From Orobanche coerulescens (lineage: Eukaryota; Streptophyta; Magnoliopsida; Lamiales; Orobanchaceae): a DNA stretch of 64,000 nucleotides. Below, in pieces: positions 1 to 64,000 of the stretch. Position numbers and translations under genes: made by a program. How positions within the stretch are numbered: the first letter of the stretch is position 1; every line of letters begins with the position of its first letter. The notes beneath the pieces were generated by a model. The model did not search any database, was not told where the DNA came from, and saw only the letters and a program-made list of their open reading frames with translations. The stretch is from NCBI GenBank assembly GCA_033398695.1, contig CM065804.1, forward strand, positions 11,083,001 through 11,147,000, given 5' to 3'.

Positions 1-1000
1 AATTGGCTCCTGATTTTATGGCGCGCTTTAAATCCCAGAAACAATTTTCTCCGGATCTGCATAAATTTTCACTTTCCTGTTGCAAAATTTGTTTTTATTT
101 TATGTTACTTTTTTAATTTTTTTATATCGGAATATATTTATCAGATTAAGCGAGGTCTGCTTCTGAGAGCTTTCATTACGATGTTCTACAAATTAAGCGA
201 GGTCTGCTTCCGAGAGCTTTCATTACGCCACTCTCTCTCACTCTGTAGAGGTGAGATATGTTTCTCTCTCTAGAATCGAATTAATTAAGAGAGCAGAGAT
301 GTCAAAAGGGTTTAGGAAATGGAGATTAGGAAATACATGTAGGTTAGGAAATTGACACATATGTTAGGGATTTGACACGTAGGAATGTTTATAGCCACGT
401 AGGTGATAGTCGTGGCTGCAATGCGCAATGACAATGATTAACGGAGGCCAAGCGGAAAAAGGCTAACTTTGCTTAAAATTGGAAAGATAAAGGACTTAGT
501 TGGGACAAAAAAAGATAAAGGACTAAATCGTTATCTGAAATTAAGTTAAGAACCCCAGAAACATTTTAACCTTAAAAATAAATGCCAAATATAAATGCCA
601 CATAAATTTCGTTGGCTACAAAGTCAAATACTTATTTGTTATAAATGTGTGACATTTAATCACAAAGGGTGGTGAATAAAATAAGATTGTATTTAATTAT
701 TTACATTTTATATAGTCTTAAGGTTTAATTAATTATTATTCGATCGGACTTCTAAGACTTTCACACCGTAAATCTTAGTTTATCTATTATAATAGGAGTT
801 TGACGGGCGCTGTAAGGTTAGTTTATGAATGATAGGAACTCTTTTAAGTTGTATCTCTTTCTCGTATTTTAATTGTTGTTCTTCTTGTATTGAATACAGC
901 GAATTCACATTTGTGTACGATTATCACATTTGTGTACTATTATCAGAATATTCTCGAAATCAACGAATATTATGAGTTTATTATATTTCCAGCTGCATCA
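1..1000. other. AT-rich sequence without a recognisable gene
   Basis: No coding region is convincing here. The stretch is AT-rich with a CT-rich patch near 228-275. It holds a 36-bp direct repeat (145-180 and 192-227, one mismatch) and a 19-bp tandem pair (906-924 and 925-943). It may be flanking DNA or the outer part of the LTR that ends at 1966; I could not place that LTR's left end. Confidence 0.5.
145..227. repeat. 36-bp direct repeat, two copies
   Basis: The unit begins ATTAAGCGAGGTCTGCTT and occurs at 145-180 and 192-227 with one substitution, separated by 11 bp. It lies outside any ORF and its role is unknown. Confidence 0.85.
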
Positions 1001-1966
1001 GTTGGTATGGGAACGTATCGAAGCGATGGGGACACTCCTTCACCATGCCGTATCGTTGCCGCCCAGCCGTCGATGATGCGGCAATGAACGTCTTGCGCGC
1101 ACAACAAACCACCCTTCTCGACACCGTTCCAGCCAACACACAGCCCAACCCTATGTTAATAGTCAATCCGCCCTGGCATCCCCGCATACCCCCCCCCCCC
1201 GGCTCAACAAACCCGGTTAAGGAAGACCAGAAGACAAATGAGCCATTTTTCGGGTAAACCGGCCGGGCAAAATAACAAGAAGGACTGACCGAGTACACCA
1301 AATGCACTTCCAGGTCCTGCCAGGACAGGATCGGACAGGACAGTTAGAGCTCGAAAGCCGACCCCACGACCGACCCTGAGCAGGGATGACAAACAGGACT
1401 GACCAGACCCACGCCAAACATGCTTCCAGACCCCATCATAATAAGGCCGGGAGCGGCCGGAGACCCGGGGGCCGACCTCAGAACCGACCCCAACGGATAG
1501 ACATCACCAAGAACATGCGCAACAGGCACACAGGACGTGTGGAACAGGCACACAGGACAGTTAATGCACTATATCCTCCCTCTTCCCAAAGCGACCCCCA
1601 GGTGCTGCCACGTGCCTGAGGCGTCTTACCCCTCTGAGAGGTGTTTGGAAGTATCTCCAAATATTCCCCAGCTGTCGGCCTTCTGATTGGCCAAGGCTTC
1701 TATATATAGGGAGAACGTATGATAAAAAAGGGACTTTTGGAAAAGAGAGAAAAATTTCCAGAAAAAAAGAAAACTAAAAATACTGTAGCAAGGATTATAA
1801 TCCGAACTGAACATCCAGCTCAGTTTTCTATGTAACCCACAAGATTATCAATAAAATTACTTTATCATCACTCAACTTTATATTCTCGAACGTTATTTTC
1901 TACGTGGCTTCGATTTATTAAAGTCCAGATCAGCTCACGTCTTGTTGACAAAAATCACTATCAACA
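1000..1966 (+). repeat. LTR of an older Ty3/gypsy (Tat-like) element H; left end unresolved
   Basis: The right end is set by a terminal ATCAACA at 1966, followed at once by a primer-site-like TTGGTGCTAGAAG (from 1969), a layout common in Tat-lineage elements. Inside are a strong TATA box (TATATATAGG, 1701-1710) preceded by an ATTGG motif, and an AATAAAA signal near 1850, consistent with U3, R and U5 in + orientation. A C11 run lies near 1190-1200. A 16-bp unit is repeated 22 bp apart (1521 and 1543). The start coordinate is approximate. The Tat assignment rests on the primer-site style only. Confidence 0.5.
1701..1710 (+). promoter_or_regulatory. TATA box of the H LTR
   Basis: TATATATAGG lies about 140 bp upstream of the AATAAAA signal of the same LTR, the spacing expected for the start of R. 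It would drive transcription of element H, which is now broken by E1 at 2381. Confidence 0.5.
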
Positions 1967-2380
1967 AATTGGTGCTAGAAGTAGGGCCACCTAAGCAGCA
2001 TACAAAGATCAACGTTTCCACTAAAATTCTGAGAATTTGATCCAGCCATCATGTCGCAAGAGAGTTCCAGCCACCAGCAGAGGGAATGAGCAAGTCACAG
2101 GCGCGCCAGAGAGGAGGAGAATTTGACTAGAGTGGCGGAGTGCTTTAAACACCATCCGTTCATCCAGGGGATGAATGCCCTCATGGTGCATGCCACCCAA
2201 AGTGGAAACCCCCCGGGAAGAGGCCCGGGAGGTCAAACAGAGGCTCAATCCCAAACAACCCGTCCGACCACCCCCCGGGTGGATAAGAAGAGTACCGTCT
2301 CACGAAACGCTGAAGGAGAGGCGGAGGGTCATGGAGAAAGTCCACACCCATCCAGGAAGCATCTTGTCTCCCCTCACATA
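1967..2380 (+). pseudogene. Primer-binding site and gag remnant of element H
   Basis: The H LTR is followed by a primer-site-like sequence (1969-1981) and an ATG at 2051 that starts a short basic, Gln/Ser-rich reading frame. The coding signal then hops between frames: a stretch from 2123 and another from 2175, both rich in Arg, Pro and Glu. This looks like the start of a Tat-type gag with several indels, but no gag domain core or zinc knuckle is present. Element E1 begins at 2381, so the rest of H is displaced beyond E1 and not seen. Assignment as gag is by position only. Confidence 0.35.
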
Positions 2381-2543
2381 TGTAATATCCGAATATTTGA
2401 TATGTAAGTTATCTGTATTGGAACCTTCTTGATATTTGCTTATGTCTTATTTCTGATTGATGTATGTTTCTACGCATTCGTATATCAATATTGTGGATTG
2501 TATGATTTTATAGAGTTTTAGTTGTGCATGTTCTCATTCGTGA

Positions 2544-2954
2544 TTAGCGCACGCTACACTTGTTTCGTAGTGCACGTTAATACTGGGTGGTAGCGCACGC
2601 TAATGTTATAACTTAACGCGTGCTACACTCAGTCAACCAGATCGAGATAGGATCAGTAGGTGGGGAACCGGATCGTGGGAATCACGGACCCTTTTGGACT
2701 CACCAGGACTACTTTTGGAAAGTTGAGTCAACGGGGTTTAGCGCACGCTACAGAGTTGTTACTAGCGCGGGCTAAATGAAGGTCGGTGGGCAGTTAGTGA
2801 ATTCAGTGAGCTTCGTAAAACTTGTTAGCGCACGCTAACCCGCGTTATTAGCGTACGTTAAGGCTATTTAGCGTATGCAAGGCCGAGGACAGTAGAATGC
2901 AGTAGCCTGAGAGCCCGTTAGCTCACGTTAAGCTGGAAGTGTAGCGCACACTAA
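2544..2954 (+). promoter_or_regulatory. Phased palindrome array in the U3 of E1
   Basis: Eleven exact or near copies of the quasi-palindrome TTAGCGCACGCTAA begin at 2544, 2567, 2590, 2613, 2738, 2762, 2825, 2848, 2868, 2918 and 2941. Neighbouring copies are mostly 23 bp apart (2544 to 2613 is exactly 23, 23, 23), about two helical turns. The array ends 12 bp before the TATA box, so it sits where an upstream activating region would lie. Some copies are inverted (2613) and one has a GTAC core (2848). Function is inferred from layout only. Confidence 0.8.
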
Positions 2955-2965
2955 TAATCATTTCT

Positions 2966-2973
2966 TATAAATA
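2966..2973 (+). promoter_or_regulatory. TATA box of E1
   Basis: TATAAATA lies 12 bp after the palindrome array and is followed by a C-rich, start-like sequence about 20 bp on. This is the best core promoter in the LTR. Confidence 0.55.
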
Positions 2974-4226
2974 AAACTGCACCCCCATCTCATTTTTCAC
3001 CCTGAACTTCGGCCTTTAATCGACTGCCATGACCTGGATTAGCAACCTCACGATATTTTCCACCCCATATAAACCTCTACCCATGATTTGTTGAAGGCAA
3101 AGAACATTGAAGATTGGTGTTCAAGCATCCGACGTTGATTTGCACCAAGTGGTTTCATTGTTTCCTTATTATTCATTCATTGTTCTTCCGTAGTAAGGTA
3201 TGTGGTGCCTTAAACTTTTGTAATTCATGTTCTTAGTGATGTTCACAAGCATGCCATCAAGATTATTGAAGTTATTATCGGTATATTAAATCGAACATCA
3301 TGCTAAGGAGATTTTAGACGATGTGAACTTAAGTTCTTCATCAATCTTTGTTGAACCTTGCATATATCAACACATGGTTATAATTGCACAGATTCTTTAA
3401 CTCACCTTGATGATAGTTTCGTGATGTTCTTGCGATGAATAACTAGATTGTATTACAATCTAGAATAGGTGAATCCTAGAATGATAATTTAGAGTTGATT
3501 CCCCAAACATGGAACTTGTTTCGTATGGATATTAATAGTCTTTGAATAATCCTCATGGTGATGATGTGTTCTTGAATAACTTGATGAATTGATGAACAAA
3601 GCTGTTTAAATTATCGTTTTCAAAATGTTGATGATGTTCTTAGAAAGTTTTACCGGCATCATGATTACTTAGCATTTGCTCTTGATGATTCTTATACATT
3701 ATAACCATACGAGTAATTAAGAACGTCATAAAACGATAACCGATCGTAAGAACGAATTGAAGTTAGTATGAATCCTTGAAATGGAATGCGGATATATATA
3801 TAGATAGATAGATAGATAGATAGTTGAACTAATCAGATTGAAACTAGGATGTCATTTCATTGAACTAGATATCGATAGTTATGAGAATATGTTATTGAAT
3901 GGATTGTATCCCTTACAAGGTTGATTGTTTCGAGCAATTATTACTAATTGGGGACCGTCCGTTCGTTTGTCAAGGAAGGAGTATTCACGTCTTCGAATTG
4001 AGACAAGTTATCTTGCTTGGTTATAACAATAATTAGAATTCTTATGAATGTTATACATTTCGTGTGTACGTGTTGCTTTATGAATCTATGATTCATAATG
4101 AGATATCGTGTTGACTATTGTCTATCGTTTATGGTGGGACTGTATTACCAAGTTCGTCCTTTTTGATATCGGTGGTCTTGTTGATCATAGTTTACCGCTT
4201 TGGTGTCCTGATCCCCGTTGTATGAG

Positions 4227-4821
4227 TAGACCTGGCAATTCATTCGTGTCGTGTATTTTTGTGTCGTGTACTTTCGTGTTTCGTGTACCAAAAGTCCAAA
4301 CCCATACACGACACTAAATGAATTCGTGTCATGTCGTGTTGTGTACTGTGCAAATCCGTGTCGTTTCGTATCGTGTTTTCGTGTCAGGCACATAATATAA
4401 AATAAATATTAAAATATTATAAAAAATAATAATTTTAATATTATAATATTATTTCTATAGGTTTTAGTAGACGAAATGAAACGAATGGCAATGAAAACAC
4501 GAATGTTTACACGAAATTTATGAAAGTTCACATTATATTTTCAAATTTTAAAGTTTAGTATAAACAGAATTCATAAAATATATATTTTTATTAAATTAAA
4601 TATAAAATATTATATATATATATATATATTCATTTATATTGTGTACCTCGTGTCGTGTCGTGTACCCAAAGGGTAAACACAAAACCGACACTAAATCTCG
4701 GTCGTGTACTTTCGTGTTCGTGTATTTTCGTGTCGTGTACTCAAAATGCAAACCCAAATACAAAATTTTTGTGTCGTTTTCGTGTCGTGTTTTTGTGTCG
4801 TGTGGTAAATTGCCGGGTCTA
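4227..4821. mobile_element. hAT-type MITE (595 bp) inside the E1 LTR
   Basis: The terminal inverted repeats are TAGACCTGGCAATT (4227-4240) and AATTGCCGGGTCTA (4808-4821), 13 of 14 matching. They are flanked by a perfect 8-bp target duplication TGTATGAG (4219-4226 and 4822-4829). An 8-bp duplication and this terminus are hallmarks of hAT elements. No transposase is present. The subterminal parts are packed with TCGTGT/GTGTCGTGT motifs, and the two halves resemble each other in direct orientation. The middle is AT-rich with a TA run. The related G LTR (near 59160, opposite strand) lacks the insertion. It must have been moved by a hAT transposase encoded elsewhere. Confidence 0.93.
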
Positions 4822-5708
4822 TGTATGAGTAATTTGTTGAGTTTCGTTGTCATGTTGCATCGTGACATATCTAGAATCATATCTGCGTGCCGATTGGTTA
4901 TTGTGTAGGACTTTTAGCCAGGCACATATATAGTCATACGTGGATGTTTCCGTATTGGACTGTGCACACGAGACGTAGTTCGTGAGGCTAATTAGGTACA
5001 TTGTCACACGTATATTTTGGATTCCGTATACGGGATGGATATATACACGGACACATTTTCGGATCGGGCGTACTGTGATGTTCATCTTGAGCCATATTGT
5101 TGATCATTCATAGCCCATGTATGATTGGATATGTTCGACGGTTTGTGACTGATTGTTCATACGCCCGAGGGGTATGTTCAATAGTCGGGATGTTTTCTTT
5201 GAGATCTAATATATAAATATATATATATATATATGAATTGCATAATATCTTGAGAATTATTATCATGTATATTTGACCCTGTGGTTTTGGGCGAAATACT
5301 TGTGTTGTATTTTTAGGTCGAGGAAAGGCTATGGCGCAGGGAGAGCACGGCAGCGACGAAGGGTTTGCAGGATACTAATTCAGGGGCCCCGAGTCTATTT
5401 TATTCAGTTGTGTTTTGAACCATGTATTGGTATTACTCCGCTTTGTTATAACTCATTTTAAATTGTATTAGTACTTTAAATATATTCCATCCCCATATGG
5501 TTTATATTAACGTTCGGATCCTCTGTGTGTGTGGCATTTTTAGTAATATGGTGTATGAACCTCTCGCCGAGGTGATGAATATTAAATTGTGGTTCGGTAC
5601 CACAGTTATGATTTAATTGATTTGAGATGATATTTTAGTATCGTCTGGTGGGTCCCAGTGTGGGGTCCACGACACTGTAATAGCCGCCTTTTGGGGTGTT
5701 ACAGAAGA

Positions 5709-5722
5709 TGGTATCAGAGAGT
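5709..5722 (+). other. Primer-binding site of E1 (tRNA-iMet)
   Basis: TGGTATCAGAGAGT begins six bases after the LTR end and matches the complement of the initiator tRNA-Met 3' end (TGGTATCAGAGC) over the first 11 bases. Confidence 0.85.
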
Positions 5723-6151
5723 CTTTTTCTTTTAAGAATCATTGTGAAATGAACTAGTATCAAGAGACCTTCATGTCACGTGTGACCTGTGCAAGAACCT
5801 GACCCGACGAGCCAAATACGGTATGTTCTTTATGAGCCATGATTTAATTACTGGTGTGATATTGATATCGGAATGGATCTCTTTGTTGATCTTGATATTT
5901 CGAGGATCTGTGGAAGGATTTATCTAATTGATAATTCGAGGTAACTTCTGGATTGATTATATGATTGAAATTGTTCGACTCGACGTCAATATGATACTTT
6001 GTGTGGCACTAGTAGTGTCGATAATTCATTATGAATTGTTTTCTTAAATATGTAGTTCCTTGTTGCTCTTAACTTAGCATGAATTTTGATTGGTCATAAC
6101 GACAGTCATGAACTGTACTTATGGTTATTATTATTGTTTGGTTCCTCCAGT
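5723..6151 (+). other. Leader between E1 primer site and gag
   Basis: About 430 bp of AT-rich sequence with no ORF of note. It is the untranslated leader of the retrotransposon RNA. Confidence 0.6.
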
Positions 6152-7374
6152 ATGGAAAGAAATCTGAGAGGCCGTGGCCGAGGGGGACGAGGTTGCGGAA
6201 GGGGCCGAATCCCGAGACCTCGAGTCAACACGCGTGAGAATGTGGAGCAGAGTTCCGCGTGCATTGATTCGCCTTCTAGGGACCAATCGCACCACACCGG
6301 ATATGAGAATGCACGTGTCGATCCTTACGTTGTTATGCAGGGCATGATGGCTCAGATGACCCAGATGGGTCAATTAATGGAAGCTATGCAGAGAGCTACT
6401 ACTGGCCATCAATAGGGGCCCCATCCTCCACCTACTGTGCATGACGGACCCATGAGTCGGATCATCAACGACATCTCTCGCCAACGACCCTCGACTTTTG
6501 AAGGCTTCTCTGAGCCTGCTGACATTTTACACTAGATTGAACACTTTGAGAAATTATTCGAGATGGTGGACTGCCCCGAAGAGAATCGTATCTCCGTAGC
6601 AGCTTACTATCTTAGCAAGGGCGCCCACACTTGGTGGCTTTCAGTGAATCCAGCTGATGGTGTATATACTTGGGACGAATTTAAAAACCTCATGCTAGAC
6701 CGTTACTATCCAGGGCCGCTCCGTGAGGACAAGCTATCAGAATTACTGAACCCAGACCCGTCTGAAGACGATTATGTACTATCTGTTGCCGAGAAATTTC
6801 AGACACTTCTTCCTTTCGCCTCGTAGATTGTCCGAACGGAGGCCGATAAGATCAAATACTTTCTCAAGAGGCTTAAACCCCGAATGAGAATGCACCTGTT
6901 GAATCACCATTGTACGACCCTACGGGAGTTCATCGAGAAAGCTCTGGAATACGAATTTACCATAAAGGAGATTTCCAAGAAGCAACCACAGTCCAATAAT
7001 AAGAGATCCAGAAACCAAAATCAGACTGACAGTAACCGGGGGACATTCAGGAAGCCCAATCATTGCCGAACCCTTCTGAACGACCACCCATGGCGTCGAA
7101 GCCATCCGGATCGCACTCTCGACTGGTCAACTCATCTGTTGTGTGCTATAACTATGGGGACCAGGGGCACATCAGCTCCAAATGCCCGAAGCCGGTCGTC
7201 GCATGCCATACTTGTAGGAAGAATGGGCATCGTGCCCGTTATTCCAGGAATGGACCGGGACGTGATCCAGTAGCATCTCATGCTCCAGTTCAGTCTTCTG
7301 TCCAGGACCGTGTACCCCCATCCGCTTCTTATCAGACTACCGGGGCAAACCGAAGGATGGGCCGTGGAAACTAA
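6152..7374 (+). pseudogene. gag: E1 gag, inactivated
   Basis: Gag is the capsid and nucleocapsid precursor of the virus-like particle. The chosen start (6152) gives an Arg/Gly-rich N terminus, as in D and G. The gag core lies at about 6563-6980 (WWLSVNP, RYYPGPLREDKLSELLNP). Two zinc knuckles follow at about 7141-7250, both damaged: CYNYGDQGHISSKC has Tyr for the second Cys, and CHTCRKNGHRARYS has lost its last Cys. In-frame stops fall at 6413, 6533, 6824 and 7372, and there is a frameshift near 7030-7060. Most lesions are explained by C-to-T or G-to-A change, as expected for old methylated repeats. It is homologous to the gag of element G. Confidence 0.85.
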
Positions 7375-8667
7375 GCTGGTGCATCTGGTGCTGGAGCTGC
7401 AAAACCCAGGATTTACGAGATGAAGAAGGCCGATGATCCCGAATCCAGCATGATTGCAGGTACTCTTGAGATCCGATCTCAGCCCGTCTGTGTTCTTTTT
7501 GATACTGGTGATTCACTCTCCTTTTTATCTGCTTCTTGTTTGAGTCGTTTGCAATTAAATCATGTTACCAATTGTGAACCTTATGTAATTGGTCTACTTG
7601 ATGGTAGAAGAATTTTTGGGAATCGTGAAGTGTAGAACTGCCCAATTCGCATGAACGACCGTGAGTGGTTGTCGAATTTAATTATGGTCGATTTACCTAA
7701 AGATGATGTGATCTTGGGTATCGATTGGATGGATCGTCATGATGCCATACTTAGTGTCCGCAAGCGAACAGTGACCGTCACATCTGACGATGGTGTTGAG
7801 TGTATCTTTCAGGGTGACAATCCCAGCCGTTCCGGGAGAGTCATCAGCGCTATGAAAGCAGTGAAACTGCTTAATCAATGGTGTATTGGTTATTGGTGTT
7901 ACATGACCAAAATAGAGGATCGACCAGTCGAATTGACCGATATTCCGGTAGTCCGAGACTACTCAGACGTATTTCCAGCTGAGTTGTCAGGCTTACCTCC
8001 ACATCGTGATGTAGAGTTTACTATTGAGTTAGAGCCGGGCACATCCCCGCTTTCGAAAGCACCATATCGTATGGCTCTGACCGAGATGCAGGAGTTAAAA
8101 AACCAGCTTGAGGAGTTGAGTGAGAAAGGCTATATTCGACCTAGTGTGTCCCCTTGGGGAGCACCAGTGCTTTTTCTACAGAAGAAAGATGGATCCCTGC
8201 GTTTGTGCATTGATTACCGTGAGCTGAACAGGGTAACCATCAAGAACAAATATCCATTGCCTCGTATTGATAATTTATTGGATCAACTTCAGGGAGCTGC
8301 TGTGTTTTCTAATATCGGATTGAGGTCCTGGTATCATCAGTTGAGGATTTGAGAGTCTGACATTCGAAGACCACTTTTCGTACTCGCTATGGGCATTATG
8401 AGTTCGTAGTGATGATTTTTGGACTAACTAATGCACCGGAGGTATTCATGGAGTTGATAAATCGGGTTTTTATTAATTATCTGGATCGCTTTCATTGTTT
8501 TTTTTATTGACGACATTCTGATTTACTCTCGTGACCATGAAGAACATGAGCGTCATCTCCATCAGGTTCTCGATGCATTGAGGCGAGAACAACTTTATGG
8601 AAAATTTTCTAAATGTGAGTTCTGGATGCGTGAGGTTATCTTTCTCGGGCATGTGATATCAGCCGAT
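7375..8667 (+). pseudogene. pol: E1 protease and first part of reverse transcriptase
   Basis: The aspartic protease is seen as VLFDTGDSLSF near 7490-7530 and the ILGIDW strand near 7710; a stop splits it at 7633. Reverse transcriptase starts near 7990 ([16 protein letters not shown]) and runs through [26 protein letters not shown] to a stop near 8350. The continuation, including the catalytic FIDDILIYS near 8505-8530, is in other frames after indels. The gene is cut at 8667 inside the [10 protein letters not shown] segment by the Athila insertion and resumes at 54362. It would have copied element RNA into cDNA; it cannot do so now. Confidence 0.88.
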
Positions 8668-9057
8668 TGACACGCTTTTAGTGTAACTATCGCAAGTGCA
8701 CGATATCGTATCAAGTAGTAAAGTGGACTTTTTGAGTCCGGTTTATCGATCCCACAAGGAAGTTTGGTTATAATTTGAATTATACACTATTAGTCTATTT
8801 TTATAGATACTATGATAAGTGAAACACACAATTAAAAAGTTTGGTTTAATATTTGCAAAGAAAATGCAATAATAGTTCTAATATTATAAGGAAATAAAAA
8901 GATAGCAATAATAATAGATTGATTAACGATAAAATGAAATAGTTGGGATTACAAACTTAGTTCGTCATTAGTTATAAAACATGTATAGGAGATCATAAAA
9001 TGAATTTACTTATTATGTTGTGTAGATTCGATTTTCCTTAAAAAGACGGTTTCTCTT
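8668..9057 (-). repeat. Athila LTR-A, left part (cut by element C)
   Basis: This matches the start of LTR-B (46205) and LTR-C (52780), except that it keeps about 55 bp (8679-8733) that both of them lack. The cut at 9057 carries the 5-bp duplication CTCTT (9053-9057, repeated at 39958-39962), and the LTR resumes at 39958. Confidence 0.92.
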
Positions 9058-11097
9058 TGTAACACCCCCAAGACATTCAGGGCATATTACAGTGCCGTGG
9101 ACCCCACACTGTGGAATCCACCAAGCTAACGTACCAAACATGACATACGACAACGACAAACCATCATAAACAAAACGACAAGCTAAATAAAAGACTATAA
9201 CCGACAAATAAAATTCTGTCATCAAATCCATTTCCCAAACGGGGACACCACAGTAATAAGTTTAAATAGGAAGTACTCGAGTACTTAAACAAATTTTATA
9301 ATACATAATCCCAAAATCAGACATCAATAATAACCGACGGACATGACTCCGGAAATGAAATACTGGACAATATCATGCTTGCCCATCATCCTCATACAGC
9401 TCGGGTGCTCGCTTATCCCCACGATCAGTATCTGAAATACAAAAAGTATTTCCCCCATTTAAGGGGTTAGCGACAACTGCTAGTGCAAGTACAATCCATT
9501 TGAACTACATTCTAATCAGATGAATATATGCGCCCAAAAGTCATTTTAGAAAACATTTTATATTCCGGAATATTTATGATGTACAAACACAAAACACATT
9601 ATCTCCAACAAATCATAATTCAAAGTTAACCGTTGGCACGAGACTCACGGCCACCGTACCCCGCAGAGCCCCGTCGGACATCCCTGGGTGGCTAACCACA
9701 GTTCACGATACGCACACTCACGGCAATACGTATCCCTAGAGGCCCCGTCGGACCATCCCTAGGCGAACATACACATAACCATCCACAACAACCACGATAC
9801 AGCTATAATTCAAATACTAGAACATGTAAACAAATGTAAAGTACTTGCCTTTGAGACATTCTTGAAGAAACGGAAGTGAAACGCGACTACGAACGGTCCG
9901 GGTGGAAAGCGACGGTTCCTAAACGAAGGATCAACACAGTTCAGTCCCAACGGACAACAATACTCTAGTGGAAAACACCCATATCCCCGATTACATAATA
10001 CGAAATGGACGATCAATTGATACGGGCGAGGGTTTACGCAAGATCTCCCCGTATTGATAATTCGCGGAATAAAATCAAGGAATTTGGATTTGGAATCATT
10101 CAATAATCACAATCGGTGAAGAATATCGTAACATAATTGAATAATCCGGAACTAATCACTAAAATCCCGAAAAACCCCCAAATTCGTCAAAGTTAGGGTT
10201 CCTGAGGAATTACCTTGAATTCGGACGATGGAGATGGGTTTAGATGGTGGCGTGTTATGCTCGAGACACAAGAATCGGACTGGAAGGGAACTCCACCGAT
10301 TACTCTCCATAATCTGCTCTGAATCGCCAAAATCGCCCGTAGGAAGGGAAGGAAAGGAAAAGAATGAAAAATAATGCTGGAACTAAACTGCCACTGATCT
10401 CTATAAATGTGAAGTTAGCGCACGCTAACTATCATGTATAGCCCACGCTAACGAGGCTGAAACCGGTCCAGTAGTTACTGCTGCCACTCGTTAGCGCACG
10501 CTAACAATAACAAGTTAGCGCATGCTAACTGCACATTGGTAGCGCACGCAAGGCAACAGGGGGTAGTGTGCGCTACCTACGCAGCAGTTCAGTACTGCTG
10601 CTCATATCAGCAGTACGCTGCTGTCGAAGGTACAAAACACGAAACGCACGACGAGGCTAGAATCCAGGAACATGAACACGAAGCATACAAGACGAAGGAG
10701 CTAAGCGCTGAAAGAAAATACACTTCCGACCACCGGAGGGTCCGTAATGCGACAACGAAAACGAGATTCCCTAAACTATTAGGAAATTACAAAAATGGCC
10801 CAAGTGCCCGAAAATCACGAAACGACGTCGGATTTACAAACCGAAAGTCTCCACATGACCAACTCAACCATACGAACTTGTACAAATCAAGAAACAACGA
10901 AAACGAATGAGTTTTACAAGAATCGAACGTTGATACGGCAAAACATGCCATAAAACGAAATTACGTGAAAACATCGTCAAAACTCATCCAAATACAAAAT
11001 AGATTCAAAATGTCGAAACGGTTACAAGAGAGTCGATAAAAATAGACATACACCAAAAATGGAAACTGCTAAAAATGGAAAAATTACGGATATTACA
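9058..11097 (-). repeat. 3' LTR of C
   Basis: It starts TGTAACACCCCC and ends GGATATTACA on the + strand and matches 37911-39957 closely. It holds a palindrome array (10415-10576) just upstream (in - orientation) of a TATA-like TTTATAG (near 10402-10408). Partial internal repeats containing CCCCGTCGGAC lie near 9665-9770. Confidence 0.92.
10415..10576 (-). promoter_or_regulatory. Phased palindrome array, 3' LTR of C
   Basis: Copies of TTAGCGCACGCTAA or close variants begin at 10415, 10438, 10491, 10515, 10539 and 10563, with spacings 23, 53, 24, 24, 24. The motif is that of E1, although the rest of the LTR is different. The array ends about 6 bp from a TATA-like element in the direction of transcription. 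Confidence 0.8.
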
Positions 11098-11161
11098 TTC
11101 TCCCCCTCTAAAATAAAGTTTCGTCCCGAAACTTAAGAATCAAAAAGCTCGGGGTATATCG
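11098..11161 (-). other. Polypurine tract and chromodomain tail of C
   Basis: On the - strand this reads the end of the C coding region, then a purine-rich AGAGGGGGAGAA next to the 3' LTR, the plus-strand priming site. It is cut off from the rest of the chromodomain (20030-20125) by element D. Five bases TATCG precede D while TCTCG follows it, probably one target duplication with a 2-base loss. Confidence 0.7.
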
Positions 11162-11437
11162 TGTAATATCCGCATTTTTTCTTTCCCTTGTATTTTCATT
11201 TTTGGTGTATTTCTCGATCGTAGTGACCCTCGTGTACCCTTCAGTGTGTCCTTCCTGTCAACGGTCGAACTGTATTCTCGTTATTGTTGTGCGGAACCGC
11301 CGTTTCGGGGTTGCCGTGGATCCAATTCGTGTTATTGGTTCCCAAACATTGATTCATATCGTTTTTATTCTCCTTCCGGATCATTTTTTTATCATTTTGG
11401 GACCCAAAGGGGGCGTGGGCCGCGACACAAGGTGTGT

Positions 11438-11703
11438 GTGCCGCGGCACACAAATTTCTTCAGATGTTGGTCGAGCGAACTGTACCGTGTGCCGCGGCAC
11501 ACCCATCCGGTGCCGCGGCACAATGCCAAGTCAGTGCCGCGGCACACCCGTCCGGTGCCGCGGCACACTCGTGTGGCAGCTGCGACCAAAACCCAACTGT
11601 ACCGGGTGCCGCGGCACACGCAGGCCGTGCCGCGGCACACTGCCAAACCCTGGGCGTAAATTTTTGGCCTGTGCCGCGGCACACCTCAGCTGTGCCGCGG
11701 CAC
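11438..11703 (+). promoter_or_regulatory. Phased perfect-palindrome array, 5' LTR of D
   Basis: Nine exact copies of GTGCCGCGGCAC begin at 11438, 11489, 11510, 11534, 11555, 11606, 11627, 11671 and 11692. Spacings are 51, 21, 24, 21, 51, 21, 44, 21: four pairs each exactly 21 bp apart, two turns of B-DNA. A degenerate tenth copy lies near 11415-11428. The array ends 18 bp before a TATA-like box. This suggests a binding platform for a dimeric protein on one helical face; no factor is known to me for this site. Confidence 0.85.
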
Positions 11704-11720
11704 ACAATGCGGTCAACCCC

Positions 11721-11728
11721 CTATAATT
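11721..11728 (+). promoter_or_regulatory. TATA-like box of D
   Basis: CTATAATT lies 18 bp after the palindrome array and about 30 bp before a CT-rich stretch suitable as a transcription start. Confidence 0.45.
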
Positions 11729-12428
11729 GTGTCGTTTTGAGCGTAATCTGCTCATTTCCTTCTTCTTCTTCCTGCGTCGCGAGAGAGAGTGTGAGAGAGG
11801 GGGAGAGTTCCTCATCATTATCAATTAGGGGGTTGATTTTCATCATTCTTCTTCGGTTGTGAAGCCCGGACAATCAATCCAACGCGTGTTCTATGGATCT
11901 TAGTACTTGAATCTCCAAAGGTAATATCTCTAGAACCCTACTTTCGAATAATTTGGGGTTTTTGGGATTTTCTTCCGATTCGTTCCGTTTTGTTGGTGGA
12001 TTCATGATGAATACGATTAATATTGTTAGTACCTTTAGCTTTCCTACGGATTCATGGATATTTTGTGGATTTTTACGAAGTCAGGAGGGTTTGGTTGTGG
12101 TCCGCCCTCGTTGTTATTTTTGTGCGAATATACATGAATCGTAGGCGGGTTTTCGGGTGTATTCCATTTCCGTATTCGGCTAGAGTTGGTTGTAATTATG
12201 TTCTTCGAATAGTTAGGTTTGGTTCCGTTGATTCCTAGTGTTCGTCGGTGATTATCCTTTCCGTTCGTTGCGTCATCAAAATATTCAAGGCAAGTATTTT
12301 TGGAAACCTTTATGCTTAACGTGGAATGGTAATGTATTTTGTGTGTGATTTGCTCACCTCGTGTTGGTCCGACGGGATCAAGGAGGGAATCCAAAGGTTT
12401 GCGTCCCGGATTCATGAGTTTGTTTAGC

Positions 12429-12591
12429 TAGCCAGTGCGGGAGGGTCCTTAGAGGCCTCGTGCGGGAATTTATGATATGACTCTGTTCCCAAGGCGATGC
12501 ATGTGCGTGTTTTGCTTTATAATATAGCCAGTGCGGGAGGGTCCTTAGAGGCCTCGTGCGGGAATTTATGATATGACTCTGTTCCCAAGGC
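12429..12591 (+). repeat. 67-bp direct duplication in the D LTR
   Basis: The unit begins TAGCCAGTGCGGGAGGG and occurs at 12429-12495 and 12525-12591, 96 bp apart and identical. The same pair is present in the other two D LTR copies (about 19308-19470 and 31166-31328), so it is a family feature lying downstream of the likely transcription start. Confidence 0.9.
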
Positions 12592-13158
12592 AAATTGTTT
12601 GACTGTTTATTTCCGGAAAAGACATGTCTGGTTTTGGCTTTTGAAATTGATATTGGTGCATGTACTATGAAATGTGTAAGCTATTGGTTTGCCTTGATTA
12701 CTTGTACTAGCGTAATTGCTAACCCCTTTTTGGGGACCCGTTTTGGGGAAATTCTTGTTATGGATTTCAGGTTATGATTATCCGGACGAGCGAGCACCTG
12801 GACAGTACGAGGACGTTGGCCAGGGTCGTTGACATGTGCATTTGGGTCTTTCTATTTCTTTCGTCCATTTTGAATTGGTTGTTCTAATAATTATAAACTT
12901 ATAGAGTGTACTCGCGAGTACTTAAGCTTTTCATTTCAAACTCCGTGTTGTATTACTTCTAAATTGTTACATTGTTGGTTGATGATCATTTCGCCGGTTG
13001 CTCCGGGCGTAACTTTTTATGTCTTATAATTAAATGTGTGTCCTCGCTAACCGGGACGGTTAGTCGAGTGGAGTTTTCTTGTTTGTAGCCTGGTGGGTCC
13101 CATGTGGGGGTCCACGGCGCTGTAATATACTCTGAATATCTCGGGGTGTTACAGAAAA

Positions 13159-13171
13159 TGGTATCAGAGCT
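13159..13171 (+). other. Primer-binding site of D (tRNA-iMet)
   Basis: TGGTATCAGAGCT matches the complement of the initiator tRNA-Met 3' end over 12 bases and begins six bases after the 5' LTR. Confidence 0.92.
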
Positions 13172-13389
13172 CTAGGTTTATGGATACCTAGGCTTGTCGG
13201 TTATTTGGGTCTTGTCGTGTTTGTTTTGCACATTGTCACACCGCTGCCAGCATCCCAGTACTTCCAAGTGCTCGTAAGTTTTCTTATTCGGCTCTTTTGT
13301 TTCTTGCATTGTATTTCCACTTTTGAATCGTAGTTGCTTTTCCTCCCTTACTCATCATCGATATACTTCTGTTATCTCTCAACATCAGT

Positions 13390-15582
13390 ATGGATGCCGG
13401 AAGAAACCGTGGTCGTGGTCGTGGACGCGGCCGAGGGCGTGGGGCAGCCAGTGGGGCGGCCACGTCGCATTCTTTGGGAGCCGGCAGTACCGGTGACCGT
13501 CACACTCATGCTTCTTCTCAGGAGCGCGCCGATCTTGGTATTGCGGCTGTCATACAGCAAATGGTTAACCAGATGGAGGCTATAGCTCAGGTGGTCCAGA
13601 ACCCCGATCAGGCCCATGCTAATCGGTGCGGAGCGGATCGCTGGCTTCAGGATGTCATCAAGATGCATCCTCCTCAGTTTTCGGGAGCTTCGGACCCAAT
13701 CGGCTGGGAAGAGTGGATCAAGGAGATATCCAAAGTCTTCACTGCTACCAACTTCCCCGAGGACCGTAAGGTCCCTATTGCTCAATACTTTCTCACGGGG
13801 GATGCTACAGATTGGTGGGAGGCCGTTGGTCCCAAAGATCATGTTGCTTCATGGGCCGAATTTCAAGAATTGATGGAGACCGAATATTGTCCGTGGCCGG
13901 TCAGACAGGCTCGAGTGCATGCTTTCTATGATGCTCAACCACGGGATATTCCCGTATCTCAGGCCATTGCCGACTTTAATAAGGAGTTGGGCTATGTGAA
14001 GACCCAAGTTTTCGAAGAGAGCGACAAGATTTTCCATTTTTCCAGGAGGATGAAACTGTCCATTCGGGACTATATGTCTGGGCTCATCTGTACTACCTTG
14101 AAGGATTATCAGAGTCGAGCTCTTGCTTATGATATGTCGGTGACGGCTAGCGATTTGGCTCGTGAGAGCAAGAAACAGAAGTCGGTCGGAAATTTTTCTG
14201 GTCCCAAGAGTGGAGGCCAGCAGAAATCTCAAGCTGCAAATATTTCAACGGGCGGTTCGGCTTGTTTCTCTGGGAGCTTTCGGGGTGCCGCCGGAACCTC
14301 CGCTCGTGAACCCACATGTTTTAACTGTGGTGTGCAGGGCCATAAGAGCCGGCAGTGTTCTCGTCCGAAGTTTACTTGTCACACTTGTGGACAGCTGGGC
14401 CACAAGGCCCCTTTTTGTGAGCAGGTCAAACAGCTTCGCGGCGCCCGTTCTTCTCAACCAGTACCGTTGGAGCCGAGTGTGAACCAGGGCTCATTCGCTC
14501 CGCCGCCTCCACCGAGTGCCGGCCGAGGTAGGGGTCGGGGTCAGCCCGCTAGGGGTGGAGCTTCCAGTGTCGGCTCCGCCCAGCCGTGTATATACGAGAT
14601 GAGGAGGGCCGATGACCCAGCAGCTACTGTGGCGACAGGTACCGTTCATATCCATTCCCATCCTGTAAGTGTGCTTTTTGATTCGGGTGCTATGCATTCA
14701 TTCATTTCTCTAGAGTGTGTACGCCGTTTGAGTCTCGACTGCTTGTCACCTTGCGAGCCTTTCATCGTTAAACTTCCTAGCGGTGATAGAATTGTCGGTG
14801 ATCGAGAAGTCCGGGACTGTTCTGTGTCTATTTGTGAGAGGGCTTGTCTCTCTAATCTTATTGTCGTGAGTATCGAGGGCGAGGATTTAATTCTCGGGAA
14901 TGATTGGCTCGAGCGGCATGGTGCAATCATGAACTACCGCACGAGGATCATTACCATGTTAACCGAGGACGGCACTGAACACTCTTTCGCGGGGCGAAAG
15001 AGAAACCAGAGATTTGTCATTAATGCCTTGAAGGCGATGAAACTCCTGCGAAAGGGGTGTACTGGTTATTGGTGCTACGCCCTGAAGGCGGAGACTGGTG
15101 GAGTCGAGCTTTCGTCGATTCCAGTCGTTAGTGAGTTTCCTGATGTATTTCCCGACGAGTTTCCGGGATTGCCACCGGATCGTGAGGTTGAGTTTGCTAT
15201 AGAGTTAGAGCCGGGTGCGGCTCCGATTTCGAAGGCGCCGTATCGCATGGCACCTTCAGAGATGTCTGAGTTGAAGAAGCAGTTGAGTGAGCTTCTTGAG
15301 TCAGGGTATGTCCGACCGAGCGCCTCGCCTTGGGGTGCACCGGTCCTGTTTGTGCGAAAGAAGGATGGTTCACTACGTTTGTGTATCGACTATCGCGAAC
15401 TAAACAAAGTGACCATCAAGAACAAGTACCCTTTGCCGAGGATCGATGACTTGTTCGATCAGTTGCAGGGAGCTGCGGTGTTCTCGAAGATCGATTTAAA
15501 ATCAGGGTACTATCAGCTCCGGGTGAGGGAGTCCGACGTGCAGCGACTTTTCGGACGAGATACGGGCATTACGAGTTTGTAG
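13390..15582 (+). CDS. gag-pol: D gag, protease and first half of reverse transcriptase
   Basis: A continuous frame of 730 residues. Residues 1-30 are Gly/Arg-rich. The gag core is at about 90-200 ([24 protein letters not shown]). Two intact zinc knuckles bind [17 protein letters not shown] (about 309) and [14 protein letters not shown] (about 330). The aspartic protease has [13 protein letters not shown] (about 427) and ILGNDW. Reverse transcriptase starts near 583 ([16 protein letters not shown]) and continues through [15 protein letters not shown] frameshift near 15535-15560 ends the frame before the catalytic FIDD, which lies in the next piece. Gag and protease look intact; the polyprotein is not. 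Confidence 0.92.
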
Positions 15583-16235
15583 TTATGCCTTTCGGGTTAA
15601 CTAATGCTCCGGCGGTGTTCATGTAGTTGATGAACAAAGTCTTTATCGAGTATCTGGATAAGTGTGTCGTCGTCTTTATTGACGATATTCTGATCTATTC
15701 AAGGAATGAGGAAGAGCATGCCCATCATTTGCGGGTAGTGTTAGACATTTTGAGGACCGAGCAACTCTATGTGAAGTTCTCGAAATGTGAGTTCTGGCTG
15801 AAGGAAGTGATGTTTTTGGGTCACGTGATTTCAGCCGAGGGAGTTCGAGTGGATCCGCAGAAGATTGAGGCAGTGTTAGATTGGGCACCGCCCAAGAATG
15901 TGAAAGAGATCCGTAGTTTCTTGGGTTTGGCTGGCTACTACCGTAGGTTCGTCGAGGGTTTCTCAAAACTAGCTCGGCCACTTACACAGTTGCTTCAGAA
16001 ATCCGAGAAGTTCGTCTGGACCAATGAGAGACAGTCGAGTTTTGAGGAACTGAAGAAGCGTTTGACTTCAGCTCCGGTTTTAGCGTTGCCATGTGGCAAC
16101 GAGGGATTCGCCGTGTATAGCGACGCTTCGGGTCAGGGTCTTGGGTGCGTATTGATGCAGCACGGCAAGACCATTGCCTATGCGTCGAGACAGTTGAGGC
16201 CGTATGAGCTTAACTACCCTACTCACGATTTGTAG
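15583..16235 (+). pseudogene. pol: D reverse transcriptase (second half) and start of RNase H
   Basis: Continues the D polyprotein after the frameshift: [13 protein letters not shown], a stop at 15624-15626 where relatives have Gln, then [17 protein letters not shown] (catalytic aspartates), the thumb ([17 protein letters not shown]) and connection. RNase H starts at [15 protein letters not shown] (about 16108). A TAG at 16233-16235 replaces the Glu of HDLELA. The two nonsense changes and the upstream shift inactivate this copy; each is a single-base event, so consensus error cannot be excluded. Confidence 0.88.
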
Positions 16236-18017
16236 TTAGCGGCGGTTGTCTTTGCACTCAAGATTTGGCGTCACTATCTTTTCGGCTCTGCATGTCAGAT
16301 TTTTACCGATCATAAAAGTCTGAAGTACATATTTACTCAGCGGGAGTTGAATATGAGGCAGAGGAGGTGGTTGGAGTTGATTAAGGATTACGACCTTGAA
16401 ATCCTTTATCATCCGGGCAAGGCGAACGTCGTGGCCGACGCCTTGAGTCGGAAACCGATTGCGTTGCGAATGCTTGAGGTCCTTACGCCTCAGTCTGAGC
16501 TTTGGCGGGCTTTGATCGGGTTAGATGCTGAGGTTTTGTTGCCTGGAGCTGTCGGGCAACTTTGTGCTTTAGAGATTTCGTCGTCTTTGATCGATGAAAT
16601 TAAGCTGAAACAATTAGAGGATCCGATGATTACTCAAATCCGAGAGAACGTTCTTAAGGGAAAGTCTCCTGGGTTTGTGATTAACGAGGATGGTGTTTTG
16701 AGATTCCAGAGTCGGCTTTGTGTGCCGAACGATCCAGAGTTGCGACAGAGTATTTTGCGTGAGGCCCATTCCACACCCTATTCCGTTCATCCTGGTTCGA
16801 GTAAGATGTACAAGGACCTGAGGAGGAACTTCTGGTGGAATGATATGAAGGAGGAGGTCGCACAGTTAGTGTCGAGATGTTTGACTTGCCAGCAGGTCAA
16901 AATCGAGCATCAGCGACCGGCTGGGTTATTGCAGTCACTTCCCATTCCAGAATGGAAATGGGAAGATATATTGATGGATTTTGTTACGAGTTTGCCAAGA
17001 TCGAGGTCGGGCATGAATATGGTATGGGTGGTTGTTGACCGTCTGACCAAGTCGGCACATTTTCTGGGCATCAAGGACACTTGGGGCCCGGAGAAGTTAG
17101 CTCGTGTGTTTATCGGGCAGATTGTGAGGCTTCACGGTACTCCGAAGTCTATTCTTTCGGATCGTGATGGCCGTTTTGTATCGCACTTTTGGCAGGCGGT
17201 GCATAAGGCGTTAGGTACCCGTTTACATTTGAGTATCTCTTTTCATCCCCAGTCAGATGGACAGTCGGAACGCACTATCCAGACATTCGAGGACATGTTG
17301 CGTGCTTGTGCCCTCGATTGGAGTAGCGACTGGGAGGAGCATTTGCCATTGATCGAATTCACGTACAACAATAGTTGGCACGCGTCGATTCGGATGGCAC
17401 CGTATGAGGCACTTTATGGGCGACGATGTCGATCGCCGATTTGTTGGAATGAGGCATCCTATTTGGTCGGGACCGAACCGGATGTCGTTTTAGAGACGAG
17501 GCGGAAGATAGAATTAATTCGAGAACGGATGTTGACTGCCCAGAGTCGACAGAAGTCATATGCCGATGTCCGTCGTCGACCTTTAGAATTCGAGGTGGGA
17601 TACCACGTTTTGCTGAAGGTGTCGCCGACGAGAGGAGTTTTCCGTTTCGGGAAGAAGGGGAAGTTGAGTCCGAGATTTATTGGACCCTTTGAGATTCTCG
17701 AGCGAGTCGGTGGGTTAGCATACCGTTTGGCGTTACCCCCGGCCTTGAGTCATGTTCATAGCGTTTTTCATGTTTCCCAGCTGAGGAAATATGTCCCGGA
17801 TCCTAGTCACGTCATCGATTATGGCGAGATTGATATTGCTGAAGATATTACTTTTGAGGAGCGTCCTTTGAAGATTTTAGAGCATCGGGAGAAATGACTA
17901 AGGCATAAGACCATCCCTTTGGTCAAAGTGCAGTGGTCGAGACACGGTATCGAGGAGGCAACTTGGGAAACCGAGGATAGCATGCGTGCTAGGTACCCTG
18001 AGTTATTTGTTTCTTAA
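16236..18017 (+). pseudogene. pol: D RNase H, integrase and chromodomain
   Basis: RNase H continues with [11 protein letters not shown] and ADALSRK. Integrase has the HHCC zinc site ([12 protein letters not shown] to CLTCQQVK, about 16787-16900), then the DDE core: [21 protein letters not shown], and Glu in [13 protein letters not shown]. The C-terminal SH3-like part includes [23 protein letters not shown] at 17895-17897 precedes LRHKTIPLVKVQWSRHG, the chromodomain, which runs to TAA at 18015-18017. Chromodomains steer chromovirus integration toward heterochromatin. Element C has a TAG at the same codon, so this stop may be a family trait. Confidence 0.9.
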
Positions 18018-18036
18018 GTTTCGGGATGAAACTTAT

Positions 18037-18052
18037 TTTTAGAGGGGTAGAA
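18037..18052 (+). other. Polypurine tract of D
   Basis: TTTTTAGAGGGGTAGAA lies directly before the 3' LTR, the usual place for plus-strand priming. Confidence 0.65.
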
Positions 18053-20029
18053 TGTAATATCCGCATTTTTTCTTTCCCTTGTATTTTCATTTTTGGTGTA
18101 TTTCTCGATCGTAGTGACCCTCGTGTACCCTTGATGTGTCCTTCTGTCAGCGGTCAGGCTGTATTCTCATTATTGTTGTGCGGAACCGCCGTTTGGGGTT
18201 GCCGTGGATCGGTCGTGTTATTGGTTCCCAAACATTGATTCATATCGTTTTTATTCTCCTTAGGATCATTTTTTTATCATTTTGGGACCCGAAAGGCGTG
18301 GGCGCGGCACAAGGTGTGTGTGCCGCGGCACACAAATTTCTTCAGATGTTGGTCGAGCGAACTGTACCGTGTGCCGCGGCACACCCATCCGGTGCCGCGG
18401 CACAATGCCAAGTTAGTGCCGCGGCACACCCGTCCGGTGCCGCGGCACACTCATGTGGCAGCTGCGACCAAAACCCAATTATGCGGGTGCCGCGGCTGCG
18501 CGCAGCGTGCCGCGGCTTTGCCAAACCACAGGCGTAAATTTTTGGCCTGTGCCGCGGCACACCTCAGCTGTGCCGCGGCACACAATGCGGTCAACCCCCT
18601 ATAATTGTGTCGTTTTGAGCGTAATCTGCTCATTTCCTTCTTCTTCTTCCTGCGTCGCGAGAGAGAGAGTGTGAGAGAGGGGGAGAGTTCCTCATCATTA
18701 TCAATTGGGGGGTTGATTTTCATCATTCTTCTTCGGTTGTGAAGCCCGGACAATCAATCCAACGCGTGTTCTACGGATCTTAGTACTTGAATCTCCAAAG
18801 GTAATATCTCTAGAACCCTACTTTCGAATAATTTGGGGGTTTTGGGATTTTCTTCCGATTCGTTCCGTTTTGTTGGTGGATTCATGATGAATACGATTAA
18901 TATTGTTAGTACCTTTAGCTTTCCTACGGATTCATGGATATTTTGTTGATTTTACGAAGTCAGGAGGGTTTGGTTGTGGTCCGCCCTCGTTGTTATTTTT
19001 GTGCGAATATACATGAATCGTAGGCGGGTTTTCGGGTGTATTCCATTTCCGTATTCGGCTAGAGTTGGTTGTAATTATGTTCTTCGAATCGTTAGGTTTG
19101 GTTCCGTTGATTCCTAGTGTTCGTCGGTGATTATCCTTTCCGTTCGTTGCGTCATCAAAATATTTAAGGCAACTATTTTTGGAAACCTTTATGCTTAACG
19201 TGGAATGGTAATGTATTTTGTGTGTGATTTGCTCACCTCGTGTTGGTCCGACGGGATCAAGGAGGGAATCCAAAGGTTTGCGTCCCAGATTCATGAGTTT
19301 GTTTAGCTAGCCAGTGCGGGAGGGTCCTTAGAGGCCTCGTGCGGGAATTTATGATATGACTCTGTTCCCAAGGCGATGCATGTGCGTGTTTTGCTTTATA
19401 ATATAGCCAGTGCGGGAGGGTCCTTAGAGGCCTCGTGCGGGAATTTATGATATGACTCTGTTCCCAAGGCAAATTGTTTGACTGTTTATTTCCGGAGAAG
19501 ACATGTCTGGTTTTGGCTTTTGAAATTGATATTGGTGCATGTACTATGAAATGTGTAAGCTATTGGTTTGCCTTGATTACTTGTACTAGCATAATTGCTA
19601 ACCCCTTTTTGGGGACCCGTTTTGGGGAAATTCTTGTTATGGATTTCAGGTTATGATTATCCGGACGAGCGAGCACCTGGACAGTACGAGGACGTTGGCC
19701 AGGGTCGTTGACATGTGCATTTGGGTCTTTCTATTTCTTTCGTACATTTTGAATTGGTTGTTCTAATAATTATAAACTTATAGAGTGTACTCGCGAGTAC
19801 TTAGGCTTTTCATTTCAAACTCCGTGTTGTATTACTTCTAAATTGTTACATTGTTGGTTGATGATCATTTCGCCGGTTGCTCCGGGCGTAACTTTTTATG
19901 TCTTATAATTAAATGTGTGTCCTCGCTAACCGGGACGGTTAGTCGAGTGGAGTTTTCTTGTTTGTAGCACAGTGGGTCCCATGTGGGGGTCCACGCGGCA
20001 TGTATACTACGAATATCTCGGGTGTTACA
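18053..20029 (+). repeat. 3' LTR of D
   Basis: It matches 11162-13153 with scattered indels. The palindrome array starts at 18320, 18371, 18392, 18416 and 18437 (spacings 51, 21, 24, 21); two copies at 18487 and 18507 have lost their right ends (GTGCCGCGGCTG/TT), and full copies follow at 18549 and 18570. The right end differs from the other copies around CCTGG and CTG sites. TCTCG follows the LTR. Confidence 0.92.
18320..18581 (+). promoter_or_regulatory. Palindrome array, 3' LTR of D
   Basis: Seven exact GTGCCGCGGCAC copies keep the 21/24/51-bp spacing of the 5' LTR. Two more copies, at 18487 and 18507, keep the left half GTGCCGCGGC but have lost the symmetric end. Confidence 0.82.
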
Positions 20030-20826
20030 TCTCGAACGCATATTCTCCTCTAGCTCCCATGACGCTTCTTCTACTCCGTGCCTCGACCATTGCACCTTAA
20101 CCAAAGGAATGGTTTTGTGCCTCAACTATTTGTCACGACGCTCCAAAATTCTGACGGGCCTCTCTTCAAACGTATTATCCTTCTCGATCTCTACGTCCCC
20201 AAAGTCAATAATGTGGGACGGGTCCGGAACGTACTTCCTCAACTGGGAAACGTGAAATACGCTATGCACATGACTCAGCGACGGAGGTAAAGCCAAACGG
20301 TACGCTAACTCACCGACTCTCTCTAATACCTCGAAAAGTCCAATATATCTCGGGCTGAGTTTCCCCTTCTTCCCAAAATGGAAAACTCCTTTCGTCGGAG
20401 ACACTCTCAACAGAACATGATCTCCCACTTCAAACTCTAAAGGTCTACGCCTAACATCCGCATAAGACTTTTGTCGACTCTGAGCAGCCAACATCCTCTT
20501 TCTAATCAATTCAACTTTCTCCCTCGTCTCCAACACAAGGTCCGGCTCGGTGCCAACCAAATCGGAGGGCTCATCCCAACATATCGGTGATCGACAACAT
20601 CGGCCATAAAGTGCCTCATACGGTGCCATCTTAATCGACGCGTGCCAGCTATTATTATAAGTAAACTCAATTAAGGCCAAGTGATCCTCCCAGTTACTAC
20701 TCCAGTCTAACGCACATGCGCACAACAAATCCTCAAACATCTGAATGGTACGTTGAATGCCCATCGATGCAGGGATGGAGCAAGTGCTCAAACGTATCGT
20801 GTCCCCAATGCCTTATGTACACTTTG
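20030..20826 (-). pseudogene. pol: C integrase C-terminal half and chromodomain, first copy
   Basis: On the - strand this is the integrase from the catalytic Glu region ([19 protein letters not shown]) through the SH3-like end ([19 protein letters not shown]). It is followed by TAG (20126-20128) and chromodomain LRHKTIPLVKVQWSRHGVEEASWE, which is cut at 20030 by D. Its left neighbour is the D 3' LTR and its right neighbour the 5' LTR of copia E. The block is repeated almost exactly at 31890-32690, and that second copy, not this one, has the cleaner junction. Near 20760-20826 this copy has small indels that replace the conserved HPQTDGQSE. Confidence 0.88.
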
Positions 20827-21958
20827 TGTTAGGAAAAACAATCACCTGTATCGATTCGGTAGGGATACCCGATCCTGTATCGATTGTTATTTGTTATTGA
20901 GAAGGTTTTGACATATATGCCAAATACTGAAAGGAAAAGCGTATCGAGGATTCAAGGATTTATCATGTATCGAAGACTGCTTGAATCGGCATAAGTGAAG
21001 CTCGTCGATCTGACTTGAAGACTTGTGAAAAGATCAAGTATGGAAACTGTCTCGACATCCTAAATACGGTCATTCTCCATACAGTTCACAAAAGGACAAG
21101 AAAGAACACAAGTCAAGTTCCGTTGAACAAAAAGTATTTAAATACTCAAGGATAAAGTATTTAAATACATCGATCTTCGAATCTTGAGAATCCCGCGAAA
21201 TCCGGATCATGTCATATTCCGTTGAAGGAAATCTTATTCAAGCGGACATCTCAACGGATACTTTCTTGGAGGCTATATATATCCTTGAAGACATTGAAGA
21301 TCAGATACCCCAAGTAATATAACTCTCAAAGCTATCAAAGTTATCATACGAGCAAACATATCTCGAGCAAGCGCAAGTTAAAGCGAAAGAGATATACGGT
21401 GCTCAAACATCAAGAACGACTATCATCGGATCTTGATATTCAAAGTCACTTGTTCTTACTGGTTACCTAACCTTTTACCTCTGTAAAAACCGAGCTCTGT
21501 GTGAACTCAACAAGTTATTCGACTGTGTGGGACGAATAAGGACGAAGCTTTGGGCTGTGTGTGAAGAAGCTAGTCAAGAAGGAAGCTTTAACCAATGTGT
21601 GAAAGGTTGAAAGTGATATTCTTTGTATCAATGCATGTGAACGATACAAGGATAGGTTTGTTTATAATTACGTAGTTGTGTACGCGATAATTATTTAATA
21701 AACTTTTACTCTGTGTGGAGGACCGGTGGACGTAGAGGGTTTACCTCGAACCACTTAAATTCTTGTGTTATTTACCTTACCTTTTCTTGTTTGAAATTAC
21801 CGTGATATATTAAGTATACACCAAACACTTTGTTCTTTGTATCCACGGCAACTAAGCGTATCCAAGACTTCCGCTACGCACTTTTCAGTTTAGATTCCAT
21901 ACGTTTGTTGTTTAAACTACTTTTCCAAAGCGTATCCGGTATACTTAAGTGGCCAACA
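20827..21958 (+). repeat. 5' LTR of copia E
   Basis: Starts TGTTAGGAAAAAC and ends GTGGCCAACA (1132 bp). It pairs with 32691-33825 (1135 bp). The differences are unusually concentrated where the other copy has CAG, CTG or CCTG. The 5 bp before it read CTTTG, not the GCCTG seen at the solo LTR. Confidence 0.88.
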
Positions 21959-21960
21959 AG

Positions 21961-21974
21961 TGGTATCGGAGCGG
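21961..21974 (+). other. Primer-binding site of E (tRNA-iMet)
   Basis: TGGTATCGGAGCGG begins two bases after the LTR end. It matches the complement of initiator tRNA-Met with one mismatch in the first 12 bases (TGGTATCAGAGC). Confidence 0.8.
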
Positions 21975-22068
21975 TTGATTCTAAAAAGAATCGGTCGTAT
22001 TTCTTTTAACCGAATCGATTCAAATCACTTATTTTCAAAACAGTTTCTTTCATTCCTATATTATCGGT

Positions 22069-23820
22069 ATGGATACCTCTATGATTAACAAAGTCCCTAT
22101 GTTCTCTATTAACGAATTTGTATGGAGAATTAGAATGGAAGCTCATCTTGCGGCAATGCGAAGAGATGATCTTTGTTATACAGGATGGTCCGATCAAGAT
22201 TATGAAGGTCAATCCGGCCGCAAGGATTGAGGGCCAAGCCCATGCTGAAATGCTCGAGAAGGAACGCGAGCAATGGACAACCGATGAAAGGAAGCGAGCC
22301 AATCTAGACAACGTGGCTAAGAACGCGTTATTTGTCACTCTTGACAAAGGCACGTTCTCAAAGGTAAAGAGCGCAAAGCGACCCAAAGAAATGCAGGATA
22401 AACTCAAGTTAATTTGTGAGGAACCAGGCTCTCAAAAGAAAACAAAATTTCAAAACTCACTCAAGAATTCGAATCTTTTGAAATGAAACCAACGGAAACA
22501 CTTGAGGAACTTGACCTCAGATTTACTGGTATTGTTGGTGAACTTGAAGCGTTGGGCAAGATTTACACCCAAAGGAGAAGAACTTAAAAATTTTGAGATC
22601 TCTCGGCCCGATGGGACATTAAGACCACGACTATGCGTGTATCATGTAATCTTAATGAAATATCCACTTTTGATCTCTTCTCGACCTTAAAGCATTTGAG
22701 TATGACATTGTGAGAGAGAAAGTGAAGAATCTCCTTCAAAGGTCACGCTCTACTTGTGTATCGAACCGTCGACACGGCATGCCTAGCTCGTCGAAGCCCG
22801 GTCACAAGAGTCTTGGCAATGACGACATCTGTCACAAGATGAAATGGCGCTTCTAATGCATAAATTCAAAAAGTTTATCAAGCGATGGAAAGACTCCTAC
22901 GAGCCCAAACACATCAACAAGGTAAGCACCAAACATCATCCGATGCTAACTCGTGTTATAAGCTGAGGAAACCGAGCCATTATGCAAACAAATGTCCTCA
23001 TCCCAAAGTCCAAAGGTTGCCGGAGGCCGAGCAACAAGAGCGAGATGAAAGAAGACGTGCTTGGAAAGACAAGCTCAAGGCCCCGATTGGAGAATCGAAG
23101 CCTCCCCACACCATCCAAATCGTGAGAATGTCTTGGTGGTCAGAGAGTGATTCATCGACGATGAGTTCGATGATAAAGCATACATGTGCTTTATGGCTAA
23201 AGATGTTCGAGAAGGTGAAGACGGCGACGATGAGGTAAGTTCAACCTCGGTTATTCCATCTAATGCATCTCATACTTTCGAAAATATGATGAATGAGTTC
23301 AAAACATTCAAAAAGCCCATGAGAGTCTAAAAGCGAGAATATACGACTTCAATTAACAAATCTAGAGCTGAAAGATGAGAATGACTTCTGAAGATAAACT
23401 ATGATAATATGTCTCTTGATTGTGAAACCGGAAGGTCGATTTTGAAAAACTCATGGAGAGCAATCATCAACTTGCTCATGAACTAAATGAGGTTAAAACC
23501 CATAATGAGAGCAAGACAAATGATTTGGTTCTACTACAAACCAAAATTACAACTCTCGAGAAGCGAGAAACCGAACTTGAGACCATTCAAGTCTTTTGAA
23601 AAATCGTCCAAAAGAATGGAAGAAATTCGAGCACCGGGCAACATGCTCATGATAAAAGTGGCTTAGGATACGGCTCATGTTCGAATAAAGGTAAAACTAG
23701 TCTTGTGTTCGTCAAGAGTGTGGAACACATTCCAGAATCGGAAGATGTTCCTAGTCCCATAAAGGAACCTGCATGCAGAAAACCAAGAGTGCCATTCCGC
23801 CTCCACAACTCTACAATTCG
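22069..23820 (+). pseudogene. gag: E copia gag, frameshifted
   Basis: The start at 22069 opens MDTSMINKVPMFS and WRIRMEAHLAAMRRDD, the typical copia gag opening. The frame shifts near 22190 to the stretch 22118-22486 (a Lys/Glu-rich helical segment) and again later. A nucleocapsid knuckle at about 22950-23000, CYKLRKPSHYANKC, has Leu where the second Cys should be. After 23238 come coiled-coil-like Lys/Glu-rich remnants in changing frames up to about 23820. This would have formed the particle shell; it cannot be translated as one protein here. Confidence 0.75.
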
Positions 23821-24317
23821 AGACAGTGGAACCAACAACCACTCGAAGGCGTAATCTGACATGCTCCCAAGCATATCATCAAAGCCGAAAGTCATTCGAG
23901 AAAGAAGACGGTATCCGACCACCAAAGGCCCGCACGGTACCCTCGATCGGTGCACCTAGGTATTGGATACAGGAGCCCCGTTATCCCTCAAGACAGCAGA
24001 TGCCAGTTCAGTATCAACAACAGCATTGGGAATCCAACTGGAGACCCAGAAGACAAGCTGTTAGGCCTAGGAAAATGGCTCCACCTCCTAGACGGCATTC
24101 GTACTGGAATAATAATAATAATCCTGAATTTTACATGCATAGTAATTATCATGATTATAACAACTACGGATATGCCCCCCGTAGATACCGCAATCTTGCA
24201 CGAGTACATCCTACGATAAACCAATTCTTTGTCAGGAAAATCTGGCTACCTTCACGAACTAACATACATGGACACAAAAATCTAAGCGTACCTAAATCTT
24301 CCTATTTTCTTTGTTAC

Positions 24318-25536
24318 AGGACATTCTAGAGCAGGATACCAGGTACTTCGATAGTGTATGCTCTCGTCACATGGTGGAGACAGGAGCAAGCTATCGATTT
24401 TGTAGAAGGTCGCGGTACAAAAGTTCGCTTCGGTGATAAGTCTAAAGGAAGAACAAGAGGGAAAGGAAACCTACTAGTCGGGAAATTCAAAGTCACCGAT
24501 GTCGCATATGTTGAAGGCTTACAGTATAATCTACTTAGTATTAGCCGATTACGTGATAAACAGTTCTCGGTGAAGTTCTATATAGATCGTTGTAGAGTCA
24601 AGAACACCCAAACCAAGGAAGTTGTGCTTACAGGAGCGGATCGGGTAATATGTACATTCTTGTTTGGAAGCCTATGAGCTCCTCAATTCCATGTTTTGTT
24701 GCCAAAGGCCTGCAGATCTTAGGCGCTATGGCACGAGAGGATGTCTCACGTCAACTTCAAGACGATCAACAAGCTTTCAAGACGGGTATGGTAAGAGGTT
24801 TGCGGATGTGTCATTCAAGAAGGACGGCGTCTGCGGACCATGCCGAGAAAAGGCAAGCAAATCAAGTCAACCACGAAGAGCAAATCCTACCTTTCAACCC
24901 AAAGAGTATTGGAAATGCTACACATGGATCTCTACGGTCCTGTAGACCCGATAAGTTTGGGAGGTAAGAAATATTGTATGGTTGTTGTTGATGATTATTC
25001 CGGGTATGCTTGGACGATCTTTCTTAGCAAGAAGAAGGAAACAACATCAAGGTGCCCGAGCTCTGAGAAAGTTGCGAGAATGAAAAAGCATCGAGTATCG
25101 TGTGCATTCGTTCGACAGTCTTGAATTTACTAACCGCTTTATAGAGCAATCTGTTCGGAGAATGGAATACGGACGAGTACTCATTGCCGAACACCTCAAC
25201 AAAATGGTGTTGCCGAGCGAAAGAATAGGACGTTGAAAGAAGCAACAAGGACAATGATTGCGAAAGCAAATTGCCGCGGCGTTTCGGGTGAAGCAACTAA
25301 CACACGTGCTACACTCAAAACATTTGTATCGTCAACAAGCACCACAACAAAGCGACTTACGAGGTATGGAACAACAAAACTCCATTAGTTTCGTATTTTC
25401 ACATTTTGGATGCGGGTGTTACGTATTGAACAATGGGAAGGACCAACTTAGAACATTTGATGAAAAATCGGATGAAGGAATATTCGTAGGATACTCCTCC
25501 GTCGGCAAAGCTTTAATCTTTAATAAACGGAGGTGA
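24318..25536 (+). pseudogene. pol: E copia protease region and integrase
   Basis: The copia-type segment TRYFDSVCSRHM (about 24340) corresponds to the usual DSG...SRHM motif, with Val for Gly. Then come VTDVAYVEGLQYNLLSISRL, the pre-integrase region (CRE, KSYLSTQRVLEMLHMDLYGPV) and the integrase core VVVDDYSGYAWTIFL (about 24980-25020). The NGVAERKNRTLKE block with the catalytic Glu is at about 25200, and the C-terminal part FGCGCYVLNNGKDQLRTFDEKSDEGIFVGYS at 25400-25500. Several indels split it. Integrase before RT is diagnostic of Ty1/copia. Confidence 0.82.
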
Positions 25537-27102
25537 CGATCGAGGAATCGGTTCATGTAGTGTTCGACGAACCACACCATGACCCTACAGGAGTAGATAA
25601 TATCACTCGGGACATTCACCATCTATCTATCTTGGATCCACCTACACCCATAGAACCCGTAGTTGATTTAGAAATCAACCCCGCATTTGTAAGAATCGAT
25701 GTGGATGAAGGCGACTGCATGTCGTGTACCCACGAAACTTTCGACACGATGCGGGACCACGAACTAGAACCCGAGAAGATGGTTGAGAGATCATCCGCAA
25801 GAGCTGATCATTGGAAACATTAATGCAGGTGTTTCTACTCGTAGGAGAATACAGTACACAAGGAAATGTACTTTGTGCCCAAGAAGAATCTAATGATGAA
25901 GTCTCACGGTTTCTGAATGGAAATCTCAATCCGAACTTAGGAGACTCAATATGTGCACTATCGCCGTATTCTTAGCCCGATCCGAACTGTTTCGACCATA
26001 GACGCTCTTAACAACTCTCATTGGATTACATCTATGGAAGAAGAGCTTAACGGTTTGAAAGAAACAATGTATGGTATCTTGTACCCAGACACACCAATCG
26101 GTTATAGGAACCAAATGGGTATTTGAAACAAAAAGGATGGAAATGGACTTATCATAAGAAACAAATCCAGACTAGTAGCACAAGGCTATTGTCGGGAAGA
26201 AGGAATCGACTATGATGAAACCTTCGCCTGTAGCGAGACTAGAAGCCATCAGGATATTTTTAGCCTTTGCCGCCCATAAGAATTTTATCGTATACCAAAT
26301 GGACGTCAAGAGTGCTTTCTGAATGGAGAGCTTTGGAAGAAGTTTATGTTGAACAACCACCGGGGTTTGCCAACACAGACGGTATCGATCTAGTTTACGA
26401 GGCTAAGGAAAGCGCATGCGGACTTAAACAAGCCCCTAGAGCACAGTACGAAACCTGTCCCGATATCTAACCAATAACGGATTTGAGAAAGGTCTTGTCG
26501 ACAAAACATTGTTCAAAATACGGGAAGGAGATGACCTTCTAATGGTACAAATTTATGTCGATGATATTATTTTTGGTTCAACTAACCATGCGCGATGTCA
26601 AAGGTTCACACAACACAATCAAAGCAAAAGAGAAATGAGTATGAATGGGGAACTTAGTTATTTCCTAGGTTTGCGAGATAAAGCGGATGCCTACGGTATA
26701 TTCATCAACCAGAGAAATACGACAAGGAGCTTCTCAACAAATTTGGAATGAACACTTCCAAATCCTCGCCAACCCCATGAGCACTTCCGTGCAAATTAGT
26801 GCTGATGAAGCCGGAAAGCCGTTTGACCAATCACTCTACAGGAAGCTCATTGGTTCGCTCCTGTACCTAACGGCTAGCAGGCCCGATATCCAGTTTGCTG
26901 TTGGAGTGTGTGCGAGATACCAAGTTGCACCTAAGGAATCACACTTCAATACGGCTAAACGAATCCTGAAATACGTTAAAGGAACAGTCGATGCAGGACT
27001 GTGGTATCCTAAGGAAGGCGGATTCGATTTAGTTGGATATAGCGACTCGGATCTCGGAGGCTGCAAGCTAGATAGGAAAAGCCCGTGGCGCAACCCACTG
27101 AT
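25537..27102 (+). pseudogene. pol: E copia reverse transcriptase and truncated RNase H
   Basis: After a variable linker (to about 25830), reverse transcriptase is recognisable from GTKWVFE (26108) through [30 protein letters not shown] and the catalytic IYVDDIIFGSTN (about 26550-26585). Then comes the connection GSLLYLTASRPDIQFAVGVCARYQ (26850-26920) and the start of RNase H, LVGYSDSDLGGCKLDRKS. RNase H stops there: the last roughly 90 residues are missing and the sequence changes abruptly at about 27080-27090, indicating a deletion. Multiple frameshifts occur upstream. Confidence 0.82.
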
Positions 27103-29160
27103 ATAGCACCCCAGGGCCCAACCCCTGCGGAAGAGGTGTCTCCTACTGCATCGACAGTAGATCCCGAGCCCTTGGCGGCTACGACGGATTTAGAGACATC
27201 TGCCAACATTCAAGACGTTAGCACGTCGGCTGCCCATTCGGAGCCAAAAGCTACTTCTCCTCTACGGGATTCCACACCCGTACAGGATCCAATTTCCTTC
27301 GGGGCACCATCCCCTGCAAGGAGTCCATCTTCCGTGCAGGATCCCATACTGCACTGGAATCCTCGAAACAGCGTCTCCGGACATGATTGAAGTCCCTCCC
27401 GACTCAATTATAAATCAAACACTTCTTTCGGTACAAATTGAACAAGCGTACGAAAGATTTCTGCAATGGAAAAGCTTTAGGCTAGCTCAAACGACACTGC
27501 TGTAACTGGAGCGAATGGAGCCACGAAGAGCGATTTGTCTCAAGTAACCGACTCAACTCAAATTGAGGCCTTTGCCCGATGGGACAACTCTTCTTGCAAA
27601 GATCTCATTGAAAGCCACTGTTGCACAAATCCGACGCCGTAAGAAAAGGAAAGAAGAAGTCGGAGGACTCTCCCATCAATCCAAAAGACGGCGACCACGA
27701 CTCGGGCGGCGGCGACGATGCTCTTCAAGCAGTGCGAGATTGAGCCGTGAAGAGGCTGAAGCCCAAGCCACCTCTCCACCCGAAGCGACGAAGGTCCATC
27801 TACCCAAGCTAATCCACCTTCACTACAAATGGAGAACATTCCCACCGGGAGGAATCGGTCCCTCCCGGTCGTGGAAGATCAAGAAATTTTGGAGCAGGCA
27901 CCGAGCTGTTGCGACCAAAGAAGCGATCCGACAACCCAACGGGAGGATTCGATCCCTTTGCATCCTTATCTGCCGAAGAACCTTCGCCACGGGGCGCTTC
28001 GAACCAAGCTGTCGCCATTCCACAAGAAGCTACTCCCGCCCCGCAACCTTGGAATCAGGGGACTTGAACACGAGGATGTCCAACTTACTTCACGACCATC
28101 CGTGAACGTAAGAAGGTTAAATGGTCTTGAAGACTTCGCCCGGCTGACTCTCCTATCTCTGCTGCACGCAAAGAGCGCTGCAAGCTCTTGGCCTTGGTGT
28201 ATTTATCCAAGATGCGATTAACGCTCTCTCTTAGTAGAAAAGGATCTCAATGGATGCACACCTCTGCGGTTGAAGAAATGACAACTCTTCAACACGAAGT
28301 ATCTCGAGTTGTCGAAGCATTCATCATCTGCCGAAGTGTTCAAGCAAGCCTTGAAAATCATGGAATATAAACAAGCGCAAGCTTTGAAGGAGGAAGCTTC
28401 GAAGACAAGAATTCTTGAAGCCAAGACCGCTGTGCAATGATAGAGAACGACTCTCGGCTACGTGCGCATGACAAATCCATTCAAGAGATGTCGCGAGACT
28501 CTTTCCTCCCTCGTTGAAAGAATAAACAAGATCGAGACCAAACAGACGCCGCTCTTGAAATCCTGCAAAGTCTTGATGAGGCCAAAAGGGGGAAGAAGCT
28601 CGAGAAGGCTGCAAGGAGAATAAGACTACAACAGAAAGGGAATTTGAGGCTCAGAGCAGATTTGCCGGCTGAATTGAACAAGCTAGCACCTCAACCCCAA
28701 AGTTTTAGAATTTCGGGCTCAGGACGAGAATTCCATGACCCAAATGTCCCTTGGCAAAATCTTGTTCAAAGACCTTCTAAATACGTCTCACAACCAACCG
28801 CAACCCAACCGCCGAAGAAGTGAAGCACCGGAGGAAGAATGAATCGATGAGATATTTTGTCGACTCATCAGGGAATCCGCCATCTTCAAAAATTATAAGA
28901 CATTGGCGGAAGCGCGAAATTTTCAAAAATGCTAGAAGAAGGTAAGCTCCCTCTCCAAATCGAAATGAAATCAAAACATAGAAGAGGAGATCGGGTCACC
29001 CATCCAGAGGATTGGATACTTGCCTTTGATCGTTCTTATGAAGGAAGAGCAATTTACCAAGAACGAGGCAATGATTCACTTCAAAACTGGTGGCGCGGCA
29101 CCGAGAATGAGCCAGGAAGGAGACCTTGGAGGCATGCGGATCAAAGATAAAGAGCTGAAA
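27085..29160 (+). pseudogene. Extra weakly coding region downstream of copia RNase H
   Basis: No family is recognised. The region holds short open stretches in different frames: a Pro/Ser/Thr-rich piece (27085-27390), Arg/Lys-rich pieces (27563-28105), and Glu/Lys/Arg-rich, probably helical pieces on the + strand between 28380 and 29150. The position, after pol and before the LTR, is where Sireviruses carry an additional (env-like) ORF, so a decayed version of that ORF is the best guess. No signal peptide, clear membrane segment or known domain can be read. Confidence 0.35.
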
Positions 29161-29511
29161 TTTATATTATTGTTGTTTTTGTAATTTCTATTCGACACAA
29201 ACTTTGTACTCAATCTTTTTGAATATCAATAAAACAGTTTGTTTGTCTTGAAAGATTACAACTCGTAATCTACTGTGTTTATGTATGTTTACTTAAATTG
29301 TTTGATAGGAATCTCAAGTTAGATAAACTTGATTGAAAGATTAAAGCTGTACGAACTAGTCTACGAACAGTTCATAGTTTCAGTTGTAAACTTAGAATAC
29401 ATTGTAAGATTGTGCCTGCGCGCCAGTCATAGGCTTAAGTTGTAATAAATCTCAAACTGTATCGAACGTGCCTGCGAGCAGTTCATTATTGTAGACTAAA
29501 GTCACTAAGTC
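29161..29511 (+). other. 3' untranslated region of E up to a breakpoint
   Basis: AT-rich, with an AATAAAA near 29227 and no ORF. It ends in CAGAAGGGGA, which would serve as polypurine tract for an LTR. Instead the sequence becomes D integrase within the shared purine run AGAAGGGGA (29512 corresponds to 17653). Confidence 0.6.
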
Positions 29512-29876
29512 AGAAGGGGAAGTTGAGTCCGAGATTTATTGGACCCTTTGAGATTCTCGAGCGAGTCGGTGGGTTAGCATACCGTTTGGCGTTACCCCCG
29601 GCCTTGAGTCATGTTCATAGCGTTTTTCATGTTTCCCAGCTGAGGAAATATGTCCCGGATCCTAGTCACGTCATCGATTATGGCGAGATTGATATTGCTG
29701 AAGATATTACTTTTGAGGAGCGTCCTTTGAAGATTTTAGAGCATCGGGAGAAATGACTAAGGCATAAGACCATCCCTTTGGTCAAAGTGCAGTGGTCGAG
29801 ACACGGTATCGAGGAGGCAACTTGGGAAACCGAGGATAGCATGCGTGCTAGGTACCCTGAGTTATTTGTTTCTTAA
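29512..29876 (+). pseudogene. pol: D integrase C terminus and chromodomain, second copy
   Basis: This repeats 17653-18017 nearly base for base: [35 protein letters not shown], the TGA at 29754-29756, then the chromodomain LRHKTIPLVKVQWSRHG ending at TAA (29874-29876). There is no upstream pol. It is part of the 4.3-kb duplication, not a separate element. Confidence 0.9.
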
Positions 29877-29911
29877 GTTTCGGGATGAAACTTATTTTTA
29901 GAGGGGTAGAA

Positions 29912-31889
29912 TGTAATATCCGCATTTTTTCTTTCCCTTGTATTTTCATTTTTGGTGTATTTCTCGATCGTAGTGACCCTCGTGTACCCTTCAGTGTGTC
30001 CTTCCTGTCAACGGTCGAACTGTATTCTCATTATTGTTGTGCGGAACCGCCGTTTCGGGGTTGCCGTGGATCCAATTCGTGTTATTGGTTCCCAAACATT
30101 GATTCATATCGTTTTTATTCTCCTTCCGGATCATTTTTTTTATCATTTTGGGACCCAAAGGGGGCGTGGGCCGCGGCACAAGGTGTGTGTGCCGCGGCAC
30201 ACAAATTTCTTCAGATGTTGGTCGAGCGCGAAGCGTGCAGTGCCGCGGCACACCCATCCGTGCCGCGGCACAATGCAAGTTAGTGCCGCGGCACACCCGT
30301 CCCGCGGCACACTCATGTGGCATTGCGACCAAAACCCAATCAGACGGTGCCGCGGCACACGCAGCGGTGTGCCGCGGCACCGCCAAACCACAGGCGTAAA
30401 TTTTTGGCACGTGCCGCACACCTCAGTGTGCCGCGGCACACAATGCGGTCAACCCCCTATAATTGTGTCGTTTTGAGCGTAATCTGCTCATTTCCTTCTT
30501 CTTCTTCCTGCGTCGCGAGAGAGAGAGTGTGAGAGAGGGGGAGAGTTCCTCATCATTATCAATTGGGGGGTTGATTTTCATCATTCTTCTTCGGTTGTGA
30601 AGCCCGGACAATCAATCCAACGCGTGTTCTACGGATCTTAGTACTTGAATCTCCAAAGGTAATATCTCTAGAACCCTACTTTCGAATAATTTGGGGGTTT
30701 TGGGATTTTCTTCCGATTCGTTCCGTTTTGTTGGTGGATTCATGATGAATACGATTAATATTGTTAGTACCTTTAGCTTTCCTACGGATTCATGGATATT
30801 TTGTGGATTTTTACGAAGTCAGGAGGGTTTGGTTGTGGTCCGCCCTCGTTGTTATTTTTGTGCGAATATACATGAATCGTAGGCGGGTTTTCGGGTGTAT
30901 TCCATTTCCGTATTCGGCTAGAGTTGGTTGTAATTATGTTCTTCGAATCGTTAGGTTTGGTTCCGTTGATTCCTAGTGTTCGTCGGTGATTATCCTTTCC
31001 GTTCGTTGCGTCATCAAAATATTTAAGGCAACTATTTTTGGAAACCTTTATGCTTAACGTGGAATGGTAATGTATTTTGTGTGTGATTTGCTCACCTCGT
31101 GTTGGTCCGACGGGATCAAGGAGGGAATCCAAAGGTTTGCGTCCCAGATTCATGAGTTTGTTTAGCTAGCCAGTGCGGGAGGGTCCTTAGAGGCCTCGTG
31201 CGGGAATTTATGATATGACTCTGTTCCCAAGGCGATGCATGTGCGTGTTTTGCTTTATAATATAGCCAGTGCGGGAGGGTCCTTAGAGGCCTCGTGCGGG
31301 AATTTATGATATGACTCTGTTCCCAAGGCAAATTGTTTGACTGTTTATTTCCGGAGAAGACATGTCTGGTTTTGGCTTTTGAAATTGATATTGGTGCATG
31401 TACTATGAAATGTGTAAGCTATTGGTTTGCCTTGATTACTTGTACTAGCATAATTGCTAACCCCTTTTTGGGGACCCGTTTTGGGGAAATTCTTGTTATG
31501 GATTTCAGGTTATGATTATCCGGACGAGCGAGCACTGACGATGCGAGGACGTTGGCCAGGGTCGTTGACATGTGCATTTGGGTCTTTCTATTTCTTTCGT
31601 ACATTTTGAATTGGTTGTTCTAATAATTATAAACTTATAGAGTGTACTCGCGAGTACTTAGGCTTTTCATTTCAAACTCCGTGTTGTATTACTTCTAAAT
31701 TGTTACATTGTTGGTTGATGATCATTTCGCCGGTTGCTCCGGGCGTAACTTTTTATGTCTTATAATTAAATGTGTGTCCTCGCTAACCGGGACGGTTAGT
31801 CGAGTGGAGTTTTCTTGTTTGTAGCCTGGTGGGTCCCATGTGGGGGTCCACGGCGCTGTAATATACTCTGAATATCTCAGGGTGTTACA
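29912..31889 (+). repeat. D LTR, third copy (within the duplication)
   Basis: It aligns end to end with the two LTRs of D. Its right end (CCTGGTGGGTCCC to TTACA) is closer to the 5' LTR of D than to the 18053-20029 copy. The palindrome array is present but damaged by many 1-4 bp losses: full copies start at 30189, 30240, 30260, 30283, 30347, 30369 and 30428, with altered spacings (51, 20, 23). Confidence 0.9.
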
Positions 31890-32690
31890 TCTCGAACGCA
31901 TATTCTCCTCTAGCTCCCATGACGCTTCTTCTACTCCGTGCCTCGACCATTGCACCTTAACCAAAGGAATGGTTTTGTGCCTCAACTATTTGTCACGACG
32001 CTCCAAAATTCTGACGGGCCTCTCTTCAAACGTATTATCCTTCTCGATCTCTACGTCCCCAAAGTCAATAATGTGGGACGGGTCCGGAACGTACTTCCTC
32101 AACTGGGAAACGTGAAATACGCTATGCACATGACTCAGCGACGGAGGTAAAGCCAAACGGTACGCTAACTCACCGACTCTCTCTAATACCTCGAAAAGTC
32201 CAATATATCTCGGGCTGAGTTTCCCCTTCTTCCCAAAATGGAAAACTCCTTTCGTCGGAGACACTCTCAACAGAACATGATCTCCCACTTCAAACTCTAA
32301 AGGTCTACGCCTAACATCCGCATAAGACTTTTGTCGACTCTGAGCAGCCAACATCCTCTTTCTAATCAATTCAACTTTCTCCCTCGTCTCCAACACAAGG
32401 TCCGGCTCGGTGCCAACCAAATCGGAGGGCTCATCCCAACATATCGGTGATCGACAACGTCGGCCATAAAGTGCCTCATACGGTGCCATCTTAATCGACG
32501 CGTGCCAGCTATTATTATAAGTAAACTCAATTAAGGCCAAGTGATCCTCCCAGTTACTACTCCAGTCTAACGCACATGCGCACAACAAATCCTCAAACAT
32601 CTGAATGGTACGTTCGGACTGCCCATCGGTCTGGGGATGGAACGAAGTGCTCAAACGTAACTGTGTCCCCAATGCCTTATGTACCGCCTG
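31890..32690 (-). pseudogene. pol: C integrase C-terminal half and chromodomain, second copy
   Basis: It matches 20030-20826 but retains the conserved [18 protein letters not shown] and [13 protein letters not shown] segments. It joins exactly, through a solo copia LTR with perfect GCCTG duplication, to the integrase N-terminal half at 33826-34829. This is therefore the copy that belongs to C's uninterrupted gene. It includes TAG at 31986-31988 before the chromodomain LRHKTIPLVKVQWSRHG. Confidence 0.9.
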
Positions 32691-33825
32691 TGTTAGGAAA
32701 AACAATCACCCTGTATCGATTCAGCCGGGATACCCGATCCCTGTATCGATTGTTATTTGTTATTGAGAAGGTTTTGACATATATGCCAAATACAGTAAAG
32801 GAAAACTGTATCGAGGATTCAAGGATTTATCATGTATCGAAGACCTGCTTCGAATCAGCATAAGTGAAGCTCGTCAGTACAGCTTGAAGACTTGTGAAAA
32901 GATCAAGTATGGAAACTGTCTCGACATCCTAAATACAGTCATTCTCCATACAGTTCACAAAAGGACAAGAAAGAACACAAGTCAAGTTCCGTTGAACAAA
33001 AAAGTATTTAAATACTCAAGGATAAAGTATTTAAATACGTCGATCTTCGAATCTTGAGAATCCGCGAAATCCGGATCATGTCATATTCCGTTGAAGGAAA
33101 TCTTATTCAAACGGACATCTCAACGGATACTTTCTTCGAGGCTATATATATCCTTGAAGACATTGAAGATCGATACCCCAAGTAATATAACTCTCAAAGC
33201 TATCAAAGTTATCATCGAGCAAACATATCTCGAGCAAACCGCAAGTTAAAGCGAAAGAGATATACGGTGCTCAAACATCAAGAAACATTTATCATCGATC
33301 TTGATATTCAAAGTCTCTTGTTCTTACTGGTTACCTAACCTTTTACCTCGTGTAAAAACCGAGCTCTGTGTGAACTCAACAAGTTATTCGACTGTGTGGG
33401 ACGAATAAGGACGAAGCTTTAGGCTGTGTGTGAAGAAGCTAGTCAAGAAGGAAGCTTTAACCAATCGTGTGAAAGGTTGAAAGTGATATTCTTTGTATCA
33501 ATCTGTGAACGATACAAGGATAGGTTTGTTTATAATTACGTAGTTGTGTACGCAGTAATTATTTAATAAACTTTACTCTGTGTGGAGGACCGGTGGACGT
33601 AGAGGGGTTTACCTCGAACCACTTAAATTACTTGTGTTATTTACCTTACCTTTTCTTGTTTGAAATTACTGTGATATATTAAGTATACACCAAACACTTT
33701 GTTGCTGTATCCACGGCAACTAACTGTATCCAAGACTTCCGCTACGCACTCAGATTTAGATTCCATACAGTTTGTTGTTTAAACTACTTTTCCAAACTGT
33801 ATCCAGTATACTTAAGTGGCCAACA
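32691..33825 (+). mobile_element. Solo LTR of copia E inside C integrase
   Basis: A single 1135-bp LTR (TGTTAGG to GGCCAACA) is flanked by perfect GCCTG (32686-32690 and 33826-33830). It splits the integrase of C between FVSHFWQA and VHKALGTQ. Solo LTRs arise by recombination between the two LTRs of a full element. The full internal region appears 3 kb away beside the other LTR copy (20827-29511). Confidence 0.93.
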
Positions 33826-34829
33826 GCCTGCCAAAAATGTGATACAAATCGGCCATCTCTGTCTGAAATAATGGTCCTCGGCGTACCATGAAGCCTCACT
33901 ATCTGAGCGATAAAAATACGAGCCAACTTTTCTGGACCCCAAGTATCCTTGATGCCCAGAAAATGTGCCGACTTAGTCAGTCGGTCTACAATTACCCACA
34001 CCATATTCATACCGGTCTTCGTCCTCGGCAATCTCGTGACAAAATCCATAGAGATATCCTCCCACTTCCACTCTGGGATGGGAAGTGGTTTCAACAACCC
34101 GGCTGGCCGCTGATGCTCAATCTTGACTTGCTGACAAGTCAAACACTTAGCCACAAACTGAACTACCTCTTTCTTCATATCGTTCCACCAGAAATTTTTC
34201 CTCAGATCTTTATACATTTTACTCGAGCCCGGATGGACTGAGTAAGGTGATGCATGAGCCTCTCGCATAATACTCTGTCTCAATTCCGAGTCGTTCGGAA
34301 CACACAACCGACCTCGAAATCTCAACACTCCATCCTCATGAATAACAAATCCCCGGGCTTTCCCCTTCCCTACACTCTCACGAAGCTGAATAAACATCGG
34401 GTCCTCCAACTGTCCCGATTTAATGTCCTCGACCAGAGATGAAGAAATCTCAAGAGTACGCAACTGCCCGGAACTCTCTGGCAGTACAATCTCAATGCTC
34501 AACCTCATAAACTCTCGCTGAAGTCCCGACTGGGCCGTGAGGAACTCAAGCACCCGAAGCGATACTGATTTCCGGCTCAAGGCATCTGCTACCACATTAG
34601 CCTTGCCCGGATGATAAAGGATCTCGAGATCGTAATCCTTAATCAATTCCATCCACCTCCTCTGCCTCATATTAAGCTCCTTCTGGGTGAAGATGTACTT
34701 TAGGCTCTTGTGATCGGTGAAAATCTGACACGACGAGCCATACAAGTAATGACGCCAGATCTTCAACGCAAAAACAACTGTGGCCAACTCAAGATCGTGC
34801 GTAGGGTAATTCGATTCATACGGTTTCAA
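33826..34829 (-). pseudogene. pol: C RNase H (end) and integrase N-terminal half
   Basis: On the - strand, RNase H continues from [24 protein letters not shown] through [11 protein letters not shown] and ADALSRK. Integrase then shows the HHCC site ([15 protein letters not shown] to CLTCQQVK), the first catalytic Asp in MDFVTRLP and the second in [14 protein letters not shown], where the solo LTR interrupts. The frame is open apart from the insertion; it is separated from RT by one TAG just upstream (Gln in D). Confidence 0.9.
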
Positions 34830-35867
34830 CTAACGGGAAGCATAGGCAATCGTCCTCCCGTGCTGCATAAGTACGCATCCGAGCCCTTGGCCCGAAGCAT
34901 CACTATAAACGGAGAAACCATCATTACCACTCGGTAAAGCCAAAACGGGAGCAGTCGTCAACCGCTTCTTCAACTCCTCAAAACTATTATGCCTCTCATC
35001 AGTCCACGCAAACTTCTCCGATTTATGTAACAACTGAGTCAGTGGTCGAGCGAGCTTAGAGAACCCCTCGACGAATCTACGGTAATACCCGGCTAATCCC
35101 AGAAAACTGCGGACCTCTTTCACGTTCTTGGGCGGCGCCCAATCCAACACTGCCTCTACTTTATGTGGGTCTACACGAACACCCTCGGCCGAGATCACAT
35201 GACCGAGAAACATAACCTCTCGTAACCAAAACTCGCACTTTGAGAACTTCGCAAAAAGATGCTGAGTTCTCAAAATGTCTAACACAATATGTAAATGACG
35301 GACATGCTCCTCCTCGTTCCTCGAGTAAATCAGAATATCGTCGATAAAGACGACTACACATTTATCGAGGTACTCGATAAAGACTTTGTTCATAAGCTGC
35401 ATGAACACGGCTAGGGCGTTGGTTAGTCCAAAAGGCATAACCACAAACTCGTAGTGACCGTATCTCGTCCGAAAGGCCGTCTTCGGAATGTCGGTATCCT
35501 TCACTCGGAGCTGATAATACCCCGATCTCAAATCAATTTTCGAAAATACAGTTGCCCCTTGCAACTGATCAAACAAATCATCAATCCTCGGGAGCGGATA
35601 CTTGTTTTTGATGGTCACTTTGTTCAACTCTCGGTAGTCGATACACAAACGAAGTGACCCATCCTTCTTCTTTACAAATAGGACCGGTGCGCCCCAAGGT
35701 GAAGCACTCGGTCGAATATACCCCATGTCTAGCAACTCTCCCAACTGTTTCTTCAACTCAAGCATCTCGGCCGGCGCCATACGGTATGGCGTCTTAGAAA
35801 TCGGTGCTGCACCCGGCTCTAAATCGACGGTAAACTCAACTTCTCGATCCGGCGGCAAACCCGGCAA
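34830..35867 (-). pseudogene. pol: C reverse transcriptase and start of RNase H
   Basis: A clean frame of 345 residues: [63 protein letters not shown], the catalytic [17 protein letters not shown], thumb and connection, then RNase [20 protein letters not shown]. It ends at a stop after ASR. The open frame means this domain is one of the best-preserved enzymes in the window, though its neighbours are broken. A short gap upstream (35868-35930) carries stops. Confidence 0.92.
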
Positions 35868-35930
35868 CTCGTCTAGAAAAACGTCAGGATACTCACATAC
35901 TACCGGAATGGATGAGAGCTCGACTCCCCC

Positions 35931-37282
35931 TTATTCCGATCTCAAAGCGTAACACCAATAGCCCGTGCAACCTCCTCGAAGGAGTCTCACCGCCCTCAAG
36001 GCGCTGATCAGTAATCTCTGGCTACTCCGCTTACGCCCCATAAAAGAATGCTCAGTACCATCAGAGGCTAACATCGAAACAGTCCTCGTTCTATAATTCA
36101 TGATCGCTCCATGACGGTCCAACCAATCCTCACCCAGAATCAAATCCTCATCTCTAATATCTACATGCAGTTAGAAGGCCAAACCCTCCCCGCGATACTT
36201 ACTGGAAAATCCCTAATCTCACGATCCCCCACGATGCTATCCCCGCTAGGAAGTTTAACAACAAAAGGCTCACAAGCAACAAGGCAATCAACATGCAGAC
36301 GACGCACACAATCCATAGATATAAAAGAATGCGTAGCACCAGAATCGAACAATACAGAAACATGATGATCAAGGATGTGGACGGTACCTGTAGCCACCGT
36401 CGCGTCAGGATCTCCTGCTCGTCTCATCTCATACACTCGGGGCGGAACAGACCCCGCACTAGAAGCTCCCCCTCTGGAAGGCTGACCATGACCTCGACCT
36501 CTACCAAAACTCTGCTGCGGCTGAGGAACTGTCGGTGCCTGATTCACACTCGGCTCTCCCGCGGCTGGTGCTGACATCTGAGTAACTGGAGACCGAGCTG
36601 CATTCGTACAAAACTTAGCACGATGACCCATACAACCACAAGCAAGACACTGAATCGGAGGCCTATCACACTCACTCATCATGTGGCCCGGACGACTGCA
36701 GTTGAAGCACTTAGGACCACGAAAGGAACCAGCAGGAGCAGACCTAGAACCATTTCCTCGACCAACTGATGGCGACTGACTCCCAAAGACTCGCGAACCA
36801 GACTGAGCCTTCGGATACCCTCCTGACTTGCCTCCCGAAAACTGACCGGAGGTCTTCTGTTTCTTTCCTTCAGCTGCCGTCTCTGTCGCAGAAAACGACA
36901 TCTCGTAAGCCATCACTTTATGCTGATAATCTTTCAAAGTCGTGCACCCCAGACCAGACATGTAGTGGCGCACCCTCGGTTTCATCCGCATATCAAAGTG
37001 GCGGATCTTATCAAGCTCATCTCGGACTTGGTTTCTCACATAATGCAACTGTTGATTGTAGTCTTTGATAGCTTGAGATATAGGAACATCTTGGGGTTTA
37101 GCCTCAAAGAAGGCTCGGATCCTCCCCTCTTTCACTGGCCAAGGACAGAATTCGTCTTCCAACAGATCCCGAAACTCTGCCCACGTAGCTGCTCGGTCAC
37201 GCGGTTTCACCGCTTGCCACCAATTCTTGCCTCCTTGGCGAGGAAATCTTGAGCAATGGGTACTTTCCTCTTCTCGGAACAA
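35931..37282 (-). pseudogene. gag-pol: C gag core, zinc knuckles and protease
   Basis: Two pieces. 36161-37282 holds the gag core (NWWQAVKPRDRAATWAEF, DEFCPWPVKEGRIRAFFEAKP), two knuckles CFNCSRPGHMMSEC and CLACGCMGHRAKFC, a Gly/Arg/Pro-rich linker and the protease VLFDSGATHSFISMDCVRRL. 35931-36143 holds the protease end ([19 protein letters not shown]) after a frameshift at about 36150. The gene order and motifs match those of D. Confidence 0.9.
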
Positions 37283-37700
37283 TTAGCGACCTCAAACACT
37301 TTCTCGATCTCGAATAGCCAATTCTCCCAACCAGAAGGGTCGGAAGCACCATCAAGCTGCGGAGGACGCATACGAATCACGTCTGAAGTAGCTTATCATT
37401 ACCGGATCCGGTAGGCGGAACCGGGTTGGCATTAGCTTGGCCGACTAGAACGGCTGAGTCGATGGCGTCATCGGTTCGCTACTGTGCAAAATGTTGGCCA
37501 CCCCAACATTCTCATGTGCATTACGGGAGCTAGCGGTAGTCTGTGACCTCCGGAACTAGGGGAACACTTCGACAGGGAAGGCATCGCCGAAAGCAGCTTC
37601 CCGAGTGATCGGACATGGACGCCCCACTGCTGCGCCACGTCCCCTACCGCGTCCGCGACCAGCGTCGCGTCCTCTACCAGCAGGAATTCTGAAGAAGCAA
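37283..37700 (-). pseudogene. gag: C gag N terminus, degenerate
   Basis: Read on the - strand, the Gly/Arg repeat typical of the gag start ([18 protein letters not shown]) is visible at about 37610-37680. Further on, the gag core opening is scattered over frames with stops. No intact start codon is placed; D uses [10 protein letters not shown] at the equivalent site. Confidence 0.6.
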
Positions 37701-37890
37701 CGGGTAAGTACAATTCAAACGCAAAACGCAATAAGATACCAAGACAGGAATAGAACATAACGATGAAATGAGTCAAGTTAGGAAAACTTACGAGCACCGG
37801 CGTACTGAGATGATGGCATAGCAGTGATACTGTCCCAAAAACGACACTTAACTAGACCCAAATAACCGACAGCCTAGGTATCCATAAACC

Positions 37891-37905
37891 TAAGCTCCGA
37901 TACCA
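37891..37905 (-). other. Primer-binding site of C (tRNA-iMet)
   Basis: On the - strand TGGTATCGGAGCTTA lies five bases inside the 5' LTR end at 37911 and matches the complement of initiator tRNA-Met with one mismatch in 12. Confidence 0.85.
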
Positions 37906-37910
37906 TATTC

Positions 37911-39957
37911 TGTAACACCCCCAAGACATTCAGGGCATATTACAGTGCCGTGGACCCCACACTGTGGAATCCACCAGGCTAACGTACCAAACATGACATA
38001 CGACAACGACAAACCATCAGAAACAAAACGACAAGCTAAATAAAAGACTATAACCGACAAATAAAATTCTGTCATCAAATCCATTTCCCAAACGGGGACA
38101 CCACAGTAATAAGTTTAAATAGGAAGTACTCGAGTACTTAAACAAATTTTATAATACATAATCCCAAAATCAGACATCAATAATAACCGACGGACATGAC
38201 TCCGGAAATGAAATACTGGACAATATCATGCTTGCCCATCATCCTCATACAGCTCGGGTGCTCTCTTATCCCCACGATCAGTACCTGAAATACAAAAAGT
38301 ATTTCCCCCATTTAAGGGGTTAGCGACAACTGCTAGTGCAAGTACAATCCATTTGAACTACATTCTAATCAGATGAATATATGCGCCCAAAAGTCATTTT
38401 AGAAAACATTTTATATTCCGGAATATTTGTGATGTACAAACACAAAACACATTATCTCCAACAAATCATAATTCAAAGTTAACCGTTGGCACGAGACTCA
38501 CGGCCACCCTACCCCGCAGAGCCCCGTCGGACATCCCTGGGTGGCTAACCACAGTTCACGATACGCACACTCACGGCAATACGTATCCCTAGAGGCCCCG
38601 TCGGACCATCCCTAGGTGAACATACACATAACCATCCACAACAACCACGATACAGCCATAATTCAAATACTAGAACATGTAAACAAATGTAAAGTACTTG
38701 CCTTTGAGACATTCTTGAAGAAACGGAAGTGAAACGCGACTACGAACGGTCCGGGTGGAAAGCGACGGTTCCTAAACGAAGGATCAACATAGTTCAGTCC
38801 CAACGGACAACAATACTCTAGTGGAAAACACCCATAACCCCGACTACATAATACGACAATGGACGATCAATTGATACTGGCGAGGGTTTACGCAAGATCT
38901 CCCCGTATTGATAATTCGCGGATTAAAATCAAGGAATTTGGATTTGGAATCATTCAATAATCATAATCGGTGAAGAATATCGTAACATAATTGAATAATC
39001 CGGAACTAATCACTAAAATCCCGAAAAACCCCCAAATTCGTCAAAGTTAGGGTTCCTAAGGAATTACCTTGAATTCGGACGATGGAGATGGGTTTAGATG
39101 GTGGCGTGTTATGATCGAGACACAAGAATCGGACTGGAAGGGAACTCCACCGATTACTCTCCACAATCTGCTCTGAATCGCCAAAATCGCCCGTAGGAAG
39201 GGAAGGAAAGGAAAAGAATGAAAAATAATGCTGAAACTAAACTGCCACTGATCTCTATAAATGTGAAGTTAGCGCACGCTAACTATCATGTATAGCGCAC
39301 GCTAACGGGGCTGAAACCGGTCCAGAGTTCTGCGCCACTCGTTAGCGCACGCTAACAATAACAAGTTAGCGACGCTAAGCGCACATTGGTAGCGCACGCA
39401 AGCAACAGGTAGCGTGCGCGCACCTATGCGCAGATTGATCTGCTGCTCATATCAGCAGTACGCTGCTGTCGAAGGTACAAAACACGAAATGCACGACGAG
39501 GCTAGAATCCAGGAACATGAACGCGAAGCATACAAGACGACGGAGCTAAGCGCTGAAAGAAAATACACTTCCGACCACCGGAGGGTCTGTAATGCGACAA
39601 TGAAAACGAGATTCCCTAAACTATTAGGAAATTACAAAAATGGCCCAAGTGCCCGAAAATCACGAAACGACGTCGGATTTACAAACCGAAAGTCTCCACA
39701 TGACCAACTCAACCATATGAACTTGTACAAACCAAGAAACAACGAAAACGAATGAGTTTTACAAGAATCGAACGTTGATACGGCAAAACATGCCATAAAA
39801 CGAAATTACGTGAAAACATCGTCAAAACTCATCCAAATGGAAAACCTCCAAGAACAAAATAGATTCAAAATGTCGAAACGGTTACAAGCGAGTCGATAAA
39901 AATAGACATACACCAAAAATAGAAACTGCTAAAAATGGAAAAATTACGGATATTACA
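37911..39957 (-). repeat. 5' LTR of C
   Basis: Nearly identical to 9058-11097. Differences cluster in the palindrome array and at CAG/CTG-rich spots near 39415-39445. It is followed by the CTCTT duplication (39958-39962) and the rest of Athila LTR-A. Confidence 0.93.
39269..39422 (-). promoter_or_regulatory. Phased palindrome array, 5' LTR of C
   Basis: TTAGCGCACGCTAA or variants begin at 39269, 39292, 39342, 39366 (one base missing), 39389 and 39409. Spacings are 23, 50, 24, 23, 20. A TATA-like TTTATAG follows in the - direction near 39256-39262, as in the other LTR. Confidence 0.78.
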
Positions 39958-40566
39958 CTCTTTCGAACTATAAAACGCCCCTTACATATTGAATCAATCC
40001 ACTATATTTCTATGTTGATTGGCTTCAATACATAGCATTAGGATTTATGAAAATAACTCAAAGAATCATCTAAGGACTAGGGGTATATTTCTATCCCCTA
40101 GAACAACTTAGAGTGAAGATCATTTGATCTAATCAAACATATTTTCTTTCGAAACATATGAAGACCATAAATATCGTCATTTATTGGCCAAATAAATAAA
40201 GATTGTTAAAACAATGAAAATCACACACAATAATAAGTAATTCACAATAGATCTTTATACAAACATAAATAACATGACTAACCTTGTTTATAATCCCAAC
40301 TAAAAATTACTTAGCCCATGAAGGGTTTATTACACATATTACAAGCTTGTGTGGTCATTATTAGTTGAATCAAGATAAAGAATTGATCCTAACTCCTTTA
40401 GTAGATAAAGGAGATAGAAACAATAAACTCTCTGAACAACATATGTTATACCACACTTACAAAGATCACTCAAGAACACAAGTGTGTTCTTCACACAAAA
40501 AGAAAAGTTTACAAAAAAATACAAAATTATAAGATGAATCATGAATGATGATGGATCTAAGGGGTC

Positions 40567-40574
40567 TATTTATA
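40567..40574 (-). promoter_or_regulatory. TATA box of Athila LTR-A
   Basis: TATAAATA on the - strand, followed by GACCCC; present at the same place in LTR-B, LTR-C and F. A weaker TATAAT-like element lies nearer the palindromes (about 40670-40682). Confidence 0.55.
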
Positions 40575-40702
40575 CACCTAAAGTCATCTAATAGCTCCAA
40601 AATTCCAGCATTATTACAATAGATCGGATCAATGCCAGCCATCCCCTCAATAATAGACCAAAAGTATAAAATATTATACAATGATCAAAAATCTGCCAAG
40701 AG

Positions 40703-40851
40703 TTACGGCCGTAATATTGAGGAGTTACGACCGTAACTTGGATGACTTACGGCCGTAACATTGAGTAGTTACGGCCGTAACATGGCCGTAACATGGCTAC
40801 GTTTTTCTGCATTTGTGAGTTACGCCCGTATGTTATGATGTTAGGCCCGTA
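40703..40851 (-). promoter_or_regulatory. Phased TTACGGCCGTAA palindrome array, Athila LTR-A
   Basis: Palindrome copies begin at 40703, 40725, 40747 and 40769, exactly 22 bp apart (the second has A for G). A half copy follows at 40784. Two degenerate copies (TTACGCCCGTA and TTAGGCCCGTA) begin at 40820 and 40841, 21 bp apart. The array lies upstream of the TATA box in the direction of transcription. Confidence 0.85.
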
Positions 40852-41220
40852 TGGAGTTTCAGACTTCATTTTCAGCCCAGAAATTTCTGACTTTTGCGTT
40901 TTTGCCCCAAATCTTCTTCAGATGATAACTTTTGATATATAACTCAGATTTTGAATCCGGAAAAACTACCGAACTCGTCTCGGAAAGCCCTACAACATGA
41001 ATACATAAAAATTCAATAAAGAGAATATTTTATAAACATGTTATTTCTTGAGTAAATCAGTAATTCAATCTGATTAAGACTAGATTTACATCTTTATCCG
41101 ATAAAAATAAAATTATTAAAAACTAATTAATTAAAAGCAAAAAACGAGTAGACTAGCTCAATTATGGGTGAAATTTGTCGATACAAATCATGGATAAGTG
41201 TGTAAAACTGACACTTATCA

Positions 41221-42781
41221 CACCCCCAAACTTGAATTCTTGCTAGTCCCGAGCAAGACTCTTTATTAATCACACTCCAAAAATAAAAATAAAAATAAGA
41301 CACAAAACTAATAATACATATAAAAATTAAAATATAAAAAGAGAAAAGGAGATCAAAATGCCATTAATACACAACAACCAGCTTTATACAGTAGATAGAA
41401 ATGAATCAAGATTCAAAATAAATCTACTAATGTTTTTGAAGTTAAAACACGGTTTTTATTTTGTAATTCCAAATTCAAGGTTTCCCCCCCAAAAGGTTGG
41501 TTATTTCTCTCCCACTCGTGATATACACGACTCCCTTTAATGGTTGCTCTCGACCACTCATTTATTTTTCGACTCAATATGAAGAAGAATTTTATTGGCG
41601 TCATCAAATATTGTGATTTTCACAAAATTGAGTGTATTGAAATCCAGCCGCTAATTAATTCAAATCTGCTCATAAACTACATCCCTTTTAGTGATAGCTT
41701 TCACACCGTTATTTGCTAACGTGTAGCTCTTTTCACTAACACAATTTCTATCTCATTTTTTTTAAAAGGTGATAGCTTTCACAACGTTATTTGCTAACGT
41801 GTAGCTCTTTTTACCAATTTTTCTGAGACGGCAGCTACGCACCAATAATGGTTAGTCCTTTATTTTTCGCAAAATTTAAGACCCCTAAAATTAGGCAGCT
41901 GTTGCTGCTCAACACTTCTCCTTTTCGTCATTTTTTCTAGGTGATAGCTTTCACACCGTTATTTGCTAACGTGTAGCTCTTTTCACCAATGACTCATTTT
42001 TTTTTTTTTAGGGAATAGAATTTTTGCAGAAAATCATTTTTTAGTTAAGTATGAAGAATCAAAAACTCCACAAATTAAGTAAATTTCAGTTTTATTTTTC
42101 ATCAACCAATTGATTCTTCTTTTCTCAAGGTAACGAATGACTTGATTTTATATGATAATTACAAGGCTTGGAAAGAGAGATTAAGGCTCAAAAATTTTGG
42201 AATATACAATTTTTTAACCGGTTAAAACGATTTTTAGAAACTTGTATATAGCTATTTTATTGGTGTTATGGCCAGATCTAGAAATCTCAAAAATCAAAAT
42301 AATATATATATATATATAATTAAGGCAAATAACCAAATCAATCAAAACACACCAAAATAGTTAAACAAACCACCCCCAAACTTGAAAATAAAACTGTCCT
42401 CAGTTTAAAAATAAAAAATAAAAATCAATGCAGAAAAGCAGAATACTCCCTGTTAAGAAAGTTGATGTCTGAGCTAACGCCTTTTAGAATCTGCAAGAGA
42501 ATAAATATACGAGGCACACAACAAAAGAAAATAAAATATACTCGTAAGTATAACACAATTTTTAAGATGCGCATCGAGAAAGTCCGAAGAGTCGCCTTAC
42601 ACTGCCATCAAAATTTTTATAAAAAAACACACAATAAACATTACAGTAATAAAATAACAATACATAAATCGCGAATAAATGCGCGTCAAGAGATCAAGAA
42701 GAAACTCCTTAAGCTGCCATCATTTAGCACGATTATTACACACGACAGAAAGTAAAAATACAAGAGGTCCGACATGGGTTA
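41221..42781 (-). other. 3' noncoding part of Athila copy 1: two polypurine tracts and hairpin repeats
   Basis: The terminal polypurine tract CAAGTTTGGGGGTG is at 41221-41234 (- strand) and a second, central-type tract with the same sequence is at about 42371-42385, where Athila pol normally ends. Between them no ORF is credible. Three 44-47 bp units (41691, 41769, 41941), each foldable into a hairpin, lie between the tracts. 42386-42781 is AT-rich sequence between the central tract and the LOG pseudogene and contains a TTTATTCTCTTGCAG acceptor-like site on the - strand. Confidence 0.65.
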
Positions 42782-43427
42782 TCAAAGGGAGAGGAATGAA
42801 TCCACTTTTCGTTTTATCACGGTAAAATCTTCTACCCAGACAATTTTAGTTAGAGCTGGATCTGGTTGAGGAACAAATTCATTGAGTTTTTTGATTAGTT
42901 CTTCTGGTGTTGTTGCAATGACTATGATTCGTTTTGCACGCTCGGAAATAAAACCCTTTTCAGCAGAGTAGTCGATGAAAGACAGTAAACCATCAAAGAA
43001 ACCATTGACATTAAGCACACCTATTGGTTTTTGATGAACATTTAGCTGGGCTCTGGTAACCACATGAAAAAGTTCCTCAAGGGTGCCAAAACCACCTAAA
43101 GGGTGATAAAGGCGCGAATTATTTATCATGTGAGTTATGCGATCTTGCATATTCACATATCTAAACTCATCTCCAATAGTTGACCGGTGATTTTACTTTC
43201 GGAGAGGTTTTGGGATTATTCCCAACACTCTTACTCCTTCCATATAGTGACGTGACTCGTCCCATTAATCCTAGACTTCCTCCTCCGTAAACTATATGAA
43301 TGCATTTTTCTCCTAAGGTACGACCCAAGTTGTGGGGTGCTTCAGTAAAGCATGCCTCTTTTCCAGAACTAGCTCCACCAAAAATGCATACTGTGTTAAA
43401 CTTTTTTGTTGAAGATGATGACTCCAT
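42782..43427 (-). pseudogene. LOG: LOG-like cytokinin riboside monophosphate phosphoribohydrolase captured in Athila copy 1
   Basis: LOG enzymes release active cytokinin bases from their riboside 5'-monophosphates. The N-terminal half starts at 43427 (MESSSSTKKFNTVCIFGGASS) and has the diagnostic YGGGSLGLMG. A frameshift follows; VRVLGIIPKP can be read in another frame. From 43156 a clean frame gives GGFGTLEELF (the family motif is PGGxGTxxE), then KPIGVLNVNGFF, LLSFID, EKGFISERAKRIIV and PEELIKKLNEF to the stop at 42782. Total length, about 215 codons, equals a whole plant LOG without introns, whereas plant LOG genes have several. The Pro before GGFGT is lost and at least two shifts break the frame, so it is a pseudogene. 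It is on the same strand as gag and replaces reverse transcriptase to integrase. Confidence 0.88.
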
Positions 43428-43823
43428 TTTGAAAAGAAAAATTTTTTTAGAGAGAAACAGAGAAAAGTGCAAGTTTGAGGGATGAATGAAAGAAACCAGT
43501 AAAAAGTTTATTTATAGAAGAAAAAGAAGGTAAAAATTGTTTAACAAGTTTGTGATTGCGTTGATTGCGCTTCAACTACTCAATAGAATAATGAAAGCAT
43601 TTATCGCGTATCACATTTTTTATTCAGAAAAACTCACCTTACGACAAAAATAAAAGATACTTACGTGTATGTACAGTAGTTGTGATTGTGGCTCACATCT
43701 TCCTCTGATTTTACGTTCAGAAACGGCTTAAACACCTTCTAAGAGTTGGGGAGAAGCTTCCCATCCAATTTTCTTATAAATTGGCAAACTGGGTCTTTTA
43801 ACGTCAGATTCCCAAGACGTTGT
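43428..43823 (-). promoter_or_regulatory. Leader and TATA box before LOG; splice-donor-like sites
   Basis: On the - strand TATAAATA (43509-43516) lies 82 bp before the LOG start and is followed by a pyrimidine-rich leader (TTTCTTTCATTCATCCCTC), looking like a host promoter and 5' UTR. Further upstream, GGTGAG (about 43633-43638) and GTAAGT (43659-43664) resemble splice donors. Gag-protease ends at 43824. No ORF lies in this stretch. Confidence 0.5.
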
Positions 43824-46099
43824 TCATATTATGGCATCAATTGCATCAATTTTTAGACAGTAATCATCTGTGGAGGGATGATTCAAAGTTTTTAGGACTT
43901 TGAAGGTGGCATGTTCGTCTTGCACTCTAAGAATTAGCTTTCCTTCGTAGACGTCAATAAGAGCATGTCCGGTTGCAACAAATGGCCGTCCCAAGATAAT
44001 AGGAATATCCTGATCTTCCTCCATGTCAAGGATGATAAAATCTGCAGGAAATATGAATTTATCAACCTTGATTAGCACATCTTCTATTATCCCATGTGGA
44101 TATTTGATTGACCGATCGGCTAAGCTGCGGTGAAAGCTTATTGCTTTTGCTTCTCCCAAGTTTAGTTTGTTGAAAATTGACAGGGGGCATCAAATTGATA
44201 CTTGCCCTAAATCACAAAGAGCTTTGTCAATATTCACTTCACCAATTGTACACGGATTGTAAAAGTTCCGGATCTTTTAGCTTGGGTGGCAACTTCTTTT
44301 GTAGTATTGCGCTACATTCTTACATTAGCACGACAGTTTCATATTCTTCAAGCCTTCGTTTGTTAGAAAGAATATCTTTCATAAATTTGGCATAACTTGG
44401 CATTTGTGCTAGAGCATCGGCAAAAGGTATGTTGATGTGTAGCTTTTTGAAAATTTCCACAAATTTTCCGAATTATGACGAGCTTGTGATTCTTCAACCA
44501 TTGAGGAAAAGGGATAGGTGGAACATAAGATTTGGCAGCAACTGGACCTTTTTGAGATGAATGTCCTGATTCAGATTCTTTTTCTATTTCTCGACTTTGT
44601 TTATTTTTTTGTTTTGCCAGATGATTTTCCACAGAAATCTCAGGCAATTGCACTCCACTTCTTGTTGTGATAGCTGGACACTCTCCTCGATTTACCTCGG
44701 TATTGCTAGGTAACATTCCGTGGGATCTTTCGGAAAGTATTTTGGCCATTTGGCCAAGTTGTGTCTCCAGATTTTTAATTGAAGCATCATTGCGTTGTTG
44801 ATACTTCAGTTGTTGTTCGGCTAGCTTCGTGATTGCTTCTTCCCACCCGGGCTTCTTTTCTTGATGCGTTGGATTCAACACATTGTTGTTGTTTGCATAA
44901 TAAAAATTTGGATGATTTTTGTACCCTGGAGTGTATGTTGGCCCGTAAGGATTGTATGCTTGCCTTTGGAAATTATGAGCATATGCCACTTGTTCTGGTG
45001 GTGGGAATGACTGCTCCTGTTGCGCTAAGGGACACATAGTGCTGTTGTGAGTTGCTCCACAAATTTCACATGAAAGAGTTAAAACTTGTGGAGTTTGCAC
45101 CGTCTTCACAGATTGAGGAGTTGAAAAAGACATGTCCTCGACTTTCTTTGATAAAGCTTCAATTTTTGCCAACATAAGTGAATAAGAATCCACTTCAAAA
45201 ACGCCATTTGGTTTCTTTTGGATATTTCTGTCTGGCCATCTTGCACTTTGTTCACTTATAACCTCAAAAAGATTATAAGCCTCTCTCATAGTTTTGTTTC
45301 CAAGTGAACCATTTGATGATGAATCGACATTGGCTCGGCATGTAGGTAAGAGTCCAGAATAGAAGTAATTGAATTGTGCTCCCAAATTGAAACCATGGTT
45401 AGGACATTTTCGTAGCATATCTTTGTATCTCTCCCATGCTTCGTGAAATGACTCCGAATCTTGTTGACGAAATGTAGAGATTTCGTATTTGAGTTTCGCC
45501 ACTTTTATTGGTGGAAAGTATTTAGTGGTGAATTTTTGAACAAATTCGGGCCAATTTGTTATGCTTTGTGGTGGCAAAGTATCTAGCCACTCTCTTGCTC
45601 TGTCCTTCAAAGTGTGCACGAAAAGTCTCATTTTTATCGCCTCGTCATTTACATTTGGATATTTGAAATTTCCACAAATCTCCACAAAACGGTTAATATG
45701 GAGATATGGATTCTCATCGGTTCTTCCATAGAATGAGTTGTTGTTGGAGAAGAGATTGATGACATCGGGGCGAATTTGAAAATTGTCCACTCCAAATGGT
45801 GGATAGATCACACTTGATTGCACGCTCAAAGATAGGGGGTTCATGAATTCCCCAAAGAGCATGTTGTCTTCATCTATTTCCGGCACAATAGGATATTGTT
45901 GAATGTTTTGAACATTAGGTATTCCCCCCACCGGAGGAATTCTTTCGTTATCATTTCCTTGGGGGAGACGTGGATTTAGTTCGTCCGCCATTGATGGTGA
46001 AGAAATAATGTTTTTCTTTTGTTCTCTTCGCCTTCTTCTGAATGTGGCTTCGATCTCGGGATCTAGTGAAACTAAATCGCGATTGTATGTCCTTCGCAT
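43824..46099 (-). pseudogene. gag: Athila copy 1 gag-protease, frameshifted
   Basis: It starts MRRTYNRDLVSLDPEIEATF. The first piece (44363-46099, 578 residues) carries the gag core (FVHTLKDRAREWLDTLPP, FTTKYFPPIKVAKLKYEI, CPNHGFNLGAQFNYFYSGLL) and a knuckle-like CEICGATHNSTMC. Small indels at about 44160-44480 break the frame; the second piece (43824-44159) carries the protease end (IILGRPFVATGHALIDVYEGKLILRVQDE). Copy 2 shows the undamaged arrangement. No reverse transcriptase follows. Confidence 0.9.
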
Positions 46100-46180
46100 A
46101 GATAAGAGAATCTAGAACAAAGAAAAAGTTGTATTTATAACAATAGTTAATAATGTAATTTTTCAAATATAACTTATACT

Positions 46181-46198
46181 TCCCCGGCAACGGCGCCA
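46181..46198 (-). other. Primer-binding site of Athila copy 1
   Basis: On the - strand TGGCGCCGTTGCCGGGGA, the classical Athila primer site complementary to a tRNA-Asp 3' end, lies six bases inside LTR-B. Confidence 0.93.
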
Positions 46199-46204
46199 AA
46201 AACT

Positions 46205-47786
46205 TGACACGCTTTGAGTCCGGTTTATCGATCCCACAAGGAAGTTTGGTTATAATTTGAATTATACACTATTAGTCTATTTTTATAGATACTATGATAA
46301 GTGAAACACATAATTAAAAAGTTTGGTTTAATATTTGCAAAGAAAATGCAATAATAGTTCTAATATTATAAGGAAATAAAAAGATAGCAATAATAATAGA
46401 TTGATTAACGATAAAATGAAATAGTTGGGATTACAAACTTAGTTCGTCATTAGTTATAAAAGATATATAGGAGATCATAAAATGAATTTACTTATTATGT
46501 TGTGTAGATTCGATTTTCCTTAAAAAGACGGTTTCTCTTTCGAACTATAAAACGCCCCTTACATATTGAATCAATCCACTATATTTCTATGTTGATTGGC
46601 TTCAATACATAGCATTAGGATTTATGAAAATAACTCAAAGAATCATCTAAGGACTAGGGGTATATTTCTATCCCCTAGAACAACTTAGAGTGAAGATCAT
46701 TTGATCTAATCAAACATATTTTCTTTCGAAACATATGAAGACCATAAATATCGTCATTTATTGGCCAAATAAATAAAGATTGTTAAAACAATGAAAATCA
46801 CACACAATAATAAGTAATTCACAATATATCTTTATACAAACATAAATAACATGACTAACCTTGTTTATAATCCCAACTAAAAATTACTTAGCCCATGAAG
46901 GGTTTATTACACATATTACAAGCTTGTGTGGTCATTATTAGTTGAATCAAGATAAAGAATTGATCCTAACTCCCTTAGTAGATAAAGGAGATAGAAACAA
47001 TAAACTCTCTGAACAACATATGTTATACCACACTTACAAAGATCACTCAAGAACACAAGTGTGTTCTTCACACAAAAAGAAAAGTTTACAAAAAAATGCA
47101 AAATTATAAGATGAATCATGAATGATGATGGATCTAAGGGGTCTATTTATACACCTAAAGTCATCTAATAGCTCCAAAATTCCAGCATTATTACAATAGA
47201 TCGGATCAATGCCAGCCATCCCCTCAATAATAGACCAAAAGTATAAAAAATTATACAATGATCAAAAATCTGCCAAGAGTTACGGCCGTAACATTGAGGA
47301 GTTACGACCGTAACTTGGATGACTTACGGCCGTAACATTGAGTAGTTACGGCCATAACATGCCTACGTTTTTCTGCATTTGTGAGTTACGCCCGTATGTT
47401 ATGATGTTACGCCCGTATGGAGATTCAGACTTCATTTTCAGCCTAGAAATTTCTGACTTTTGCGTTTTTGCCCCAAATCTTCTTCAGATGATAACTTTTG
47501 ATATATAACTCAGATTTTGAATCCGGAAAGACTGCCGAACTCGTCTCGGAAAGCCCTACAACATGAATACATAAAAATTCAACAAAGAGAATATTTTATA
47601 AACATGTTATTTCTTGAGTAAATCAGTAATTCAATCTGATTAAGACTAGATTTACATCTTTATCCGATAAAAATAAAATTATTAAAAACTAATTAATTAA
47701 AAGCAAAAAACGAGTAGACTAGCTCAATTACGGGTGAAATTTGTCGATACAAATCATGGATAAGTGTATAAAACTGACACTTATCA
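46205..47786 (-). repeat. Athila LTR-B (shared by copies 1 and 2)
   Basis: 1582 bp, TGACACGC to CTTATCA, same length as LTR-C. Both lack about 55 bp present near the edge of LTR-A and F. The palindrome array begins at 47280. It serves as 5' LTR of copy 1 and 3' LTR of copy 2. Confidence 0.93.
47280..47420 (-). promoter_or_regulatory. Phased palindrome array, Athila LTR-B
   Basis: TTACGGCCGTAA copies begin at 47280, 47302 (one mismatch), 47324 and 47346 (ends CATAA), all exactly 22 bp apart, with degenerate TTACGCCCGTA copies further on. A TATA box lies downstream in the - direction, as in LTR-A. Confidence 0.83.
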
Positions 47787-49343
47787 CACCCCCAAACTTG
47801 AATTCTTGCTAGTCCCGAGCAAGACTCTTTATTAATCACACTCCAAAAATAAAAATAAAAATAAGACACAAAACTAATAATACATACAAAAATTAAAATA
47901 TAAAAAGAGAAAAGGAGATCAAAATGCCATTAATACACAACAACCAGCTTTATACAGTAGATAGAAATGAATCAAGATTCAGAATAAATCTACTAATGTT
48001 TTTGAAGTTAAAACACGGTTTTTATTTTGTAATTCCAAATTCAAGGTTTTCCCCCCCAACAGGTTGATTATTTCTCTCCCACTCGTGATATACACGACTC
48101 CCTTTAATGGTTGCTCTCGACCACTCGTTTATTTTTCGACTCAATATGAAGAAGAATTTTATTGGCGTCATCAAATATTGTGATTTTCACAAAATTGAGT
48201 GTATTGAAATCCAGCCGCTAATTAATTCAAATCTGCTCATAAACTACATCCCTTTTAGTGATAGCTTTCACACCGTTATTTGCTAACGTGTAGCTCTTTT
48301 CACTAACACAATTTCTATCTCATTTTTTTAAAAGGTGATAGCTTTCACACCGTTATTTGCTAACGTGTAGCTCTTTTTACCAATTTTTCTGAGACGGCAG
48401 CTACGCACCAACAATGGTTAGTCCTTTATTTTTCGCAAAATTTAAGACCCCCAAAATTAGGCAAATTCTTGTCGCTCAACACTTCTCCTTTTCGTCATTT
48501 TTTAGGTGATAGCTTTCACACCGTTATTTGCTAACGTGTAGCTCTTTTCACCAATGACTCATTTTTTTAGGGAATAGAATTTTTGCAGAAAATCATTTTT
48601 AGTTAAGTATGAAGAATCAAAAACTCCACAAATTAAGTAAATTTAGGTTTTATTTTTCATCAACCAATTGATTCTTCTTTTCTCAAGGTAACGAATGACT
48701 TGATTTTATATGATAATTACAAGGCTTGGAAAGAGAGATTAAGGCTCAAAAATTTTGGAATATACAATTTTTTAACCGGTTAAAACGATTTTTAGAAACT
48801 TGTATATAGCTATTTTATTGGTGTTATGGCCAGATCTAGAAATCTCAAAAATCAAAATAATATATATATATATATATATAATTAAGGCAAATAACCAAAT
48901 CAATCAAAATACACCAAAATAGTTAAACAAACCACCCCCAAACTTGAAAATAAAATTGTCCTCAGTTTAAAAATAAAAAATAAAAATCAATGCAGAAAAG
49001 CAGAATACTCCCTGTTAAGAAAGTTGATGTCTGAGCTAACGCCTTTTAGAATCTGCAAGAGAATAAATATACGAGGCACACAACAAAAGAAAATAAAATA
49101 TACTCGTAAGTATAACACAATTTTTAAGATGCGCATCAAGAAAGTCCGAAGAGTCGCCTTACACTGCCATCAAAATTTTTATAAAAAAACACACAATAAA
49201 CATTACAGTAATAAAATAACAATACATAAATCGCGAATAGATGCGCGTCAAGAGATCAAGAAGAAACTTCTTAAGCTGCCATCATTTAGCACGATTATTA
49301 CACACGACAGAAAGTAAAAATACAAGAGGTCCGACATGGGTTA
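47787..49343 (-). other. 3' noncoding part of Athila copy 2
   Basis: Counterpart of 41221-42781: terminal polypurine tract next to LTR-B, three hairpin units (48258, 48335, 48506), a lengthened TA microsatellite near 48860-48881, the central polypurine tract near 48934-48948 and AT-rich sequence up to LOG. No credible ORF. Confidence 0.65.
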
Positions 49344-49994
49344 TCAAAGGGAGAGGAATGAATCCACTTTTCGTTTTATCACGGTAAAATCTTCTACCCA
49401 GACAATTTTAGCTAGAGCTGGATCTGGTTGAGGAACAAATTCATTGAGTTTTTTGATTAGTTCTTCTGGTGTTGTTGCAATGACTATGATTCGTTTTGCA
49501 CGCTCGGAAATAAAACCCTTTTCAGCAGAGTAGTCGATGAAAGACAGTAAACCATCAAAGAAACCATTGACATTAAGCACACCTATTGGTTTTGATGAAC
49601 ATTTAGCTCGGCTCTGTAACCACATGAAAAAGTTCCTCAAGGGTGCCAAAACCACCTAAAGGGTGATAAAGGCGCCAGAATTATTTATCATGTGAGTTAT
49701 GCGATCTTGCATATTCACGATCTAAACTCATCTCCAATAGTTGACCGGTGATTTTACTTTCGGACCAGAGGTTTTGGGATTATTCCCAACACTCTTACTC
49801 CTTCCATATAGGTATGACGTGACTCGTCCCATTAATCCTAGACTTCCTCCTCCGTAAACTACATGAATGCATTTTTCTCCTAAGGTACGACCCAAGTTGT
49901 GGGGTGCTTCAGTAAAGCATGCCTCTTTTCCAGAACTAGCTCCACCAAAAATGCATACTGTGTTAAACTTTTTTGTTGAAGATGATGACTCCAT
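49344..49994 (-). pseudogene. LOG: LOG-like gene captured in Athila copy 2
   Basis: Second copy of the captured cytokinin-activating enzyme. The first frame from 49994 covers MESSSSTKKFNTVCIFGG through YGGGSLGLMGRV. After a shift, VRVLGIIPKP is readable, and INNSGAFITL, the segment before the catalytic motif, is preserved here but damaged in copy 1. GGFGTLEELF follows one base out of frame. The last frame (KPIGVLNVNGFFDGLLSFID to the stop at 49344) matches copy 1. Lesions unique to each copy sit on a shared lesion at the missing Pro, so the gene was already broken, or miscalled, before duplication. TATAAATA lies 83 bp upstream (50077-50084). Confidence 0.87.
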
Positions 49995-50391
49995 TTTTGA
50001 AAAGAAAAATTTTTTTAGAGAGAAACAGAGAAAAGTGCAAGTTTGAGGGATGAATGAAAGAAACCAGTAAAAAGTTTATTTATAGAAGAAAAAGAAGGTA
50101 AAAATTGTTTAACAAGTTTGTGATTGCGTTGATTGCGCTTCAACTACTCAATAGAATAATGAAAGCATTTATCGCGTATCACATTTTTTATTCAGAAAAA
50201 CTCACCTTACGACAAAAATAAAAGATACTTACGTGTATGTACAGTAGTTGTGATTGTGGCTCACATCTTCCTCTGATTTTACGTTCAGAAACGGCTTAAA
50301 CACCTTCTAAGAGTTGGGGAGAAGCTTCCCATCCAATTTTCTTATAAATTGGCAAACTGGGTCTTTTAACGTCAGATTCCCAAGACGTTGT
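49995..50391 (-). promoter_or_regulatory. Leader and TATA box before LOG, copy 2
   Basis: Same as 43428-43823: TATAAATA at 50077-50084 (- strand), pyrimidine-rich leader and splice-donor-like GGTGAG and GTAAGT between LOG and the end of gag-protease. No ORF. Confidence 0.48.
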
Positions 50392-52680
50392 TCATATTAT
50401 GGCATCAATTGCATCAATTTTTAGACAGTAATCATCTGTGGAGGGATGATTCAAAGTTTTTAGGACTTTGAAGGTGGCATGTTCGTCTTGCACTCTAAGA
50501 ATTAGCTTTCCTTCGTAGACGTCAATAAGAGCATGTCCGGTTGCAAGAAATGGCCGTCCCAAGATAATAGGAATATCCTGATCTTCCTCCATGTCAAGGA
50601 TGATAAAATCTGCAGGAAATATGAATTTATCAACCTTTATTAGCACATCTTCTATTATCCCATGTGGATATTTGATTGACCGATCGGCTAACTGCAGTGA
50701 AACTGTTATTGCTTTTGCTTCTTCCAAGTTTAGTTTGTTGAAAATTGACAGGGGCATCAAATTGATACTTGCCCCTAAATCACAAAGAGCTTTGTCAATA
50801 TTCACTTCACCAATTGTACACGGGATTGTAAAAGTTCCCGGATCTTTTAGCTTGGGTGGCAACTTCTTTTGTAGTATTGCGCTACATTCCTCTGTTAGCA
50901 CGACAGTTTCATATTCTTCAAGCCTTCGTTTGTTAGAAAGAATATCTTTCATAAATTTGGCATAACTTGGCATTTGTGCTAGAGCATCGGCAAAAGGTAT
51001 GTTGATGTGTAGCTTTTTGAAAATTTCCACAAATTTTCCGAATTGCGCATCGAGCTTGTGATTCTTCAACCGTTGAGGAAAAGGGATAGATGGAACATAA
51101 GATTTGGCAGCAACTGGACCTTTTTGAGATGAATGTCCTGATTCAGATTCTTTTTCTATTTCTCGACTTTGTTTATTTTTTTGTTTTGTCAGATGATTTT
51201 CCACAGAAATCTCAGGCAATTGCACTCCACTTCTTGTTGTGATAGCCTGGACACTCTCCCTTGGATTTACCTCGGTATTGCTAGGTAACATTCCGTGGGA
51301 TCTTTCGGAAAGTGTTTTGGCCATTTGGCCAAGTTGTGTCTCCAGATTTTTAATTGAAGCATCATTGCGTTGTTGATACTTCAGTTGTTGTTCGGCTAGC
51401 TTTGTGATTGCTTCTTCCCACCCGGGCTTCTTTTCTTGATGCGTTGGATTCAACACATTGTTGTTGTTTGCATAAGAAAAATTTGGATGATTTTTGTACC
51501 CTGGAGTGTATGTTGGCCCGTAAGGATTGTATGCTTGCCTTTGGAAATTCTGAGCATAGGCCACTTGTTCTGGTGGTGGGAATGACTGCTCCTGTTGCGC
51601 TAAGGGACACATAGTGCTGTTGTGAGTTGCTCCACAAATTTCACATGAAAGAGTTAAAACTTGTGGAGTTTGCACCGTCTTCACAGATTGAGGAGTTGAA
51701 AAAGACATGTCCTCGACTTTCTTTGATAAAGCTTCAATTTTTGCCAACATAAGTGAATAAGAATCCACTTCAAAAACGCCATTTGGTTTCTTTTGGATAT
51801 TTCTGTGTGGCCATCTTGCACTTTGTTTACTTATAACCTTAAAAAGATTATAAGCCTCTCTCATAGTTTTGTTTCCAAGTGAACCATTTGATGATGAATC
51901 GACATTGGCTCGGCATGTAGGTAAGAGTCCAGAATAGAAGTAATTGAATTGTGCTCCCAAATTGAAACCATGGTTAGGACATTTTCGTAGCATATCTTTG
52001 TATCTCTCCCATGCTTCGTGAAATGACTCCGAATCTTGTTGACGAAATGTAGAGATTTCGTATTTGAGTTTCGCCACTTTTATTGGTGGAAAGTATTTAG
52101 TGGTGAATTTTTGAACAAATTCGGGCCAATTTGTTATGCTTTGTGGTGGCAAAGTATCTAGCCACTCTCTTGCTCTGTCCTTCAAAGTGTGCACGAAAAG
52201 TCTCATTTTTATCGCCTCGTCATTTACATTTGGATATTTGAAATTTCCACAAATCTCCACAAAACGGTTAATATGGAGATATGGATTCTCATCGGTTCTT
52301 CCATAGAATGAGTTGTTGTTGGAGAAGAGATTGATGACATCGGGGAGAATTTGAAAATTGTCCACTCCAAATGGTGGATAGATCACACTTGATTGCACGC
52401 TCAAAGATGGGGGGTTCATGAATTCCCCAAAGAGCATGTTGTCTTCATCTATTTCCGGCACAATAGGATATTGTTGAATGTTTTGAACATTAGGTATTCC
52501 CCCCACCGGAGGAATTCTTTCGTTATCATTTCCTTGGGGGAGACGTGGATTTAGTTCGTCCGCCATTGATGGTGAAGAAATAATGTTTTTCTTTTGTTCT
52601 CTTCGCCTTCTTCTGAATGTGGCTTCGATCTCGGGATCTAGTGAAACTAAATCGCGATTGTATGTCCTTCGCATAGACAA
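50392..52680 (-). CDS. gag: Athila copy 2 gag-protease, complete open frame
   Basis: A single uninterrupted frame of 762 residues. Starts MSMRRTYNRDLVSLDPE. The gag core is at about residues 150-280 (FVHTLKDRAREWLDTLPP, FTTKYFPPIKVAKLKYEI), followed by a knuckle-like CEICGATHNSTMC (about 355) and a Gln/Asn-rich linker. An Athila-type aspartic protease follows, with LCDLGASINLMP (about 640-655) and IPIILGRPFLATGHALIDV. It ends at the point where reverse transcriptase would begin, and what follows is the LOG pseudogene. An intact gag in an element without polymerase suggests a non-autonomous element that still made particles until recently. Confidence 0.92.
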   Translation of the reverse strand: MSMRRTYNRDLVSLDPEIEATFRRRRREQKKNIISSPSMADELNPRLPQGNDNERIPPVGGIPNVQNIQQYPIVPEIDEDNMLFGEFMNPPSLSVQSSVIYPPFGVDNFQILPDVINLFSNNNSFYGRTDENPYLHINRFVEICGNFKYPNVNDEAIKMRLFVHTLKDRAREWLDTLPPQSITNWPEFVQKFTTKYFPPIKVAKLKYEISTFRQQDSESFHEAWERYKDMLRKCPNHGFNLGAQFNYFYSGLLPTCRANVDSSSNGSLGNKTMREAYNLFKVISKQSARWPHRNIQKKPNGVFEVDSYSLMLAKIEALSKKVEDMSFSTPQSVKTVQTPQVLTLSCEICGATHNSTMCPLAQQEQSFPPPEQVAYAQNFQRQAYNPYGPTYTPGYKNHPNFSYANNNNVLNPTHQEKKPGWEEAITKLAEQQLKYQQRNDASIKNLETQLGQMAKTLSERSHGMLPSNTEVNPRESVQAITTRSGVQLPEISVENHLTKQKNKQSREIEKESESGHSSQKGPVAAKSYVPSIPFPQRLKNHKLDAQFGKFVEIFKKLHINIPFADALAQMPSYAKFMKDILSNKRRLEEYETVVLTEECSAILQKKLPPKLKDPGTFTIPCTIGEVNIDKALCDLGASINLMPLSIFNKLNLEEAKAITVSLQLADRSIKYPHGIIEDVLIKVDKFIFPADFIILDMEEDQDIPIILGRPFLATGHALIDVYEGKLILRVQDEHATFKVLKTLNHPSTDDYCLKIDAIDAII

Positions 52681-52755
52681 GAGAATCTACAACAAAGAAA
52701 AAGTTGTATTTATAACAATAGTTAATAATGTAATTTTTCAAATATAACTTATACT

Positions 52756-52773
52756 TCCCCGGCAACGGCGCCA
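52756..52773 (-). other. Primer-binding site of Athila copy 2
   Basis: TGGCGCCGTTGCCGGGGA on the - strand, six bases inside LTR-C. Confidence 0.93.
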
Positions 52774-52779
52774 AAAACT

Positions 52780-54361
52780 TGACACGCTTTGAGTCCGGTT
52801 TATCGATCCCACAAGGAAGTTTGGTTATAATTTGAATTATACACTATTAGTCTATTTTTATAGATACTATGATAAGTGAAACACATAATTAAAAAGTTTG
52901 GTTTAATATTTGCAAAGAAAATGCAATAATAGTTCTAATATTATAAGGAAATAAAAAGATAGCAATAATAATAGATTGATTAACGATAAAATGAAATAGT
53001 TGGGATTACAAACTTAGTTCGTCATTAGTTATAAAAGATATATAGGAGATCATAAAATGAATTTACTTATTATGTTGTGTAGATTCGATTTTCCTTAAAA
53101 AGACGGTTTCTCTTTCGAACTATAAAACGCCCCTTACATATTGAATCAATCCACTATATTTCTATGTTGATTGGCTTCAATACATAGCATTAGGATTTAT
53201 GAAAATAACTCAAAGAATCATCTAAGGACTAGGGGTATATTTCTATCCCCTAGAACAACTTAGAGTGAAGATCATTTGATCTAATCAAACATATTTTCTT
53301 TCGAAACATATGAAGACCATAAATATCGTCATTTATTAACCAAATAAATAAATATTGTTAAAACAATAAAAATCACACACAATAATAAGTAATTCACAAT
53401 AGATCTTTATACAAATATAAATAACATGACTAACCTTGTTTATAATCCCAACTAAAAATTACTTATCCCATCAAGGGTTTATTACACATATTACAAGCTT
53501 GGGTGGTCATTATTAGTTGAATCAAGAGAAAGAATTGATCCTAGCTCCCTTAGTATATAAAGGAGATAGAAACAATAAACTCTCTGAACAACATATGTTA
53601 TACCACACTTACAAAGATCACTCAAGAACACAAGTGTGTTCTTCACACAAAAAGAAAAGTTTACAAAAAAATGGAAAATTATAAGATGAATCATGAATGA
53701 TGATGGATCTAAGGGGTCTATTTATACACCTAAAGTCATCTAATAGCTCCAAAATTCCAGCATTATTACAATAGATCGGATCAATGCCAGCCATCCCCTC
53801 AATAATAGACCAAAAGTATAAAAAATTATACAATGATCAAAAATCTGCCAAGAGTTACGGCCGTAATATTGAGGAGTTACGGCCGTAACTTGGATGACTT
53901 ACGGCCGTAACATTGAGTAGTTACGGCCGTAACATGGCTACGTTTTTATGCATTTGTGAGTTACGCCCGTATGTTATGATGTTACGCCCGTATGGAGTTT
54001 CAGACTTCATTTTCAGCCCAGAAATTTCTCAGAATTTGCGTTTTGCCCCAAATTTTCTTCAGATGATAACTTTTGATATATAACTCAGATTTTGAATCCG
54101 GAAAGACTGCCGAACTCGTCTCGGAAAGCCCTACAACATGAATACATAAAAATTCAACAAAGAGAATATTTTATAAACATGTTATTTCTTGAGTAAATCA
54201 GTAATTCAATCTGATTAAGACTAGATTTACATCTTTATCCGATAAAAATAAAATTATTAAAAACTAATTAATTAAAAGCAAAAAACGAGTAGACTAGCTC
54301 AATTATGGGTAAAATTTATCGATACAAATCATGGACAAGTGTATAAAACTGACACTTATCA
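52780..54361 (-). repeat. Athila LTR-C (outer 5' LTR of the array)
   Basis: 1582 bp, nearly identical to LTR-B. The right edge CTTATCA is followed by CCGAT, the target duplication shared with 8663-8667, after which E1 reverse transcriptase resumes. Confidence 0.94.
53855..53995 (-). promoter_or_regulatory. Phased palindrome array, Athila LTR-C
   Basis: Four perfect TTACGGCCGTAA copies begin at 53855, 53877, 53899 and 53921, exactly 22 bp apart. Two TTACGCCCGTA half-degenerate copies follow near 53961 and 53982. This is the cleanest example of the Athila array. Confidence 0.87.
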
Positions 54362-55863
54362 CCGATGGGGTGAGAGTAGACCCACAAAAGACAAGCTATT
54401 CGAGACTGGCTACCACCAAAGAATCTGAATGAAGTTCGCAGTTTCTTGGGTCTAGCAGGTTATTACCGACGGTTCATGGAAGGGTTTTCCAAGATTGCCC
54501 AACCGATGACTAACCTGTTGAGGAAGGATAAGAAGTATTTATGGTCAGAGGCATGTCAGTAAAGTTTTGATGAACTCAAGAGTCGATTAATTTCAGCACC
54601 TGTTTTGGTTCTACCAAAAGGAACGGAAGGATTCGTGGTGTATAGTGACGTGTCGAGACAGGGTCTTGGATGTGTACTGATTCAGGAAGGGAAAGTGATT
54701 GCCTATGCATTGAGACAATTGCGACCCTATGAAGTTAACTATTCGACCCATGATTTGGAGCTAGCAGTCGTGGTGTTTGCTTTAAAAATCTGGCGTCACT
54801 ATCTGTACGGAGTTACCTGTCAAATTTTTACTGATCACAAGAGCCTGAAGTTTATTTTTGCTCAGAAGGAGTTGAACATGAGACAGAGAACGTGGCCGGA
54901 ACTAATCAAAGACTATGATATCGAGATCCTTTATCATCTGGGCAAAGCAAATGTGGTTGCCGACGCCTTGAGTCGTAAGATAGTACAGGAGTAGATGCTT
55001 GCCCGCTTGACAGTCCGGAGGGAATTGCAGTTAGAGTTCGTGAGACCAGAAATTGAAGTCTGGTTACAGCATATTCAGGGACAACTCGGCACACTTGATA
55101 TTTCATCATCCCTAGATGACAGAATCAGATCGAAGCAGGTTACGAACCCATTCTTATCTCGAGTTCGGGATGAAGTAACTCAAGGGAAAGCCCCTGGATT
55201 TGTGATCCACGAGGATGAATTAATACGCTTCAGGAATCGAATTTGTGTACCCGTAGACGAAGAGTTTAGGAACTCTATCCTGAGAGAGGCCTATGCTACC
55301 CCGTACTCCATTCACCCAGGATCTAGTAAGATGTATAAGGATTTGAAACAATGTTATTGGTGGGGGAATATGAAGCGTGAAGTTGCAGAGTTCGTTTCGA
55401 GATGTTTAACCTATCAGCAGGTTAAGATTGAGCATCAGCGACCCACAGGAAATGCTGAAACCGCTCCCGATTCCTGAGTGGAAATGGGAGGACATATCGA
55501 TGGATTTTATCACTAGCTTGCCGACGAGTCGTCGAGGGATGAATAGGATTTGGGTGATTGTGGACCGTCTAACCAAATCAGCCCACTTTTTGGAGATTAA
55601 AGACACATGGGAACCCGAGAGATTGGCCCAGCTGTTTATTAAAGAGATTGTAAGGTTACATGGTACCCCTAAGAGTATTGTATCAGATCGTGACGGGCGA
55701 TTCGTGTCTCACTTCTGGAAAGCAGTTCATCGTGCGATGGGCACGCAATTGAACTTCAGTGCGACATTTCATCCGCAAACTGATGGTCAGACTGAAAGGA
55801 CTATCCAAACTATAGAGGATACGTTCAGGGCATGCGCTCTTGATTGGAAGGACGATTGGGAAG
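54362..55863 (+). pseudogene. pol: E1 reverse transcriptase end, RNase H and integrase (continued from 8667)
   Basis: Resumes E1 pol at GVRVDPQK and continues with [21 protein letters not shown]. RNase H follows ([46 protein letters not shown]). Integrase has the HHCC region with the last Cys pair altered (CLTYQQVK), then [20 protein letters not shown] and QTERTIQTIEDTF (the three catalytic acidic residues). Stops lie at about 54560 and 54992 and frameshifts at about 54390 and 55440. Sequence is cut at DDWE by F at 55864. Together with 7375-8667 this is one gene 45.7 kb apart. Confidence 0.9.
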
Positions 55864-57962
55864 TGACACGGTCTTTTGTGTAACTATCGCAAGTGCACGA
55901 TATCGTATCAAGTAGTAAGTGGACTTTTTGAGTCCGGTTTATCGTTCCCACGAGGAAGTTAGGTTATATATCGAATTATACACTATTTATCTATTTATTA
56001 TAGAGATTTAGATGAGTGAAACACACAATTTAAGAGTTTAGTTTGACAATTGCAAGGAAAACGCAATAGTAGTTCTAAAATTTAAGGAAATGAAAGATTG
56101 CACTAATAATAGATTAATAAAAGGGTAAAATGAAATAGTTGGGATTACAAACTTAGTTCATCATTAGTTATAGAAGATGTATAGGAGATCAGTATTTACT
56201 TATTATGTTGTGTAGATTCGATTTTCCTTAAAAAGACGGTTCCTCTTTCGAATGTTAAAACGCCCCTTATATATTGAATCAATCCAATATATTTCTATGT
56301 TGATTGGCTTCAATACATAACATTAGGTTTTATGAAAATAACTCAAAGAATCATTTAAGGTCTAGAGGTATATTTCTATCCCCTAGAACAACTTAGAGTG
56401 AAGATCATTTGATCTAATCAACATATTTTCTTTCGAAATATATGAAGACCATAAATATCATCATTCATTGGCCAAATAAATAAAGATTGGTAAAACAATG
56501 AAAATCACACACAATAATAAGTAATCCATAATAAATCTTTATACAAACTTAAATAATATGACAAACCTTGTTTATAATCCCAACTAAGGATAACTTAGCC
56601 CATGAAGGGTTTATTCAACATATTACAAGCTTGAGTGGCCATTATTAGTTGAAAACGGGAAAGAATTGATATTAACTCCCTTAGTAAATAAAGGAGAAAG
56701 AAGCAATAAACTCCCTCAACAACATAAGCTAAACCACTATTACATACACTCTCAAGAACACAAGTGTGTTCTTCGCACAAAGAAAAATATTACAAAGTAG
56801 GAAAAATATAAGATGAGGGATGATTAATGATGGATCTAAGGGGTCTATTTATACACCTAAAGTCATCTAATAGCTCCAAAACTCCAGCATTATTACATTA
56901 GATCGGATCAAGGCCAGCCATCCTCTCAATAATAGACCAAAAGTATAAAAGATTTAAAAATGATCATACATCTGTCAAGAGTTACGGTCGTAACTGTGAG
57001 GACTTACGGCCGTAACTTTCAGATGTTACGGCCGTAACTTTGCTTCGGCTTTTTGCACATTAGTTGCTGTGAGTTACGGCTGTAACTTTCAGATGTTACG
57101 CCCGTATGGAGTTTCAGACTTTATTTTCAGCCCAGAATTTCTTAGACTTTTGCATTTTCGCCCCAAATCTTCTTTGGATGATAACTTTTGATATATAACT
57201 CTGATTTTGAATCCGGAAAGACTGCCGAACTCATCTCGGAAATCTCTACAACATGAATATATAAAAACTCAATAAAGAGAATATTTATAAACATGTTATT
57301 TCTTGAGTAAATTTGTAATTCAATCCGATTAAGGCTAAATTTACATCTTCATACTATAAACATAAAATTATTAAAATCTAATTAATTTAAAGCAAAAAAC
57401 GAGTAGACTAGCTCATAATTATGGGTAAAATATATCAATACCAATCACGGATAAGTGTATAAAACTGACACTTATCACATCCCCAAACTTGAATTCTTGC
57501 TAGTCCCGAGCAAGACTCTTTATTATTCACGCTCAAAATAAAAATAAAAAATAAGACACAAAGTAAGAAAAATAATACACATACAAATTAAGAAAAATAA
57601 TTAATAGTGTGTCAAGATTCAAAATGCCATTTACACAACAACTAGCTTTATATAGTAGATAGAAATGAATCAAGATTCAAAATAAATCTACTAATGATTT
57701 TGAAGTTAAAACACGGTTTTATTTTTTTAATTCCAAAATGCAAGGTTTCCCCCCAAAGGTTGATTAATTCTTTCCCACTCGTGACACACACGACTCCCTT
57801 TAATGGTTGCTCTCGATCACTCATTTATTTTTCGACTCAATATGAAAAAGAATTTCATCGGCGTCATCAAATATTGTGATTGTTCACGAAATTGAGTGTA
57901 TTGAAGTTCAGCCACCAATTAATTCAAATCTGCTTATAATCTACATCACTTTTAGTGATAGC
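55864..57962 (-). mobile_element. F: Athila-like element, LTR and start of internal region
   Basis: LTR 55864-57477 (TGACACGG to CTTATCA) is related to but clearly diverged from the Athila array LTRs and keeps the 55-bp block seen only in LTR-A. It has TTACGGCCGTAA palindromes and the GGGTCTATTTATACACC TATA region. The polypurine tract (57478-57491) and about 480 bp of 3' internal sequence follow, ending in the first hairpin unit, which is interrupted by G at 57963. It inserted into E1 integrase after GGAAG (55859-55863); the far end lies beyond the window. Confidence 0.88.
56982..57107 (-). promoter_or_regulatory. Phased palindrome array, F LTR
   Basis: TTACGGCCGTAA or one-mismatch copies begin at 56982, 57004 and 57026, and again at 57074 and 57096, every neighbouring pair exactly 22 bp apart. 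The 22-bp phase is thus kept although the rest of the LTR has diverged from the array LTRs. Confidence 0.82.
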
Positions 57963-58692
57963 TGTAACACCCCCAAATCCCATTGGGTTATTACAGTGCC
58001 GTGGACCCCACCTCAGGTGATCCACCAGGCGAACACGACTAAAATACAACAAACTGACCAAAATAGGAAATCACAGACCCTACCATGACGTCCGACATAC
58101 TATCCCGATATGGAATTTCAACGACAAGAATGGGCCTACATGGCCAAAATAAAAATACAACAACGTTCACGAGCCTTGCTCGGATAATACAAAATGACAA
58201 CGACTGAACAAAAATGGAGTACTCCAACTGTCTGACCAACATGAACACCAAAATATCTCGGACTAGTATCGCTCGAATGCCTCGTCGCCATCGTCATGCC
58301 CCTGTGTCTCAACTCTCTCCTCGCAAGTACCTAAAACATGAAAACATGTTCCGCCCCCACGGGGTCAGCCATCCAGTATAATGAATATCAAGTACATGCA
58401 CAACATGATATGCATCCAAAGGCAGAATAAACAGTACAACAATGGTAGTACGAGATGCTCACAAACCAAAGTAAGAATCGAGCATTCGTGGAATATTATG
58501 CCCATGGCATACGATCAATACCTGCTCAATAGGTTAGAACATATGTGCCCAACGGCGAATCATCAATATAGAACACAACAATACATTACCCGAAGGTAAA
58601 TCAATCCAACGCTGAAATAAATAAGGATCACAATGCCCGAAGGCTCAAACGGAAATACCGATACATCACAATGGCCTGAAAGCCCTCAAATT

Positions 58693-58766
58693 AAGCCGCC
58701 AAAATATCACGATGGCACGAAAGCCAATGAAGCCGCCAAAATATCACGATGGCACGAAAGCCGAAC
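58693..58766. repeat. 37-bp tandem pair in G LTR
   Basis: The unit begins AAGCCGCCAAAATATCACGA and occurs twice, 37 bp apart (58693 and 58730). Related motifs GATGGCACGAAAGCC lie inside each unit. Confidence 0.85.
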
Positions 58767-59414
58767 GGCCGAAGTGTAAATCATCACAATCAGATCTCAA
58801 AGAAACAAACTGATATCGAACATACCCCTCGGGCGTATGAAACAATCGATCACAAAATATCGAACACATCCAATCATACATGGTCTGTGAACGATTAACA
58901 TTATGGCTCAAGATGGACATCACAGTACGCCCGATCCGGAAATGTGTCCGTGCACATGTCCACCCCGTATACGGAATCCAGAAATATACGTGGGACAATG
59001 TACCTAATTAGCCTCACGAACTAACGTCTCGTGTGCACGGTCCAATGCGGAAACATCCACGCATGACCATCGTGTGCCTGGCTAAAAATCCTACACAATA
59101 ACCAATCGGCACGCAGATATGATTCAGGATATGTCACGATACAACATGACAACGAAACTCAAAGGATAAGACATCCAAAACAAATCATACGACTCACCAA
59201 GTGAACGATGACACGAATAATGAAAGATCGACACGACCGACAATGTTCGAAACAACCATCCTGGGATCAAAATCCCTAAGGACCAATTAACACGAGCAAC
59301 GATCACAACACAACAGTTCGGGAAAATCCTCAACCTTCAACGATCACAAAATTACCGAGTTCACAAGAATAATAGTGTCTTTGCCTTGAATCGGTCAACA
59401 CGACAATAATAATT

Positions 59415-59690
59415 CAACGGATGGAAATTATCGTTGATAATCCCAATTCAATACTTCGATTACCGTAGAATGGCCAATCGATAACAATTATACAATGGAT
59501 GGGAATTATCTTTTTGACAACGGGTGGAAATTATATTTGATAATCCCAATTCAATATATCGATTACCGTTAGAGCGGACAATCGATAATAATTATACAAC
59601 GGATGGGAATTATCTTTGATAATCCCAATTCAATATATCGATAACCTTCAGAACGGTTAACCGATAACAATTGTACAACGGATGTCTCGG
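59415..59690. repeat. Three diverged tandem units in G LTR
   Basis: Units of roughly 75-105 bp containing GATAATCCCAATTCAATA, a CGAT-rich segment and CAACGGATGGGAATTAT repeat between about 59415 and 59690 with 10-20% divergence. No ORF. Confidence 0.75.
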
Positions 59691-60339
59691 CACCTTTAAT
59701 CGGTTACCGATAACGAAGATGATAATCGAATACGTCGATGCCTTCAATCGGCCAAAACGACATAAATAGAAAAACACTGATATCAATAACGACGATTCAC
59801 AAAAATATCTTGATGGAACATCAATAACAACAATCGATACGTCGATGCCGCGAACCGGCTATCAACAACAATATCTCAAAGGAACATCAATCAATAATAA
59901 CAATCGATATATCGATCATGAACCGCTATCGACAACAATATTACCAACAAGTATCGCAATGCCTTAAATCGGCCATTTACGAACAACAATAATATTTGGC
60001 ATAATTTGCGAAGGGTATCGTATCAAACAATCCCGATATCAATAAAGTCATAAAGAGACCAAGTCTCGGAATGATACACACATTCATACACATACATGAT
60101 AACATTAATCTCATTGACCAGTACAAGTATAAAACTTGCCTCAAACCGAAGGCGAGAAAGTCCTTCCACGATCAACGTCCTACCACGAATCAATCAACGC
60201 GTCCTCCGTCAATCACAAGCACTCGAACAACCTTGAATGAAATACAATTCATTCGATAACACGATATCGACCGAAAACAACACAATAGATAATTCCGATT
60301 CCAACACGAACACATACTATACTCGTATTTATCCGTATA

Positions 60340-60600
60340 CATACGTATATATATAATATATATATATATATTACATATATATATAACATATATACAATAC
60401 AACTCACAATATCTATATATATATATAAATATATATATACTAACACTACACACACACTTCTGTTACATATATATATATAATATACATAACACACAAAACA
60501 CACACACACAATCACGCTATATATATATACATTACAGCTTACACACAGTATATATATATAACAGTATATATATAACACACACAACACACAACACACAACA
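60340..60600. repeat. TA/CA microsatellite tract in G LTR
   Basis: Nearly continuous alternating TA with CA stretches (ACACACAC near 60445-60455, 60490-60510 and 60570-60600). Confidence 0.9.
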
Positions 60601-61337
60601 CAAAGGCTTACCCGGAAAAGTCGATCGGCCGGGCAACCTTCGCCGGAAAAATGTCAAGACTCCGTTCCGCCTTCCGTTCCGGACAAAAACCACCTCCGGC
60701 TGGAAACAACAACGGAACCGCATCCATGGCGGAAACCATGAAGAACGCCGGACGCCCGAGCTCCGTCACGGAAGAAAATGCCGGAATACTTCAGATCGAC
60801 CGGATTTATAATGTCTCCCGACCCGGAAATTCCGATCGGCCGCCGCCGAGCTCCGATCGCCGTCGAGATGTCGGCTCTACCTCGATCGGGAAAAAATGGA
60901 GAAGCTGTGCCTGCTCCGTCTCGCGGAAAAGAAGAAAAAAATGTCGGAACATGTCGGCCGGTTTGCGGCCTTGCGGTTCGGAAATTCCGACCAGCCGCCG
61001 CCGAGCTCCGGTCGTGAGTCGCTGCCGTCGCGAACTCTATCTCGCCGGAAAAATGGAGAAACCGCCCGTCCTCAAGCTTCCGCCTTGCCAAAAAAATGAC
61101 GGAGAGAAGGGAGAGAGAGTGGCGAGAGAAAGATGATGAGGGAAGAAGAAGAAAAAGAAAGGAGAGAGGGAGGAGGAGCTGCCGAGAGGGAGAGAGGGAG
61201 AGAGGGAGATGGTGAGGTGATGATGAGTGAGTGATAATGTATATGTATATATTATACATAAAGTGATAGGTGAGAGGGATAATAATGCATGAGGGAGAGG
61301 GGTTCACGTGAGGGACGTGAAAAGGTGAGGGAGTGAT

Positions 61338-61342
61338 ATATA

Positions 61343-61393
<51 letters not shown>

Positions 61394-61457
61394 GAGGGAA
61401 GGTGGGGGATGAGCTTCACGTGAGGGAGAGGGAGATGATAAAAGGGTGAGTAACTTG

Positions 61458-61490
<33 letters not shown>
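61338..61490. repeat. Two TA microsatellites in the promoter region of G
   Basis: Long TA runs at about 61338-61392 and 61461-61488 lie just downstream (- direction) of the palindrome array, where a TATA element is expected. Confidence 0.9.
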
Positions 61491-61492
<2 letters not shown>

Positions 61493-61558
61493 GATACCCC
61501 AAAGATACCCTCGCCCCGAAAGTTGACCACGAGGAAAGTTCTCACCACCTACCACGCA

Positions 61559-61641
61559 TTACGTACGTAACCTCGGGGCGTAACGTACGCAATCGCAACA
61601 AATTAGCGTACGTAATGCTACACAGGTAGCGTACGCTATGG
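61559..61641 (-). promoter_or_regulatory. Phased GTAC-core palindrome array in G
   Basis: Four copies: TTACGTACGTAA (61559-61570), TAACGTACGCAA, TTAGCGTACGTAA and TAGCGTACGCTA. GTAC centres are at 61563, 61585, 61608 and 61631: spacings 22, 23, 23. The core differs from the GCAC core of E1, although the two LTRs are related. CGTAC is also the core bound by plant SBP/SPL factors, which is only a suggestion. Confidence 0.82.
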
Positions 61642-61829
61642 CTATAAACTTAGCCAAAATTCCAAACTCGCCAAGCAACAACCAAACGACCAATAAAAAT
61701 ATTTCGATCCCGAAATATTCTAATACAATACACATTGTATCGGTCCAAACAACAACACTTGTACAATTCCAAATGAATACGTACAACTCAACAGTAACAC
61801 GAAAAAAAAAATTACCCCCGGATATTACA

Positions 61830-62605
61830 TACTCCCCCCCTTAAAAAGAGTTTCGTCCCCGAAACTCAGGGCGCACAAGTCGGGGCACGGACTATCCATC
61901 AGGATAAGAAAACAACATCTCCAGGAATACTCCTCAATACGATCAATTCCGCCTAAGCAACTGGGCCGACCCCACGGGTCCCCACGTCTCATCTGCCTGA
62001 ACAAGGCGAAAAAAAATCAAGTGATAAAGACACTCAATCAAATGCGAGATTAGCCGAATCATGACTCCTCCGCCAGAGACTAGCCAGGAAGTCGCACCAC
62101 AAAAGATAATAACAACGCACGAATAGTCCTCGGGACCATATCAATCGCGCACCCAAGTCCTCACGACTTGATGTCTCGAATCACAATGAACGATTACCCA
62201 GATCATCACAGAAATCTCGGGTACAGGACCAAAGGGAAAGAAAATCACATCAAATGACTCAAGTGTCAAGATTCTGAGATACAATGATAACAAGATAGAT
62301 CAATAATAAATGGTTCACAACCGCAATATTAAAATACAGACCGAGTCAAACATCAATCCGAGAGACAAGAAAAATACAGATCAAGGCTACATCTCAAATG
62401 TACCCGGAATCCACATTCTCCAGATCATCGAGCTCCTCGATCTCATCGACTCGAGGAAGACCCTAATCTGAACTCGCTACTCCCCCTCGGGTGTCCATAC
62501 CTCTGGCTCCCGAAGCCCGATATGACCCCTTGGATGAAGTACGAACTGAAGTGACAAAATCTCTCGAGGCCCATGAGCTCTCTCGAGGCCTACTGGCACT
62601 AGAAC
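61830..62605 (-). other. Polypurine tract and 3' internal region of G
   Basis: The polypurine tract AAGGGGGGGAGT lies at about 61831-61842 (- strand). The rest is noncoding apart from a short acidic reading stretch (DEIEELDDLENVDSG near 62400-62450) that I cannot assign. No pol motif was found. Confidence 0.6.
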
Positions 62606-63322
62606 TCATGCAGTATTCTGAAGGTGTCCCCACCTCCGACACAGAAAATAAATAATAGCTGGCACCGTACATCGAGTACTCACATGCCCCGCTGAATCAC
62701 AATTAAAACAAATAACAGTCGAACTCGTCGCCTGAGAAGAAAATACTTTCCCAGTACGAAGCCGACTAGAAAATGACCTCTTGGACGTCGGAGCTCGATG
62801 TCCCTCTGAACGAATCGGCATCCTAGTCCTCTCACAGAAGAAACTGAAAGATCCTTCTGAGTAAGCTCCTCGATCGAGAGTTCTGCTCCAAGAGCCTTCT
62901 CGATGAGTTCGCCAAGTGAGTTACAATTGTGATTGAACAACTGTATTCTCAACCGCGGGTTCAACATCTTGTTAAAATACTTGATCTTATCCGCCTCAGT
63001 ACGGATAACAGATGAAGTAAACTGAAAAAGTCCTTGAAACTTCTCAGCAATAACAATAACACCCTCGTTCTCGACAGATTCGGGGTTCAAAACCTCCGAC
63101 AACTTGGCTTCACGAAGTGGAGCCGGATAATACCTCTCTAACATGAGAGTCTTGAACTCGATCCAAACACAATCACGATCGGTGGGTTCTCGAGCACAAC
63201 TCCGAAAATGATTCGTCAGCCACCAAATTATTGGTACGAGGTTTCGGGTGTCGGCCCACTCTGCGGCCTCTACCCCCTCTGTCACGTCCTCTTTCCAGAC
63301 TGAAAGAATAACGTTCGATCAT
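62606..63322 (-). pseudogene. gag: G gag with zinc knuckle, shortened
   Basis: The likely start at 63322 (MIERYSFSLERGRDRGGRGRR) gives the Arg/Gly-rich N terminus. After a frameshift and loss of part of the N-terminal half, the gag core is clear: IEFKTLMLERYYPAPLREAKLSEVLNPES, VIAEKFQGLF, RTEADKIKYFNKMLNPRLRIQLFNHN, LGELIEKALGAE. This aligns with E1 gag (LMLDRYYPGPLREDKLSELLNP, RTEADKIKYFLKRLKPRMRMHLLNHH). Another frame then gives CFNCDSAGHVSTRC, an intact nucleocapsid knuckle, and a second CRRWGHLQNT. It is non-coding as one protein because of at least two frame changes. Confidence 0.85.
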
Positions 63323-63763
63323 GACCACAACACAATTACGACTTAGCGGCCAGAATGCTAGGTCAACGCAAAACACGAGTATACATACTCAACAGATAAA
63401 CGATCACATCGATCACGCTAATCATAGTCGATACAGAGCCCACATGCTCCAAAGCAATTAATCATAAATCAATCGCACCCGATCGTCACATACAAGTGTC
63501 AACAAGACAGGTTTAATCAATGACATAATGCATGTATGCACATAAAAGAGAATAGAGTCCTTACACAGGTCATACGAAGCTTCGAGGTCTTGCGATACTA
63601 GTCTTCACTGACGACGACTCGATGAAAGAATGACTCATACAGTCGTCCAACTATCACGACTCACAAAACCCGACTGTCCAGATTGTCATAACCTGACAGC
63701 TCCGCTACTACCGCCTTGGTAGAGCCACATAACACACAAGCCAGGGTTTCTCACAACCCAAAG
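63323..63763 (-). other. Leader between G primer site and gag
   Basis: About 440 bp without ORF, similar in length to the leader of E1. Confidence 0.6.
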
Positions 63764-63776
63764 GCTCTGATACCAT
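63764..63776 (-). other. Primer-binding site of G (tRNA-iMet)
   Basis: On the - strand TGGTATCAGAGCC matches the complement of initiator tRNA-Met over 12 bases, close to the end of the 5' LTR at 63781. Confidence 0.9.
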
Positions 63777-63780
63777 CTTC

Positions 63781-64000
63781 TGTAACACCCCCAAATCCCA
63801 TTGGGTTATTACAGTGCCGTGGACCCCACCTCAGGTGATCCACCAGGCGAACACGACTAAAATACAACAAACTGACCAAAATAGGAAATCACAGACCCTA
63901 CCATGACGTCCGACATACTATCCCGATATGGAATTTCAACGACAAGAATGGGCCTACATGGCCAAAATAAAAATACAACAACGTTCACGAGCCTTGCTCG
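63781..64000 (-). repeat. 5' LTR of G, first 220 bp (continues past window)
   Basis: Identical over its visible length to 57963-58182. Confidence 0.95.

Follow-up and report, generated by a model that had tools for sequence, protein, structure and literature searches.

The DNA analysed here (the window, a stretch of 64,000 nucleotides from Orobanche coerulescens) contains a LOG-type gene, predicted to activate cytokinin, inside an Athila-like LTR retrotransposon. The question is whether this gene belongs to a mobile family or was stranded at one locus, and, if it belongs to a family, where it came from and what it does for the element.

Organization of the element in the window

The Athila-like element lies on the minus strand; behind its gag-protease region comes a LOG-type gene that is full length, lacks introns, and runs on the same strand. 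It is a tandem of two units (LTR-int-LTR-int-LTR), 98.1% alike and with a period of about 6,575 bp; hence, LOG is present twice in the window. The features, in the direction of the element, are as follows.

54362..54366, no strand: target-site duplication CCGAT, right side
52780..54361, minus strand: the array's 5' LTR, 1,582 bp long, starting TGATAAGTGTC and ending GTGTCA, with about 60 bp missing near its 3' end
52756..52773, minus strand: primer-binding site of unit 2, matching the 3' 18 bases of tRNA-Asp
50395..52674, minus strand: gag-protease in unit 2 as a single open frame
50358..50411, minus strand: carlavirus-like ORF remnant, last 18 codons, behind the unit 2 protease
49344..49994, minus strand: full-length LOG-type gene in unit 2, with a broken frame
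47801..49343, minus strand: 3' non-coding region in unit 2, with the polypurine tract AAGTTTGGGGGTGT (47787-47800) at its end
46205..47786, minus strand: middle LTR, a 3' LTR/5' LTR recombinant
46181..46198, minus strand: primer-binding site of unit 1, matching the same tRNA-Asp 18-mer
44363..46099, minus strand: gag of unit 1, frame broken ahead of the protease
43824..44159, minus strand: piece of the unit 1 aspartic protease, with PF08284 just below cutoff
43790..43843, minus strand: carlavirus-like ORF remnant, last 18 codons, behind the unit 1 protease
43482..43823, minus strand: 342-bp stretch upstream of LOG in unit 1, a putative internal promoter; TATAAATA lies at 43516-43509, some 90 bp ahead of the LOG ATG
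42782..43427, minus strand: full-length, intronless LOG-type gene in unit 1, with a broken frame in the assembly
41235..42781, minus strand: 3' non-coding region in unit 1; the polypurine tract comes next, at 41221-41234
39958..41220, minus strand: 3' LTR, upstream piece
8668..9057, minus strand: 3' LTR, downstream piece, retaining the approximately 60 bp missing from the other two LTRs
8663..8667, no strand: target-site duplication CCGAT, left side

Gag matches PF03732 (E 3.5e-21), and in unit 2 a single 764-aa open frame carries both PF03732 and PF13650. Matches to reverse transcriptase or integrase are absent between the protease and LOG and between LOG and the LTR, and the pol matches found in the 64,000-nt window belong to other elements. 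The domain matches and the pol scan thus uphold the layout given in the first-pass annotation. The 18-mer matched at both primer-binding sites corresponds to the 3' end of tRNA-Asp. A tRNA scan returned no matches.

The sequence CCGAT borders the whole array on both sides, and the left LTR is interrupted by an insertion of about 31 kb (9058-39957) with the duplication CTCTT. The upstream part of the middle LTR is tied to the 3' LTR by five sites, and its downstream part is tied to the 5' LTR by two sites and the deletion of about 60 bp; upstream LTR site 205 is at odds with a simple crossover. This arrangement suggests a single integration that was later doubled by unequal crossover between its own LTRs. 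The tandem, the LTR insertion, the CCGAT flanks, and the many genomic copies had gone unremarked in the earlier reading.

Copies across the host genome

A LOG search of the 3.65-Gb host genome gives 3,606 first-look candidates, and the 40 matches scored are essentially full length with identities of 93-100% (38 besides the two of the window). A search with the protease-LOG junction gives 3,161 candidates, of which 40 were scored at 96-100%. LOG lies directly behind the junction in all 18 places fetched (of 38), 16 of them reaching the end of LOG and two being cut. A LOG residing in a nested insertion of its own was considered and rejected, the order being identical in every gag-protease copy fetched.

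Five copies of the gag-protease-LOG form are bordered by exact and differing target duplications: CCGAT (window), GTAAG (L048), TTACC, ATCAG, and CTTGT. The last three come from ten gag-protease loci examined, which yielded four pairs with both ends, three exact and one with a single mismatch. In the form carrying a carlavirus-like ORF and LOG, exact duplications are found at seven of the ten loci with both ends recognised; at L011, a matching duplication is absent. The divergence between LTRs is 1.3-3.4% (ten loci). The element is therefore a mobile family with many copies, integrated independently with 5-bp duplications. The mobile Athila-like family with LOG cargo proposed earlier is thus supported, and the observation named at the time as fatal to it, LOG at one locus only, is contradicted by a junction that recurs with differing duplications. 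The 327-member cluster P0090 was dropped as proof of copy number because the cellular LOG cluster P0271 is also large (186 members).

A second form with a carlavirus-like ORF

Among the 38 sampled LOG copies, 35 represent a second form, composed of LOG and a small carlavirus-like ORF located upstream of it, without gag and pol. The LTR, the primer-binding site, LOG, and the 3' region are common to both forms. Furthermore, the last 14-18 codons of the small ORF persist behind the protease in the gag-protease form. The gag that the earlier description has as kept is missing from these 35 copies as well.

The small ORF matches PF01623, the Pfam carlavirus nucleic-acid-binding family, above cutoff in four of five copies scanned and in one further piece. 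Its significant Pfam matches are to the cysteine-rich nucleic-acid-binding proteins of carlaviruses and allexiviruses (PF01623, PF05515), but the likeness covers only part of the ORF, which here sits in an integrated LTR element. Such a partner hints at exchange between RNA viruses of plants and retrotransposons.

Structure and conservation of the LOG-type gene

The unit 1 LOG (43427-42782, same strand as gag) measures 646 nt against the 654 expected for a 217-aa relative. Its C-terminal piece matches PF03641 (E 1.1e-21), and both pieces match TIGR00730; the curated LOG equivalog cutoff is missed by the LOG piece (46.7 vs. 300 bits), and family membership is assigned by the Lysine_decarbox/LOG domain together with the fold (match to AtLOG3, E 1.7e-22, TM 0.94). 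Cellular LOGs such as Arabidopsis At2g37210 (2a33) share this fold (TM 0.94) and the PGGxGTxxE motif, but the element LOG is intronless, has an extra C-terminal tail, and in most rows has lost the lysine beside the motif arginine, which survives in just 9 of the 109 multi-copy rows. The motif is present in 87/120 multi-copy rows compared with 112/120 cellular rows, and it is disturbed in both window copies.

The C-terminus of the window family reads FLSL, which falls short of the EAR-type LxLxL motif. In the wider clade, LxLxL occurs in 44 of 120 rows, compared with none of 120 cellular rows and none of 120 gag controls. Upstream of LOG, a TATA box is found in 18 of 19 copies, against a chance level of 5% in a stretch of that length, the copies being related to one another.

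Origin of the LOG-type gene

In the tree, the multi-copy LOGs, that of the element among them, form a clade of 34 rows (96/89) apart from 29 cellular LOG rows (100/99), the latter weighted to LOG1/3/4 and LOG8 types, and the clade stays unbroken after the addition of two Arabidopsis LOGs. The bacterial LOG row is that of Pseudomonas aeruginosa. Members of the multi-copy clade come from Orobanche, Rehmannia, Paulownia, Malvaceae, and Xanthoceras, representing several eudicot orders. Among the 120 matches listed, O. minor accounts for 34 rows on 25 contigs; unnamed Orobanche proteins make up 49 of the best 120 matches listed. Identity to AtLOG3 or AtLOG8-type ranges is 44-57% in six of eight clade members compared. 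Scans of viral and genome contigs with LOG returned one distant viral LOG (L001), and the same scans with gag returned no match.

Within this limited cellular sampling, the element LOG does not nest among the cellular LOGs, as the cargo of a transducing retroelement would in a host gene of the same species. Judged from the phylogeny, it is no recent host capture, and the tree speaks against the analogy with transducing retroviruses, in which pol is replaced by a cellular gene. The multi-copy clade spans several eudicot orders apart from the sampled cellular LOGs, and LOG has the look of an accessory gene carried for a long time behind protease/pol, pol itself having been lost separately.

Comparison with known elements

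The first-pass annotation knew of no Athila family with a LOG cargo, which overstated the novelty: PMC9289625, citing Steinbauerova 2011, reports a YgdH (LOG-type) domain in Ty3/gypsy elements from Populus and from two Citrus species. In those elements, a LOG-family domain likewise sits inside a plant element; their consensuses are built around reverse transcriptase. LOG cargo in Ty3/gypsy is therefore already known. What differs here is the absence of pol, and in most sampled copies of gag too, and the presence of the carlavirus-like ORF; neither a LOG element lacking pol nor a carlavirus-type ORF in a retrotransposon was found in the open-licence literature searched.

According to PMC1142308 and PMC6317226, Athila, Calypso, and Diaspora share with the window family a primer site for tRNA-Asp that starts 5-6 bp past the LTR, an LTR of about 1.5 kb, the gag type, 5-bp duplications, and an extra gene in the 3' part. 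The tRNA-Asp site just behind the LTR and the 5-bp duplication agree with an Athila-like lineage, but the element has LOG and lacks reverse transcriptase, RNase H, integrase, and an env-like gene. No Pfam match to an env-like or Athila ORF-1 gene is found among the element's four pieces; ORF-1 is not required for membership, since it is reported in only 16% of Athila elements (PMC6317226). Orchid Ty3/gypsy elements likewise carry a cellular-origin enzyme as an accessory gene, an AlkB-type RNA demethylase, but the enzyme is a different one and the elements are about 25 kb long (PMC9289625).

Gag-only non-autonomous LTR elements, such as TR-GAG, possess LTRs and gag without pol. The window form resembles the TR-GAG type in this respect, but the family has an enzyme gene and its commoner form lacks gag.

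Frame breaks and selection

Complete LOG frames exist in six of the 38 copies checked, the other 32 being without one as assembled. The breaks recur at the same sites, and 24 of the 28 site pairs show incompatible combinations. CHG trinucleotides, which make up 16% of positions, adjoin 97 of the 137 breaks. The LOG frameshifts may therefore be partly sequencing errors, as expected of basecalling at methylated sites. This reading does not explain the 14 events in the carlavirus-like ORF, where the CHG density is similar (25.6 vs. 33.6 per kb). The earlier remark that LOG is frameshifted as read accordingly holds for both window copies, but is probably in part an artefact.

Within the host genome, the LOG/LTR divergence ratio is 1.00, and LOG pN/pS is 0.69 (0.79 when gap-adjacent bases are excluded); therefore, any selection on LOG in this genome is at most weak, and strong selection is not borne out. 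An apparent better conservation of LOG than of the LTR was rejected, the effect being due to gap-counted identities and gone with substitutions alone.

Proposed explanation and alternatives

These features probably belong to a high-copy non-autonomous Athila-like family with a LOG-like accessory gene, in which two deletion-derived forms would move with borrowed pol and LOG would raise cytokinin locally. Both forms would be internal-deletion derivatives of a hypothetical gag-pro-pol-ORF-LOG parent; no pol-bearing parent is seen among the copies sampled. Reverse transcriptase and integrase would be supplied by pol-bearing Athila elements, while LOG may be transcribed from its own putative TATA promoter within the element. 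The predicted product, a phosphoribohydrolase-type enzyme, would act locally to increase active cytokinin or a related free base; cells could thereby be steered towards division or a meristem fate, a setting in which new copies would be passed on.

A LOG stranded by chance at a single locus, or an assembly artefact, might be suspected from the two broken window copies and their tandem array, but the element recurs, with duplications of its own, at numerous loci spread over many contigs. This refutes the single-locus pseudogene, and neither a poly-A tract nor a duplication is seen by eye at the LOG ends; the probability left to this reading is negligible. Capture of a host LOG mRNA by a single Athila element in this species, producing a young and passive family, would agree with the intronless LOG between LTRs, its 93-100% identity among copies, and the LTR divergence of 1.3-3.4%. 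It is nevertheless improbable, since LOG groups with the multi-copy LOGs of Orobanche and other plants instead of the sampled cellular LOGs, and most of the clade has about 45-50% identity to Arabidopsis LOGs.

More weight, though still on the unlikely side, is given to LOG as inert baggage, decaying without a present role while the LTRs spread the family. The divergence ratio, pN/pS, and the 32 copies without a complete frame are in line with such decay, but the fold and catalytic motif are conserved clade-wide, six frames are complete, and the breaks recur in incompatible combinations, mostly by CHG, as basecalling errors would. A more far-reaching extension of the accessory-gene reading is a two-gene effector-like cassette, in which the predicted virus-type nuclear nucleic-acid-binding protein and the cytokinin-activating LOG with its own promoter would shift the programme of the host cell, in division and silencing, to the advantage of the element, letting gag-less copies outnumber gag-bearing ones; sister-lineage LOGs would in addition have acquired a nuclear/LxLxL (EAR-like) tail at the C-terminus, with the potential to recruit TOPLESS-type corepressors. 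This extension is doubtful.

If the predicted LOG is active, the family would be selfish DNA making a plant hormone in host cells, a manipulator at the hormone level, with a testable reason for its success. Many annotated "LOG genes" in such genomes may be transposon genes.

Structure of the LOG element and origin of the tandem array

On the minus strand, the array is ordered as LTR, gag-protease, LOG, 3' region, LTR, gag, protease, LOG, 3' region and LTR, and its two units (unit 2 lying upstream in the reading direction) are 98.1% identical. The LTRs are situated as follows:

52780-54361, minus strand, upstream LTR of the array
46205-47786, minus strand, middle LTR
39958-41220 and 8668-9057, minus strand, last LTR, in two pieces

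Pfam matches in the window comprise gag, protease and Lysine_decarbox (LOG), and all pol domains lie outside the LOG element, in other gypsy elements. The first-pass annotation's reading that reverse transcriptase and integrase are missing holds, with no match to either inside the LOG element of the window. A ~31-kb insertion (9058-39957), with its own duplication CTCTT, ~2-kb LTRs 96.8% alike and further gypsy elements nested within, splits the last LTR. The 3' region contains three occurrences of a ~40-bp motif, gtgatagctttcacaccgttatttgctaacgtgtagctctttt (41706-41991, by eye). An older related Athila copy (87%, 55864-57971) contains an LTR and 3' end and stops before the expected LOG start. 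A 221-bp perfect direct repeat (57962-58182 and 63780-64000) probably represents the LTRs of a young element extending past the window.

A single 5-bp duplication, CCGAT, brackets the entire array. Polarised with the older related LTR (55864-57478) as the outgroup, the middle LTR groups with the 3' LTR at five upstream sites and with the 5' LTR through two sites and a ~60-bp deletion further downstream; at upstream site 205 it groups with the 5' LTR instead. The array is consistent with a single integration and one later unequal LTR-LTR crossover, with site 205 alone unexplained, and hence the two LOGs are not independent insertions. A ~550-bp stretch (43431-43979) is free of any difference from its counterpart in unit 2, the units differing by ~1.6% outside it; gene conversion would be the simplest explanation.

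Copies and integrations in the host genome

The LOG-bearing element is a family. The LOG DNA yields 3,606 first-look candidates in the host genome. The 40 scored comprise both window copies and 38 more at 93-96% identity, with match lengths of 700 bases in 39 and 698 in one. These 38 matches rule out a LOG stretch confined to the window. The protease-to-LOG-promoter junction yields 3,161 candidates, its query words being partly common to the second form described below; of the 40 scored, 38 lie beyond the window and match at 96-98%. Recurrence of the gag-LOG junction at other loci with different target duplications, a check proposed in the first-pass annotation, is observed: LOG lies directly behind the junction in all 18 fetched of these 38 (16 reach the LOG end; loci L051 and L055 are cut). 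Locus L048 is a complete single gag-protease-LOG element with GTAAG on either side. Among ten further end pairs fetched, both ends are recognisable in four, bearing exact TTACC, ATCAG and CTTGT and, in the fourth, a duplication with a mismatch. At L063 and C7:69779723-69789149, three junction places follow one another at intervals of 4,362 bp, and the repeated unit contains gag-protease and LOG without a 3' region or LTR before the next gag.

A second form without gag

Among the 38 best-matching LOG copies elsewhere in the genome, 35 have a small ORF, and no gag, between the LTR and LOG. The other three are L033 (the same locus as L048), which has gag-protease; L021, preceded by another element that carries gag; and L042, which is cut. 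This ~6.5-kb form consists of an LTR, a tRNA-Asp primer site, a ~770-bp leader with the ORF, a 342-bp stretch, LOG, a 3' region and an LTR. Across ten loci with both outer LTR ends recognised, seven carry exact, mutually different duplications, L026 has four of five bases and L011 none; L012, within a tandem, is excluded from this count. Their LTR pairs diverge by 1.27-3.39%, corresponding to about 0.5-1.3 million years at a rate of 1.3e-8. L012 and L025 are further second-form tandem arrays, whose units share an LTR.

Of five small-ORF copies scanned, four score above the cutoff of PF01623 (carlavirus nucleic-acid-binding protein) and three match PF05515. Because its last 14-18 codons are kept right behind the protease in the gag-protease form, the two forms appear to derive from a longer parent by separate internal deletions; the parent itself was not found.

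PMC9289625, citing Steinbauerova 2011, reports a YgdH/LOG domain for the gypsy consensuses of Populus and of two Citrus species. The first-pass annotation, which knew of no Athila family with a LOG cargo, thus overstated the novelty. Neither a pol-less LOG element nor a carlavirus-type ORF in a retrotransposon was found in the part of the literature searched. Hence the family is placed with gypsy elements carrying accessory genes.

Reading frame, selection and proposed mode of action

LOG had initially been described as frameshifted; breaks are indeed common, but 6 of 38 copies (18 from the junction fetch, 20 from the LOG-copy fetch) have a complete frame under a strict start-stop rule. Indel events number 137 across 22 LOG copies, versus 14 across 19 copies of the small ORF. 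CHG trinucleotides, 16% of positions, adjoin 97 of the 137, and all four combinations occur at 24 of 28 pairs of LOG break sites. Such recurrent breaks may stem from errors in basecalling at methylated sites, but the small ORF has few breaks at similar CHG density. Between units 1 and 2, the LTR differs by 33 substitutions and no indel, and LOG by 4 substitutions and 7 indels. Within the host genome, pN/pS is 0.69 for LOG (0.79 without gap-adjacent bases) and 0.53 for the small ORF, and the LOG/LTR divergence ratio is 1.00; selection there is weak.

A TATAAATA-type box is located 86-94 bp upstream of the LOG ATG in 18 of 19 copies, with a 5% chance that one arises in a stretch this long. LOG may be transcribed from an internal promoter at this box, and the element may be trans-mobilised by pol-bearing Athila elements; active cytokinin may rise locally and favour dividing cells.

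Relatives and structure of the LOG protein

The window's 124-aa LOG piece has 1,377 protein matches. The 120 listed comprise 49 from Orobanche (34 of O. minor, on 25 contigs), 26 Reevesia, 9 Rehmannia, 8 Pterospermum, 5 Diplodiscus, 5 Xanthoceras, 4 Paulownia and 14 unnamed; among the matches listed, the nearest proteins to both LOG and gag come from Orobanche, at 78% and 76%, making a host in Orobanchaceae likely. In a tree of 33 listed relatives, the window piece, 29 of 120 cellular LOGs and two bacterial rows, one branch (96/89) sets the relatives and the window piece apart and another (100/99) sets the cellular LOGs apart, and adding two Arabidopsis LOGs leaves this grouping the same. The cellular rows derive from searches with AtLOG3 and AtLOG8, so the remaining LOG subfamilies are thinly sampled, and the outward position of the clade may result from fast evolution.

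PGGxGTxxE is present in 87 of 120 listed clade rows versus 112 of 120 cellular rows. Among the clade's motif residues, the glutamate is found in 113/119 and the arginine in 93/109, with a lysine beside the arginine in only 9/109. The predicted model of an Orobanche relative has a mean pLDDT of 76.6, an unordered tail and a TM of 0.94 to AtLOG3.

At the C-terminal end, LxLxL, an EAR consensus according to PMC9956375, occurs in 44/120 clade rows versus none of 120 cellular LOGs and none of 120 gag controls; a basic cluster lies in the last 20 residues of 64/120 clade rows versus 0/120 cellular LOGs. LxLxL is found in 3 of 42 Orobanche rows reaching the tail and 0 of 5 from Xanthoceras. The window family ends in KRKVDSFLSL, with the basic part present and without LxLxL. 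Within the multi-copy clade, protein rows P0059, P0061 and P0085 represent a second, divergent LOG lineage of O. minor, which retains the LxLxL tail.
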